Source: Hyphomonadaceae bacterium (GTDB lineage Bacteria; Pseudomonadota; Alphaproteobacteria; Caulobacterales; Maricaulaceae). From it: a DNA stretch of 48,314 nucleotides. The translations under genes and the position numbers were made by a program. The notes under the pieces are model-generated. The model worked only from the letters and a program-made list of their open reading frames with translations, was not told where the DNA came from and searched no databases. The stretch is from contig JACOMS010000008.1 in the NCBI GenBank assembly GCA_014324115.1, positions 1,119 to 49,432 of the forward strand, given 5' to 3'. Shown here in pieces: positions 1-48,314 of this stretch. The number at the start of each line of letters is the position of its first letter. Position 1 is the stretch's first letter.

Positions 1-651
1 TGGACGATAAAATACTCCAGAAAGAAAGAGGGGGCGCCCACAAGGCTGCGTGGATATTGCCATACCACACTACGGCTACAAGTCTCATATCATGACAGAC
101 AAGTCCCGTAGCTTTATCCGGTCCTGCAAGGTCACCGATGCCGGCTGCCATGATGGGGCACAGCTTGAGGGCTTGGTTCGCACAGACATCCCGGCCAAAG
201 AGGTCTGGGCCGATACCGCCTGCAGATCAAACAGGAACGAAGCCTGGCTGTCTCGCCATGGGCTTGTCAGCCATATCCACTGCAAGGAACCAAAGGGCAG
301 CCTATGCCGACCCATATCAAGCGCGCCAATAGCGCAAGATCAAAAGTCAGGGCTCTTGTCGAACATCCCTTCGCCGATCAGAAACACCGCATGGGTCTGG
401 GGATCAGGACCATGGGTCTGGCCCGCGCCACAATCAAAATCGCCATGGCTAACATGGCCTGTAACATACGACGCCTGATTTACCATGAGACACAGCGGAT
501 GAAGTGTGCCTGAAATCCGGATCATCAGCCCAAAATGCCGCTAGGGCGCCCCGAAAGGGGCGCCACACCGCGCGCGCAACCAGCCCCCGACTGAAATTAC
601 TCAAACATCAACGATACTAACTCAAAATCAATCGTTGATGGAGGTGTCCAG
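1..651 (+). mobile_element. IS5-family element remnant (here called IS-b), 3' part of transposase plus right end; transposase frameshifted near 300
   Basis: ORFs 50-478 and 304-513 read as consecutive parts of one IS5-type transposase (IPHYGYKSHI..., VWADTACRSNRNEAWL, then VRALVEHPFADQKHRMGLGIRTMGLARATIKIAMANMACNIRRLI) in two frames; followed by the repeated end ...TTGATGGAGGTGTCCAG. Confidence 0.85.
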
Positions 652-1125
652 TTTATCACGAAACATGGCGGCGAAATCCGGCGGTTCCAGCATAATAGGT
701 GGATAACCGCCATTTTGAGTTATCTCCGCAATAATCTGCCGCGCGAAAGGGAACAGAAGCCGCGGGCATTCCACCATTATGACAGGCAGCATTTCGTCGG
801 ACGGGATATTCTGAATGGCGAATAGTCCAGCGTATTCCACTTCGGCGATAAAGACAATTGCATCACTGCGGCGTGCAACCGCCTTGAGCATCAGGACAAC
901 TTCGATTGTATCATCAGAAAAAGTCTGCCGCCTGATTTCGATATTAACGTTAATCGCAGGAGCCTCCTGCCCGTTGCGCAGGGATTCAGGGGCATTCGGG
1001 TTTTCAAAACTTACGTCTTTTGTGTATTGCGCCAGAACCTGCAGGACAGGTCCTGCCGTTCCCGTTTCTGCTGCGCTGTCTTGCGCGACTCCATTTGCTG
1101 TCGGTCCGGTTTCAGACACTTGCAT
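628..1125 (-). CDS. secB: Protein-export chaperone SecB; C-terminal residues derive from an IS end
   Basis: SecB-like sequence (VLAQYTKDVSFENPNAPESLR, EVEYAGLFAIQNIP, ECPRLLFPFARQIIAEITQNGGYPPIMLEPPDFAAMF); probable start MQVSETG within the larger ORF. Confidence 0.92.
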   Translation of the reverse strand: MQVSETGPTANGVAQDSAAETGTAGPVLQVLAQYTKDVSFENPNAPESLRNGQEAPAINVNIEIRRQTFSDDTIEVVLMLKAVARRSDAIVFIAEVEYAGLFAIQNIPSDEMLPVIMVECPRLLFPFARQIIAEITQNGGYPPIMLEPPDFAAMFRDKLDTSIND

Positions 1126-1267
1126 GGTCTCCGTTTGGAAGGTCAGTGCAACAAGGTGGTTACGTGAAACACGGCGGCCAGCTAACATAAGTCTTTATGC
1201 AAGGCAAGCAAGCCTTTCAGTCGTTTGGGTTTTGAAGTAGGATCATAAAGTAGTAAGGTCTATTTTC

Positions 1268-1966
1268 ATGTTTGAAGTCATATTATATGTCGCAATAACT
1301 ATATTCGTTTGTGTAATGCTCTACAGTGTTTTGGGTAAATCCATAGGCCGCGGCCCCGAAGACGATACGAGCCAGACGCAACTTTTCGAAAAAATTGAAA
1401 ACAGGCGCCCCACCGTAATTGATCGGGTTGAGAGTAATCCTGATATACCGGCTCTCGACGACATCGCGCGGGTTGATCCGGAATTTTCCGTAAGCTATTT
1501 TCTTGACGGGGCCAAACAGGCCTACGCTATGGTACTGGAAAGTTTCGCGGAAGGTGACCGTGAAACATTGAAATCCCTGCTGACACCTTCCGTATACGAA
1601 ATCTATGCTGGAGCCATAAGCGAACGGGAGTCCAAAAACCTGACACAAGTAACCGATCTGGCCGGTATCATGGATGCAGATATTATTGCGGCGGAAAAAA
1701 CAGGCTCGACAGCCTGCATATCTGTCAAATACAACGCCGAGCTGTCTTCGGCTCTGCTGGATGCAGATGGGCAGGCTGTGAAGGGAGATCTGGATATTCT
1801 TTCGAGTGTATCTGAAGTCTGGACTTTTGAGCGAGACCTGAAGTCACCACATCCGGATTGGCTACTTGGTGATGTGGCCCCTGCGGAGGGTGGTGATCCG
1901 GAGGCTGATCCGTCCCCCAATACGACATTCCGGACGACAAATTCTCAAGATTCCGCGAATACATAA
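1268..1966 (+). CDS. Tim44/TimA-like domain protein
   Basis: N-terminal TM helix then Tim44-like domain (FLDGAKQAYAMVLESFAEGDRETLKSLLTPSVYEIYAGAI); lies between secB and mltA as in many Alphaproteobacteria. Confidence 0.85.
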   Translation: MFEVILYVAITIFVCVMLYSVLGKSIGRGPEDDTSQTQLFEKIENRRPTVIDRVESNPDIPALDDIARVDPEFSVSYFLDGAKQAYAMVLESFAEGDRETLKSLLTPSVYEIYAGAISERESKNLTQVTDLAGIMDADIIAAEKTGSTACISVKYNAELSSALLDADGQAVKGDLDILSSVSEVWTFERDLKSPHPDWLLGDVAPAEGGDPEADPSPNTTFRTTNSQDSANT

Positions 1967-1972
1967 GACAGC

Positions 1973-3130
1973 ATGAAAAATCTTCCTTTAGTGTTTGTTG
2001 CTTTTCTTTTTTCCGGCTGTGTCGGCATGCCGGAACCAATCCCTGAGCCTCCTGCACCGATCATCGCGCCGCCCGGGTCCGGGACAGAAGAACCCCCGGA
2101 GGAGGTCGTTAGGGCCCCGGAGTCTGTCTTTGACGCTCTTTCTTTCTGGTATGATGCGGATGCGCGGCCCGCCCTGGAGGCGTTCCGCAGAAGCTGTACT
2201 GTCTGGAAAAAAAGTGACGCTAACAGGGTCTTGCATAAAGATCATCCGCAATATGGCCGCGTTGCGGACTGGCTTCCTGCCTGTACCTCCGCCGACACGG
2301 TTACAGATAACAGGGATAGTGCCCGTGCCTTTTTCGAACGCGAGTTCCTGCCGGTGCATTTTGAAACCAACCCAACCGGTTTGTTGACAGCCTATTACCG
2401 CCCGGAAATTCAGGTCACAAAAACGCCAACCCGCGAATTCCGCGAACCTGTTCTGGCTACGCCGGAGGATGAAAGCATCAAAAACCGTCCGCGCAAGGAT
2501 ATCACCCCCAATGGCACCCGCGTTATCGCCTTTGGCCGCCCCGCTGATGTGTTTTTCATGCAGATACAGGGCTCCGGCATACTGGTTTTCCCCGACGGTG
2601 CGCGACTTGGAGCATCTTATGCCGATAACAATGGTTACAAATACGAATCCATCGGTAAAATTCTGATCCGGCGTGGTGAGCTGAAACAAGTTTCGTTACA
2701 GTCCATCAAGACATGGATGAAGGAAGCCGGGCCCGTCAAGTCTCGCGCCCTGATGAATGAAAATCCGCGCTATATCTATTTCAGCGACCACCCCGTTGTA
2801 TCAGGTGAGGAAGGGCCGAAAGGTGCAGCTAGTATCCCGCTGACGGCCATGGGCTCGCTCGCGGTTGATCCGCAACACTATCCTTATGGTCTGCCGATTT
2901 GGATAGAGGTTTCCATACCGCAGGAGGAAGGGGATTATGAAGGCAAGCCGGAGGGGTTGCTTTTGATTGCCCAGGATACGGGTGATGCCATCAGGGGAGT
3001 GTTTCGCGGTGATATCTATTTTGGCAGTGGCGATGAAGCCGGGGCTAGGGCCGGGGTAATGAAACACCATGGGCAATGGACATTGTTGCTGCCGGTGGCT
3101 CTGACCCGAAGGGTATCTCCGCCGGTTTAA
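1973..3130 (+). CDS. mltA: Membrane-bound lytic murein transglycosylase A, lipoprotein
   Basis: Lipobox FSGC; MltA/3D motifs (GLLTAYYRPEI, QIQGSGILVFPDG, YIYFSDHP, GSLAVDPQHYPYGLPIWIEV, AQDTGDAIRGVFRGDIYFGSG). Confidence 0.93.
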   Translation: MKNLPLVFVAFLFSGCVGMPEPIPEPPAPIIAPPGSGTEEPPEEVVRAPESVFDALSFWYDADARPALEAFRRSCTVWKKSDANRVLHKDHPQYGRVADWLPACTSADTVTDNRDSARAFFEREFLPVHFETNPTGLLTAYYRPEIQVTKTPTREFREPVLATPEDESIKNRPRKDITPNGTRVIAFGRPADVFFMQIQGSGILVFPDGARLGASYADNNGYKYESIGKILIRRGELKQVSLQSIKTWMKEAGPVKSRALMNENPRYIYFSDHPVVSGEEGPKGAASIPLTAMGSLAVDPQHYPYGLPIWIEVSIPQEEGDYEGKPEGLLLIAQDTGDAIRGVFRGDIYFGSGDEAGARAGVMKHHGQWTLLLPVALTRRVSPPV

Positions 3131-4266
3131 AGCTCCATCTGCGGGCAGATCAGGAATTTCTCGCCCGTTTTCCTGGCGTTATATCGTTGCACAATTTTGG
3201 TATCAAGTGCATCGGCCAGAGAGATCTCGTCTGTATAGGAACTGGCAAAAGTCGAGGTCAGCTCATCGGCGACGCGGCCTCTCATCCGCATGCCGGTTTC
3301 CATGCCCGCCCTAGCAAGGAAATTCGGCAGTAGCCATCCGCCCACACCCCACGCCATGCCATAACGTCGTGCAAGCACAGTCGGACTGAAATCAAGGGCG
3401 CCATATACGTAGACGTGCTTATGGTGGGTCGATCCGTAGATACTGTAATCAGACGGCGTGCGTGCCGCTGCCGACTCCATGGCTGTCAATATATCAGAGG
3501 CCAGAGACCCGCCGCCTACAGCGTCATAACCCAAAGTCGCTCCCGTTTCATGAATGGCGTCCGTCAAGTCGTCCATAAAGCCCTCATCGGAACTGTTGAC
3601 GATATATTTTGCACCAAGATCCTTGAGAATATGAACCTGTTCCCGTTTGCGCACGATGTTTACAATATCTATACCGTCGGCCAGACAGACACGGTTGAGC
3701 ATCTGCCCCAGATTTGATGCTGCCGCGGTGTGAACCAGCGCCGCGTGCCCCTCCATTTTCATGGTCTCGACAAAACCCAGGGCCGTCATGGGATTAACAA
3801 AACTTGACGCGCCGTCCCTGGCACTGTGTCCCGGCTTTAACGCAAGACAGGACATGGCCGGAATGATCGCATATTGCCCATACATTTTACCCCCGAAGCC
3901 GGCAACCGTTTTGCCGAGCATGGCCTGTGCCATGTCAGCATCACCTGCGGCGACGACATTACCCGCACCTTCATTTCCCACGGGCAGATCTTGTCCAACC
4001 CGGGCTTTCATGAAAGCCATACCTTGGGGCGACACAGGCGCTGTTAAAATCCGGTCTTTACCGGAACCGCTTGACTTTGCCCGGCTCATATCTGTCACGC
4101 CGAACATGACTCCATGATCAGATGGATTGACCGGAGCCGCCTCCACGCGGATTACAACCTGGTCGGACTTGGGCTCCGGCATGTCTTTTTCAACAAGTTT
4201 CAGTGTCAACCAGGCATCCGCACTGACAGTAGAATACATTTGCAGATAGGTTTTGGGCAGAGACAT
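3127..4266 (-). CDS. Zinc-binding dehydrogenase / quinone oxidoreductase-like protein
   Basis: MDR fold signatures (VVIRVEAAPVNPSDHGVMFG, VGNEGAGNVVAAG, ALVHTAAASNLGQMLNRVC, LGYDAVGGGSL). Confidence 0.8.
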   Translation of the reverse strand: MSLPKTYLQMYSTVSADAWLTLKLVEKDMPEPKSDQVVIRVEAAPVNPSDHGVMFGVTDMSRAKSSGSGKDRILTAPVSPQGMAFMKARVGQDLPVGNEGAGNVVAAGDADMAQAMLGKTVAGFGGKMYGQYAIIPAMSCLALKPGHSARDGASSFVNPMTALGFVETMKMEGHAALVHTAAASNLGQMLNRVCLADGIDIVNIVRKREQVHILKDLGAKYIVNSSDEGFMDDLTDAIHETGATLGYDAVGGGSLASDILTAMESAAARTPSDYSIYGSTHHKHVYVYGALDFSPTVLARRYGMAWGVGGWLLPNFLARAGMETGMRMRGRVADELTSTFASSYTDEISLADALDTKIVQRYNARKTGEKFLICPQMEL

Positions 4267-4354
4267 AAGCGGTTTCCCCGGCTAAGCGTACGCGTGGTAT
4301 GCCAGTGATAAAGTTCACCTGTCAATCCACGAAACGCTGCGATAAGGGGTAGCA

Positions 4355-5290
4355 GTGACAGTTGGCACCAAATTGATATCGGCCACAGACCAGAACCGTT
4401 GGTCCGGTCCGCCTATGGTTCTGGTCGGCGGAATATGTATCGGTTTTGCGCCGATCGGCCTGCGGCTGGGACTGGATGATTTGGGCCCGCAAGCGATTGC
4501 GTTTTGGCGTTATGTTTTTGCCTTGCCGATATTATTTGCACTGGCCTGTATTGCGAATAAAGGTTTTCCACGCAAGCCCAACCGTTTTGTCGTTTTGGCC
4601 GGCATTTGCTTTACCTGCAACATTGCATTGTGGCATTGGGGACTGGAAATCACGAGTGTCGCCAATGCGACCTTTCTGGTGAATTGTGGAAATGCCCTTG
4701 TGGGATTTGCGGCGTGGTTGTTTCTCGGGGAACGCCCTGCGCGGATTTGGTTTTTTGCCATCCTGATCGCGCTGTCCGGCGCCGCGATCCTGACCCGATA
4801 CGGCACCGGGACACCTATGCCCGGTGCTTCAGATATTCCAGCTTACTACGGCGACCTGCTGGCCGTTGCTGCTGCGGTTTTTGTCGGTCTTTACATGCTG
4901 TCCGCCAAACTGGCCTGCCGTACATTGCGCGGGCTTGAAACCATTTTCTGGATCACGGCGGTTGAGATATGCGTTGCAGCCTTGTTTGTTCTGGGTTCAG
5001 GGGAGTCTTTTATGCCGCAACAAGTGACCGGATTTCAGATACCGCTGTTTCTGGCACTGGCGGTTCAGGTCGCCGGGCAGGGGTTGATTGTTGTTGGCCT
5101 CGGTAAAACCCCGGCAGGTATTGCCGGACTGTTGGTTGTTGTGCAGCCCGTGGTCGCTGCCGCTGCGGCCTGGTTGCTGTTCAGTGAGCCGCTGACGATC
5201 ATTCAAATTTGCGGTGCGATGCTTATTCTGTCCGGTATCTGGCTTGTGCAACAGGGTCGACCAACTACAAAAACATATACCGTTGATTAA
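4355..5290 (+). CDS. EamA/DMT family transporter
   Basis: About ten hydrophobic segments, two EamA-like repeats (GICIGFAPIGLRLGLDDLGPQAIAFWRYVFALP, AGLLVVVQPVVAAAAAWLLFSEPLT). Confidence 0.88.
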   Translation: MTVGTKLISATDQNRWSGPPMVLVGGICIGFAPIGLRLGLDDLGPQAIAFWRYVFALPILFALACIANKGFPRKPNRFVVLAGICFTCNIALWHWGLEITSVANATFLVNCGNALVGFAAWLFLGERPARIWFFAILIALSGAAILTRYGTGTPMPGASDIPAYYGDLLAVAAAVFVGLYMLSAKLACRTLRGLETIFWITAVEICVAALFVLGSGESFMPQQVTGFQIPLFLALAVQVAGQGLIVVGLGKTPAGIAGLLVVVQPVVAAAAAWLLFSEPLTIIQICGAMLILSGIWLVQQGRPTTKTYTVD

Positions 5291-5810
5291 TATAGTTTCC
5301 ACCGGATCGGGACGCGGACGAAAGCACTGCCAGGTCAGGATTCAGCAAGGGAGCCGCCGACGGTACACCCCCACCGTTTCCGACGGGCTCTACAATTCGC
5401 TCGCATGCCTCTCCAGCCTCGCGGGACATGTGTGTGTCAATATGTTCGGATAAACCTTGCACTTTTCGTTCGCTCCCCCTTCCTCAAAAAACCGCTTCAT
5501 CACACCCGCTTCGGCCTGACGGTATTGGTCATATATTTATCCCTGATAGTTTTAATGTAACTCAACATACCTATCCCATAATCCTGTGAGAGCCGTCGCC
5601 GTATTTGTCTTTTTAAGTCGGCAGAACCGGTTGACAAGGGTTAAATGTTGTAAAATTGACACAATCAGGACGAAATCGTATCAAAATCTGTGTAAGTTGT
5701 TTTTATTGTTGATTCGCAAAATAATTGGTAATAAATTGATTGGTATAAGGAATCTCAAGGTTTTAAACATGTCATCTTCGGCGAGCAACTCGAATCAGGA
5801 GGAAAGTAAA

Positions 5811-8543
5811 ATGCCAGGACCAAAATTATCACTCATAAGGGCGGTGAGTATTTTGCCAATTCTGGCCCTCGGCCTGGCCCCCCTTGCCCCTGCCCATGCG
5901 CAGGAGGAACAAGACGTCTCCAAACAGGGGCCTGATACAATTATTGTAACGGGGAGCCGGATCGAAAGAACCGACCTGACTGCATCGACACCTGTCATAA
6001 TGATCGGTGCGGAAACGATTGAGGCAGACAGATCGGTCGTCGTTGAAGATATTTTCATTCGTTTGCCCCAGGCTGGTGGTGGAGCCAATGCGACGGGTGC
6101 GTCTGTTGGGGACTCACTGGGTTCATCGACGGTTGACCTGCGGGGGTTGGGGCAGAACCGTACGCTGGTGTTGGTTAATGGTACACGTGCTGTCCCGTTC
6201 AGTTTCCGCAACGCTGTTGATACAAACAGTCTTCCAACAGGCTTAATTCGGAATGTGGAAGTTTTGACTGGCGGTGCCGCAGCTATTTATGGTGCGGACG
6301 CTGTTGCCGGTGTTGTCAACTTCATACTTGATGATGAATTTGAAGGGTTTGAGCTCAACGCAACAGCCGAATTTCCACGGGACGGCGGGGAAAGTACTTC
6401 GATAGATTTTATTGCCGGTCAGGATGTTGGCGGTGGACGCGGTCATGTTGTGGCTTATTTGGGATATACAGAGCGCTTTGAATTGTTGGCTGGGGATCGC
6501 GATTTCACATCCGGATCTGTGACGGCGATTTCATCGCGGGGCGGAAATTTTTTCGATCCGGATACGGGCAATCTTCTCTTCGCATTTGATGATGCCGACA
6601 ATTTCTCTACAGAGAGGCAGACGGTCAATGTGACGCCCGAGAGATTTTTGATTCAACCGCTTCAGCGTTTTCACGCAAGCCTTCTTTTCAAATATAATGT
6701 TCTTGATCGTGTCGAATTTTATGGCCGTGCAATGTTCACACAAACGGATATCACCGGTGCCGGCTCAACGGGTCAGACACCGATAAGTGTCAACGAAGTT
6801 ATTTCGATCTCCGAGGACAATGCGTTCGTTCCCGATGCGGCGCGCGCACTTCTTGCATTTACCGACGGTGCGGCCAATGTCAGGGTTGAGCGCAATCTTG
6901 GGCTGGGTTTGCAACGCACGGAAACAAGCCGCGATACCTATCAAATCTTTCTGGGTGTCAGGGGTGATATAACTGAAAACATCAATTATGACGCTTATTT
7001 TCAGTACGGAGAAACAGAAGAAAATGCGGTCGTTTTCGGGAATGCGATCAGGAATGATAACAACGGCAAAAGCCGCTTTGCCGCAATAGCTGACACAATT
7101 GATATCTTCGCGCCGGACGCAGATTTCAGTGACTTCGGAACTCAAATCGTTCATTCGGACCGGCAGCGGGATCAACTGGTTTCAACAGTGGTTGTTTCCG
7201 GTAACTCGGCTGATATATTCGAACCTCCCGCCGGTCCGGTCGGTTTCGCATTGGGTTTCGAGTATCGCGAGGAAACAGGTCAGGTAGTGCCGGGAATCGC
7301 CCTGCGAAACGGTCTTGCATTTGGACTTGGCGGTGTAGGTGCCATTGATGCAGGTTTTGACACCAAAGAATATTTCGGTGAGATTTTGGTACCTGTCCTG
7401 TCAGAATTACCGTTCATCCAGGAATTGACCTTCGAGGGCGCTTACAGACGGTTCGATTTCTCAACGACGGGTACCGGCGATGCTGACAAGATCGGCGGCA
7501 CCTGGGTGGTTAATGACGATATTCGTTTCCGCGGGCAGCGCCAGACGACCGTTCGTTCACCGAACCTGGGTGAATTTGCCGGACCGGAAACGACGCTTTC
7601 ACTTTCGCTGTTTGACCCAGAGAGCAGTGCTCTTGTTCCGCGATTACGGGGCCGTTATGACGGTGACCCTTGCCTTGATGGCCGCGGCGATGCTGCGCAA
7701 TGTGCTGCACAGGGGGCCGCACCCCGGGGGACACCGTTTGACACGAGCAAGGCGCTTTACAGTTTTGGTGGCAATCCCGATATTAACCCGGAGCGGGGCG
7801 AGACATATACGTATGGTGTCATCCTGACGCCGTCTTTTATTCCGGGCGTGAGCCTCTCCGTGGACTATGTTGATATCGAAATTACTGATGCGGTTAGTCA
7901 GATTCAGCCTATTGCAGCCCTGACGAATTGCTACATTGACAATCCGGTTCCGGATAATCCTCTATGCGGAGCCGTTCTTCGTGACCCTGAAACGGGCCTT
8001 ATCAGCAAGGCGTTGGTAAACGACTTCAATCTTGCGACTCTGGCGCAGACGAGTCTGGACATTGGAGCTGTTTTGCCTTTTGACGTGTTCAGCAAACCGC
8101 TTGAAAACGTCGCAGTTGCATATCAGGCGACTATTGTGACGGATCAGATCCGGCAGGCGAATGCCACCGTTGATGCCACAGACTGCAAGGGTACCTTTGG
8201 GGGCTCATGCTCGGGTGACTTCGCCAGCTTCCTGCAGCCTGATTACAAGCACAGGGTAGATTTGAGTTGGGAAAATGATCGTGCTTCTGCACTTCTTTCG
8301 TGGCGTCGCATCGGAAGTGTCGTGAATGCCGGTGATCGTACCGATGAAGTCGGGGCTCAAGACTACTTCGATCTTACAGGTAGCTATAACTTCAATGAGC
8401 ACCTGACACTCACTGCCGGTGTCAAGAACCTGCTCAACAAGGAAATTCCTCTGCCAAAAGCCGGGGGCAACTTTTACGGAACATTGAGCGAGTATGATGT
8501 CTTGGGACGTAGCTTCGGGGTGTCGGTGAAATCCCGCTGGTAG
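5811..8543 (+). CDS. TonB-dependent receptor (receptor 1)
   Basis: RBS AGGAGG before ATG 5811; signal peptide ending AHAQ; plug (TIIVTGSRIERTDLTASTPV, VLVNGTRAVP, NVEVLTGGAAAIYGADAVAGVVNFIL); C-terminal W. Confidence 0.92.
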   Translation: MPGPKLSLIRAVSILPILALGLAPLAPAHAQEEQDVSKQGPDTIIVTGSRIERTDLTASTPVIMIGAETIEADRSVVVEDIFIRLPQAGGGANATGASVGDSLGSSTVDLRGLGQNRTLVLVNGTRAVPFSFRNAVDTNSLPTGLIRNVEVLTGGAAAIYGADAVAGVVNFILDDEFEGFELNATAEFPRDGGESTSIDFIAGQDVGGGRGHVVAYLGYTERFELLAGDRDFTSGSVTAISSRGGNFFDPDTGNLLFAFDDADNFSTERQTVNVTPERFLIQPLQRFHASLLFKYNVLDRVEFYGRAMFTQTDITGAGSTGQTPISVNEVISISEDNAFVPDAARALLAFTDGAANVRVERNLGLGLQRTETSRDTYQIFLGVRGDITENINYDAYFQYGETEENAVVFGNAIRNDNNGKSRFAAIADTIDIFAPDADFSDFGTQIVHSDRQRDQLVSTVVVSGNSADIFEPPAGPVGFALGFEYREETGQVVPGIALRNGLAFGLGGVGAIDAGFDTKEYFGEILVPVLSELPFIQELTFEGAYRRFDFSTTGTGDADKIGGTWVVNDDIRFRGQRQTTVRSPNLGEFAGPETTLSLSLFDPESSALVPRLRGRYDGDPCLDGRGDAAQCAAQGAAPRGTPFDTSKALYSFGGNPDINPERGETYTYGVILTPSFIPGVSLSVDYVDIEITDAVSQIQPIAALTNCYIDNPVPDNPLCGAVLRDPETGLISKALVNDFNLATLAQTSLDIGAVLPFDVFSKPLENVAVAYQATIVTDQIRQANATVDATDCKGTFGGSCSGDFASFLQPDYKHRVDLSWENDRASALLSWRRIGSVVNAGDRTDEVGAQDYFDLTGSYNFNEHLTLTAGVKNLLNKEIPLPKAGGNFYGTLSEYDVLGRSFGVSVKSRW

Positions 8544-8742
8544 TTTTTCCGCTCCGCCATTGTCTTGTCTAGCTTCCGCGTACAGACAAAACAATCAAAG
8601 GATAAAACGGGACAGGTCATGACCGGCTGCCGGTTTCTCGACAAATATCGTTTACATCAGCCGAGATGTTGGTCAGCATAGACAGTTGTGTAGTTTTTGC
8701 GCGCCAACTTCGGCAAACAGCTCGGATCAGGAGGAAAGTAAA

Positions 8743-11364
8743 ATGCCAGGACCAAAATTATCACTCATTAGGACGGCAAGTATTTTGCCAGTTCTGGCGC
8801 TTGGCCTGGCCCCTGCCCATGCGCAGAACCCATCCTCACCAGAGCGGGAAATTGAAGAAGATATCATTGAGGTGACAGGCATTCGAGCCAGTTTGGCTTC
8901 CGCACTGGATACGAAACGCAAGGCAGACGCGGTTATTGAGGCAGTGAATGCTGAGGATATCGGCAAGTTTCCGGACAAGAACATTGCTGAATCACTGCAG
9001 AGGGTTACGGGCGTTTCCATTGATCGCACTTTTGGTGAGGGTGAGAGAGTCTCAATCCGCGGTTCCGGGCCGGAACTGAACAGAATCCTGCTGAATGGGC
9101 AAAATATCGGCACCGGTGATTGGCAGATCCTGGGTGGTGGCTCAAGGTCATTCAACTATGCGATCCTCGCATCGGAAATTGTAGAACGTCTTGAAGTTTA
9201 CAAAACACCGCAGGCAAATATCGACGAGGGTGCTATCGGTGGTACTGTCGTTTTACACACCCGCGATCCTTTGGATCTCGACAACATGACCATTACAGGC
9301 AATCTTCAGATAGGCTATAGTGATCTGGCCGATGAAGTCGACCCGCAGCTTTCAGGTTTGTTCAGCTGGAAAAACAGGCACGAAACATTCGGTTTTCTGG
9401 TGTCCGGTGTCTGGCAGGATCGATCCATCCGTCGCGACGGTATTGAGGTCCTCGGCTACAGATCGTTTCCACCAACAACGGGTGACGATATATTGCCGTT
9501 TGCGATTGGGTCTGCACTCTTTCAGCAGGAGCGTCAGCGTCGTGGCTTTAATGCAGTGATTCAGTATCAGCCAAACGACAACATTGATATGAGGCTGCAT
9601 GGCCTTTACTCCAGAGTGGATGCCGATAACCGGAGCCACAACTATCTGGCCGTCCCTAGATGGAAACAAATTGATCGTCATCAGGAAGGCCATCCCATGG
9701 CAGGCTCCCTGATCGACCCCCCCACCGATGTGACCCGTGATGACGGGATCGTCACCCGGGCCACTTTCACGCAGCCGACCCGTTACATCGCTTTCGATGG
9801 TATTACGCGTGAGTCGGAAATGGAGACAAAGTTGATCGACCTGGATGTCGACTATGAGGGCGAAAGCTCAGACCTGCATTTCCAGATCGGCTACACGGAA
9901 GGATCAGGCGGTACAAGCCGGGACCTGTTCATTGAGTATATCGGGAACACTGGCGGTAGGTTTGATATTTCAGGTGCTGCGCCGACGGTGTCTTTTGATA
10001 CTGTTGACCCGACAGACCCGGCTGATCTCACTTCCATTGGCGGATTCCATGTCAATAGCCGGACCACAACTGATGAAGAGTTTTACACCCAGCTCGATTA
10101 TACGAAGCGCCTGGATCTTGGGGCACTCAATTCGATTCAGTTTGGTCTGAAGTACCGCGATCAGGAAAAAGCCCAGCAGGCGAGGGGTACCAGCCGTGCA
10201 AGTGTAGATGACATTTTCAAAAACCCGAATGGAATTTACAGTTTCGCTAATCGGGTGGGCGGCAATACACCGGGTGACTTCCTTGACGGCATTTCCATTA
10301 GTGGTAGCCTTGACGCTTATCCGCTGATTGATCTCGATTCCTTTGAAAACGAAGTTGGGAACATGATGCCAACGGATTTCCTTGATCCGCGTAATTCCTG
10401 GACCATTCAGGAAAAAATTCTGGCCGGTTATGGAATGGCAAATTTCGAAACCGGCAATCTGCGCGGGAATCTGGGTGTTAGGGTTGTCTACACGGATAGC
10501 TCTGCTGAATCCTATTTCTTTACCGGAAGCTGGTTTGACCCGGAGGATATCGAATTGATCTCACAAGATAGCACCCGAACGGACGTCCTGCCCAGTTCCA
10601 ACATCACGTTTGATTTAAGTAACGATATGATATTGCGCTTTGCTGCCGCACGCGCAATGGCTAGGGCGGAGTTCTCGCGACTTGCTCCTTCCCTGACGGT
10701 AAATAATGCCACCCTTACCGGTACCGGAGGCAATCCGGATCTCGAACCTCAATTCTCCATTCAGTTTGATTTCAGCTGGGAATGGTATTTTAATGAGGGC
10801 GCATTGTTTTCGGCAGGGGTTTTCTACAAGGACATTGAGGGCTATCTTGACTTTGTGACGACAACCGAGGAGATTTCGAGCGAGGCATGCGCGACCGATG
10901 TTTGCAGATACGAGGTGACACGACCGATCAATGCCGGCAGCGGCACCAACAAGGGCATTGAAACAAACTTCCAGCAAAACTTCGATAACGGGTTGGGTTT
11001 TGTCGTCAACTATACCTTCTCGGATGCAAACGCACCGGAAGATGCGCCGATTCCGTTTAATTCCAAGCACAGCTTCAATCTTATCGGTTTTTATGAAAAC
11101 GATACTTTTTCAGCTCGTGTCGGCTACAACTGGCGGAGTAAATACTTCGAAAATATAAACCGCGGTGCCGAACTCCAGACAGACGATATTGGTCAACTGG
11201 ATGCAAGCTTTGCATATAACATTGGGGACAATATACAGCTTACTTTGGAAGCGCAGAACCTCACCGACGAGTTGCTTTACAAGTTCGGTCGCGCAGAACG
11301 CTTCCCGCGTGCATACTATAAAAATGGGCGTCGGGTGTTTGCGGGTGTTCGTGTTAATTTCTAG
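8743..11364 (+). CDS. TonB-dependent receptor, TonB_Xanth-Caul type (receptor 2)
   Basis: RBS before ATG 8743; EEDIIEVTGIRASLASALDTKR, NAEDIGKFPDKNIAESLQRVTGVSI, C-terminal VRVNF. Confidence 0.93.
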   Translation: MPGPKLSLIRTASILPVLALGLAPAHAQNPSSPEREIEEDIIEVTGIRASLASALDTKRKADAVIEAVNAEDIGKFPDKNIAESLQRVTGVSIDRTFGEGERVSIRGSGPELNRILLNGQNIGTGDWQILGGGSRSFNYAILASEIVERLEVYKTPQANIDEGAIGGTVVLHTRDPLDLDNMTITGNLQIGYSDLADEVDPQLSGLFSWKNRHETFGFLVSGVWQDRSIRRDGIEVLGYRSFPPTTGDDILPFAIGSALFQQERQRRGFNAVIQYQPNDNIDMRLHGLYSRVDADNRSHNYLAVPRWKQIDRHQEGHPMAGSLIDPPTDVTRDDGIVTRATFTQPTRYIAFDGITRESEMETKLIDLDVDYEGESSDLHFQIGYTEGSGGTSRDLFIEYIGNTGGRFDISGAAPTVSFDTVDPTDPADLTSIGGFHVNSRTTTDEEFYTQLDYTKRLDLGALNSIQFGLKYRDQEKAQQARGTSRASVDDIFKNPNGIYSFANRVGGNTPGDFLDGISISGSLDAYPLIDLDSFENEVGNMMPTDFLDPRNSWTIQEKILAGYGMANFETGNLRGNLGVRVVYTDSSAESYFFTGSWFDPEDIELISQDSTRTDVLPSSNITFDLSNDMILRFAAARAMARAEFSRLAPSLTVNNATLTGTGGNPDLEPQFSIQFDFSWEWYFNEGALFSAGVFYKDIEGYLDFVTTTEEISSEACATDVCRYEVTRPINAGSGTNKGIETNFQQNFDNGLGFVVNYTFSDANAPEDAPIPFNSKHSFNLIGFYENDTFSARVGYNWRSKYFENINRGAELQTDDIGQLDASFAYNIGDNIQLTLEAQNLTDELLYKFGRAERFPRAYYKNGRRVFAGVRVNF

Positions 11365-11558
11365 GGTCAGGACTCATTAAATCCAGTATATGACGATGGC
11401 CGCGATGAGGACAGCAGCGAAGAAGGTGTGCGCGCATCTGTCATAACGGATCGCAATTCTGCGCCAATCCTTGAGCCTCGCAAACACATGGATCGCAATT
11501 CTGCGCCAATCCTTGAGCCTCGCAAACACATTTTCGACCTTATGTCGTTGTTTACAGG
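11365..11558 (-). mobile_element. IS5-family (IS-a) transposase C-terminal fragment and right tip
   Basis: Minus-strand KQRHKVENVFARLKDWRRIAIRYDRCAHTFFAAVLIAAIVIYWI; tip GGGTCAGGACTCATTAAA matches the tip at 48220. Confidence 0.85.
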
Positions 11559-12094
11559 TGGACACCTCCATTAACGGCTGATTTTGAGTTAGTCTTGAGT
11601 GATTTCAGTCAGGCATTTGGTTGCGCGCCCTGTATGACGCCCCTTTAGAGGCATTCTAGTGGCATCTTGGGCTGATGATCCGGATTTCAGGCGCACCTCG
11701 CCCGCTGTGTTTCGTGGTAAATCATGTGTCGTATATTACAGGCCACGTTGGCCACGGCGATGTTGATCGTGGCGCGGGTCAGACCAATGGTCCTGACCTT
11801 CTTCACCCATGCGGTATTTCTGATCAGCGAAGGAATGTTCGACAAGAGCCCTGATTTTTGATCTTGTGCTATTGGCGCACTTGGTATGCGTCGGCATGAG
11901 CCGCCCCTTGGTTTTTTGCAGTGAATATGGCTGACAGGCTCGCGGCCAGACAGCCAGGCTTCATTCCTGTTTGATCTGCAGGCGGTATCGGTCCTGACCC
12001 TAGGTGTTCCATCCCGGATGATTACATAGACCCTCGCCGATCGGCGTTTTTTATGGCAAGATCTGTCATGATAGAAGCGAATGACAGGAGACAA
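11559..12094 (-). mobile_element. IS5-family (IS-b) remnant, second copy of the element seen at 1-651
   Basis: TGGACACCTCCATTAACGGCTGATTTTGAGTTAG tip and minus-strand DTACRSNRNEAWL / RTIGLTRATINIAVANVACNIRHMIYHETQRARCA in shifted frames. Confidence 0.82.
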
Positions 12095-12096
12095 AC

Positions 12097-12920
12097 ATGC
12101 TGATCAAAGTTCATAGCCAGGCAACACCGACACCCGCTCAGGAAGCCGTGTCAGGAAGCCGTGGCCTTGCGCAAAACGCTGTTGATATCTCTTGATGACC
12201 TTGTGGCTGTGGTGCAGGAGTTCCTGAACCCAAAGGTCTCGCGCTCCGGCCTGGACCGGTGCCTGCGAACGGCTTCGGAGTGGGCAATCTGCGGGAACCC
12301 AAAGAAAACCCACCTAAGCCCAGGCACAGCGGCTTCAAGGCCTGCCAACCCGGATACCTCCATATGGACGTGAAATATCTGCCCCAAATGGCAGATCAAG
12401 ACCGGCGTCGCTACCTCTTTGTGGCAATAGACCGGGCCACCCGCCGGGTCTTTATCCGCGTCTTCAATGCAAAGACCGCAGTCAATGCCCGCCGCTTCCC
12501 GCGCGACCTGGAACGGGCTTGCCCCATCCGTATCCGCACTATCCTCACAGACAACGGCAAAGCGTTCACAAATCGCCTGTTCGGCCTGCGCAAGCGGGCA
12601 CCCACCGGTGAGCATCAATTCGATCAGCTCTGTGCAGCCCTTGACATTGAGTACCACCTCACACCCCCAAAGTCCCCCAGACAAATGGCGGGGTCAAGCG
12701 CTTCAACGGTCGTATCGGGGATGTGCTCCAAGGCCATCACTTCCGGTCCGGTGAGGAAATGGAGGCAACACTTGAACGCTATGTCCGGTTATACAGCCAG
12801 CAGCTTCCCCAAGCAGCTCCGGGAAACAAAACCCCTTTGCAGGCCGTGAAAAAACGGTACAGAATAAACCCACAACTATTCATAAAAAAGCCATACTACC
12901 TCACGGGATGTGACACCTAG
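12097..12920 (+). mobile_element. IS481-family transposase pseudogene (multiple frames)
   Basis: ALRKTLLISLDDLVAVVQEFLNPKVSRSGLDRCLR, HMDVKYLPQMADQDRRRYLFVAIDRATRRVFIRVF, LTDNGKAFTNRLFGLRKRA, HHFRSGEEMEATLERYVRLYSQQLPQAAPGNKTPLQAV, FIKKPYYLTGCDT spread over frames; ends GGGATGTGACA. Confidence 0.9.
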
Positions 12921-13804
12921 GTCATTGATGCCTGATAGATCATATCAATGGTTTTTGTCATGGTGCTGTCAAAGTCCTCGTCAGATTGTCCCGTTGACAA
13001 ACCTTCGGTCAAGGCGCGTGAGAAACTGGCAATCATGCCTGTATTCATTGACAGCCGGGCATTGGCTTCATCGCATGAATAGCCGCCGGACAAGGCCGCA
13101 ACACGCATGACATTGGGATGCTCAATCAGCGGTTTATAATGGTTGGCCACTTCAGGCAGTGTCAGTTTCAGCATGACCTGTGTATCATCTTCGAGGGAGT
13201 CCAGACGTCTGGCAATGTTGTCGCGTAACATATCCTCGGCTTCGGCTTTACCCTCAATGTGGATGTTCACTTCCGGCTCAATGATCGGCATCAACCCGTG
13301 TTCCAGAATTTGCAACCCCTTTTCAAATTGCTGATCAACGATGGCGGCAATACCGACCGGATTGGCGGCCAGAATGTTGGAACGCATTTTGGTCCCGAAA
13401 ATGGCTTTTTTGACACCGCGTTCGCAAAGCGCGTCAAGATTGGACATCGGCTTCATCAGTTGAACCCCGCGGTCTTCAGCGGCCAGGCCCTCATCCACCT
13501 TCAGGAACGGTACGATACCACATGTATTCCAGAGATATTGCGCTGTCGGTGTGCCGTCGATGTCATTTTCCATTGTATGTTCAAAAAGAATTGCGCCAAT
13601 GACCCTGGCTCCGTTGAAGGCCGGAGATTTAATAATCCGTGTGCGCATCCGGTGAATAAGCCCGAACATTTCCCCATCGTCGTTGTAGGCGCTCTCATCC
13701 ACGCCATAGGCTTTTAGGGCTTTTGGTGTAGATCCCCCCGATTGATCCAAGGCGGCAATGAAGCCGTCTTTTTTAGCTATCTGTCGTTTCATATCCGCAT
13801 TCAT
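12917..13804 (-). CDS. Class I fructose-bisphosphate aldolase
   Basis: GFIAALDQSGGSTPKALKAYGV, FEHTMENDIDG, VPFLKVDEGL, KRVMRVAALSGGYS-like region; start overlaps pgk stop (ATGA). Confidence 0.9.
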   Translation of the reverse strand: MNADMKRQIAKKDGFIAALDQSGGSTPKALKAYGVDESAYNDDGEMFGLIHRMRTRIIKSPAFNGARVIGAILFEHTMENDIDGTPTAQYLWNTCGIVPFLKVDEGLAAEDRGVQLMKPMSNLDALCERGVKKAIFGTKMRSNILAANPVGIAAIVDQQFEKGLQILEHGLMPIIEPEVNIHIEGKAEAEDMLRDNIARRLDSLEDDTQVMLKLTLPEVANHYKPLIEHPNVMRVAALSGGYSCDEANARLSMNTGMIASFSRALTEGLSTGQSDEDFDSTMTKTIDMIYQASMT

Positions 13805-15018
13805 CGTGATATCCTTCCGGGCATACCGCGGGTTTTTAATACAGCAACTCCCGGCAGATCCTTGCCCTCCATCCATTCCAGAAAAGCACCGCCTGCCGTG
13901 GACACAAAGGTGAAATCCCCTTCGACGCCTGCCTGCTTTAGCGCAGCCACAGTGTCTCCGCCACCTGCAACTGCAACAAAATCGCCGGATTTGACCTGTT
14001 TCGCCGTATATTTCATCAATTTCATGGTCGCGGTGTCAAAAGGTGGGAATTCAAACGCTCCCAAGGGACCGTTCCAGATCAACGTGCTGGCCGTATTTAC
14101 AGCACTGATAAAGGCGCCTAAAGATTCCGGTCCTGCGTCCAGAATCATCTCATCTGCACAGACTTGATCAACTTCAACCACGCGGCTTGGTGAGTGGGCT
14201 GTAAATGCTTTGGCCACGACAACATCTGTCGGCAGCATGACTTGGCATGCGTTCTCTTCCGCGGCCTGCAATACACCCTCCGCAAGCTCTTCCATGCCGT
14301 CTTCAAAGGTGGATGTACCGATCGGATAGCCGTTGGCGGCAATAAAGGCATTGGCCATACCTCCACCTATAATCAGAATATCGAGCTTCTGAACCAGATT
14401 ATTCAAAACGTCGGTTTTGGTGGTTATCTTGGCTCCGCCGACAACACCAACAACCGGGCGCTTGGGATTTGACAGGGCTGTTGCCAGGTGATCAAGCTCA
14501 TGCTCCATGGCGCGTCCCGCATAGGCCGGAAGGTAGTTGGCAATACCAACGGTACTGGCATGGGCGCGGTGAGAGACAGAAAAGCCGTCATTGACGAAAA
14601 CATCGCCATTGGCCGCCAGAGTCTTGGCAAAGTCGGGATCGTTTTTCGACTCGCCCGGATGAAAGCGGGTATTCTCCAGAAGCAGCACACCGCCCTTTGG
14701 TAGGGCGTCTATGGCAGTCTTGGCGGCAGGGCCGATACAGTCCGCCGCGAAGGCAACATCACACCCCAGACGTTCTTCAAGCGCAGGAATGATCCGCAAA
14801 AGACTCAATACGGGATCCATCTCGCCTTTCGGTCGACCGAAATGAGCGAGCAGAACGGTCTTGGCCCCGGCTTCGCGCAGTTCATCAGTTGTGGGTTTGA
14901 TGGCCCGGATACGGTTTCCGTCTGTGACCTTACCGTCATGAAAAGGTACATTGATATCGACCCGCACCAAGGCGGTCCTGCCATCCAGATCGGCATCTTC
15001 AAGGCGACGAAAATCCAT
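13801..15018 (-). CDS. pgk: Phosphoglycerate kinase
   Basis: ALVRVDINVPFHDGKVTDGNRIRA, VVGVVGGAKITTKTDVLNNL, FVAVAGGGDTVAALK, FTFVSTAGGAFLEWMEG. Confidence 0.96.
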   Translation of the reverse strand: MDFRRLEDADLDGRTALVRVDINVPFHDGKVTDGNRIRAIKPTTDELREAGAKTVLLAHFGRPKGEMDPVLSLLRIIPALEERLGCDVAFAADCIGPAAKTAIDALPKGGVLLLENTRFHPGESKNDPDFAKTLAANGDVFVNDGFSVSHRAHASTVGIANYLPAYAGRAMEHELDHLATALSNPKRPVVGVVGGAKITTKTDVLNNLVQKLDILIIGGGMANAFIAANGYPIGTSTFEDGMEELAEGVLQAAEENACQVMLPTDVVVAKAFTAHSPSRVVEVDQVCADEMILDAGPESLGAFISAVNTASTLIWNGPLGAFEFPPFDTATMKLMKYTAKQVKSGDFVAVAGGGDTVAALKQAGVEGDFTFVSTAGGAFLEWMEGKDLPGVAVLKTRGMPGRISR

Positions 15019-15049
15019 GAAGTGTTCCGGCAAACCCTGTTGGGAGAAT

Positions 15050-16060
15050 TTACTGCCTCAAACCCATCTCGCGAGCGACATCGATCATGCGGTTGGCAAA
15101 GCCCCATTCATTATCGTACCAAGCGATGACACGAGCGAGTTCGTCCTCAATCACATCCGTAAGAGGCGCGGCGAGAATCGAAGAATGCGGATCGTGATTG
15201 AAATCACTGGAAACCAAGTCAGAGCCTGTATAACCCAAAATTCCTCTCATGGGACCTTCTGATGCAATTTTAACAGCCGAATTAATCATCGCAGCATCTG
15301 TGGGATTTGAGGGCTGGAAGACCAGATCGACCATGGATACGTTGGCTGTAGGTACCCGTACAGCAGAGCCGGACAACTTCCCGACCAATTCCGGTAATAC
15401 AAGCCCTACGGCTGTTGCAGCCCCTGTCGTGGCAGGAATCATGTTCAGCCCGGCGGCACGGGCCCGGTACATATTTTTCTTGTGCGAATTATCCAGAATG
15501 TTCTGATCCTGTGTATAGGCATGGACGGTCGTCATGAAACCACGTTCAATTCCGACAGTATCAAGCAGGACCTTTACCAGCGGGGCCAGGCAATTTGTTG
15601 TGCAGGATGCGCAGGATACGACCTTGTCTTCTGCTGTCAGGTTCGTATGATTGACGCCGTAAACTATGGTTTTGTCGACATTTTTGCCGGGGGCGGAAAT
15701 CAGGACCGATTTGGCACCCGCATCCATATGCATGTGCGCGCCTGTTCGGTCTTTGAAGACACCGGTACATTCCATTACAACATCAACCCCGACCGCGGCC
15801 CAGTTAACTCCGGATGGGTCGCGCTCGTGGGTCATGCGTATATTGCGGCGGCCGAAGTTCATGACACCGTCACCTTCAGTCACCTTTGCGCCAAAGCGTC
15901 CGTGGATAGAATCATAACGCAAGAGATGCGCAGACATGTCAACGGCACCGGGTGTGTTGATTGCGACTAACTCGACATCCTCAATATCATATTCATAAAT
16001 GGCCCGCGCCACGAGTCGACCAATGCGTCCAAAGCCGTTAATGCCGATGCGTATCGTCAT
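15050..16060 (-). CDS. gap: Type I glyceraldehyde-3-phosphate dehydrogenase
   Basis: IRIGINGFGRIGRLVARAI, VVSCASCTTNCLAPLVKVL, VHAYTQDQNILD, WYDNEWGFANRMIDV. Confidence 0.97.
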   Translation of the reverse strand: MTIRIGINGFGRIGRLVARAIYEYDIEDVELVAINTPGAVDMSAHLLRYDSIHGRFGAKVTEGDGVMNFGRRNIRMTHERDPSGVNWAAVGVDVVMECTGVFKDRTGAHMHMDAGAKSVLISAPGKNVDKTIVYGVNHTNLTAEDKVVSCASCTTNCLAPLVKVLLDTVGIERGFMTTVHAYTQDQNILDNSHKKNMYRARAAGLNMIPATTGAATAVGLVLPELVGKLSGSAVRVPTANVSMVDLVFQPSNPTDAAMINSAVKIASEGPMRGILGYTGSDLVSSDFNHDPHSSILAAPLTDVIEDELARVIAWYDNEWGFANRMIDVAREMGLRQ

Positions 16061-16196
16061 GGAAATCCTGTTAACTCGAGTCTGTCACAGTCGCGCCCGC
16101 AGTGCAGGGGACGTTTTGTAAAGTCAATAAGTTGTAGCTTGTTGCCGCGTAAAGTTTGCGCCATTCTATGCTGGAATAAAGCGCTATTGGAAATAA

Positions 16197-16550
16197 ATGA
16201 CGGATAAAAAAGACATAGGCTTGGCTGCAGACCGCCTGAACGAGGCCATAAACAGTCTGGAGCAGAATCTTTCCAATCTCATGGTGCGTTTGCATCATTT
16301 GGAGAACGAAAAGACTAAAGCTGACAATTACCGCCAGGAAGCAGAAAGTTTTAAAACGGATCGGATCAAGCTGGCGCAGAGACTTGATGACAGTGCTGCG
16401 AAAATTGAAACCCTGAAAGCACGGGAGGCAAAATTTTGTGACAAAGAAGCCGAATTCAACAGCTTGGCCCGTGAAACTGCCCAAGAGCTGGAACGTGTTA
16501 TGGGTCAGGTTCGAAATGCCATAAATGCAGTTGCCGAAAGCAAAGAATAA
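16197..16550 (+). CDS. DUF4164-like small coiled-coil protein upstream of zapA
   Basis: Coiled-coil 117 aa ORF (LAADRLNEAINSLEQNLSNLMVRLHHLENEK) immediately upstream of zapA. Confidence 0.65.
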   Translation: MTDKKDIGLAADRLNEAINSLEQNLSNLMVRLHHLENEKTKADNYRQEAESFKTDRIKLAQRLDDSAAKIETLKAREAKFCDKEAEFNSLARETAQELERVMGQVRNAINAVAESKE

Positions 16551-16551
16551 T

Positions 16552-16917
16552 ATGGCGAAGGTCGATCTGACGATAAACGGACGCAAATATGCGCTCAGCT
16601 GTGACGATGGTGAGGAGGCCCGGCTCGAGCGGCTGGGTAAGCGGCTGGATGAGCGAGTCACCATGCTTGCCAATCAGTTCGGACAGATCGGTGATGTGCG
16701 TCTTCTGGTGATGGTGGGCATTACGCTTATGGATGAATTCCATGATGCCGAATATATGGCGTCCAAAAAAGCCGAACGCCTTACTGCCGATGTCCGCAAA
16801 GTCGGTGAGGATGCCATAGACGAAGCTCGCACAGGTCAGGCCATGGCCGCAAGCCGTCTCCTTGAAGCCGCCCACCGGATTGAGACTCTGTCCGGAAAAT
16901 TGTCGGGTTCAAGGTAG
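16552..16917 (+). CDS. zapA: Cell division protein ZapA
   Basis: MAKVDLTINGRKYALSCDDGEEARLERLGKRLDERVTMLANQFGQIGDVRLLVMVGITLMDE. Confidence 0.93.
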   Translation: MAKVDLTINGRKYALSCDDGEEARLERLGKRLDERVTMLANQFGQIGDVRLLVMVGITLMDEFHDAEYMASKKAERLTADVRKVGEDAIDEARTGQAMAASRLLEAAHRIETLSGKLSGSR

Positions 16918-16944
16918 GACCGGATTAAGTTCCTTCTTGTAATC

Positions 16945-17150
16945 TCGGGAAATGTCGCCCATATGTCACGTTCGGCGGTGGCTGCGGGTTGCGTAACAGG
17001 CACTTATCCCGGGGACCATGGATCATCCTTGGGAGCTGGCTCTATCCGGATCGTGGTCCGGTTAATTCCGGTGCCCACCTGTAGCAACAGGTTCACGGGG
17101 ATTTGCAAGCCTCCACGGACCATGTGGTCATCGTCACAGGCGTGTGTTGG
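16945..17150 (+). ncRNA. ssrS: Probable 6S RNA (boundaries approximate)
   Basis: Non-coding gap directly after zapA; hairpins CCGGATCGTGGTCCGG within CTGG...CCGG and ACCTGTAGCAACAGGT, with a complementary outer stem (GGGTTGCG / TGCAAGCC); zapA-6S synteny is known in Proteobacteria. Confidence 0.6.
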
Positions 17151-17231
17151 GCTCGCCGTAACCCTTGGTCCTGCCCGACCATCAGCTGACATTTGCGGTT
17201 TTTTACGCCGTGATTGTCTTGGGCCCGTGTC

Positions 17232-18281
17232 ATGACCCAAAAACTCACAATCATCCGCCCCGACGATTGGCATGTGCATCTGCGTGACGGCGACATGCTC
17301 AAAGCCATCGTCGGTTACACGGCCCGGCAATTTGCCCGCGCCATTGTGATGCCTAACCTGACGGTGCCTGTAACAACGACTGCAATCGCACAAAATTATC
17401 GCAACCGGATATTGGCGGCTGTACCGGAGGACTTGAAACTTGAACCTCTCATGACCTGTTATTTAACAGACAGGACGGATGCCGGAGATATTCGCCGGGG
17501 ATTTGACGACGGCATTTATACAGCCGGCAAGTTCTATCCCGCCAATGTAACGACCAATTCCGCCCATGGCGTAGCGGATATCCGGAATATCTACAGTGCC
17601 TTGGACTCCATGCAGGATATAGGTATGCCGCTACTCGTCCACGGTGAGGTTACGGATGCCGGGATCGACATTTTTGATCGCGAAGCCATGTTTATTGAGT
17701 GCATCCTAAAGCGCGTCATTGCCGATTTTCCGGACCTCAAAATCGTCTTTGAACACATCACCACCAGGGATGCAGCTGATTTCATCATGGAAAGCGGGCC
17801 GAACATCGCGGCGACCATCACACCGCATCATCTGGAATTTAACCGCAACACCATTTTTCAGGGTGGTATTCGCCCGCATTATTATTGCCTGCCTATTGCC
17901 AAGCGGGAAATTCATCGTCTGGTTCTGCGCCAAGCCGCCACATCAGGATCATCAAAATTTTTCCTCGGTACAGACTCGGCTCCGCACACCGTCGGAGCCA
18001 AGGAATCCAGTTGTGGTTGCGCTGGATTGTTCAACGCATCTTGCGCTCTACAATCCTATCTCAAGACATTTGAAGAGGAAGGCGCACTGGACAGGTTCGA
18101 AGCCTTCGCTTCGCTCAACGGTCCGAAATTTTACAACCTTCCCGTCAACAAAGAAAAAATCACACTCGAAAAATCCGGCGACACGATTCCAAACACCATT
18201 CCAGTCAGCGATACATATATTGTGCCGTTTCATGCGGGTGAAACCCTGGCGTGGAAGCTGGACACCTCCATCAACGTTTGA
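17232..18281 (+). CDS. pyrC: Dihydroorotase, E. coli PyrC-like; C-terminus replaced by an IS end
   Basis: IIRPDDWHVHLRDGDML, AIVMPNLTVPVTT, LLVHGEVT, VFEHITTRDAADF, FFLGTDSAPHT. Confidence 0.94.
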   Translation: MTQKLTIIRPDDWHVHLRDGDMLKAIVGYTARQFARAIVMPNLTVPVTTTAIAQNYRNRILAAVPEDLKLEPLMTCYLTDRTDAGDIRRGFDDGIYTAGKFYPANVTTNSAHGVADIRNIYSALDSMQDIGMPLLVHGEVTDAGIDIFDREAMFIECILKRVIADFPDLKIVFEHITTRDAADFIMESGPNIAATITPHHLEFNRNTIFQGGIRPHYYCLPIAKREIHRLVLRQAATSGSSKFFLGTDSAPHTVGAKESSCGCAGLFNASCALQSYLKTFEEEGALDRFEAFASLNGPKFYNLPVNKEKITLEKSGDTIPNTIPVSDTYIVPFHAGETLAWKLDTSINV

Positions 18282-18610
18282 CTTTGATTTAGTTTCGAGT
18301 GATTTCAGTCAGGGGTCTGGTTGTGCGCCCTGCATGGCGCCCATTTTGGGGCGTTCTGGGGTCAGGACCTATCAATTGTCACATCCCGCAAGGTGGTATG
18401 GCTTTTTTATGAATAGCTGCGGGTTTGTTCTTTACCGTTCTTTCATGGCCAGCAAGGGGGGTTGTTTCCCAGAGCTGATTGGGGAAGCTATTGGTTGTAT
18501 AACCAGACATAGCGTTGGAGTGTCGCCTCCATTTCCTCACCGGATCGGAAGTGATGGCTTTGGTGTTGGTCGTCGAATATCTAACGCGCCTGTAAATCCG
18601 GACCGGGTTC
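18264..18610. mobile_element. Composite IS remnant: IS-b right end, IS-a tip, IS481-family 3' fragment (minus strand)
   Basis: CTGGACACCTCCATCAACGTTTGA... to about 18356; GGGTCAGGACCTATCAA 18358-18374; TTGTCACATCCCGCAAGG onward is reverse complement of an IS481 3' end, with degenerate transposase C-terminus. Confidence 0.8.
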
Positions 18611-18813
18611 CGGGCATTGTTCGAAGACGAGATACAAGGCCGCTTTATAGACGAATTATCCATAGCGGGTGTGACACGTCCCGGAACACCGGTCGGCGAC
18701 CATATAATCCGTAAAAAAAACATAAAAACTTCGCACAAGAGCCAAGGGACAGTTCCTTGATTCCTGATTTGTGCTTAAAAGGAGTGCCAGCCGATACCGA
18801 AGGAAAATAAATC

Positions 18814-19686
18814 GTGAATATGGGAACAGTGATACCACACCTTGGCCTTGAGAAATACGTTGACGCGGTGATGGAGGCTCAGGAAAACTTGGATTTTATG
18901 AATGGACTGGATGACGGATCCGTGAAACTCATTGTTACATCGCCCCCTTACAATATAGGTAAATGTTATGAAAAACGGTCGTCACTGGATCAATATGTCA
19001 AGGATCAGATAAAAGTAATCTCGGAGTGTGTCCGTCTTTTGCATCCGAAAGGTTCTATGTGTTGGCAGGTCGGAAACCACATTCACAAGGGTGAAATTTT
19101 TCCCCTGGATTTGGTGTTGTACGATCTTTTCAAGGATGAAGGCCTTAAGCTCCGAAACCGGATTGTCTGGCACTTCGGGCATGGCTTGCATTGCACCAAA
19201 CGGTTCTCCGGCCGCTACGAAATGATAATGTGGTTCACGAAGGGTGAGGATTACACATTTAATCTGGATCCTGTCCGGGTTCCGTCGAAGTATCCTCAAA
19301 AGAAGTATTACAAAGGACCCAAGGCGGGGCAACTATCGGGTCATCCGTTGGGAAAAAACCCCAGTGACGTTTGGGTATTCCCCAATGTCAAGAACAATCA
19401 TGTCGAAAAAACAATTCACCCCTGTCAATTCCCCGTAGAGCTTGTTGAGCGTCTGGTTTTGTCGATGACTGATGAAGGGGATCGGGTTTTTGATCCCTAT
19501 ATGGGTGCGGGTTCGTCGGTTGTTGCCGCCCTCAAGCATGGTCGTGAGGGGTATGGGTGTGATGTAGTGAAGGAGTATGTGGATATTGCGTGGGAGCGTG
19601 TTGATGCGCTTCGGGCAGGGACACTGAAAACCCGCCCCATGGATAAACCGGTCTACGATCCGGGCAAGAAAAATGGAGGCCACTAG
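18814..19686 (+). CDS. Site-specific DNA methyltransferase (TSPPY motif; m4C or m6A)
   Basis: LIVTSPPYNIGKCYEKR, KTIHPCQFPVELVERLVLSMTDEGDRVFDPYMGAGSSVVAALKHGREGYGCD. Confidence 0.9.
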   Translation: MNMGTVIPHLGLEKYVDAVMEAQENLDFMNGLDDGSVKLIVTSPPYNIGKCYEKRSSLDQYVKDQIKVISECVRLLHPKGSMCWQVGNHIHKGEIFPLDLVLYDLFKDEGLKLRNRIVWHFGHGLHCTKRFSGRYEMIMWFTKGEDYTFNLDPVRVPSKYPQKKYYKGPKAGQLSGHPLGKNPSDVWVFPNVKNNHVEKTIHPCQFPVELVERLVLSMTDEGDRVFDPYMGAGSSVVAALKHGREGYGCDVVKEYVDIAWERVDALRAGTLKTRPMDKPVYDPGKKNGGH

Positions 19687-20273
19687 ATGCGAACTATTGC
19701 GTATTACTCACACCTGAACGGCTTTGAGTATCTCATGGTTCACAAACCCGCTCTATGGGAGGAAATACAGCGCAATTCAAGACAAAGGTTTCCCGGGAAA
19801 AAACTATGGCCGGCAGGAAGTTGTATGCCCCTATTGAGATGAATAAGGCCATGGATAAGGAGTTTCAGGCGCGGGGCTGGAAGGAGTCCAGAACGTCATA
19901 CTGGGTGACGAAAGATGCGAATCTGATCCGCAAAACCATGACGATGGACGCTGCAGATCAGAAAAAAGAAATTGAAGCAAGGGGTCAAATTCCGATATAC
20001 TCATATAACCGGACTGATTTTGTGAAGGACCGGATCGCGGTTGAGGTTCAATTTGGTAAATATTCGTTTGTCGCCTTTGATCTTTTCGTGAAGCACATGG
20101 CGTTTTTTATTGGTGATGTGATTGATCTGGGTATTGAAATTTTACCTATGAAAGAATTTCAGGCCGAAATGTCGTCCGGCCCGGGCTATTATGAGGGTGA
20201 GCTCTACAATCTGATCCGTCAGGGTAGGGGTGTCCCTGCTGTCCCTTTGGTCATGATCGGGATTGCGCCGTAG
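19687..20273 (+). pseudogene. BstYI/BglII-like type II restriction endonuclease, apparent frameshift near 19775-19785
   Basis: ATG 19687 reads MRTIAYYSHLNGFEYLMVHKPALWEEIQ then garbage and a stop; the +1 frame resumes FKTKVSREKTMAGRKLYAPIEMNK...SYNRTDFVKDRIAVEVQFGKYSFVAFDLFVKHMAFFIGDVIDLGIEILPMKEFQAEMSSGPGYYEGELYNLIRQGRGVPAVPLVMIGIAP. Confidence 0.78.
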
Positions 20274-20284
20274 GAACGACATGC

Positions 20285-20302
20285 CCCGATATCGGGTTTT
20301 TT
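20285..20302 (+). terminator. Candidate Rho-independent terminator
   Basis: CCCGATATCGGG followed by TTTTTT 12 bp after the endonuclease stop. Confidence 0.5.
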
Positions 20303-20371
20303 GTGCCACTGCGGCAAATGCGGTTGGGGACACTTCTGAACCCCGACCCGTTCCGGGCATCTACCGGAATT

Positions 20372-20818
20372 TTACGGTAAAGGTTCCCGGCAGGCGGGCC
20401 AGGCGCTGACAGCCTCCGCTTCAGCCTTGATCCGTGCGATCATGGCGCGGAGGCCGTTGGAGCGTTGGGAAGAAAGATGTTCGAGCAATCCGAGTCGTGA
20501 CAGGATGGGTTCAGCGTCAGTGTCGGTAATTTTCCTGGCCGTTTGACCGGAATAAATTGTCAAGACTATTGCGACCAAGCCTTTGACAATGTGGGCGTCA
20601 CTGTCTCCGCGAAAGGTGAGGGTCTCGCCTTCACGCCGGGTCACCAACCAAACCTGGCTGGCGCAGCCTTTGACCTTGTTTTCCGGTATTTTGTCACCCG
20701 GGCTCAGCGGTGCCATATTTTTGCCCAGGTCAATAACGTGCATGTATCGCGACTCCCAATTATCAAGAAAGGCAAAATCATCGATCATGTCCTGCAAATT
20801 TTGTGTCGTCATACGCAT
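20372..20818 (-). CDS. sufE: Cysteine desulfuration protein SufE
   Basis: LDNWESRYMHVIDLGKNMAPL, NKVKGCASQVWL. Confidence 0.93.
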   Translation of the reverse strand: MRMTTQNLQDMIDDFAFLDNWESRYMHVIDLGKNMAPLSPGDKIPENKVKGCASQVWLVTRREGETLTFRGDSDAHIVKGLVAIVLTIYSGQTARKITDTDAEPILSRLGLLEHLSSQRSNGLRAMIARIKAEAEAVSAWPACREPLP

Positions 20819-21529
20819 CAGATAAAGTCGGCACCGATGAGGTGCAAGGCGATGAAAAAAGGTGAAAAATTAACTTCCCGGTTTTACGTGAGAGTTTTTA
20901 CCCCGCCATGATATTAACGTGGATTTGTTCTGGAGGTGACCATAACCACCACGCGCCAGCACAACGGATTACTGATCTCCGGTATCACCCTTGGTTGTCT
21001 CTTGCCATTGTTGCCTGTCTGGGGATTGCTTTTGTATCCGAGGCCGCATTATTTCTTTGTGCGCCCGCCGTCGCGGCGATGTTTGAGAGGGAAAAGGTCA
21101 TCAAAGCCTTGATCCTGGCCGTTACCTTTGCATCGCCGGTTTATTATGCCGTTCAGAGTGGAAATTTAATTGTTGAATCTGTTGCCTCGACTACCCAGTC
21201 GGACTGGGGGCGGAAGGCAGGTATAAGACTGTTGCGAATTTATTCGGATTCGCCAAGCCTCTTCCAGTTTCCGATCCGACAGAGAATGCCATTGGCCGGG
21301 CAAAAGAACACGCAGCATCAAATCCACGTCATAACCCGACCGGCCAAGCTGCGAACGAACCTTGCCCACCTTCCAGCCAGCGCGACGCCAATCAATGCCC
21401 CAACCTTGCGCAGCATATTGTCCGACGCAACACGCTCCGGGAGCAAACTCATAAACAAGTCCATGCAAGCCTCCAGTCAGATGCTATCGTTGAAGCCAAT
21501 CGTACCTCATTAAACAACAACAAAATACC

Positions 21530-21700
21530 CTCAACATGCGCAATTTCGCAACAACCTTGTAATGGTGGTCCCGGTCTCGCACTTGTGAAGTCTCTCACCG
21601 AATTGCATTCCTGCCGATTCACCCTCACCGGCCAGCCCGATAAAGGTACGACGGCCAATATCTATCTGCCGTTAAAACGCAAATCCAGAGCATCCTGACC
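21530..21700 (+). pseudogene. Remnant of a sensor histidine kinase ATPase C-terminus
   Basis: CNGGPGLALVKSLTELHSCRFTLTGQPDKGTTANIYLPLKRKSRAS-stop resembles the G-box end of HATPase_c; no intact upstream kinase core. Confidence 0.5.
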
Positions 21701-21761
21701 CGGACTTTCATAACTGTTGATTTGACTATCCACGCCAATCACACTATGAACGCGTCTGTCA

Positions 21762-22745
21762 ATGCCGCCTGATTTGAAAAACGCCATGCAACGCTTTGTT
21801 TTGACGGGTCTGGTTGTGCTCGTCTTGGGATGTGATTCTGTTGACCGAGTTCAATCGTCTGAGTCTGGACATACGTACCAAGTCTATTTTCTTGGAGGGC
21901 AGTCCAATATGGACGGCTATGGATATGTATCAGGGTTGCCGAACGCATGGGCCAAAACACAACACGATATCCCAATATTTCACGGGAAAACCGTTGAGGA
22001 TGGAAAATCCGGCGGTGGAGTCGGTTTGTGGAGTCCTCTGGTTCCAGGACATGGCTTCGGTTTTGATACGGACGGGGTTCAAAATAAATACTCAGACCGG
22101 TTTGGGCCCGAGATAACATTCGCTCTGACAATGGCTGAAACCAGTCCTGATAACCGTGTCGCACTCATCAAATTTGCTCGCGGTGGAACGGGGCTTGTAG
22201 ATGGCGTATCCGCTTATGGATCCTGGGACCCGGATTATGCCAGTGGCAATCGCCGCAACCAGTATGATAATGCGCTGACGTCCATAGCCATTGCCATGCA
22301 GACCCGTGACATAGACGGCGATGGTCGTGAGGACAGATTGATACCTGCTGGCATTGTCTGGATGCAGGGTGAGGCTGATGCCTTTGACAATCTGCCTGCT
22401 GCCACTCATTATGCAGATAACTTAAAACGGCTGATGGACTTGTTACGTGCGGCCCTGCGTGCCGATGGTCTGCCGGTTGTGATTGGGCAGATTGCAGACT
22501 CAGGCAAAACCCCTGATACCCGGGTCATGTCGTACGCCGGGGAAGTGCAGCAGGGGCAGCGGGATTTCGTGACTTCTGATCCCTGCGCTGCTTTGGTTAC
22601 GAATACGCAATTTTTCGAATTTTTACCTGATAAATGGCACTACACCTCTGACGGTTATATAGAGTTGGGAACCGCTTTTGCCGAAAGCATGCTGGATCTG
22701 CAAAAGCGTTGTCCGGCGCCGCAGATTGACGATTCCGGTCCATGA
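21762..22745 (+). CDS. SASA-family (sialate O-acetylesterase-like) carbohydrate esterase, probable lipoprotein
   Basis: Lipobox VLGC; FLGGQSNMDGYG, GIVWMQGEADA, DKWHYTSDGYIELG. Confidence 0.85.
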   Translation: MPPDLKNAMQRFVLTGLVVLVLGCDSVDRVQSSESGHTYQVYFLGGQSNMDGYGYVSGLPNAWAKTQHDIPIFHGKTVEDGKSGGGVGLWSPLVPGHGFGFDTDGVQNKYSDRFGPEITFALTMAETSPDNRVALIKFARGGTGLVDGVSAYGSWDPDYASGNRRNQYDNALTSIAIAMQTRDIDGDGREDRLIPAGIVWMQGEADAFDNLPAATHYADNLKRLMDLLRAALRADGLPVVIGQIADSGKTPDTRVMSYAGEVQQGQRDFVTSDPCAALVTNTQFFEFLPDKWHYTSDGYIELGTAFAESMLDLQKRCPAPQIDDSGP

Positions 22746-23092
22746 TACGCCGCATGTCCAGTCGTGGTACATGGGGGTGAAGGAGGCAATCATCAACGAG
22801 ACAAGCCTCATGGCAGCCATAAGCATCGTGGGTGTTTTCACAGATCAAGATGAACGTTGATCAATATACCGCCCCGGACCTGTGGGGGCGTGGAAATAGA
22901 TGACTGGCGGGGGAAGCACTTTCTGACGGATATTGTAGAGGGGTGAAGCCATGGGTGAAGAGCCTGATAGTAAAACCCGGGTATTATTCAGGCGGACTGA
23001 TAGATGTAACTGCTTATATCTCTGTCTGTAATCCGGGTTTTGCGCCCCGCTGCAGCCTGTGCTATATGGGCTGATGAAAAAGAAAGACGGTT

Positions 23093-23296
23093 ATGGACAT
23101 GTCCTTTTCAGGTGAAGCAAAGATACGCTACGGCCCGGCGGACTTTACCATTGTATCGCCGGGTGCCTATGTCGTCTGTGCCGTGACAGGCGAAAGGATC
23201 AGGGTCGAAAACCTGCGCTACTGGAATCACGAACGGCAGGAAGCCTATAAGGATGCGGCGGCGTCTCTGGAAGGTTTTATAAGGGCGGGGCCATGA
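23093..23296 (+). CDS. DUF2093 family protein
   Basis: AKIRYGPADFTIVSPGAYVVCAVTGERIRVENLRYWNHERQEAY. Confidence 0.8.
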   Translation: MDMSFSGEAKIRYGPADFTIVSPGAYVVCAVTGERIRVENLRYWNHERQEAYKDAAASLEGFIRAGP

Positions 23297-24216
23297 TGCA
23301 AGGTCTTCTTTTTGTCCTTGCCGCGCTTGCGGGGCTCGTGTTGATCGTGAATTTTTCACGAGTCGAGACACCACAGATTGCACCCATGTCAGGAGCGTGT
23401 CACAGCAAGCAGGAGTGCCGCGCTCATTTTGATCAGCTTGAAAAGGAACAGCGTCCATTGGAATGCCAAGGTATCCCCAAGCAGGGCGGTGCCGTAATTT
23501 GCCGGACATTGCCGAATGAAAAAGTCAAAATCGCTCGCTCGGAAACAGAGTATCACCATGAAGAAGCCGACAGGCTTGGAAAAATTATCGTTGGCTTTGA
23601 TCGGGATGAAAAACGCACAACCCTCTCGATTGAGGGAACAACACCGGTGGAATACACCTTCACACCCCGCCAATACGACCTCTCGCGCATAAACGGTTTA
23701 CCACCGTCCCGGGTGTCGACTTTTACCGAGGCTCAACTCGGGAAAATCCGCGAAAGCTCGGCGAAAAAATCCAGGGGATTTAACAGCCGGGTTGAGGAAA
23801 TCGGGTTCAGGGACGGTTTTGAAATTCCCATCAGGGCTGACTACGTCAAGACCACGAACTGGGGTGCGCAACGTGTCCTGAATGGCGAGCTGAAGAGGCC
23901 GCACTACGGGGTTGATCTTGCCGCACCGCTCGGCACACCGATTCATGCACCTGCTGACGGGATTGTCTCACTTGCCGATGATGATCTCTACTTTGAAGGC
24001 GCGATGGTGTTGCTGGACCACGGGCAGGGGCTGATTTCCATGTATTTGCATGTGAATGACATTCTGGTCGAAGACGGACAGGCTGTGAAACAGGGTGAGC
24101 AGATCGCCGGTGTCGGGTCAAAAGGCCGCTCGACGGGGCCACATTTGTGCTGGCGTTTGAAATGGCGCGACCGTAACCTTGATCCCATGCTTATGACTGA
24201 ATGGCCGCGTAACTGA
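23293..24216 (+). CDS. M23 family metallopeptidase
   Basis: LKRPHYGVDLAAPLGTPIHAPADGIVSLADDD, LDHGQGLISMYLHVND, GSKGRSTGPHLCWRLKW. Confidence 0.92.
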   Translation: MMQGLLFVLAALAGLVLIVNFSRVETPQIAPMSGACHSKQECRAHFDQLEKEQRPLECQGIPKQGGAVICRTLPNEKVKIARSETEYHHEEADRLGKIIVGFDRDEKRTTLSIEGTTPVEYTFTPRQYDLSRINGLPPSRVSTFTEAQLGKIRESSAKKSRGFNSRVEEIGFRDGFEIPIRADYVKTTNWGAQRVLNGELKRPHYGVDLAAPLGTPIHAPADGIVSLADDDLYFEGAMVLLDHGQGLISMYLHVNDILVEDGQAVKQGEQIAGVGSKGRSTGPHLCWRLKWRDRNLDPMLMTEWPRN

Positions 24217-24296
24217 TCATACCGAACCTGGAAAAATCATATCAGTGGAAATACCCAGGATGAGCGTTATCACAGGTAATTTACGTTTCGGCGAAC

Positions 24297-25232
24297 CTAA
24301 CGGTAGTGATTTTTTGGCCAGCGCCGGTGTATCCAGAACCATTGATCCGGATTTTCGCGAATGCGATCCTCCATAAAATTTGTGATGAGGCGGACGCCGT
24401 TTTCAACGTCCTGGGTTTTGTTGCCTGTGTCTTCCAGCTGAATCGGGTCGTGCACGGTGACTGTAAACAGTGCCTTGTCCCGGGTCACAGACAGGGGCAG
24501 AAGTGGGGCACCGGATTTCAATGCCAGCCGCGCCGGGCCGGGAGCTGTCATGGCGTTGACCCCGAAAAAGGGCACGGACAGCCCTTCATTGAATTTTTGA
24601 TCATTAAGCAGGGCAATCGAATTGCCCTTGTCCAAAGCGTTGAGGAGTTGGCGCGCGCCCTTCCGGCCGGACTTTGGGACGAAGAATTTGGTGCCGTACG
24701 CTTCACGCTGCGTGCGCACACGTGCATCAATATACGGGTTGTTGATTTTGCGGTAGGTAATCTGCACGGGCAGGCCCGATTGGGTCAACACCACTGCAAT
24801 GACTTCCCAGTTGGCGAAATGACCCGTGACAATGACGACGGGTCGATTCGAGTCGATCACAGCTTGCAATTTATCTATACCGAGAACGCGGATACGGCCT
24901 TCCGGTTCGAAAGCTCTCAGGCGGTGAAGGACAGGAAACTCGAAAAAGGTACGGCCCGTATTATTCCATTGTGTCGTGAGCCATGTTCCTGTCTGTTTTT
25001 CATTCGCGTCAGGAAAAGCAAGCTTGAGACCTGTTCGGGCGATGTGATGTTTGGGGGTCAGTGGGCCAAGGAATTCAAAAGCCCATCCGCCAAAAGTGGA
25101 AATTGCGTCAAACGAGAACGGTTTGAGCAAGATGCAGACGATGTCATAGGCCAAAGCTTCAAACCGCCAAACCAAATGCCGCGCAAAACCGCCGTCAGCC
25201 ATTCGCAGACTCAATGGCCTTGGCATGTTCAA
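24297..25232 (-). CDS. Lipid A biosynthesis acyltransferase (LpxL/LpxM-like)
   Basis: VVIVTGHFANWEV, LLNDQKFNEGLSVPFFG, NPDQWFWIHRRWP. Confidence 0.92.
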   Translation of the reverse strand: MNMPRPLSLRMADGGFARHLVWRFEALAYDIVCILLKPFSFDAISTFGGWAFEFLGPLTPKHHIARTGLKLAFPDANEKQTGTWLTTQWNNTGRTFFEFPVLHRLRAFEPEGRIRVLGIDKLQAVIDSNRPVVIVTGHFANWEVIAVVLTQSGLPVQITYRKINNPYIDARVRTQREAYGTKFFVPKSGRKGARQLLNALDKGNSIALLNDQKFNEGLSVPFFGVNAMTAPGPARLALKSGAPLLPLSVTRDKALFTVTVHDPIQLEDTGNKTQDVENGVRLITNFMEDRIRENPDQWFWIHRRWPKNHYR

Positions 25233-26211
25233 TAATCGGATGGAGCAGGCGGCGCAGCATCAGCTCGTCTTCGAACACAATACTGACGGGCCATGTGGCA
25301 ACACCTTTTCGATAAACTTCGGGTACGCGAACAATGTCTTTTTCCGTCGTGATTAAACGTGCCTCATACTCTGATGCCAGTTCAAGCAGGCTCTCAATAT
25401 CCCGTGTCCTGTAGGCATGGTGGTCATCAAAGGCTATGCCCTCAACGAGGTCGGCACCGTGACGCACGAGATTATCGAAAAATTTGTTCGGCCGTCCGAT
25501 CCCCGCAAAAGCGTACAGTTTGCCAGAGGGTATTTGTTCCATCGGGGCAAGACAGGCGGGAATGACAATCTGTCCCTTCAGTTGTTTGAGAAGTGTTTCG
25601 GATACGTCATAATCCAGGGCGGGTTTCATGAGGATTATGGCATCCGCCCGCTCGAGGGCATCTCCAAGCGGTTCACGCAGAGGCCCTGCTGGAAAGATGC
25701 GGCCATTGCCAAAGCCGATCTCGGCATCCACAACAACCAGCGACAGGGTTTTTTCAAGCCGGGGATTCTGATGTCCGTCATCCATAACGATTGCGGTTGC
25801 TCCGTGTGATACAGCGGCCCGCGCGCCTTCATCCCGACCGGCGGAGACCCAGACGGGAGCATGGCGAGCCAGCAAGAGCGGTTCATCCCCGACGTCGGCG
25901 GTGGTATGTTCTTTCAGAACTGGAACAGGTCCCCTCTCACGCCCTTTGTATCCGCGGGTCAGACCAACGGCGTTAATGTCGAGCCGCCGCAGACTTTTGA
26001 GAAGGTAAATTGTGACAGGAGTCTTGCCTGTTCCCCCGAGGGTGGCATTCCCGACGCAGATAAGGGGCACCCCGACATCCAGGCTCTCCGTTATCCTGAA
26101 CCGTCTGCGCGTTGCCCAACAGGTAATCCAGGAAACCGGCGTCAATAGAGTGCGGATCATCGGGGCCGCGTCACGACCTTCGATCCTGTTCCAGAATTCC
26201 GGTGCCTTCAT
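25195..26211 (-). CDS. lpxK: Tetraacyldisaccharide 4'-kinase
   Basis: VPLICVGNATLGGTGKTPVTIYL, LTRGYKGRERGP, IVMDDGHQNPRLEKTLSLVVVD. Confidence 0.94.
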   Translation of the reverse strand: MKAPEFWNRIEGRDAAPMIRTLLTPVSWITCWATRRRFRITESLDVGVPLICVGNATLGGTGKTPVTIYLLKSLRRLDINAVGLTRGYKGRERGPVPVLKEHTTADVGDEPLLLARHAPVWVSAGRDEGARAAVSHGATAIVMDDGHQNPRLEKTLSLVVVDAEIGFGNGRIFPAGPLREPLGDALERADAIILMKPALDYDVSETLLKQLKGQIVIPACLAPMEQIPSGKLYAFAGIGRPNKFFDNLVRHGADLVEGIAFDDHHAYRTRDIESLLELASEYEARLITTEKDIVRVPEVYRKGVATWPVSIVFEDELMLRRLLHPIIEHAKAIESANG

Positions 26212-27512
26212 GACGGCACCCCCTGTGACCGGTTTGGCGACAGTAACGGTTTGATCTGCTCCCACACACGACCGAGAATGGCGTTATGGCTTTCAGCGAA
26301 ATCAAGCGATCTCGCCTGCGCATCCTTGAGTGTTTGCGGATCACTAAAAAACTCTATCAACTTTGGCGCGATCTGCTCAGGTATAAGCAGACGTTCCGCG
26401 GCATCAAGCTGCATCATGTGGGTGTAGGTCTCACCGAAACCGCTAATATATGGTCCGGTCAGTACGGTACTGTTCAGGCGTGCCGGTTCAAGCGGATTAT
26501 GTCCGGACAGTCCTTTCACAAAAGACCCGCAGACAACACTTACATGCGAAAGCCGATAGGCGAGACCCATTTCGCCAATGGTATCAAACAGGAGAACCCG
26601 GGTTTCCCGAGTGACAGATTTACGGGATGAGCGTGACACATATGACAACTCTGCCTGCTCAAGCAGTTTGCCGACGGTGCCGCGACGCTCGGGATGACGC
26701 GGAGCGAGAATGAGTAAGGCCTCGTCGTGCTGTTTCAGCAGCGCCTCATGCGCAGCTATCATCAATTCATCCTCGCTTTTGTGTGTACTGGCTGCACACC
26801 AGATTTTCCGGCCCGTTGTTTGTGACTCCAGCCTTTTCAAATCATCTGTCCGGACGGGTAGCGCGGATGCGGCGTACTTGAAGTTGCCGGGCGTTTCGAC
26901 TTTTTTTCCAAGCAACCTCGTCAGTCCGTTGGCGGTTTCCTCGTCGGCAGCCAGAATGACATCGAACCTGCCGAAGAGTGACTGCGCGTTTCTGTATCCG
27001 CATTTCTGCCAGTTAGCGATGGAATTCCGGCTCATCCGCGCATTTACCAGAGCCATGGGTATGCCCCGCTCACGTGTGTAGAGCAGGAGATTCGGCCAGA
27101 TTTCAGACTCCGCCCATATGGCGAGATCCGGTTGCCAATGTTTTAGAAATCGCTTGACCGCGGAAGGGTAATCCAGCGGAATATATTGATGAATAGTGTG
27201 TCCAGGCAGACGCTCGGCCATAATCTGCGCAGATGTCAGCGTTCCGCTTGTGACCAGGACGTGGGCTTTTGGGCGATCAGTCAGAATGCAGTTGACAAGC
27301 GGTAGAAGCATAGTGCATTCGCCGATACTCGCTCCATGACACCAGATGATCTGTCCATCAGGACGGGGTTGTTTTGTTTTACCGTGCCGTTCCTGTTTCC
27401 GGGCCGGATCTTCCTTGCCCCTGCTCGCCCGATGGCTGAGGATCAGGGGCGTAAATGGTCCCAAAAGCCGGGTTGCGAGCCCATAAGATTTTATGAGAGT
27501 TGTCTCGGGCAT
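26208..27512 (-). CDS. waaA: 3-deoxy-D-manno-octulosonic acid transferase
   Basis: IWCHGASIGECTMLLPLV, VTSGTLTSAQIMAERLP, DLAIWAESEIWPNLL, CGSFVKGLSGHNPLEPARL. Confidence 0.94.
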   Translation of the reverse strand: MPETTLIKSYGLATRLLGPFTPLILSHRASRGKEDPARKQERHGKTKQPRPDGQIIWCHGASIGECTMLLPLVNCILTDRPKAHVLVTSGTLTSAQIMAERLPGHTIHQYIPLDYPSAVKRFLKHWQPDLAIWAESEIWPNLLLYTRERGIPMALVNARMSRNSIANWQKCGYRNAQSLFGRFDVILAADEETANGLTRLLGKKVETPGNFKYAASALPVRTDDLKRLESQTTGRKIWCAASTHKSEDELMIAAHEALLKQHDEALLILAPRHPERRGTVGKLLEQAELSYVSRSSRKSVTRETRVLLFDTIGEMGLAYRLSHVSVVCGSFVKGLSGHNPLEPARLNSTVLTGPYISGFGETYTHMMQLDAAERLLIPEQIAPKLIEFFSDPQTLKDAQARSLDFAESHNAILGRVWEQIKPLLSPNRSQGVPS

Positions 27513-27515
27513 ATT

Positions 27516-28229
27516 CTAGCCGACCGACCTTGTGCGTTCATGCCCTGTGGCTCCATCGGCTTGCGCGAGACGTACATTCATTTCGTTTTCGATTGTCTGA
27601 CGCAGGGTTTCAATCTGTTCGTTGTCGGTATCAGCGGGCACATGAAAGGTTTTGCTCCAGGTAATTTGACCGCGCCCGAAAGGAAGTGGCAGGATAAACC
27701 TGTCCCAGCTGTTGAATGTTTTCCGGTTATTGACAGAGAACATGCAGGTAATGATCGGATATCCCGAAAGCCGTGCCAATCTGATGGGGCCCTCGCCCAG
27801 TCTTTGTCGCGGGCCGCGCGGGCCGTCCGGTGTAATGACAACCGCATCGCCCCGCTCCAGCACCCTTACCATTTCTTTCGTGGCTCCGGAGCCGCCCTTG
27901 ACCCTTTCGCTACCGGTTTTTCCGGATGAGCCGCGTATGGTTTTCAAGCCCAGGGCATGCGCCGTGTAATGTACGACGGCCCCGTCGCGAGAGCGCGAAA
28001 TCAGCACATGCGGTTTCTGGGGTTGCCCCTGATCAATGGCATTGAGCATCAGAAAACGTGAATGCCAGGTCAGGACGATAAAACCGTTACCGCCTGCAAT
28101 AACTTCATCAACATGTTTCTGCCCGGTGACCGTCCATCGGGTTGTATATTTGACGAAAACCATATAGGTCGCCACTAGAAAACCAAGGACGCGCTGCATG
28201 ATTCCGGATCGCATAATGCGTTTGAGCAC
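27516..28229 (-). CDS. Lysophospholipid acyltransferase family protein (DUF374)
   Basis: FIVLTWHSRFLML, LISRSRDGAVVHYTAHALGLKTIRGSSG, VVITPDGPRGPRQRL. Confidence 0.88.
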   Translation of the reverse strand: MLKRIMRSGIMQRVLGFLVATYMVFVKYTTRWTVTGQKHVDEVIAGGNGFIVLTWHSRFLMLNAIDQGQPQKPHVLISRSRDGAVVHYTAHALGLKTIRGSSGKTGSERVKGGSGATKEMVRVLERGDAVVITPDGPRGPRQRLGEGPIRLARLSGYPIITCMFSVNNRKTFNSWDRFILPLPFGRGQITWSKTFHVPADTDNEQIETLRQTIENEMNVRLAQADGATGHERTRSVG

Positions 28230-28497
28230 GTTCTAACCTTGTAATTGCGAAATAGCCCGTTTCACATAGAATTTATGACATCAAACCTCAATGACCCGGG
28301 TGCACGTCGGCAGGCAGAGCGGGAGCTTTCCCGGGGGGATCATGGTTCCCTGCAAACCGGTCTTCACGACCGTCACGGCATCGGCGGCGGCATGTGCCGG
28401 GAAAATCAACCTTTCCCCAATCATGTTGGCACGTGGGCGGCGAGGTATTAAAGTCGTGCTGAATTTGTGCTGTGTGCATCCCAAAGGCTATGTATTC

Positions 28498-30441
28498 CTA
28501 TCGATTCATGCGATTCCCGGTGAGATCGTCAATGACTTCGGGTTCGGCGAGAGTCGACGTATCCCCCAAATCACCGAAATTATTCTCCGCAATTTTGCGC
28601 AGTATCCGGCGCATGATTTTACCTGAGCGGGTTTTCGGAAGGCCGGGTGCGAATTGAATCATATCCGGCGTTGCAATGGACCCGATTTCTGCGCGGACAT
28701 GTTTGATCAAGTCCTGTTTCAGCCTATCTGTAGGTTCCTTACCGGCTGTGCAGGTGACATAGGCATAAATTCCCTGACCCTTGATATCATGCGGATAACC
28801 GACAACGGCCGCTTCAGCCACTGCATCATGAGAGACCAATGCGCTCTCCACCTCGGCTGTACCCATGCGGTGGCCCGAGACATTAATCACATCATCGACC
28901 CGTCCTGTGATCCAGTAAAACCCCTCTTCATCGCGGCGGCAACCGTCCCCCGTAAAGTAATTGTCGGGATAGGCACTAAAGTAGGTGTCAACAAAGCGTT
29001 GATGATCGCCATAAACCGTGCGCATCTGGCCAGGCCAGCTATTTTTAATGATCAGATTGCCTTCTGCGATGCCGTCCAGCTCATTGCCGTCCCCGTCCAC
29101 CAAAGCCGGTTCTACTCCAAAGAAGGGATGTGAACCCGCTCCGGGCTTCATAGGTGTTGTACCCGGGAGCGGCACAATCATCACCCCGCCTGTCTCTGTT
29201 TGCCACCATGTATCGACAATCGGGCAGCGACCCTCGCCCACCACGTGGAAATACCACTCCCAAGCTTCCGGGTTGATCGGTTCACCAACCGTTCCGAGGA
29301 TGCGGAGCGTGCTACGGTCCGTAGCCTTAACCGGAGCCCCCCCTTCGCGCATGAGGGCACGGATCGCTGTCGGTGCTGTATAAAAAAGCGTGACTTTGTG
29401 TTTGTCGCAAATTTGCCAAAAGCGCGAAGCATCCGGATAGGTCGGCACGCCCTCGAACATGACCGTTGATGCCCCGTTTGCAAGCGGACCGTAGACTATA
29501 TAGCTATGTCCGGTAACCCATCCCACATCGGCCGAACACCAGTAGACATCATCCTCCTTGAGATCAAACACATATTCATGGGTCATGGAGGCCCAGACAA
29601 GGTACCCTCCGGTCGTATGAAGAACACCTTTGGGTTTGCCTGTGGAGCCGGAGGTATAAAGGATGAACAGCGGATCTTCGGCATTCATGGGCTCCGGCGG
29701 ACAGTCATCCGACACGTCTTCAAGAGCCTCGTGATACCAGACATCCCGTCCCCCGGTCATGGGGACATTTCCCCCCGTGGCTTTCACGGTGAGGACTGTT
29801 TTGACAATCCCGGCGATGTCGCAGGCCGTGTCACAGGCTGTTTTAAGAGGAACGGTTTTAGTTCCGCGACGCCCTTCATCCGCCGTGATGACAAATGTGC
29901 TGTCACAATCCGTAATGCGCCCGGCAAGCGCTTCCGGCGAAAACCCGCCAAAGACGACGGAGTGAACGGCACCAATGCGGGAACAGGCCAGCATCGCGAG
30001 GGCCGCCTCAATAATCATGGGCATATAGATTGTCACCCGATCGCCCTTTTTGACACCATTTGCCTTCAGCACATTTGCAAAACGGCAAACTTCGCGATGC
30101 AAATCACGGTAAGTCAAAGTCATTGACCCGGATGGATCATTGCCTTCCCAAATGACGGCAGCTTTGTCACCACGGGTTTCAAGATGGCGATCCAGGCAGT
30201 TGGCAGAAACATTCAGGATACCGTCCTCGTACCACTTCACAGATAGATCAGACGTATCCCAACTGACGTTTTTGACCTTGGAATAGGGTGTCATCCAATC
30301 CAGACGCTGCCCTTGTTCACGCCAGAATGTTTCCGGGTCAATGATCGACGCCTCATACATCTCCTTGTACTTTTCAGGCGAGAGGTTGGCCCTGTTCGCA
30401 AAAATCTCCGGCACCGTATAAACTTTTTCAGTATCGCTCAT
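28498..30441 (-). CDS. acs: Acetyl-CoA synthetase
   Basis: [72 protein letters not shown]. Confidence 0.96.
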
Positions 30442-30636
30442 CTCAGTCTCTCCGTTAAAAACGATTATCAGACTATTCCTTAAAATCCGTGTTTTGTCGA
30501 GAAAGGTAAAGAGTTTTGCACATCAAGACTGTTGTAAAAGCGCGGGTGAGGGAATTTTCGGTTCTCGTTCAGTGAAGTATGATTCGCTCCAAAATAGCGT
30601 CCGATTGAAGGGGTGGCAGTGAACCGCGCGGACGAA

Positions 30637-30754
30637 GCGGATGAAGTGCGCCTGAAAACCGGCTTGTCAGCCCGAAAGGCCTCCAGAATGCCCCAAAAGG
30701 GGCATCATACTAACTCAAAATCAACCGTTGATGGAAGTGTCCAGCTTGAAGGAA
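30637..30754 (+). repeat. Solo IS-b right end (copy D)
   Basis: GCGGATGAAGTGCGCCTGAAAACCGGCTTGTCAGCCC ... GCCCCAAAAGGGGCATCATACTAACTCAAAATCAACCGTTGATGGAAGTGTCCAG parallels 492-651. Confidence 0.85.
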
Positions 30755-30871
30755 TCCCGAAAACCGGGGAATATAAAATTCCTTGCAAGAAAATTAATTA
30801 CCTGTTACTTCACCTTGCCCGTTGCGTTGTCTTGGCGTAGGTGGGCGTGTTTTTTCCACAAGGAGGTTGAT

Positions 30872-32032
30872 ATGTGCACAAAGACCACACCGCGATCTGC
30901 GGGCAGCAATCGATCAATCAAAATTGCTACATCCTGTGACCCGAAACTCGGGCCTCTGTCTCTGCTGCCGGGTACGTGGGCTAATATTCGCCCCGAGCAC
31001 CGGTTGATTACCGAAGATAAGCCCAATGGCGATCCATTCAAAGGAGAAGGTACGTTGTCGGGTCGTGGGCAGAGTCCATTCGATGGACGGGGATGGAATA
31101 TGATTGCGTTGCCCTTTGCAGAGCCGGGACAGGATCGGAATTACCGAATCTTGATGAACCAATACAATGAGGTTCTCGGCTTCAAATTTATCGACGATAA
31201 AATTCCAAATCGCGGAATTACTTTAGACCAGCCTAGCCAGAATGCTGACCAGAAAGTTACAGCACTTGATTACACCCAGATGATAACGCAAATTGCCGGG
31301 TCTGATGTTTCAAGTAGTGATGATCTTGCCGGTGAGCCGGGACTTCCGATCCATCACGAGCCGGGCTTTTTTCTGCATATGTGCCATCCGCCTACGGAAA
31401 TGCGCGAAGACGTGAAAATCAATATTGCCCGATTGGCGACAATCCCGCACGGAAATTCGGTCACAGCCCTCGGAGTGTCAAGTGAAAAAGATGGTGCACC
31501 GACTATTCCAGACTTAAGTGGTCTTCCTGAAGGCGTCTCGGATAACATTGCTGAGGCTGTTCAAAATGCGACAGGGAACACGGACTATCTTTTTCCTTAC
31601 AATTTTTTCGCAAACAACCCGTTTAGAGGGGTTGTCGAAACGGCTGATTTTTCGGGTTTTAGTCCGGAAAATGCAAACCAGCTCCTGCAATCGGGAATGC
31701 CTCAGAATGTGGTGCGCTCAACAATTTTACCGTTCGATACCGATATTCTGGATGGTGGGATCAGGAACATTCCTTTTATTGAACAGCAGGCGGATGCTGC
31801 ATCAATGACATCAACCTTTTGGATTATGGAGCTCAATGAGAGGGATAACTCCGGCAATCCCCGCCTTGTTCTTGCCTATTCCCAGTTCATCTTCCTTGAT
31901 TTTTTCGAGCGCCGGGATGGCAGGCCAGGTCGCATCCGGTGGCCGCACATTTCCATCAATGTGATGGAAAAAATTTCGGAGGCTGACCAAATCCAAGCAT
32001 CACCGGTGGAGATGGCGGTGACAAGGGGTTAG
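30872..32032 (+). CDS. Hypothetical protein resembling the nitrobindin-like / heme-binding protein family
   Basis: RBS AGGAGG before ATG 30872; GPLSLLPGTWAN, PNRGITLDQ, IHHEPGFFLHM, ARLATIPHGNSVTALG; family assignment from memory. Confidence 0.5.
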   Translation: MCTKTTPRSAGSNRSIKIATSCDPKLGPLSLLPGTWANIRPEHRLITEDKPNGDPFKGEGTLSGRGQSPFDGRGWNMIALPFAEPGQDRNYRILMNQYNEVLGFKFIDDKIPNRGITLDQPSQNADQKVTALDYTQMITQIAGSDVSSSDDLAGEPGLPIHHEPGFFLHMCHPPTEMREDVKINIARLATIPHGNSVTALGVSSEKDGAPTIPDLSGLPEGVSDNIAEAVQNATGNTDYLFPYNFFANNPFRGVVETADFSGFSPENANQLLQSGMPQNVVRSTILPFDTDILDGGIRNIPFIEQQADAASMTSTFWIMELNERDNSGNPRLVLAYSQFIFLDFFERRDGRPGRIRWPHISINVMEKISEADQIQASPVEMAVTRG

Positions 32033-32220
32033 ATTTTAATCCTTATACAGCTGAGTCTATCGGTTAGGAAGTTGCTCCTGAATTTCAGGTGTAGATAGGC
32101 GTGGCGTTCTGCTTGAGGAGGTGGAATTGATCGTCGGGCACCTGGCTCCGGCTGGGTGGTCAGCATTCTTTGCTCGTCATGGTCTCGATTTAGAAGTGAG
32201 AGGATTTTGAAGCGGGACCG

Positions 32221-32292
32221 TCGCGCAACCAGACCCCTGACTGAAATCACTCAAAACTAACTCAAAATCAAACGTTGATGGAAGTGTCCAGA
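32221..32292 (+). repeat. Solo IS-b right tip (copy E)
   Basis: CGCGCAACCAGACCCCTGACTGAAATCACTCAAAACTAACTCAAAATCAAACGTTGATGGAAGTGTCCAG. Confidence 0.85.
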
Positions 32293-32344
32293 TTCGGGTT
32301 ACCGGAGATTCGGCCCGGATGGGGTTTCGTGACAACTGCGCATG

Positions 32345-35179
32345 CTATTTTGGGGGGCGTGCGCTGTGTGGGCGCCGTCGCGTCTTCGCAGGCTTGGCCA
32401 GGAGCGGGTCCGTCATGTTTTCATACTGCCGGAACAGATGCTCCACGCGGTCGCGTTCGGATTTGAACGCGGTCCTGCGGTAGAGCCGGTCCACCGCCCG
32501 GTCATTGTTCCGGTGGGCCTGGCGCAGATCGGCGGGCATGACATCCGGATCGTAAAGATCGGCCAGGCTGGCCTCAGGGTAGTTGGCCCGGGCGTCCAGG
32601 ATTGCCCGGGCGTGCGGTTCCAGCCCGGACAGATCGCTGACCGGCGGTGTCGGAAAGGTGTTGTAGACCATGCCGATGGAATATCGGTAGTCGCTCTTCA
32701 AGCGTCCCCCGAAGGTGCGCAGCCAGGCCATGTGCATGGCGGACTGGAGAAGCGCGAATTGCGCGGGTGTTGCATCAAGTGCGACAGTGACCGCATCGCT
32801 TGGAATAACCGGCGGTTCGACAAGACCGATGGCCGCATAATCGCGCCGTTCCGAAGTCACACGCGGTACTACCAGAAACGGCGCGTCCGGGATCACGGTC
32901 ACATGAAATGCTGTCGGAGTTTCGGCCAGAGCCAGAGACGACCGACCCGGTGTCTTGATCCTGCCCTGGTCTTTCCCCTTGGCCGGTATCCTGCCCAGAC
33001 GATATTCCCGCACCTGCCCCACTATGGCCTTTGTCAGCGGCATCGCGCGAAAATCCTGTGGCGGTATCAGCGAAGCGCAGAGAATATACCGGTTGCCCCC
33101 GTTCAGAAATTCACGCGCTCCGATGTAGGGGCGCAGGTAGGGTGCGGCTTGAGGTTCCCGGGCCAGGAAAGCTTCTCGCTCCTTGCCGGAAAAGATAAAG
33201 TGCCCGCCGTCGATGGGTTTCGATCCGATGATGAGTTTGGGCAGGCCGTTGGTCGGCCTGCCGGTTTCCTTCACCACCACATGCGGATTGGCCAGGGTGT
33301 CGGCGGCGATCAGGTACGGTGAGATGGCCTTGTGCCCGGTCTCCACGGGATCGCCCCTGATGTCGGGATAGCTGAACAGGCCCCGGGTCCCGCGGGCGTC
33401 GGCGCGGGGTTCCAGACCCAGCACGACCACGTGCACCGCCGCCTTGCCGCGCGCCTCCGACCCCCAGGCGAATGTCCGGTGGGCAAATGCAATCTCGAAA
33501 CCGTACCGGTCAAACAGGATCGGCCAGAGCTGGGCCACCTGCTCCCCCTGAGTGATCGAATTTGTGGATACAAAAGCCGTCGGCACACCCAATGCAGCAG
33601 CCTTGATGAACCAGGCACACACATAATCCAGTGTTCCGCCGGACTTGCCCAGGGCGGCAATGTCCCGCACCTGCGCCCGCCGGTGTTCGGACTGGAATTT
33701 GGCTCCCGCAAACGGCGGGTTGCCGATGATGTAGCTCAGGTCTTTGGGCGCAACAGCGGCCCAATCGGTTTCCAGCGCGTCGGCATGTACGATGTTCGGG
33801 GATTTTTGCAGCGGTATCCGCAGGAAGGGGGCGCCGAACTCAAGGCTGGCCTGGGTGTTCATGATATGATCCATCATCCACATTGCGGTTTCCGCAATCC
33901 GGACCGGAAACTCGGAAAACTCGATCCCGTAGAACCGGTCCACATCCAGCTTGAGCAGGGATTGCAGGGGCAGCTCTGTCGCCCCGCCTTTCATGCGTGC
34001 CAGGTCGTCCCGGTAAATTTCCCGCAGTACCCCGATTTCCAGAAGTCGCAGTTCCCGGTAGGTGATAATCAGGAAATTACCGCAGCCGCAGGCCGGGTCG
34101 AGGAATGTCAGAGCGGCCAGTTTTTCATGGAAAGCAGACAACAGTTTCACGCGGTTCTGTTTTCGGCTTTTCAGAGCTTCGAATTCAGACCGTAAATCAT
34201 CCAGAAACAACGGTCCGATCACCTTGAGAATGTTCTTTTCCGTGGTGTAATGCGCCCCCGCCCTGCGCCGTTCTTCCCTGTCCATGACAGACTGAAACAG
34301 TGAGCCAAAGATGGCAGGCGAGATACCGGACCAGTTAAAACGACCGGCTTCGATTAACGCGTCCCGCATGTCCGGATCGAACGCCGGTATCCGGATCGAA
34401 TCCTTGAACAGATCGCCGTTTACATAGGGAAAGCGGGCCAGGTCTGCGTCCAGATTCGACTGGCGCTCCTGTTCGGGGGTGTCCAGCACCTCAAACAGCT
34501 GGGCAATCATCGGCCCGGTGTCAGAGCCGTCTTCGCGCGTGCGTGTCTCCAGATATTCCAGAAATATATCGCGAGGTTCGAAAATGCCGGTATCATCGGC
34601 AAAAAGGCAGAACACCAGGCGCGTTAAAAACACCTCAAGCCGGTGGCCCCTGTATCCGCTTGCCTCCAGTGAATCATGCAGGCGCCCTACCAGTTCGGAC
34701 GCCTCAATGTTTACAGGGTCCTGGTCCTTGAAGCTCCGCTTTTCCATCCCCATGATGAAGCCGAATTTCTCGATATGATCGGGCAGATCTGTCAGGGCGA
34801 ATGTCGTTTTTTCGCGCGTGTCCCGGTCAAGCAGCTCGAATGTCTGGAAGTCGCAGAGCAGCTGGAAACGGGGACGCTCGCTCTCTTTCAGGGCGTCGAA
34901 GTATTCCCCGGCCTGGTCGGCTGCTTTGGCCAGATCGCGCCCTGCCGATTTCTGTTCCACCAGGAGCACGCGGGGCCAGAACAGATCAATGAAGCCGGAT
35001 GTGTTGTTTAGCTTGCGGACGTGTTCTTCGTAGCGGGCCACAGACCGGCGCTCGACACCGAAAATCCTGAAAAAGTCATTGTAGAAGGTTTGGGTTTCGC
35101 CCTTTTCGTAGGCGGCATCGGCATAGTCCTGCGCGAACGTGGCAGCCCGGGTGCGAATTTCGTTAAAACTCAGACGCAA
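32345..35179 (-). CDS. MmeI-like (type IIL) fused restriction endonuclease / DNA methyltransferase
   Basis: N-terminal GFIDLFWPRVLLVEQKSAGRDL (D..ExK-like), AHYTTEKNILKVIGPLFLDDL, LDPACGCGNFLIITYREL (motif I), YIIGNPPFAGAKF (motif IV). Confidence 0.88.
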   Translation of the reverse strand: MRLSFNEIRTRAATFAQDYADAAYEKGETQTFYNDFFRIFGVERRSVARYEEHVRKLNNTSGFIDLFWPRVLLVEQKSAGRDLAKAADQAGEYFDALKESERPRFQLLCDFQTFELLDRDTREKTTFALTDLPDHIEKFGFIMGMEKRSFKDQDPVNIEASELVGRLHDSLEASGYRGHRLEVFLTRLVFCLFADDTGIFEPRDIFLEYLETRTREDGSDTGPMIAQLFEVLDTPEQERQSNLDADLARFPYVNGDLFKDSIRIPAFDPDMRDALIEAGRFNWSGISPAIFGSLFQSVMDREERRRAGAHYTTEKNILKVIGPLFLDDLRSEFEALKSRKQNRVKLLSAFHEKLAALTFLDPACGCGNFLIITYRELRLLEIGVLREIYRDDLARMKGGATELPLQSLLKLDVDRFYGIEFSEFPVRIAETAMWMMDHIMNTQASLEFGAPFLRIPLQKSPNIVHADALETDWAAVAPKDLSYIIGNPPFAGAKFQSEHRRAQVRDIAALGKSGGTLDYVCAWFIKAAALGVPTAFVSTNSITQGEQVAQLWPILFDRYGFEIAFAHRTFAWGSEARGKAAVHVVVLGLEPRADARGTRGLFSYPDIRGDPVETGHKAISPYLIAADTLANPHVVVKETGRPTNGLPKLIIGSKPIDGGHFIFSGKEREAFLAREPQAAPYLRPYIGAREFLNGGNRYILCASLIPPQDFRAMPLTKAIVGQVREYRLGRIPAKGKDQGRIKTPGRSSLALAETPTAFHVTVIPDAPFLVVPRVTSERRDYAAIGLVEPPVIPSDAVTVALDATPAQFALLQSAMHMAWLRTFGGRLKSDYRYSIGMVYNTFPTPPVSDLSGLEPHARAILDARANYPEASLADLYDPDVMPADLRQAHRNNDRAVDRLYRRTAFKSERDRVEHLFRQYENMTDPLLAKPAKTRRRPHSARPPK

Positions 35180-35327
35180 TTTACAGACCCCGATTGATTT
35201 TTGCCGACGCTCCCGGATTGAGCGCGGAACTCAGGATTTATGGCCTGAAACAGAAACAGAATCCAGCCCGATTTCCGGATCGGCGGCATCCTGCAATACC
35301 AGGGCCCGCCGCGTATGTATTCGCCGC

Positions 35328-36878
35328 TTACCCGGGTACTGCCCCTGGAACGGACGATGGACGACGTGTGTTGCCCGATACGGTGACAGCGAATGAAACA
35401 AGGGTCGCGACACAGAGCTTCCATGAAAATGCAAGCGATGTATAACTTTCGGGAATCCCGAGACCGCCGCCAATGCTCCGCTCACCGAGGCACATAACAA
35501 CAAAACCGGCAATCAGACCGCCCACAACAGAGCCTGTACTGCCGCGGTTTGTGAAGAAAACAGTCCCGTAGACGCCGAGGAGACCGGCATAGGCAAATGT
35601 CATGACCGCCAGGGCAAATTCCAGGAGCGGAGAGTCGGATGATTTTTGCCAGAAATAACAAAGGCATGACATGAGGAACAGAACAGTCGCAAACCCGAAC
35701 ATGGCGAACTGGCCGACCATGACATAATGGCGTTCCGGTTTTTCATCAGTCATCGGGCGGTAAAAATCACTCACGGCGACCGCGGCCATGGAATTAAGAC
35801 CCGAGTTCAAGGTTGATACAGCGGCCGCGATTACGCCTGTTACCGCAAGGCCGCGAATGCCGGACGGCAATTCATCAAGGATATACCGCATAAAGACAGT
35901 CGTGCCTTCCAGCTCCAAATCAACCGTTTCCCGACCCGTCACCTCCGGTCGTTCGTAAAATATGTGAAGAAGCTGGCCGATGGAGAGGAATACGAATGTC
36001 AGCGGAATTGCAAGAACGGTGGCGATCACGATTGCTCTGCCGGCCCGTTGAGGGCTGCCGGCGGCGAGCAATCGCTGGGTTGTATCCTGGTCCAGACCGT
36101 AACTTCCGATCGACAACAATGCAACGCCGGTGAAAATGGAAAGCATCGTGAACGGATTTGTCAGGTCGAGGGAGAAGTCAAACACGACCAGCTTGTCCTG
36201 CCCGTCCGGAGCGTTTCGCGCCGCTGTCAGGAGATCGGACAGCGGCAGATTGAGAACCTGATACAGACCGATCAAAATAAAAATCGCTGTGCCGACATAA
36301 ACAGCGAACTGCAGGGCGTCACTGGCCACGACGGATCGAAGGCCGCCTACAAATGTAAACGCCAGGGCAATGAAGGTAATGAACAGGGAAGACAGCGCCA
36401 CACTGATAAAGTGTGTGTTTGAGAACACAATCAGGGCGACAGCCAGCGCCGCCATAAACAGCCTCGCCCCGTTCGCAAACACCCGGCCCAAAAGATACAT
36501 GGCACCGGCGGAACGCATCGCCGTGGGTCCGAAGGCCTTATTGAGCAAATCATATACAGTCATCACCCCGGCGGCATAAAATCTGGGCAGCAGGACACAG
36601 GCTGCAACGATGGCCGCCAGAATTGAACCCAGATTGCCTGCCAGGTAGGTGTAGTCTTTCCGAAAGCCGAAATCCGGTCCCCCGAGAAATGTTGCCGCCG
36701 ACTGGGTCGTTGCCAATACGGAAAAAACAATCAGCACCACCGGAAAACCGTTCCTTGACAGGAAAAAATCTTTCGAAGACCGGGCGGACCTTTGGGACAA
36801 CATGACACCGAGGGCCGATACGACAGCGAAATATCCGCCGAGTACAGACCAGTCAAGTATTGAAAAATTCAAGTGCAT
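35328..36878 (-). CDS. Sodium:solute symporter (SSS) family transporter
   Basis: LGGYFAVVSALGVMLSQRSARSSKDFFLSRNGFPVVLIVFSVLATTQSAATFLGGPDFGF; about 13 hydrophobic segments. Confidence 0.9.
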   Translation of the reverse strand: MHLNFSILDWSVLGGYFAVVSALGVMLSQRSARSSKDFFLSRNGFPVVLIVFSVLATTQSAATFLGGPDFGFRKDYTYLAGNLGSILAAIVAACVLLPRFYAAGVMTVYDLLNKAFGPTAMRSAGAMYLLGRVFANGARLFMAALAVALIVFSNTHFISVALSSLFITFIALAFTFVGGLRSVVASDALQFAVYVGTAIFILIGLYQVLNLPLSDLLTAARNAPDGQDKLVVFDFSLDLTNPFTMLSIFTGVALLSIGSYGLDQDTTQRLLAAGSPQRAGRAIVIATVLAIPLTFVFLSIGQLLHIFYERPEVTGRETVDLELEGTTVFMRYILDELPSGIRGLAVTGVIAAAVSTLNSGLNSMAAVAVSDFYRPMTDEKPERHYVMVGQFAMFGFATVLFLMSCLCYFWQKSSDSPLLEFALAVMTFAYAGLLGVYGTVFFTNRGSTGSVVGGLIAGFVVMCLGERSIGGGLGIPESYTSLAFSWKLCVATLVSFAVTVSGNTRRPSSVPGAVPG

Positions 36879-36979
36879 TCCTCCCAAGCATCAGCGGTTG
36901 CCAACCCGACAGGGCTGGCGCCTGCTGCTATCTGCTTTGTTATTCTGGATCAACCGGATTTGTGTTTCCCCTTCCGGAA

Positions 36980-37864
36980 TTATCGGATCGGTTGAGTGTG
37001 ATCAATGCCTGCCAGCAACAGCGCCCCGTCCAAACCGTCCCCGGCCGCTTTAACCAGTTTTCGGGTCGTGCGTTCCCGCAGCCATGGGATCATCCGGTGC
37101 GAGACGCCGCCAACCAGCGCACATCGCTGTGCGCCCCTGGCAAAAATTGCCTCAATGAAACGCTCAACATGTTTTGCCGCGTCCTCAACGATAGATCGTG
37201 CAATCTCGTCATCCTGCTCGGCGAAATCAAGGACCAAGGGTGCAAACGAACCGTAATCGTATGGAGTCGCCCTGTCCATCCAGGCGACCGCCTGGGCGGT
37301 GTCATGATCAAACCGTTCGGAAATGGCCGCACTCAGGGGAGTCGCCCTGGTACGTCCGTCAAGAGCGCGCAAAGCGTGGCGCACTCCGCTTAACCCCAGA
37401 GCTGCCCCGCTGCCCTCGTCGGAAATCGGAAATCCATACCCGCCGATTGTCACGGATGTCGCGCCGTTCTGTATGTGTGCGATGCTGCCTGTGCCTAAAA
37501 TGAGAATAGCGCCGTCACGTCTTCCGTGTGCGCCCAGACAGGCGACGGCCGCATCGGTGGCGAAAGCGCGACAATCAAACGGGAATGTCAGCCCCTGAAC
37601 CGCGGCATACATGTTCGGGCGCGTTATGCCTGCTATCCCCATCCCCACCGCAAGTCCGGAAAAATGCCCGGGCGGAATTCCCGCCTCTGACAGGGCTTTT
37701 TCCGCTATATCCGTGAATGCAGTCCGGAGCCGCTCAAGACCGATTCGGGCATTCGCCGGTCCGGATTCAACCTCCGCCAGCACCCGGCGCTTCCTGTCTA
37801 CTAGTCTGGCTTTGCATCGACTTCCCCCCGCATCGATCCCCAGATAGAATTGAGCTTCATTCAT
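36980..37864 (-). CDS. BadF/BadG-type N-acetylhexosamine kinase (GlcNAc/MurNAc kinase-like)
   Basis: YLGIDAGGSRCKARLVD, GMGIAGITRPN, ILILGTGSIAHI, GGYGFPISDEGSGAALG, CALVGGVSHRM. Confidence 0.85.
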   Translation of the reverse strand: MNEAQFYLGIDAGGSRCKARLVDRKRRVLAEVESGPANARIGLERLRTAFTDIAEKALSEAGIPPGHFSGLAVGMGIAGITRPNMYAAVQGLTFPFDCRAFATDAAVACLGAHGRRDGAILILGTGSIAHIQNGATSVTIGGYGFPISDEGSGAALGLSGVRHALRALDGRTRATPLSAAISERFDHDTAQAVAWMDRATPYDYGSFAPLVLDFAEQDDEIARSIVEDAAKHVERFIEAIFARGAQRCALVGGVSHRMIPWLRERTTRKLVKAAGDGLDGALLLAGIDHTQPIR

Positions 37865-38123
37865 GCCCATCGCCTGTTTTGAAAAATTCCGGTCGATACA
37901 CACCCGATACCGACCAATACAAAACCAATTCGATCCGTTTACTGCAAACCGGACAGAAAAACCAGCCGCCATGTTCGGAATATATGACTGTTCCCGCCCG
38001 ATTATGTGTATTAAACTGGTGCAACCATACGGGGCTCATGGGCGGTTACGCATCCCGCGTACCGACCGGACCCTGTGACAACAGGGGAGTCGCCGGAACC
38101 CTGATGAAAGGAAAAGAAGCTCA

Positions 38124-39332
38124 ATGATAATGTTCGGGCTGGATCGGTTATTGACAGAAAGGGAGCTGCGTAAACCTCTGCAAAACCGGCGCGTGGCTGT
38201 TTTGGCTCATCCTGCATCTGTTACCCGCAGCCTCGGCCATGGACTCGACGCACTTGCCACAATCGGCGATATCAATCTGACCTCTGCGTTTGGGCCGCAA
38301 CATGGCCTCAAGGGAGATAAACAGGATAATATGGTCGAGTCTTCCGACCATGAAGATCCGGTATACAGTATTCCTGTCTTCAGTCTGTACGGCGATGTAA
38401 GGCGACCCACCGACGAGATGATGGATACGTTCGATGTCCTGCTTGTTGATCTGCAGGATCTCGGATGTCGCATATACACATTTATCACCACACTTCTCTA
38501 CATCCTGGAAGCGGCGGATAAACACAAAAAATCTGTCTGGGTTCTCGATCGCCCCAATCCCGCCGGACGACCTGTGGAAGGCATGTCTCTCAAGCCCGGA
38601 TGGGAAAGTTTTGTCGGGGCCGGGCCGATGCCGATGAGGCACGGCCTGACCATGGGCGAAATGGGGACGTGGTTTGTCGATCACTATGGGCTGGATGTTG
38701 ATTACCAGGTGATCGAAATGACGGGTTGGAACCCTGCCGCCACCCCCGGATATGGCTGGCCGTTACCGGAACGCAGCTGGGTCAATCCAAGCCCGAACGC
38801 CCCGACGGTGAACATGGCGAGAGTCTACGCCGGAACAGTGATGCTGGAAGGGACGACCCTGTCAGAAGGTCGCGGCACGACCAGGTCTCTGGAAGTTCTG
38901 GGAGCTCCGGACATCGACATCAGGAACATTCTGAACCTGATGGAGGAAATCGCGCCCCGGTGGACCACAGGATGCCGCCTGAGGGAGTGCTGGTTTGAGC
39001 CGACGTTCCACAAGCACCGGCACGCACTTTGCCGCGGCTTTCAAATTCATGCTGATGATCCGGGGAGCTATCAACATGATCGATTCAAGCCTTGGCGCCT
39101 CGTTGCGCTGGCCCTGCATGTGATTCGCAAACTCTATCCCGATTATGAAATCTGGCACGACAGTCCCTACGAGTATGAAAAGGACAAACTCGCCTTTGAT
39201 GTTATCAACGGCAGTGAGCACCTTCGAACGTGGATTGATGATCCGCAGGCCTCACCGGGTGATCTGGATGATATGACCGCGCCGGACGAAGAGGCGTGGC
39301 GTGATATACAGCAGAAATTTTCAATTTACTGA
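38124..39332 (+). CDS. DUF1343 / NamZ-like exo-beta-N-acetylmuramidase without evident signal peptide
   Basis: RVAVLAHPASVT, SAFGPQHGLKGDKQDNM, LVDLQDLGCRIYTFITTLLYILEAA, VLDRPNPAGRPVEG, MRHGLTMGEMG, TTLSEGRGTTRSLEVLGAPDID. Confidence 0.88.
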   Translation: MIMFGLDRLLTERELRKPLQNRRVAVLAHPASVTRSLGHGLDALATIGDINLTSAFGPQHGLKGDKQDNMVESSDHEDPVYSIPVFSLYGDVRRPTDEMMDTFDVLLVDLQDLGCRIYTFITTLLYILEAADKHKKSVWVLDRPNPAGRPVEGMSLKPGWESFVGAGPMPMRHGLTMGEMGTWFVDHYGLDVDYQVIEMTGWNPAATPGYGWPLPERSWVNPSPNAPTVNMARVYAGTVMLEGTTLSEGRGTTRSLEVLGAPDIDIRNILNLMEEIAPRWTTGCRLRECWFEPTFHKHRHALCRGFQIHADDPGSYQHDRFKPWRLVALALHVIRKLYPDYEIWHDSPYEYEKDKLAFDVINGSEHLRTWIDDPQASPGDLDDMTAPDEEAWRDIQQKFSIY

Positions 39333-39387
39333 TGGGGACGTAACGGGGAATAAGGCTGCCGCCTTGAAACAGGCCCGAAGGCAATGG

Positions 39388-41091
39388 TCAGTCGGCATAT
39401 TCCCGGCGTTTGGAATCCTTGCCGATTCCCGGATTGAACCGGTTTCCCGGGTCCAGGGATCGGTAATGGGCACAGAGCGGCGGTTCTGCCCTGTACAGGT
39501 GTCCGACATTGTGCTCGGCGGGATACCTGGCGCCTCTCTCCTCAAGACGATTCAGCATGGCTGTTTTTATTGCATGACTGTCGGTGCCGGTCTTCAAAAT
39601 GTAATCCTGATGAAAAATCTGGCACATAAAGTGACCGTAGTACAGCTTATGCTCAATGAGCTCCTCCAGGTCCGGCGGAAGCTCTTCCCGCCATTCTGTC
39701 GTATTTCGGGGAAGCGCGATATCCAGAGCCAGCAGGTCTCCAACCCTGGAGGCGTGTATGGTTTGGTAGCGAACAGCAGCCCCCGCCGCTGCAAAACGAT
39801 GAAGCCCGATGGTCCTAGCCTCCCCGTCCGGGCATACACGATATTGCAATTCGCCGCGACTCTTGAGTCGGGACAACACATTTGAGGTCTCTTCAATACT
39901 GTTGGTTTTTACTTTCAAAATCAGAAGATGTTCGTGACTGTCTGCGATCCTCCTCAGGTTTCGTGACAGGGGATCGGGCATGAGTCGGCCAACGACCTGC
40001 AGGCAATGATCAATAAACGCGCCTGAAAACATCGGCAGTTCCTCCAGTCGGGATGCAAGCGTTTCCTTGAATCTGAAGAATGCCGGGAGACGACGCGTTC
40101 CCAGAATCCTGATCAAATAAACCGTGTCACGGCCGTAGCGCCCGGTGAACACGAACGCGCACCTGTCCATATATTCTGCCGAAACCGGCAAATTGGAGAA
40201 CTCTGATAATATCGTCCGCCTTAATTCCGTGAGGACATGTGCATCCCTGGTGCCGATAAAAAAAGTCTTCCCGGAGGTATTTTTGGGGAATGTGTCTACC
40301 CGAACGCCGAAAACAGCCAGTTTTCCTGCGCAACCGGATGCGTCCTTGAGGCGTCGCGGATCCGCATTGTAGCGGGCGGGGGTCGGTGCATGAATGTCCC
40401 GAACCCATTCCCTGTACTCGTGATCTGAAGCCATGTTTTCGCCGTCTTCGAAGTTGGCCTCACGGAAGTTGCCGCTTTCCAGACGATGTAAAATTTCCCC
40501 GGGCGTTGAGCCCAAATCGACCCCCAAACGATTTTCAAGAATAAGGTCGCCCTCTTCGGTTAGTCTGGCAAATACGGCATGCTCTGTATACGCAGGACCG
40601 CGTTCGACGAGCGAACCGCCTGAATTGTTGCAAATCCCGCCGATGACCGAAGCTCCCAAACATGAAGACCCGATGACGGAATGCGGTTCCCTGCCCAACG
40701 GTTTGAGGATTTGCTCAAGTTTATGCAGAGTGCTGCCGGGCAGGCATATGGCCTGCCTGCCGCCGTCAACGAGATGGATTCCCGTCAGGCGACTGGTGCT
40801 GATAATAACAACATCATGTTCATACCCGGTATGAGGGGTTGAGCCGCCTGTCAATCCGGTATTGGCGGCCTGCATGATCATGCTGAGATCATATTGCACC
40901 GCGATCTCAAGAGTATGCCACATTTCCAGCAATGTCCCGGGACGTAGAACCGCAAGGCATTTTCCAGCGCTGCCGCGATAACCGGTCCGGTAGGTTTTTG
41001 TCCTGTGATGTCCTGTGAGGACATGCCTGCGGCCCAGGACAGACCGGAACGCCTCCACGACATGCGTCGTCCCATCATCGCGGCGTTTCAT
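39388..41091 (-). CDS. dld: FAD-linked (quinone-dependent) D-lactate dehydrogenase
   Basis: ANTGLTGGSTPHTGYEHDVVIISTSRL, GREPHSVIGSSCLGASVIGGICNNSGGSLVERGPAYTEHAVFA, ARYNADPRRLKDASGCAGKLAVFGVRVDTFP. Confidence 0.92.
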   Translation of the reverse strand: MKRRDDGTTHVVEAFRSVLGRRHVLTGHHRTKTYRTGYRGSAGKCLAVLRPGTLLEMWHTLEIAVQYDLSMIMQAANTGLTGGSTPHTGYEHDVVIISTSRLTGIHLVDGGRQAICLPGSTLHKLEQILKPLGREPHSVIGSSCLGASVIGGICNNSGGSLVERGPAYTEHAVFARLTEEGDLILENRLGVDLGSTPGEILHRLESGNFREANFEDGENMASDHEYREWVRDIHAPTPARYNADPRRLKDASGCAGKLAVFGVRVDTFPKNTSGKTFFIGTRDAHVLTELRRTILSEFSNLPVSAEYMDRCAFVFTGRYGRDTVYLIRILGTRRLPAFFRFKETLASRLEELPMFSGAFIDHCLQVVGRLMPDPLSRNLRRIADSHEHLLILKVKTNSIEETSNVLSRLKSRGELQYRVCPDGEARTIGLHRFAAAGAAVRYQTIHASRVGDLLALDIALPRNTTEWREELPPDLEELIEHKLYYGHFMCQIFHQDYILKTGTDSHAIKTAMLNRLEERGARYPAEHNVGHLYRAEPPLCAHYRSLDPGNRFNPGIGKDSKRREYAD

Positions 41092-41096
41092 GACGA

Positions 41097-41810
41097 TTAA
41101 CTGAGGTCGGACACAAACTCATAACGATCACCGCGATAGACTGATCGCGTAAACTCAACAACAGACCCGCTGATGGAACGGGTTGTCCGTTCTATTCGCA
41201 AAACTTCGCAGCCCTCATCTATCTGCAGCAGACCGGCTTCGGTCGGTGTTGCCAGAGACGCCCTGATTTTCTGACGCCCGCGAACGGGACGATGCCCCAA
41301 TCCGGCGAGGGCTTCATACAGCGAGTCTCCAACAGTCTCTATTTCAGGGAGAAACTGCCTGGGAAGGACTGCATTTTCAATCCCCAAAGGTTCGCCGTTT
41401 GAGAGACGTACGCGCCCCAATCTTGCAACTTCTGCGGCCATCGAAATTTCCAGCTGCGCGGCTTCGTCCGCAGTGGGATTTGAAGACGACCTGAATATCC
41501 AGAACGCACCGGGCTCATCGCCGCGCCTGATCGCATCATCAGTAAAGCTGCTTAGAAAGGAGGACTCCGATTGAATCCTCGCAGACACATAAGTTCCCGA
41601 CCCTTGCCTGCGATAAACCAGCCCTTCGGAAACCAGTTTGTCAACGGCCTTGCGTATGGTTACCCGTGACGCACCGGTCACCATCGTCAGCTCACGTTCA
41701 GGAGGCAAAGCCTCACCTTCGGCAATATCGCCGTCATGTATCCTTGAGCGGATATCATTGGCTATTCGCAAATAGAGGGGAGTCGGATCGTTCCTTGACA
41801 TGGGTTGCAT
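41097..41810 (-). CDS. GntR family transcriptional regulator (HutC/UTRA type)
   Basis: PLYLRIANDIRSRIHDGDIAEGEALPPERELTMVTGASRVTIRKAVDKLVSEGLVYRRQGSGTYV. Confidence 0.93.
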   Translation of the reverse strand: MQPMSRNDPTPLYLRIANDIRSRIHDGDIAEGEALPPERELTMVTGASRVTIRKAVDKLVSEGLVYRRQGSGTYVSARIQSESSFLSSFTDDAIRRGDEPGAFWIFRSSSNPTADEAAQLEISMAAEVARLGRVRLSNGEPLGIENAVLPRQFLPEIETVGDSLYEALAGLGHRPVRGRQKIRASLATPTEAGLLQIDEGCEVLRIERTTRSISGSVVEFTRSVYRGDRYEFVSDLS

Positions 41811-41815
41811 TGATT

Positions 41816-42700
41816 TTACCTCGCCAGTGTATCAATTGAGGCGCCCAGATGTCCCCGATTCTGCTCCAGTATAGCGGCAGCCCGGTTCTTCCCTATCCCA
41901 AGTCCGATCAAAACAGCTGTCGGTATATGGTCATTCGCTTCAATCAGCGCCTTATCCGCTTGCTCCATGGGTATACCCGAAATCATGCGTACGATCTCCG
42001 CGCCGCGACGGCGGAGCTTTTCATTGGAGACCAGCATATTGACCATCAGACCCTTATGGACCTTGCCTAGGCGCAGCATGATGGTTGTCGACAGGATATT
42101 CAATATCGCTTTTTGGGCCGTCCCGGCTTTCATACGTGTTGAACCGGCGATGATTTCACTGCCGGTATTCGCCACAAGACCGATTTCAGCCGCGTCGAGC
42201 AGGGGCGCGGCTTCGTTGTTGACGATACCCATCGTAAGTGCGCCTTTTCGACGCGCAGCTTCAAGAGCTGCAATCGTAAACGGGGTTTTACCGCTTGCAG
42301 CAACGCCGATAACGACATCATTTTCATCGACGTCCAGCTTTTCAATTTCGTTGGCCCCGGCATCCGTATCATCCTCGGCACCCTCAATACTCTCGACAAG
42401 GGCCCTCAGGCCCCCGGCCAGCACGTAGCCCAGCCGCGCCTTGGGCCATCCATAGGTGGGATGCAGCTCAATACCGTCCTGGGCCGCCACCCGACCGGAT
42501 GTTCCCGCTCCGACGTATACGAGGCGCCCGTGGTCTCCAAGGCGCTCTGCGGCCGCACTTGCGGCCGCAGCGATCAATGCCGACAAAGGCCTTATTGAGG
42601 CAATTGCAGAGAGCTGCCCTTCAATCATGGCATCCACGGCATCTTCGGTTGACCAGCTTTCAACATTGTCAAACCGTTTGCTCGCCACCTCTGTCGACAT
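41816..42700 (-). CDS. murQ: N-acetylmuramic acid 6-phosphate etherase
   Basis: GRLVYVGAGTSGRVAAQDGIELHPTYGWP, GVAASGKTPFTIAALEAAR, STRMKAGTAQKAILNILSTTIMLRLGKVHKGLMVNM; RBS AGGAGG before ATG 42700. Confidence 0.96.
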   Translation of the reverse strand: MSTEVASKRFDNVESWSTEDAVDAMIEGQLSAIASIRPLSALIAAAASAAAERLGDHGRLVYVGAGTSGRVAAQDGIELHPTYGWPKARLGYVLAGGLRALVESIEGAEDDTDAGANEIEKLDVDENDVVIGVAASGKTPFTIAALEAARRKGALTMGIVNNEAAPLLDAAEIGLVANTGSEIIAGSTRMKAGTAQKAILNILSTTIMLRLGKVHKGLMVNMLVSNEKLRRRGAEIVRMISGIPMEQADKALIEANDHIPTAVLIGLGIGKNRAAAILEQNRGHLGASIDTLAR

Positions 42701-42799
42701 CAATACCTCCTGAACTCCACCCGGGTCCCGTAGGTAGTTGGCAATCCCCCGAAAAGATACCAAAACAAAGCCACCGTGCCGCCCTGTATGCGACCCGAA

Positions 42800-44008
42800 T
42801 CAGCATGCGTACACATTACCGGCCCGGGCGGTCGGTGGTGTCTGCACGGTTTCGCCGACAGGGATGATAACCGATTCCTCGCCTTTTACCCAGCTTCTGT
42901 CCACGCCGCCCTCGTCGGTGATGTGAACGAGACCGGCCTGGCGACCTTCTGCAATGTCGCCTGTCTGATCCCCGAGTCCAATGGCTTGGGCGGGCCCGAG
43001 AGAGGCCATGAAAATGGCGTCGGCAAGAGAAACGCCCAAGTGCCCGTGGGCGTATCGAACGGCGGACATCATATCCAGGGAAGAACCCGCAAGATTGCCT
43101 GACTCTATGGTCAGTCGGGGACGGGTTGCATCGACCCATTCGCCGAATAAATCAAAACCGTCAAAACCGGCAGGAGCCCCGACGCTTGGCATGGCATCGG
43201 TGACAAGAATCGTTTTTTGCACACCCTTGCATTTAATGGCGGCACGAAGCGAAGCATCATGAACATGAAATCCATCCGCGATAACCCCTGCCCATGTATC
43301 ACCGGAATCGAGTGCGGCGCCGACGACCCCCGGTGCCCGACCGGTGAGAGGCGACATCGCGTTATAGAGGTGGGTAAAACCTGACAGCCCTTCTTGTATC
43401 GCTTGCAGTACCGTTTCATAATCGGCATTGGTGTGGCCTGCCCACACGACGACGCCGCGCTTGACGAGCTCCGCAATCTGGCCGGGCGCAGTTTTCTCGG
43501 GTGCCAGCGTTACCAGGGTTTTCCCGTTTTTCAGACCGGTGAGAACATCAATGAAATCGTCATCCAGATCCCGAAATCTTTTCGGGTCATGCACGCCCTT
43601 TTTTTCGACATTCAGCACCGGGCCTTCAATATGAATCCCCAGCACCCCGGGCACACCAAGGGAAATGGCTTCATCGACTGACAAGATGGTCCGGGCGATC
43701 ATCTCCGGCGTGTCACTGATCAATGTCGGCAGGAATCCGGTCGTGCCGAATGCGCGGTGCGCTTTGGCGATGGTTCCAATCGTCTCGACAGTCGGTGCGT
43801 CATTTAATAGAACGCCGCCGCCGCCATTCACCTGAAGGTCAATAAAGCCGGGTGCGAGATAGCCGCCATCAAGAAAGACTCTCTCCGCATCGTCCGGAAT
43901 CCTGTCCACAGCCACGATGTCCCTGATGACCCCGTTCCCGACCAGGACGGCCTTGTCTTTTTCCCAGTGCCCCTGCGCAAGTACCGGACACCCGAATAAC
44001 GCACGCAT
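42800..44008 (-). CDS. nagA: N-acetylglucosamine-6-phosphate deacetylase
   Basis: GYLAPGFIDLQVNGGGGVLLND, GIHIEGPVLNVEKKGVHDP, HLYNAMSPLTGRAPGVVGAAL, VTDAMPSVGAP. Confidence 0.96.
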   Translation of the reverse strand: MRALFGCPVLAQGHWEKDKAVLVGNGVIRDIVAVDRIPDDAERVFLDGGYLAPGFIDLQVNGGGGVLLNDAPTVETIGTIAKAHRAFGTTGFLPTLISDTPEMIARTILSVDEAISLGVPGVLGIHIEGPVLNVEKKGVHDPKRFRDLDDDFIDVLTGLKNGKTLVTLAPEKTAPGQIAELVKRGVVVWAGHTNADYETVLQAIQEGLSGFTHLYNAMSPLTGRAPGVVGAALDSGDTWAGVIADGFHVHDASLRAAIKCKGVQKTILVTDAMPSVGAPAGFDGFDLFGEWVDATRPRLTIESGNLAGSSLDMMSAVRYAHGHLGVSLADAIFMASLGPAQAIGLGDQTGDIAEGRQAGLVHITDEGGVDRSWVKGEESVIIPVGETVQTPPTARAGNVYAC

Positions 44009-45057
44009 CAAACCGTCACCGTCACTTTCTTCAAAAATGGCGGCCTGTCGGGGTTCCCGCCTCGCGCCAGGGACAACCCGTTGGCAAAACGGTAAAAACG
44101 CTGGATTTGCAAAACAGGAGTCAGGCGGGTATCGTCTCCGCGCGGGCACCCGAGACTCACTGCATCCGGTATGTCCCCGCCCACTGCCAGGCATTTTGCC
44201 CCTTTCGAAGAGCAAAACGAAACGAGATCATGAACACTCTGTCGCGACGCATCGGCCGCGACAAACGCCAGGATCGGGAATCCCCCGGATACAACAGCCA
44301 TCGGTCCGTGCCGCAGTTCCGCTGCACTGAAGGCTTCTGCATGCAGTCGGCTTGTTTCCTTGAGTTTCAGTGCGGCCTCCCTGGCGATACCGAAGCCAAC
44401 GCCGCGCCCGCAAACAAACAGGCTGCGTGCCGCCGTCAAAATCGGCATGGCCGCCGACCAGTCGTCTCCCTCCCAAGCCTGCTTCATGAATTCGGGCAGT
44501 TTGTCCAAAGCGTCCAGACCCTTGAAGTCCTTCCCCGCCCTGAAGGCAAGCCCGGCGAATGCCGTGAGCGAGCAAATAAAGGACTTGGTCGCAGCCACGC
44601 TTTGCTCTTCGCCGGCCATCAGGGGGATCGTAATATCACACAGGGCGGAAAGGGGATTTCCGGCCACATTGGTCATGGCAACGGTCAGTGCGCCCCCCGC
44701 CTTCGCCGCCTCGGCAGACTGCAATAAATCTTCGCTTCTACCCGACTGGGACACGGCCAGAAACACGGCCCGGCCAAGATTCAGCCTTGCCCCGTAAATG
44801 GAGGCCGCCGACGGTGAGAATGCCGCCACCGGTTTGCCGACAAGCCGCTCAATTAAACACTTCCCGTAAACTGTCGCGTGGCTGGAACTGCCTCTGGCAC
44901 AGGTTATGACCATATCGACCCGGTCGCCGGACAGGTGGCGGGCAACATCCTCAAGAACATCCGCGCTGCTCCTGGACTGGTCTGCGACCCGGTCGGGTGC
45001 TTCTCCAGCCTCGCGGAGCATTTGTGTTTCAGCATTCCGGGTAGATATGTCCTGCAT
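44008..45057 (-). CDS. SIS-domain glucosamine-6-phosphate deaminase, NagB-II type
   Basis: ITCARGSSSHATVYGKCLIE, AVSQSGRSEDLLQSAEAAK, EEQSVAATKSFICSL, FVCGRGVGFGIAREAALKLKETSRLHAEAFSAAELRHGPMAVV. Confidence 0.9.
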   Translation of the reverse strand: MQDISTRNAETQMLREAGEAPDRVADQSRSSADVLEDVARHLSGDRVDMVITCARGSSSHATVYGKCLIERLVGKPVAAFSPSAASIYGARLNLGRAVFLAVSQSGRSEDLLQSAEAAKAGGALTVAMTNVAGNPLSALCDITIPLMAGEEQSVAATKSFICSLTAFAGLAFRAGKDFKGLDALDKLPEFMKQAWEGDDWSAAMPILTAARSLFVCGRGVGFGIAREAALKLKETSRLHAEAFSAAELRHGPMAVVSGGFPILAFVAADASRQSVHDLVSFCSSKGAKCLAVGGDIPDAVSLGCPRGDDTRLTPVLQIQRFYRFANGLSLARGGNPDRPPFLKKVTVTV

Positions 45058-45300
45058 CGCCTTTCTTTCCCGAACCCGTTTCATCGAAAAACCATCGCAG
45101 GCGGGGGTTCATCCCGTCCGGTTTACCCTTATCACATTGGTCATGTATTTGTGCATTTAATTTAGTCAACCGACGTACCAGCCCTCACAATTTTGCGAGG
45201 TTCAGATGCCATGTTTGCCTTTCTCGAACCGGTTTGGCAATACCCGAATGCGATAATTACCCGATAAACAGGGTTCGTAATACCGTAAATTTTCACATTT

Positions 45301-45327
45301 ATGCCATTTTATGCCACGGATATGCCA
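45301..45327. repeat. Three ATGCCA direct repeats spaced 10-11 bp upstream of TonB receptor 3
   Basis: ATGCCATTTTATGCCACGGATATGCCA; a further ATGCCA at 45206. Confidence 0.45.
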
Positions 45328-45471
45328 TAGAAACGACACATTCGGCATGTAGCAAAAAATTATATCAGCCCTGTTGACCGGCCATAAAATTGATAGTACA
45401 TTGGTGAATGTGACAAATCGCGCAGTCATTAACACGTGTTTCGGCGAGCAATCAATCCAGGAGGAAACGAA

Positions 45472-48219
45472 ATGTTGAAATCAAGATCATCACTCATCAG
45501 GACGGCAAGTGTTTTGCCGGTTTTGGCGCTAGGCCTCTCCGCCCATGCGCAATCGGATCAATCTTCACCGGAGCAGGAAGTCGAGGAAGATATCATTGAA
45601 GTGACAGGCTTTCGCGCCTCACTTAAAAGGAATCTTGCCATCAAAAGGGATTCCGACACCATTGTCGATGCCATTTCGGCAGAGGACATCGGTCGGTTTC
45701 CGGACATCAATGTGGCCGATGCCCTGCAACGTATACCGGGTGTTCAGGTGGAAAAAGACGAACGAACCGGTGAAAGTGTCCGTGTCAGTATTCGCGGTAC
45801 GGCTCCTCACCTGAACCGCACCCTGTTGAACAATCAGCAGATTGCGTCAGCGACGTCCAGCAACAGGCTCGGGGAGCTTCGGGATCGCAGCTTCAACTAC
45901 TATCTGCTGCCGACAGAGCTGGTGGAAACACTGGAAGTTCACAAATCATCGGAAGCCAACATAGATGAGGGTTCCGTGGGCGGCACGGTGATTGTCAGAA
46001 CGGCCAGACCCTTGGACGCTGATGCCAACTCGGGGGCCGTTTCCGGCCGGTTGTACTACTTTGAGAACGCCGATACTTGGAGGCCGCATCTATCCGGTTT
46101 GTACAGTTGGAAGAATAATGCCGGAAAATTCGGCTTCAACGTAGCCTATGCGTACAAGGATAGCGCAACAGAGCTCAACGCCAAAAGAAATCTGGGAGGG
46201 TATCACAATCTACGAGACTTCGATGGTGACGGCACAACGGAACGGCCCCCGGTATTCCCCGGTGCCAACATTTTCACCAGCGATTACACCCTGTCCACCC
46301 CCTTCCTGACCCTGCAGCTTGCGCCGCACGACGGCCTGGACATAGTATTCACGGCATTGCATTCGATTCGGGAAAATGAATCCCAGGGTATTATTTCCTA
46401 CGGGTTCGGCAGTCTCGCCTCTATCCTTACCCCTGCCGATACCCGGGAACTTGAAATCAGGGACCGCACCGTGGTTGCAGGTCGTAACCTGTTTTGTTGT
46501 TCAGCGTTCCCGGGGAATGCAAGTCTCCAGGCTGCTCAATTCGGTTCAGGCGTATACCGGGGTTCATTTGAGACCACGGCCTTTGATATAAAGGCCACGC
46601 TGGAGCGAGAAACCTGGACGGCAGGTTTTCAGGTCGGTCACAGTTTTGCTGACGGGTATGCGGAAGACGTGGACACCGGATTCGGTGGTGGACCGACCAG
46701 TCTTGACTTTTTTCTATCTCCTGAAGGTGTCTACGAAGTAAAATTTGATGAGGATTTGACACCGGCTCATTACGCCTTCCGACGCACTCATTTCAACCAA
46801 ATCCGTAACGCATCCAATGAAACCTACCTGCAGGCCGATCTTGAATTCAACCTGGATAATAATTGGATCTCAAGCATTGAGACCGGTTTCAAGTATCGCG
46901 ACCACAACAAGTCTACAAACCTGCACAAACAGGACTTCAATGAAAACAGCAGATTGCTGGCTGACGGCACGGTGGAAGGTGTGAGCCTGGCCGATTTTGC
47001 CGGGGAGCCGATCACACGCTGGAAGGTCGGCGATACGCCATCCAATTTATGGCAATTCGACGTAGACAGAATCAGGCAATGGCAGGCCGAAAATCCCGTG
47101 GGGTCACATCCCGAAAACAATTCGTTTGACCACCTGGAGCACCGTTTCGAACTGAACGAAGAAATAGTCGCCGCCTACGTGAAAGCCAACTTCGAAACGG
47201 AGAACTTCCGCGGCAATGTGGGTGTGCGCGCGGTTCAGACCAAAACAACGTCAATGGTCAAACGATACCAGGGACCCGTCTGGAACCCGAGTGACGTAGA
47301 AGATGTTGAAGTCGTAAACGACTATACCGACATTTTACCCAGCATCAATATCAACTATGTTGGTCTTGATGATATCATTCTGCGGTTTTCGGCGGCAAAG
47401 GTAATTTCCCGCCCGAATTATGGTGCCGTAGCAGCCGTCGAGAATGGTATCTGCAGAGATATTGCTGCAGATCCCGGATATTCGTGTTCGGGCTTTGTAG
47501 GCAACCCGGAGCTGGAGCCCTTCAGCCTGACACAATACGATGTGTCCGCCGAGTGGTACATGAACAGTTCTTCACTCCTGGCGGTGGGTTTATTCCACAA
47601 GGATATCGAGTCCTACATCACTTCGGAAATCATTACGGCCACCCGGGAATATGTGCCGCCCATCTCCGAAGACGGGCCCCCTTCTGTGAGCGAACAGAGA
47701 CAGTTTGATCTGACGCGGCCCGTTAACGGCCTGGGCGGCACCATCCAGGGGTTCGAAATAAACCTGCAGCAGGAATTGCCCTATGGGTTCGGCGTGCTGG
47801 CCAACTACACTTACGCACATGCCGACCTGGAGGAAACGCCGGAACAGCTGGAGGCTGGTATGGAAGCGGTTCTACCTGACCATTCGGAAGATACCTTTAA
47901 CGCGACGGTATATTACGAAGATCACGGCTTGGACGCCCGTATATCCTACACCTTCCGTTCGGAGTACCCATATGAAGTGGGCGCCATCGGGCGCGGCCTG
48001 CTGAACGGCTACAAGGGTGACTACGGTTCGTTTGATTTTAATGCCACCTATGCCGTAACAGACGACATTGACCTGATATTCCAGGCTATCAACCTGACGG
48101 ACGAAGAAATAAACTGGTACGCAAGCAGGGAGGACGGGAGCGGACCGAATCTCAGCCGCTCATACGGACGATTTAACCATGGACGCCGACTTGCCCTCGG
48201 TTTGAACATGAGGTTCTAG
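45472..48219 (+). CDS. TonB-dependent receptor, TonB_Xanth-Caul type (receptor 3)
   Basis: RBS AGGAGG before ATG 45472; EEDIIEVTGFRASLKRNLAIKRDSDTIVDAISAEDIGRFPDINVADALQRIPGVQVE; C-terminal GLNMRF. Confidence 0.94.
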   Translation: MLKSRSSLIRTASVLPVLALGLSAHAQSDQSSPEQEVEEDIIEVTGFRASLKRNLAIKRDSDTIVDAISAEDIGRFPDINVADALQRIPGVQVEKDERTGESVRVSIRGTAPHLNRTLLNNQQIASATSSNRLGELRDRSFNYYLLPTELVETLEVHKSSEANIDEGSVGGTVIVRTARPLDADANSGAVSGRLYYFENADTWRPHLSGLYSWKNNAGKFGFNVAYAYKDSATELNAKRNLGGYHNLRDFDGDGTTERPPVFPGANIFTSDYTLSTPFLTLQLAPHDGLDIVFTALHSIRENESQGIISYGFGSLASILTPADTRELEIRDRTVVAGRNLFCCSAFPGNASLQAAQFGSGVYRGSFETTAFDIKATLERETWTAGFQVGHSFADGYAEDVDTGFGGGPTSLDFFLSPEGVYEVKFDEDLTPAHYAFRRTHFNQIRNASNETYLQADLEFNLDNNWISSIETGFKYRDHNKSTNLHKQDFNENSRLLADGTVEGVSLADFAGEPITRWKVGDTPSNLWQFDVDRIRQWQAENPVGSHPENNSFDHLEHRFELNEEIVAAYVKANFETENFRGNVGVRAVQTKTTSMVKRYQGPVWNPSDVEDVEVVNDYTDILPSININYVGLDDIILRFSAAKVISRPNYGAVAAVENGICRDIAADPGYSCSGFVGNPELEPFSLTQYDVSAEWYMNSSSLLAVGLFHKDIESYITSEIITATREYVPPISEDGPPSVSEQRQFDLTRPVNGLGGTIQGFEINLQQELPYGFGVLANYTYAHADLEETPEQLEAGMEAVLPDHSEDTFNATVYYEDHGLDARISYTFRSEYPYEVGAIGRGLLNGYKGDYGSFDFNATYAVTDDIDLIFQAINLTDEEINWYASREDGSGPNLSRSYGRFNHGRRLALGLNMRF

Positions 48220-48314
48220 GGTCAGGACCTATTAATTTAATGGGTTCCTTTGCATTGTGATATGTGATTCATGGGTTGCAAAGGAGATTTTACGATGCGT
48301 GATATGTTTATGTT
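48220..48314 (+). mobile_element. Left end of an IS5-family (IS-a) element and start of its transposase, truncated by window end
   Basis: GGGTCAGGACCTATTAATTTAATGGG tip and ATGCGTGATATGTTTATG (MRDMFM, as in IS5-type transposases). Confidence 0.75.

Follow-up and report, generated by a model that had tools for sequence, protein, structure and literature searches.

A predicted muramic acid scavenging locus with a D-lactate dehydrogenase gene in its murQ operon

Introduction

What becomes of the D-lactate that is released when N-acetylmuramic acid (MurNAc) is degraded through the etherase MurQ? MurQ has long been known to yield D-lactate, and the published murQ operons compared here carry no enzyme for this product. 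In the locus described in this study, which lies in a window of 48,314 nucleotides (the whole stretch of DNA that was analysed) from a Hyphomonadaceae bacterium, the operon itself includes a gene for a D-lactate dehydrogenase. We consider it probable that the locus serves the catabolism of muramic acid scavenged from outside the cell, and that Dld would oxidise the D-lactate released by MurQ.

Results

Gene content and layout

A first-pass annotation had listed nine genes and had described them as one block. All nine were found at or inside positions 35328-48219, each matching the family for which it had been named, and the list is borne out by the coordinates and by the family profile matches (Table 1). 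The genes do lie together; however, they do not form a single unit. The minus-strand genes nagB, nagA, murQ, gntR and dld are co-directional and head to tail, with dld as the final gene of the operon. The likely ATG of nagA, at about 44008, touches the end of nagB, and the subsequent gaps are approximately 36 nt (nagA-murQ), 5 nt (murQ-gntR) and 5 nt (gntR-dld). The TonB receptor gene and nagB diverge, namZ is a plus-strand gene that converges on dld, and the kinase and symporter genes form a separate minus-strand pair, so that the block corresponds to about four transcription units according to strand and orientation. The contig stops 95 bp past the TonB receptor gene, where the window also ends. 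A search for an operator of the GntR regulator using dyads and shared words in intergenic regions returned nothing above shuffles, and no operator motif was common to the regions upstream of the transcription units.

Table 1. Genes of the locus, with window positions and the matches that identify them (scores in bits).
Gene product	Position	Strand	Evidence
TonB-dependent receptor (Xanthomonas/Caulobacter type)	45436..48219	+	TIGR01782 565, cut-off 310; PF07715
NagB-II-type glucosamine-6-phosphate deaminase (SIS)	44008..45084	-	NF046059 274, below cut-off 430; PF01380
NagA, GlcNAc-6-P deacetylase	42800..44008	-	TIGR00221 299, cut-off 225.65; PDB 3egj E=1e-80
MurQ, MurNAc-6-P etherase	41816..42763	-	NF003915 315, cut-off 168; both glutamates
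GntR/UTRA regulator, within operon	41097..41810	-	PF00392, PF07702
Dld, E. coli-type FAD/quinone D-lactate dehydrogenase	39388..41091	-	NF008387 785, cut-off 391; PF09330 368
NamZ-family protein	38124..39332	+	PF07075 239, PF20732 135; PDB 4k05
BadF/BcrA-type amino-sugar kinase (NagK/MurK-like)	36980..37972	-	PF01869; NF046058 243, below 370
SSS-family sodium:solute symporter	35328..36887	-	PF00474 70.6

Amino-sugar enzymes and carriers

That MurQ would feed NagA and NagB-II, as had been proposed, is supported by the sequences. MurQ retains both conserved glutamates, those of DGIELHPT and EGAED, which are aligned with the glutamates of 4lzj and which, by residue counting, presumably correspond to E83 and E114 of E. 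coli MurQ. The genes that would process GlcNAc-6-P are linked to murQ; NagA is over its cut-off, and NagB-II is a strong match under its equivalog cut-off, with PDB relatives (7kqa, 3hba and 8eol) that are phosphosugar isomerases and NagB-II-type deaminases. The kinase, which probably starts about 33 residues downstream of the start of the open reading frame, likewise scores below the curated GlcNAc-kinase cut-off, and its PDB relatives are 1zc6 and 8zo3, the latter a MurNAc/GlcNAc kinase. At the MurK specificity positions it has a Thr before the catalytic Asp and Gly-Gly in the lactyl pocket, and these residues fit the permissive pattern of PMC10465942.

The TonB receptor is a candidate for the outer-membrane uptake of muramic-sugar oligomers, and the SSS symporter could carry MurNAc, or a disaccharide containing it, across the inner membrane. 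Relatives of the symporter (41-47%) occur in ten other murQ loci (L168, L171, L223, L242, L243, L248, L249 and L282-L284); they are directly upstream of murQ-gntR in L168 and L171 and within the murQ-namZ operons of family f36. As a recurrent partner of murQ, this carrier offers a specific candidate for MurNAc transport independent of a PTS.

The locus could also be read as serving mainly GlcNAc or chitin sugars, with MurQ and Dld as minor additions for co-imported wall fragments. The closest curated model of the kinase is NagK (NF046058), and in the Caulobacter crescentus GlcNAc cluster, similar to the window in this respect, nagA and nagB accompany a TonB receptor for GlcNAc uptake. However, MurQ, the NamZ-family protein and Dld would have no use on chitin, neither a chitinase nor a hexosaminidase was found among the genes of the locus, and the symporter relatives described above accompany murQ itself. 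We regard this reading as improbable.

The NamZ-like protein and the origin of the substrate

The first-pass annotation had assigned the release of terminal MurNAc to the NamZ-family protein, and this assignment is not supported. Both the NamZ_N and NamZ_C domains are present, but Gln59 takes the place of the Glu of the EHG motif, which is otherwise invariant in the family: Gln is found at this position in all 15 members of the clade, and Glu in all 12 of the other homologues and in 4k05 and 4jja. This Glu is position 68 of the 4k05 chain and may be Glu92 of the Bacteroides enzyme, the proposed catalytic residue; the numbering would fit if about 24 residues were removed. When the sequences were judged by eye, no signal peptide was visible in the protein, the open frame of which gives only 15 residues before the ATG, or in its close orthologues. 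We therefore reject its identity as an exported exo-muramidase. The protein is probably cytoplasmic, and it may cleave an imported disaccharide or have another role.

A cytoplasmic NamZ-like protein would suit a locus that recycles the turnover products of the cell's own wall rather than foreign wall, and MurQ and NagA have this role in E. coli. However, an outer-membrane receptor is encoded within the locus, and AnmK was not found in the genome, which is about 90% complete, so that its absence argues against the recycling of the cell's own anhydroMurNAc without proving the point. C. crescentus, which has PG recycling and GlcNAc clusters, lacks MurQ; AnmK, AmgK and MurU are used, with uptake by the NagE PTS (PMC13046382). 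Anabolic recycling of the AmgK-MurU kind is unsupported in the present genome, in which AnmK is absent, MurQ is present, and the APH match inspected (one of two) does not belong to an AmgK-MurU pair. We regard own-wall recycling as slightly less probable than a locus mainly for GlcNAc or chitin sugars.

Linkage of dld to murQ

Dld, which had been proposed to take the D-lactate from MurQ, is full-length and aligned with PDB 1f0x over residues 16-565 (E=9e-189), with PF09330 at residues 276-565. It is the sole E. coli-type copy in the genome, and few genomes of the order have such an enzyme (14 of 398). The first-pass annotation would have been contradicted if dld and murQ were not recurrently linked in relatives. 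In fact, murQ-gntR-dld is kept in order and direction in three other genomes, one from another genus of the same family (G363) and two from another family of the order (G184 and G278). The GntR neighbours of murQ are 59-72% identical in these three genomes and in G104, G139 and G199. In a sample of 200 genomes of the order, MurQ and Dld occurred together in only two genomes and were linked in both. By contrast, a phylum-wide sample contained 21 other genomes with murQ and an E. coli-type dld, none of which had the two on one contig within 100 kb; general co-occurrence therefore does not account for the adjacency. An alignment-based scan of GTDB contigs was also made, and none of the 80 top-ranking Dld relatives had a murQ nearby, which indicates that only a few lineages have this pairing. 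The murQ-linked Dlds form a group (SH-aLRT 94) from which most of the order's other Dlds are separate. Given the recurrence in other genera and in another family, the murQ-gntR-dld adjacency is far from chance.

In several relatives, a different enzyme occurs in murQ loci. G104 and G139 have a GlcD-type FAD dehydrogenase in the dld slot, directly after gntR, and each of these genomes has more than one GlcD-type match. In a third family (L226), a GlcD-type FAD dehydrogenase is found inside a murQ-gntR-nagX/nagB-nagA-anmK locus. In family f36, an FAD/Fe-S dehydrogenase of approximately 940 aa occurs in five of the eight murQ loci, directly after namZ in L282. Three types of FAD D-2-hydroxyacid dehydrogenase (Dld, GlcD-type and FAD/Fe-S) thus occur in murQ loci according to lineage. 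Because relatives have the same or a substitute D-lactate enzyme in the same place, an accidental pairing is very unlikely, although the argument from substitution is indirect, since GlcD-type and FAD/Fe-S enzymes can use other 2-hydroxyacids, such as glycolate and 2-hydroxyglutarate. The proximity of murQ to an FAD oxidase-like gene in G102 and G008 was set aside as weak: the two genomes are of the same genus, a nitroreductase-like gene lies between, and no nag genes are nearby.

The least probable alternative is that dld came into the operon fortuitously, or that it handles D-lactate from the environment with no connection to MurNAc. This agrees with the lack of murQ linkage among the other Dlds of the order and the 80 relatives. 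It does not agree with the occupation of one slot by dld in four genomes (two families), with its replacement there by another FAD dehydrogenase, or with a gap of 5 nt from gntR.

Discussion

Full length, single copy, recurrent linkage and the three dehydrogenase types all support Dld as the enzyme that would take the D-lactate, and we consider the respiratory oxidation of MurNAc-derived D-lactate to be the best reading of the locus. According to this reading, the TonB receptor and the sodium symporter would import MurNAc or a small MurNAc-containing sugar, and the BadF-type kinase would produce MurNAc-6-P (and GlcNAc-6-P). Cleavage of MurNAc-6-P by MurQ would then give GlcNAc-6-P and D-lactate; NagA and NagB-II would convert the former into fructose-6-P, and Dld would oxidise the latter to pyruvate and pass the electrons to quinone. 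The GntR/UTRA protein is predicted to be a repressor that probably senses an amino-sugar phosphate. The activities, transport substrates and inducer named here are those that the gene families suggest. Of the original interpretation, the part comprising MurQ, NagA, NagB-II and Dld holds, whereas the muramidase step does not, and the novelty was overstated.

The novelty claim was that no described locus was known to combine a receptor, a symporter, NamZ and Dld in this way. Family f36 has operons that combine symporter, kinase, murQ and namZ genes, in some cases next to the gene of a D-lactate-type dehydrogenase. As in the window, its loci (L242, L248, L249, L282 and L284) have the symporter, MurQ, NamZ and, in most cases, the kinase; they differ in having the FAD/Fe-S enzyme rather than Dld, an RpiR-type regulator, a NamZ that has the EHG motif and is secreted, genes for breaking down peptides and D-amino acids and, in three, a MurQ-kinase fusion. 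Alphaproteobacterial murQ-BadF-gntR-nagB-nagA clusters (L210, L212, L213, L217-L220 and others) share the core enzymes, with a regulator of about 41-46% identity, but no gene resembling those for Dld, FADox, SSS or NamZ was found in them up to about 8 kb from murQ.

The MurNAc operons of E. coli (murQP) and B. subtilis (murQRP-amiE-nagZ-ybbC, in which ybbC is namZ) have the etherase step in common with the window, and that of B. subtilis also the namZ gene (PMC5061867). In these operons, the PTS protein MurP imports and phosphorylates the sugar, MurR is the regulator, and no D-lactate dehydrogenase is present, whereas the window has an SSS carrier, a BadF kinase, a GntR/UTRA regulator and a TonB receptor, with nagA, nagB-II and dld in the operon. 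There is a published precedent for oxidising the D-lactate that comes from MurNAc: in Fidelibacter multiformis, the D-lactate from MurNAc-6-P is described as being converted into pyruvate by a D-lactate dehydrogenase and as a source of energy and carbon (PMC11652737). F. multiformis is an anaerobe of another phylum, and its likeness to the window lies in the fate of D-lactate. In Corynebacterium glutamicum engineered for MurNAc use, MurQ yields D-lactate, and raising Dld has been proposed against its accumulation (PMC6165865); the window resembles a natural version of this proposal. What the present locus adds is a dehydrogenase within the operon, together with differences among lineages in the kind of FAD dehydrogenase placed in murQ loci. 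The idea that both halves of MurNAc are fuel becomes directly testable by the deletion of one gene.

A further, more speculative possibility, which we consider unlikely, is that the Gln-type proteins form a cytoplasmic alphaproteobacterial clade with altered chemistry. Its members would perform a different reaction, either on a MurNAc disaccharide brought into the cell or on some other muramic substrate, and the intact disaccharide would enter through the sodium symporter. We know of no such uptake route for muramic sugars. The Gln-type clade raises the question of whether some members of the NamZ family have an activity other than the one behind the family's name.

Layout of the locus

All nine genes that the first-pass annotation had named were found at the locus, by coordinates and family matches (Table). 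The genome assembly comprises 2.3 Mb in 125 contigs and is about 90% complete; the window is part of contig C8, and the end of the window coincides with the contig end. The nagB-II and nagA genes overlap by a few bases, nagA and murQ are separated by approximately 36 nt, and the murQ/gntR and gntR/dld spacers are 5 nt each. A pattern scan, which is a weak check only, detected no intergenic terminator between murQ, gntR, and dld. These five genes are likely to form a single transcription unit with dld at its end. A 6S RNA match (50.3 bits, just above the gathering score of 46.4) and two more large ORFs reading as TonB receptors lie elsewhere in the window; ORF 1 belongs to the same cluster (c13) as receptor-like ORFs near murQ loci L034, L152, L159, L168, and L171.

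Table. Coordinates of features in the window and in compared loci
Feature	Position	Strand	Remark
TonB receptor	45436-48219		divergent from the nagB-II to dld unit
nagB-II	44008-45084	minus	
nagA	about 42800-44008	minus	
murQ	41816-42763	minus	
gntR	41097-41810	minus	
dld	39388-41091	minus	
NamZ-family gene	38124-39332	plus	convergent with dld
Kinase	36980-37972	minus	pair with symporter, separate from the nagB-II to dld unit
Symporter	35328-36887	minus	pair with kinase
MmeI-type restriction-modification gene	32345-35179	minus	all five MmeI Pfam domains; directly past symporter, edge of locus
6S RNA match	16976-17134	plus	
TonB receptor-like ORF 1	5586-8543	plus	
TonB receptor-like ORF 2	8686-11364	plus	
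anmK, locus L226	15677-16819		
Gln-type NamZ clade	L253-L263, L152, L155, L159, window gene		several families of the class

Identity of the enzymes

The window Dld scores at twice the cut-off of the E. coli D-lactate dehydrogenase model, aligns with structure 1f0x over its whole length, contains the membrane-binding domain, and is the sole Dld-type copy in this approximately 90% complete genome. MurQ is above its family cut-off and, in the alignment, retains two glutamates that residue counting equates with E83 and E114 of the E. coli enzyme. The NagA assignment is clear. NagB-II and the kinase match their folds strongly but do not reach the cut-offs of the models curated on Shewanella enzymes; therefore, their exact substrates are only inferred. 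As read from phmmer alignments, Thr precedes the catalytic Asp of the kinase, and its lactyl pocket contains Gly-Gly. Structural work on MurK indicates that these two positions determine whether MurNAc fits, and human NagK, with the same small residues, is described as able to accept MurNAc (PMC10465942).

Linkage of murQ to dehydrogenase genes

Few genomes of the order, 14 of 398, encode an E. coli-type Dld. In four of these 14 (the window genome, G363, G184, and G278), which represent two families and three genera, murQ-gntR-dld occurs in identical order and direction. Within the 200-genome subset of the order searched for both genes, only two genomes carry both, and each has them linked. 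Across a 349-genome phylum-wide sample, murQ and E. coli-type dld were never within 100 kb on one contig in the 21 other genomes with both, as compared by hand, many of these being draft assemblies in which murQ and dld fall on separate contigs; the flanks of the 80 best Dld relatives on GTDB contigs contained no murQ. The four murQ-linked Dlds cluster in the tree (SH-aLRT 94, with a tool warning that long branches meet at this group), and most of the order's remaining Dlds fall elsewhere. Their long stem branches possibly reflect faster evolution or shifted specificity after recruitment. A PP2C-like phosphatase gene adjoins the murQ-linked Dld or another FAD dehydrogenase near murQ in four genomes (L034:10996-11979, L172:5542, L152:6455, and L159:6319).

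Other FAD dehydrogenases also occur at murQ loci. In G104 and G139, of the same genus as G184, a GlcD-type enzyme (PF01565 and PF02913) fills the slot after gntR, with nagB, nagA, and a NamZ-like gene (70-72% identical) close by; each genome has another GlcD-type match on a different contig. Locus L226, from another family of the class, combines murQ-gntR-nagX with an opposite-strand GlcD-type dehydrogenase, followed by nagB, nagA, a beta-N-acetylglucosaminidase (PF07555) gene, and anmK. In a further family (f36) with symporter-kinase-murQ-namZ loci, five of the eight genomes examined encode a 934-961-aa dehydrogenase-type protein with FAD-oxidase, 4Fe-4S, and CCG domains (checked in two). Its gene immediately follows namZ in L282, stands at a distance of one gene in L284, and lies no more than approximately 6 kb away in the remaining three loci. 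The protein scores far under the cut-off of the YdiJ 2-hydroxyglutarate model, and its architecture presumably resembles that of Shewanella Dld-II. Although these dehydrogenases may act on other 2-hydroxyacids, D-lactate, as the product shared by such loci, best accounts for the presence of three types near murQ in separate lineages. The earlier proposal that Dld oxidises MurNAc-derived D-lactate and that NamZ releases terminal MurNAc is partly supported: the murQ-dld pairing recurs and other FAD dehydrogenases occupy murQ loci in place of Dld, and the role given to NamZ is unsupported in its original form.

Known systems and probable source of the substrate

The MurNAc operons of E. coli and B. 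subtilis have a PTS carrier and no D-lactate enzyme (PMC5061867), whereas the window locus has a symporter and dld. The physiology is already known, because lactate built up from MurNAc in C. glutamicum, for which more Dld was proposed (PMC6165865), and oxidation of MurNAc-6-P-derived D-lactate was described in Fidelibacter multiformis (PMC11652737). As far as these searches, which covered openly licensed papers, show, the operon-level linkage, the repeated dehydrogenase substitution, and the carrier are new.

The murQ-BadF-gntR-nagB-nagA core is widespread across the class, and the window locus is therefore this core plus a receptor, a symporter, a NamZ-like gene, and dld. Because SSS relatives (41-47%) occur together with murQ in two more genomes of the order (L168 and L171), in L223, and in f36, the symporter is a good candidate for a carrier of MurNAc or of a disaccharide containing it. 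In Caulobacter, MurQ is missing and the AnmK-AmgK-MurU route is used instead (PMC13046382). AnmK was not found in the window genome; this absence argues for an external rather than a recycled substrate, with caution because the assembly is approximately 90% complete. The large f36 loci (L242, L248, L249, L282, and L284) look like complete muropeptide degradation loci, with a MurQ-kinase fusion of 615-626 aa in three, a symporter, secreted NamZ, a VanX-like dipeptidase, Amidase_2, a 5-oxoprolinase subunit, the FAD/Fe-S dehydrogenase, and L-Ala-D/L-Glu epimerase-like and D-amino-acid transaminase-like proteins.

The NamZ-like protein

Both NamZ domains are present in the window protein, but the stretch ahead of its start codon is too short for a signal peptide; close orthologues (60-72%) likewise appear to lack one. 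In the EHG motif, Gln replaces Glu in 15 of 15 clade members, and Glu is found in 12 of 12 other homologues and in structures 4k05 and 4jja. Some of these Glu-type homologues also have no obvious signal peptide, so Gln is not simply a marker of location. The Gln-type clade also occurs in genomes in which MurQ was not detected in the samples searched (G002, G007, G482, and G521). The function of releasing terminal MurNAc therefore cannot be transferred unchanged; the window protein may work intracellularly, use another substrate, or hydrolyse nothing. Gln-type namZ often adjoins a gene for an approximately 188-aa protein without a Pfam match, and some neighbourhoods include a protein read as tyrosyl-tRNA synthetase.
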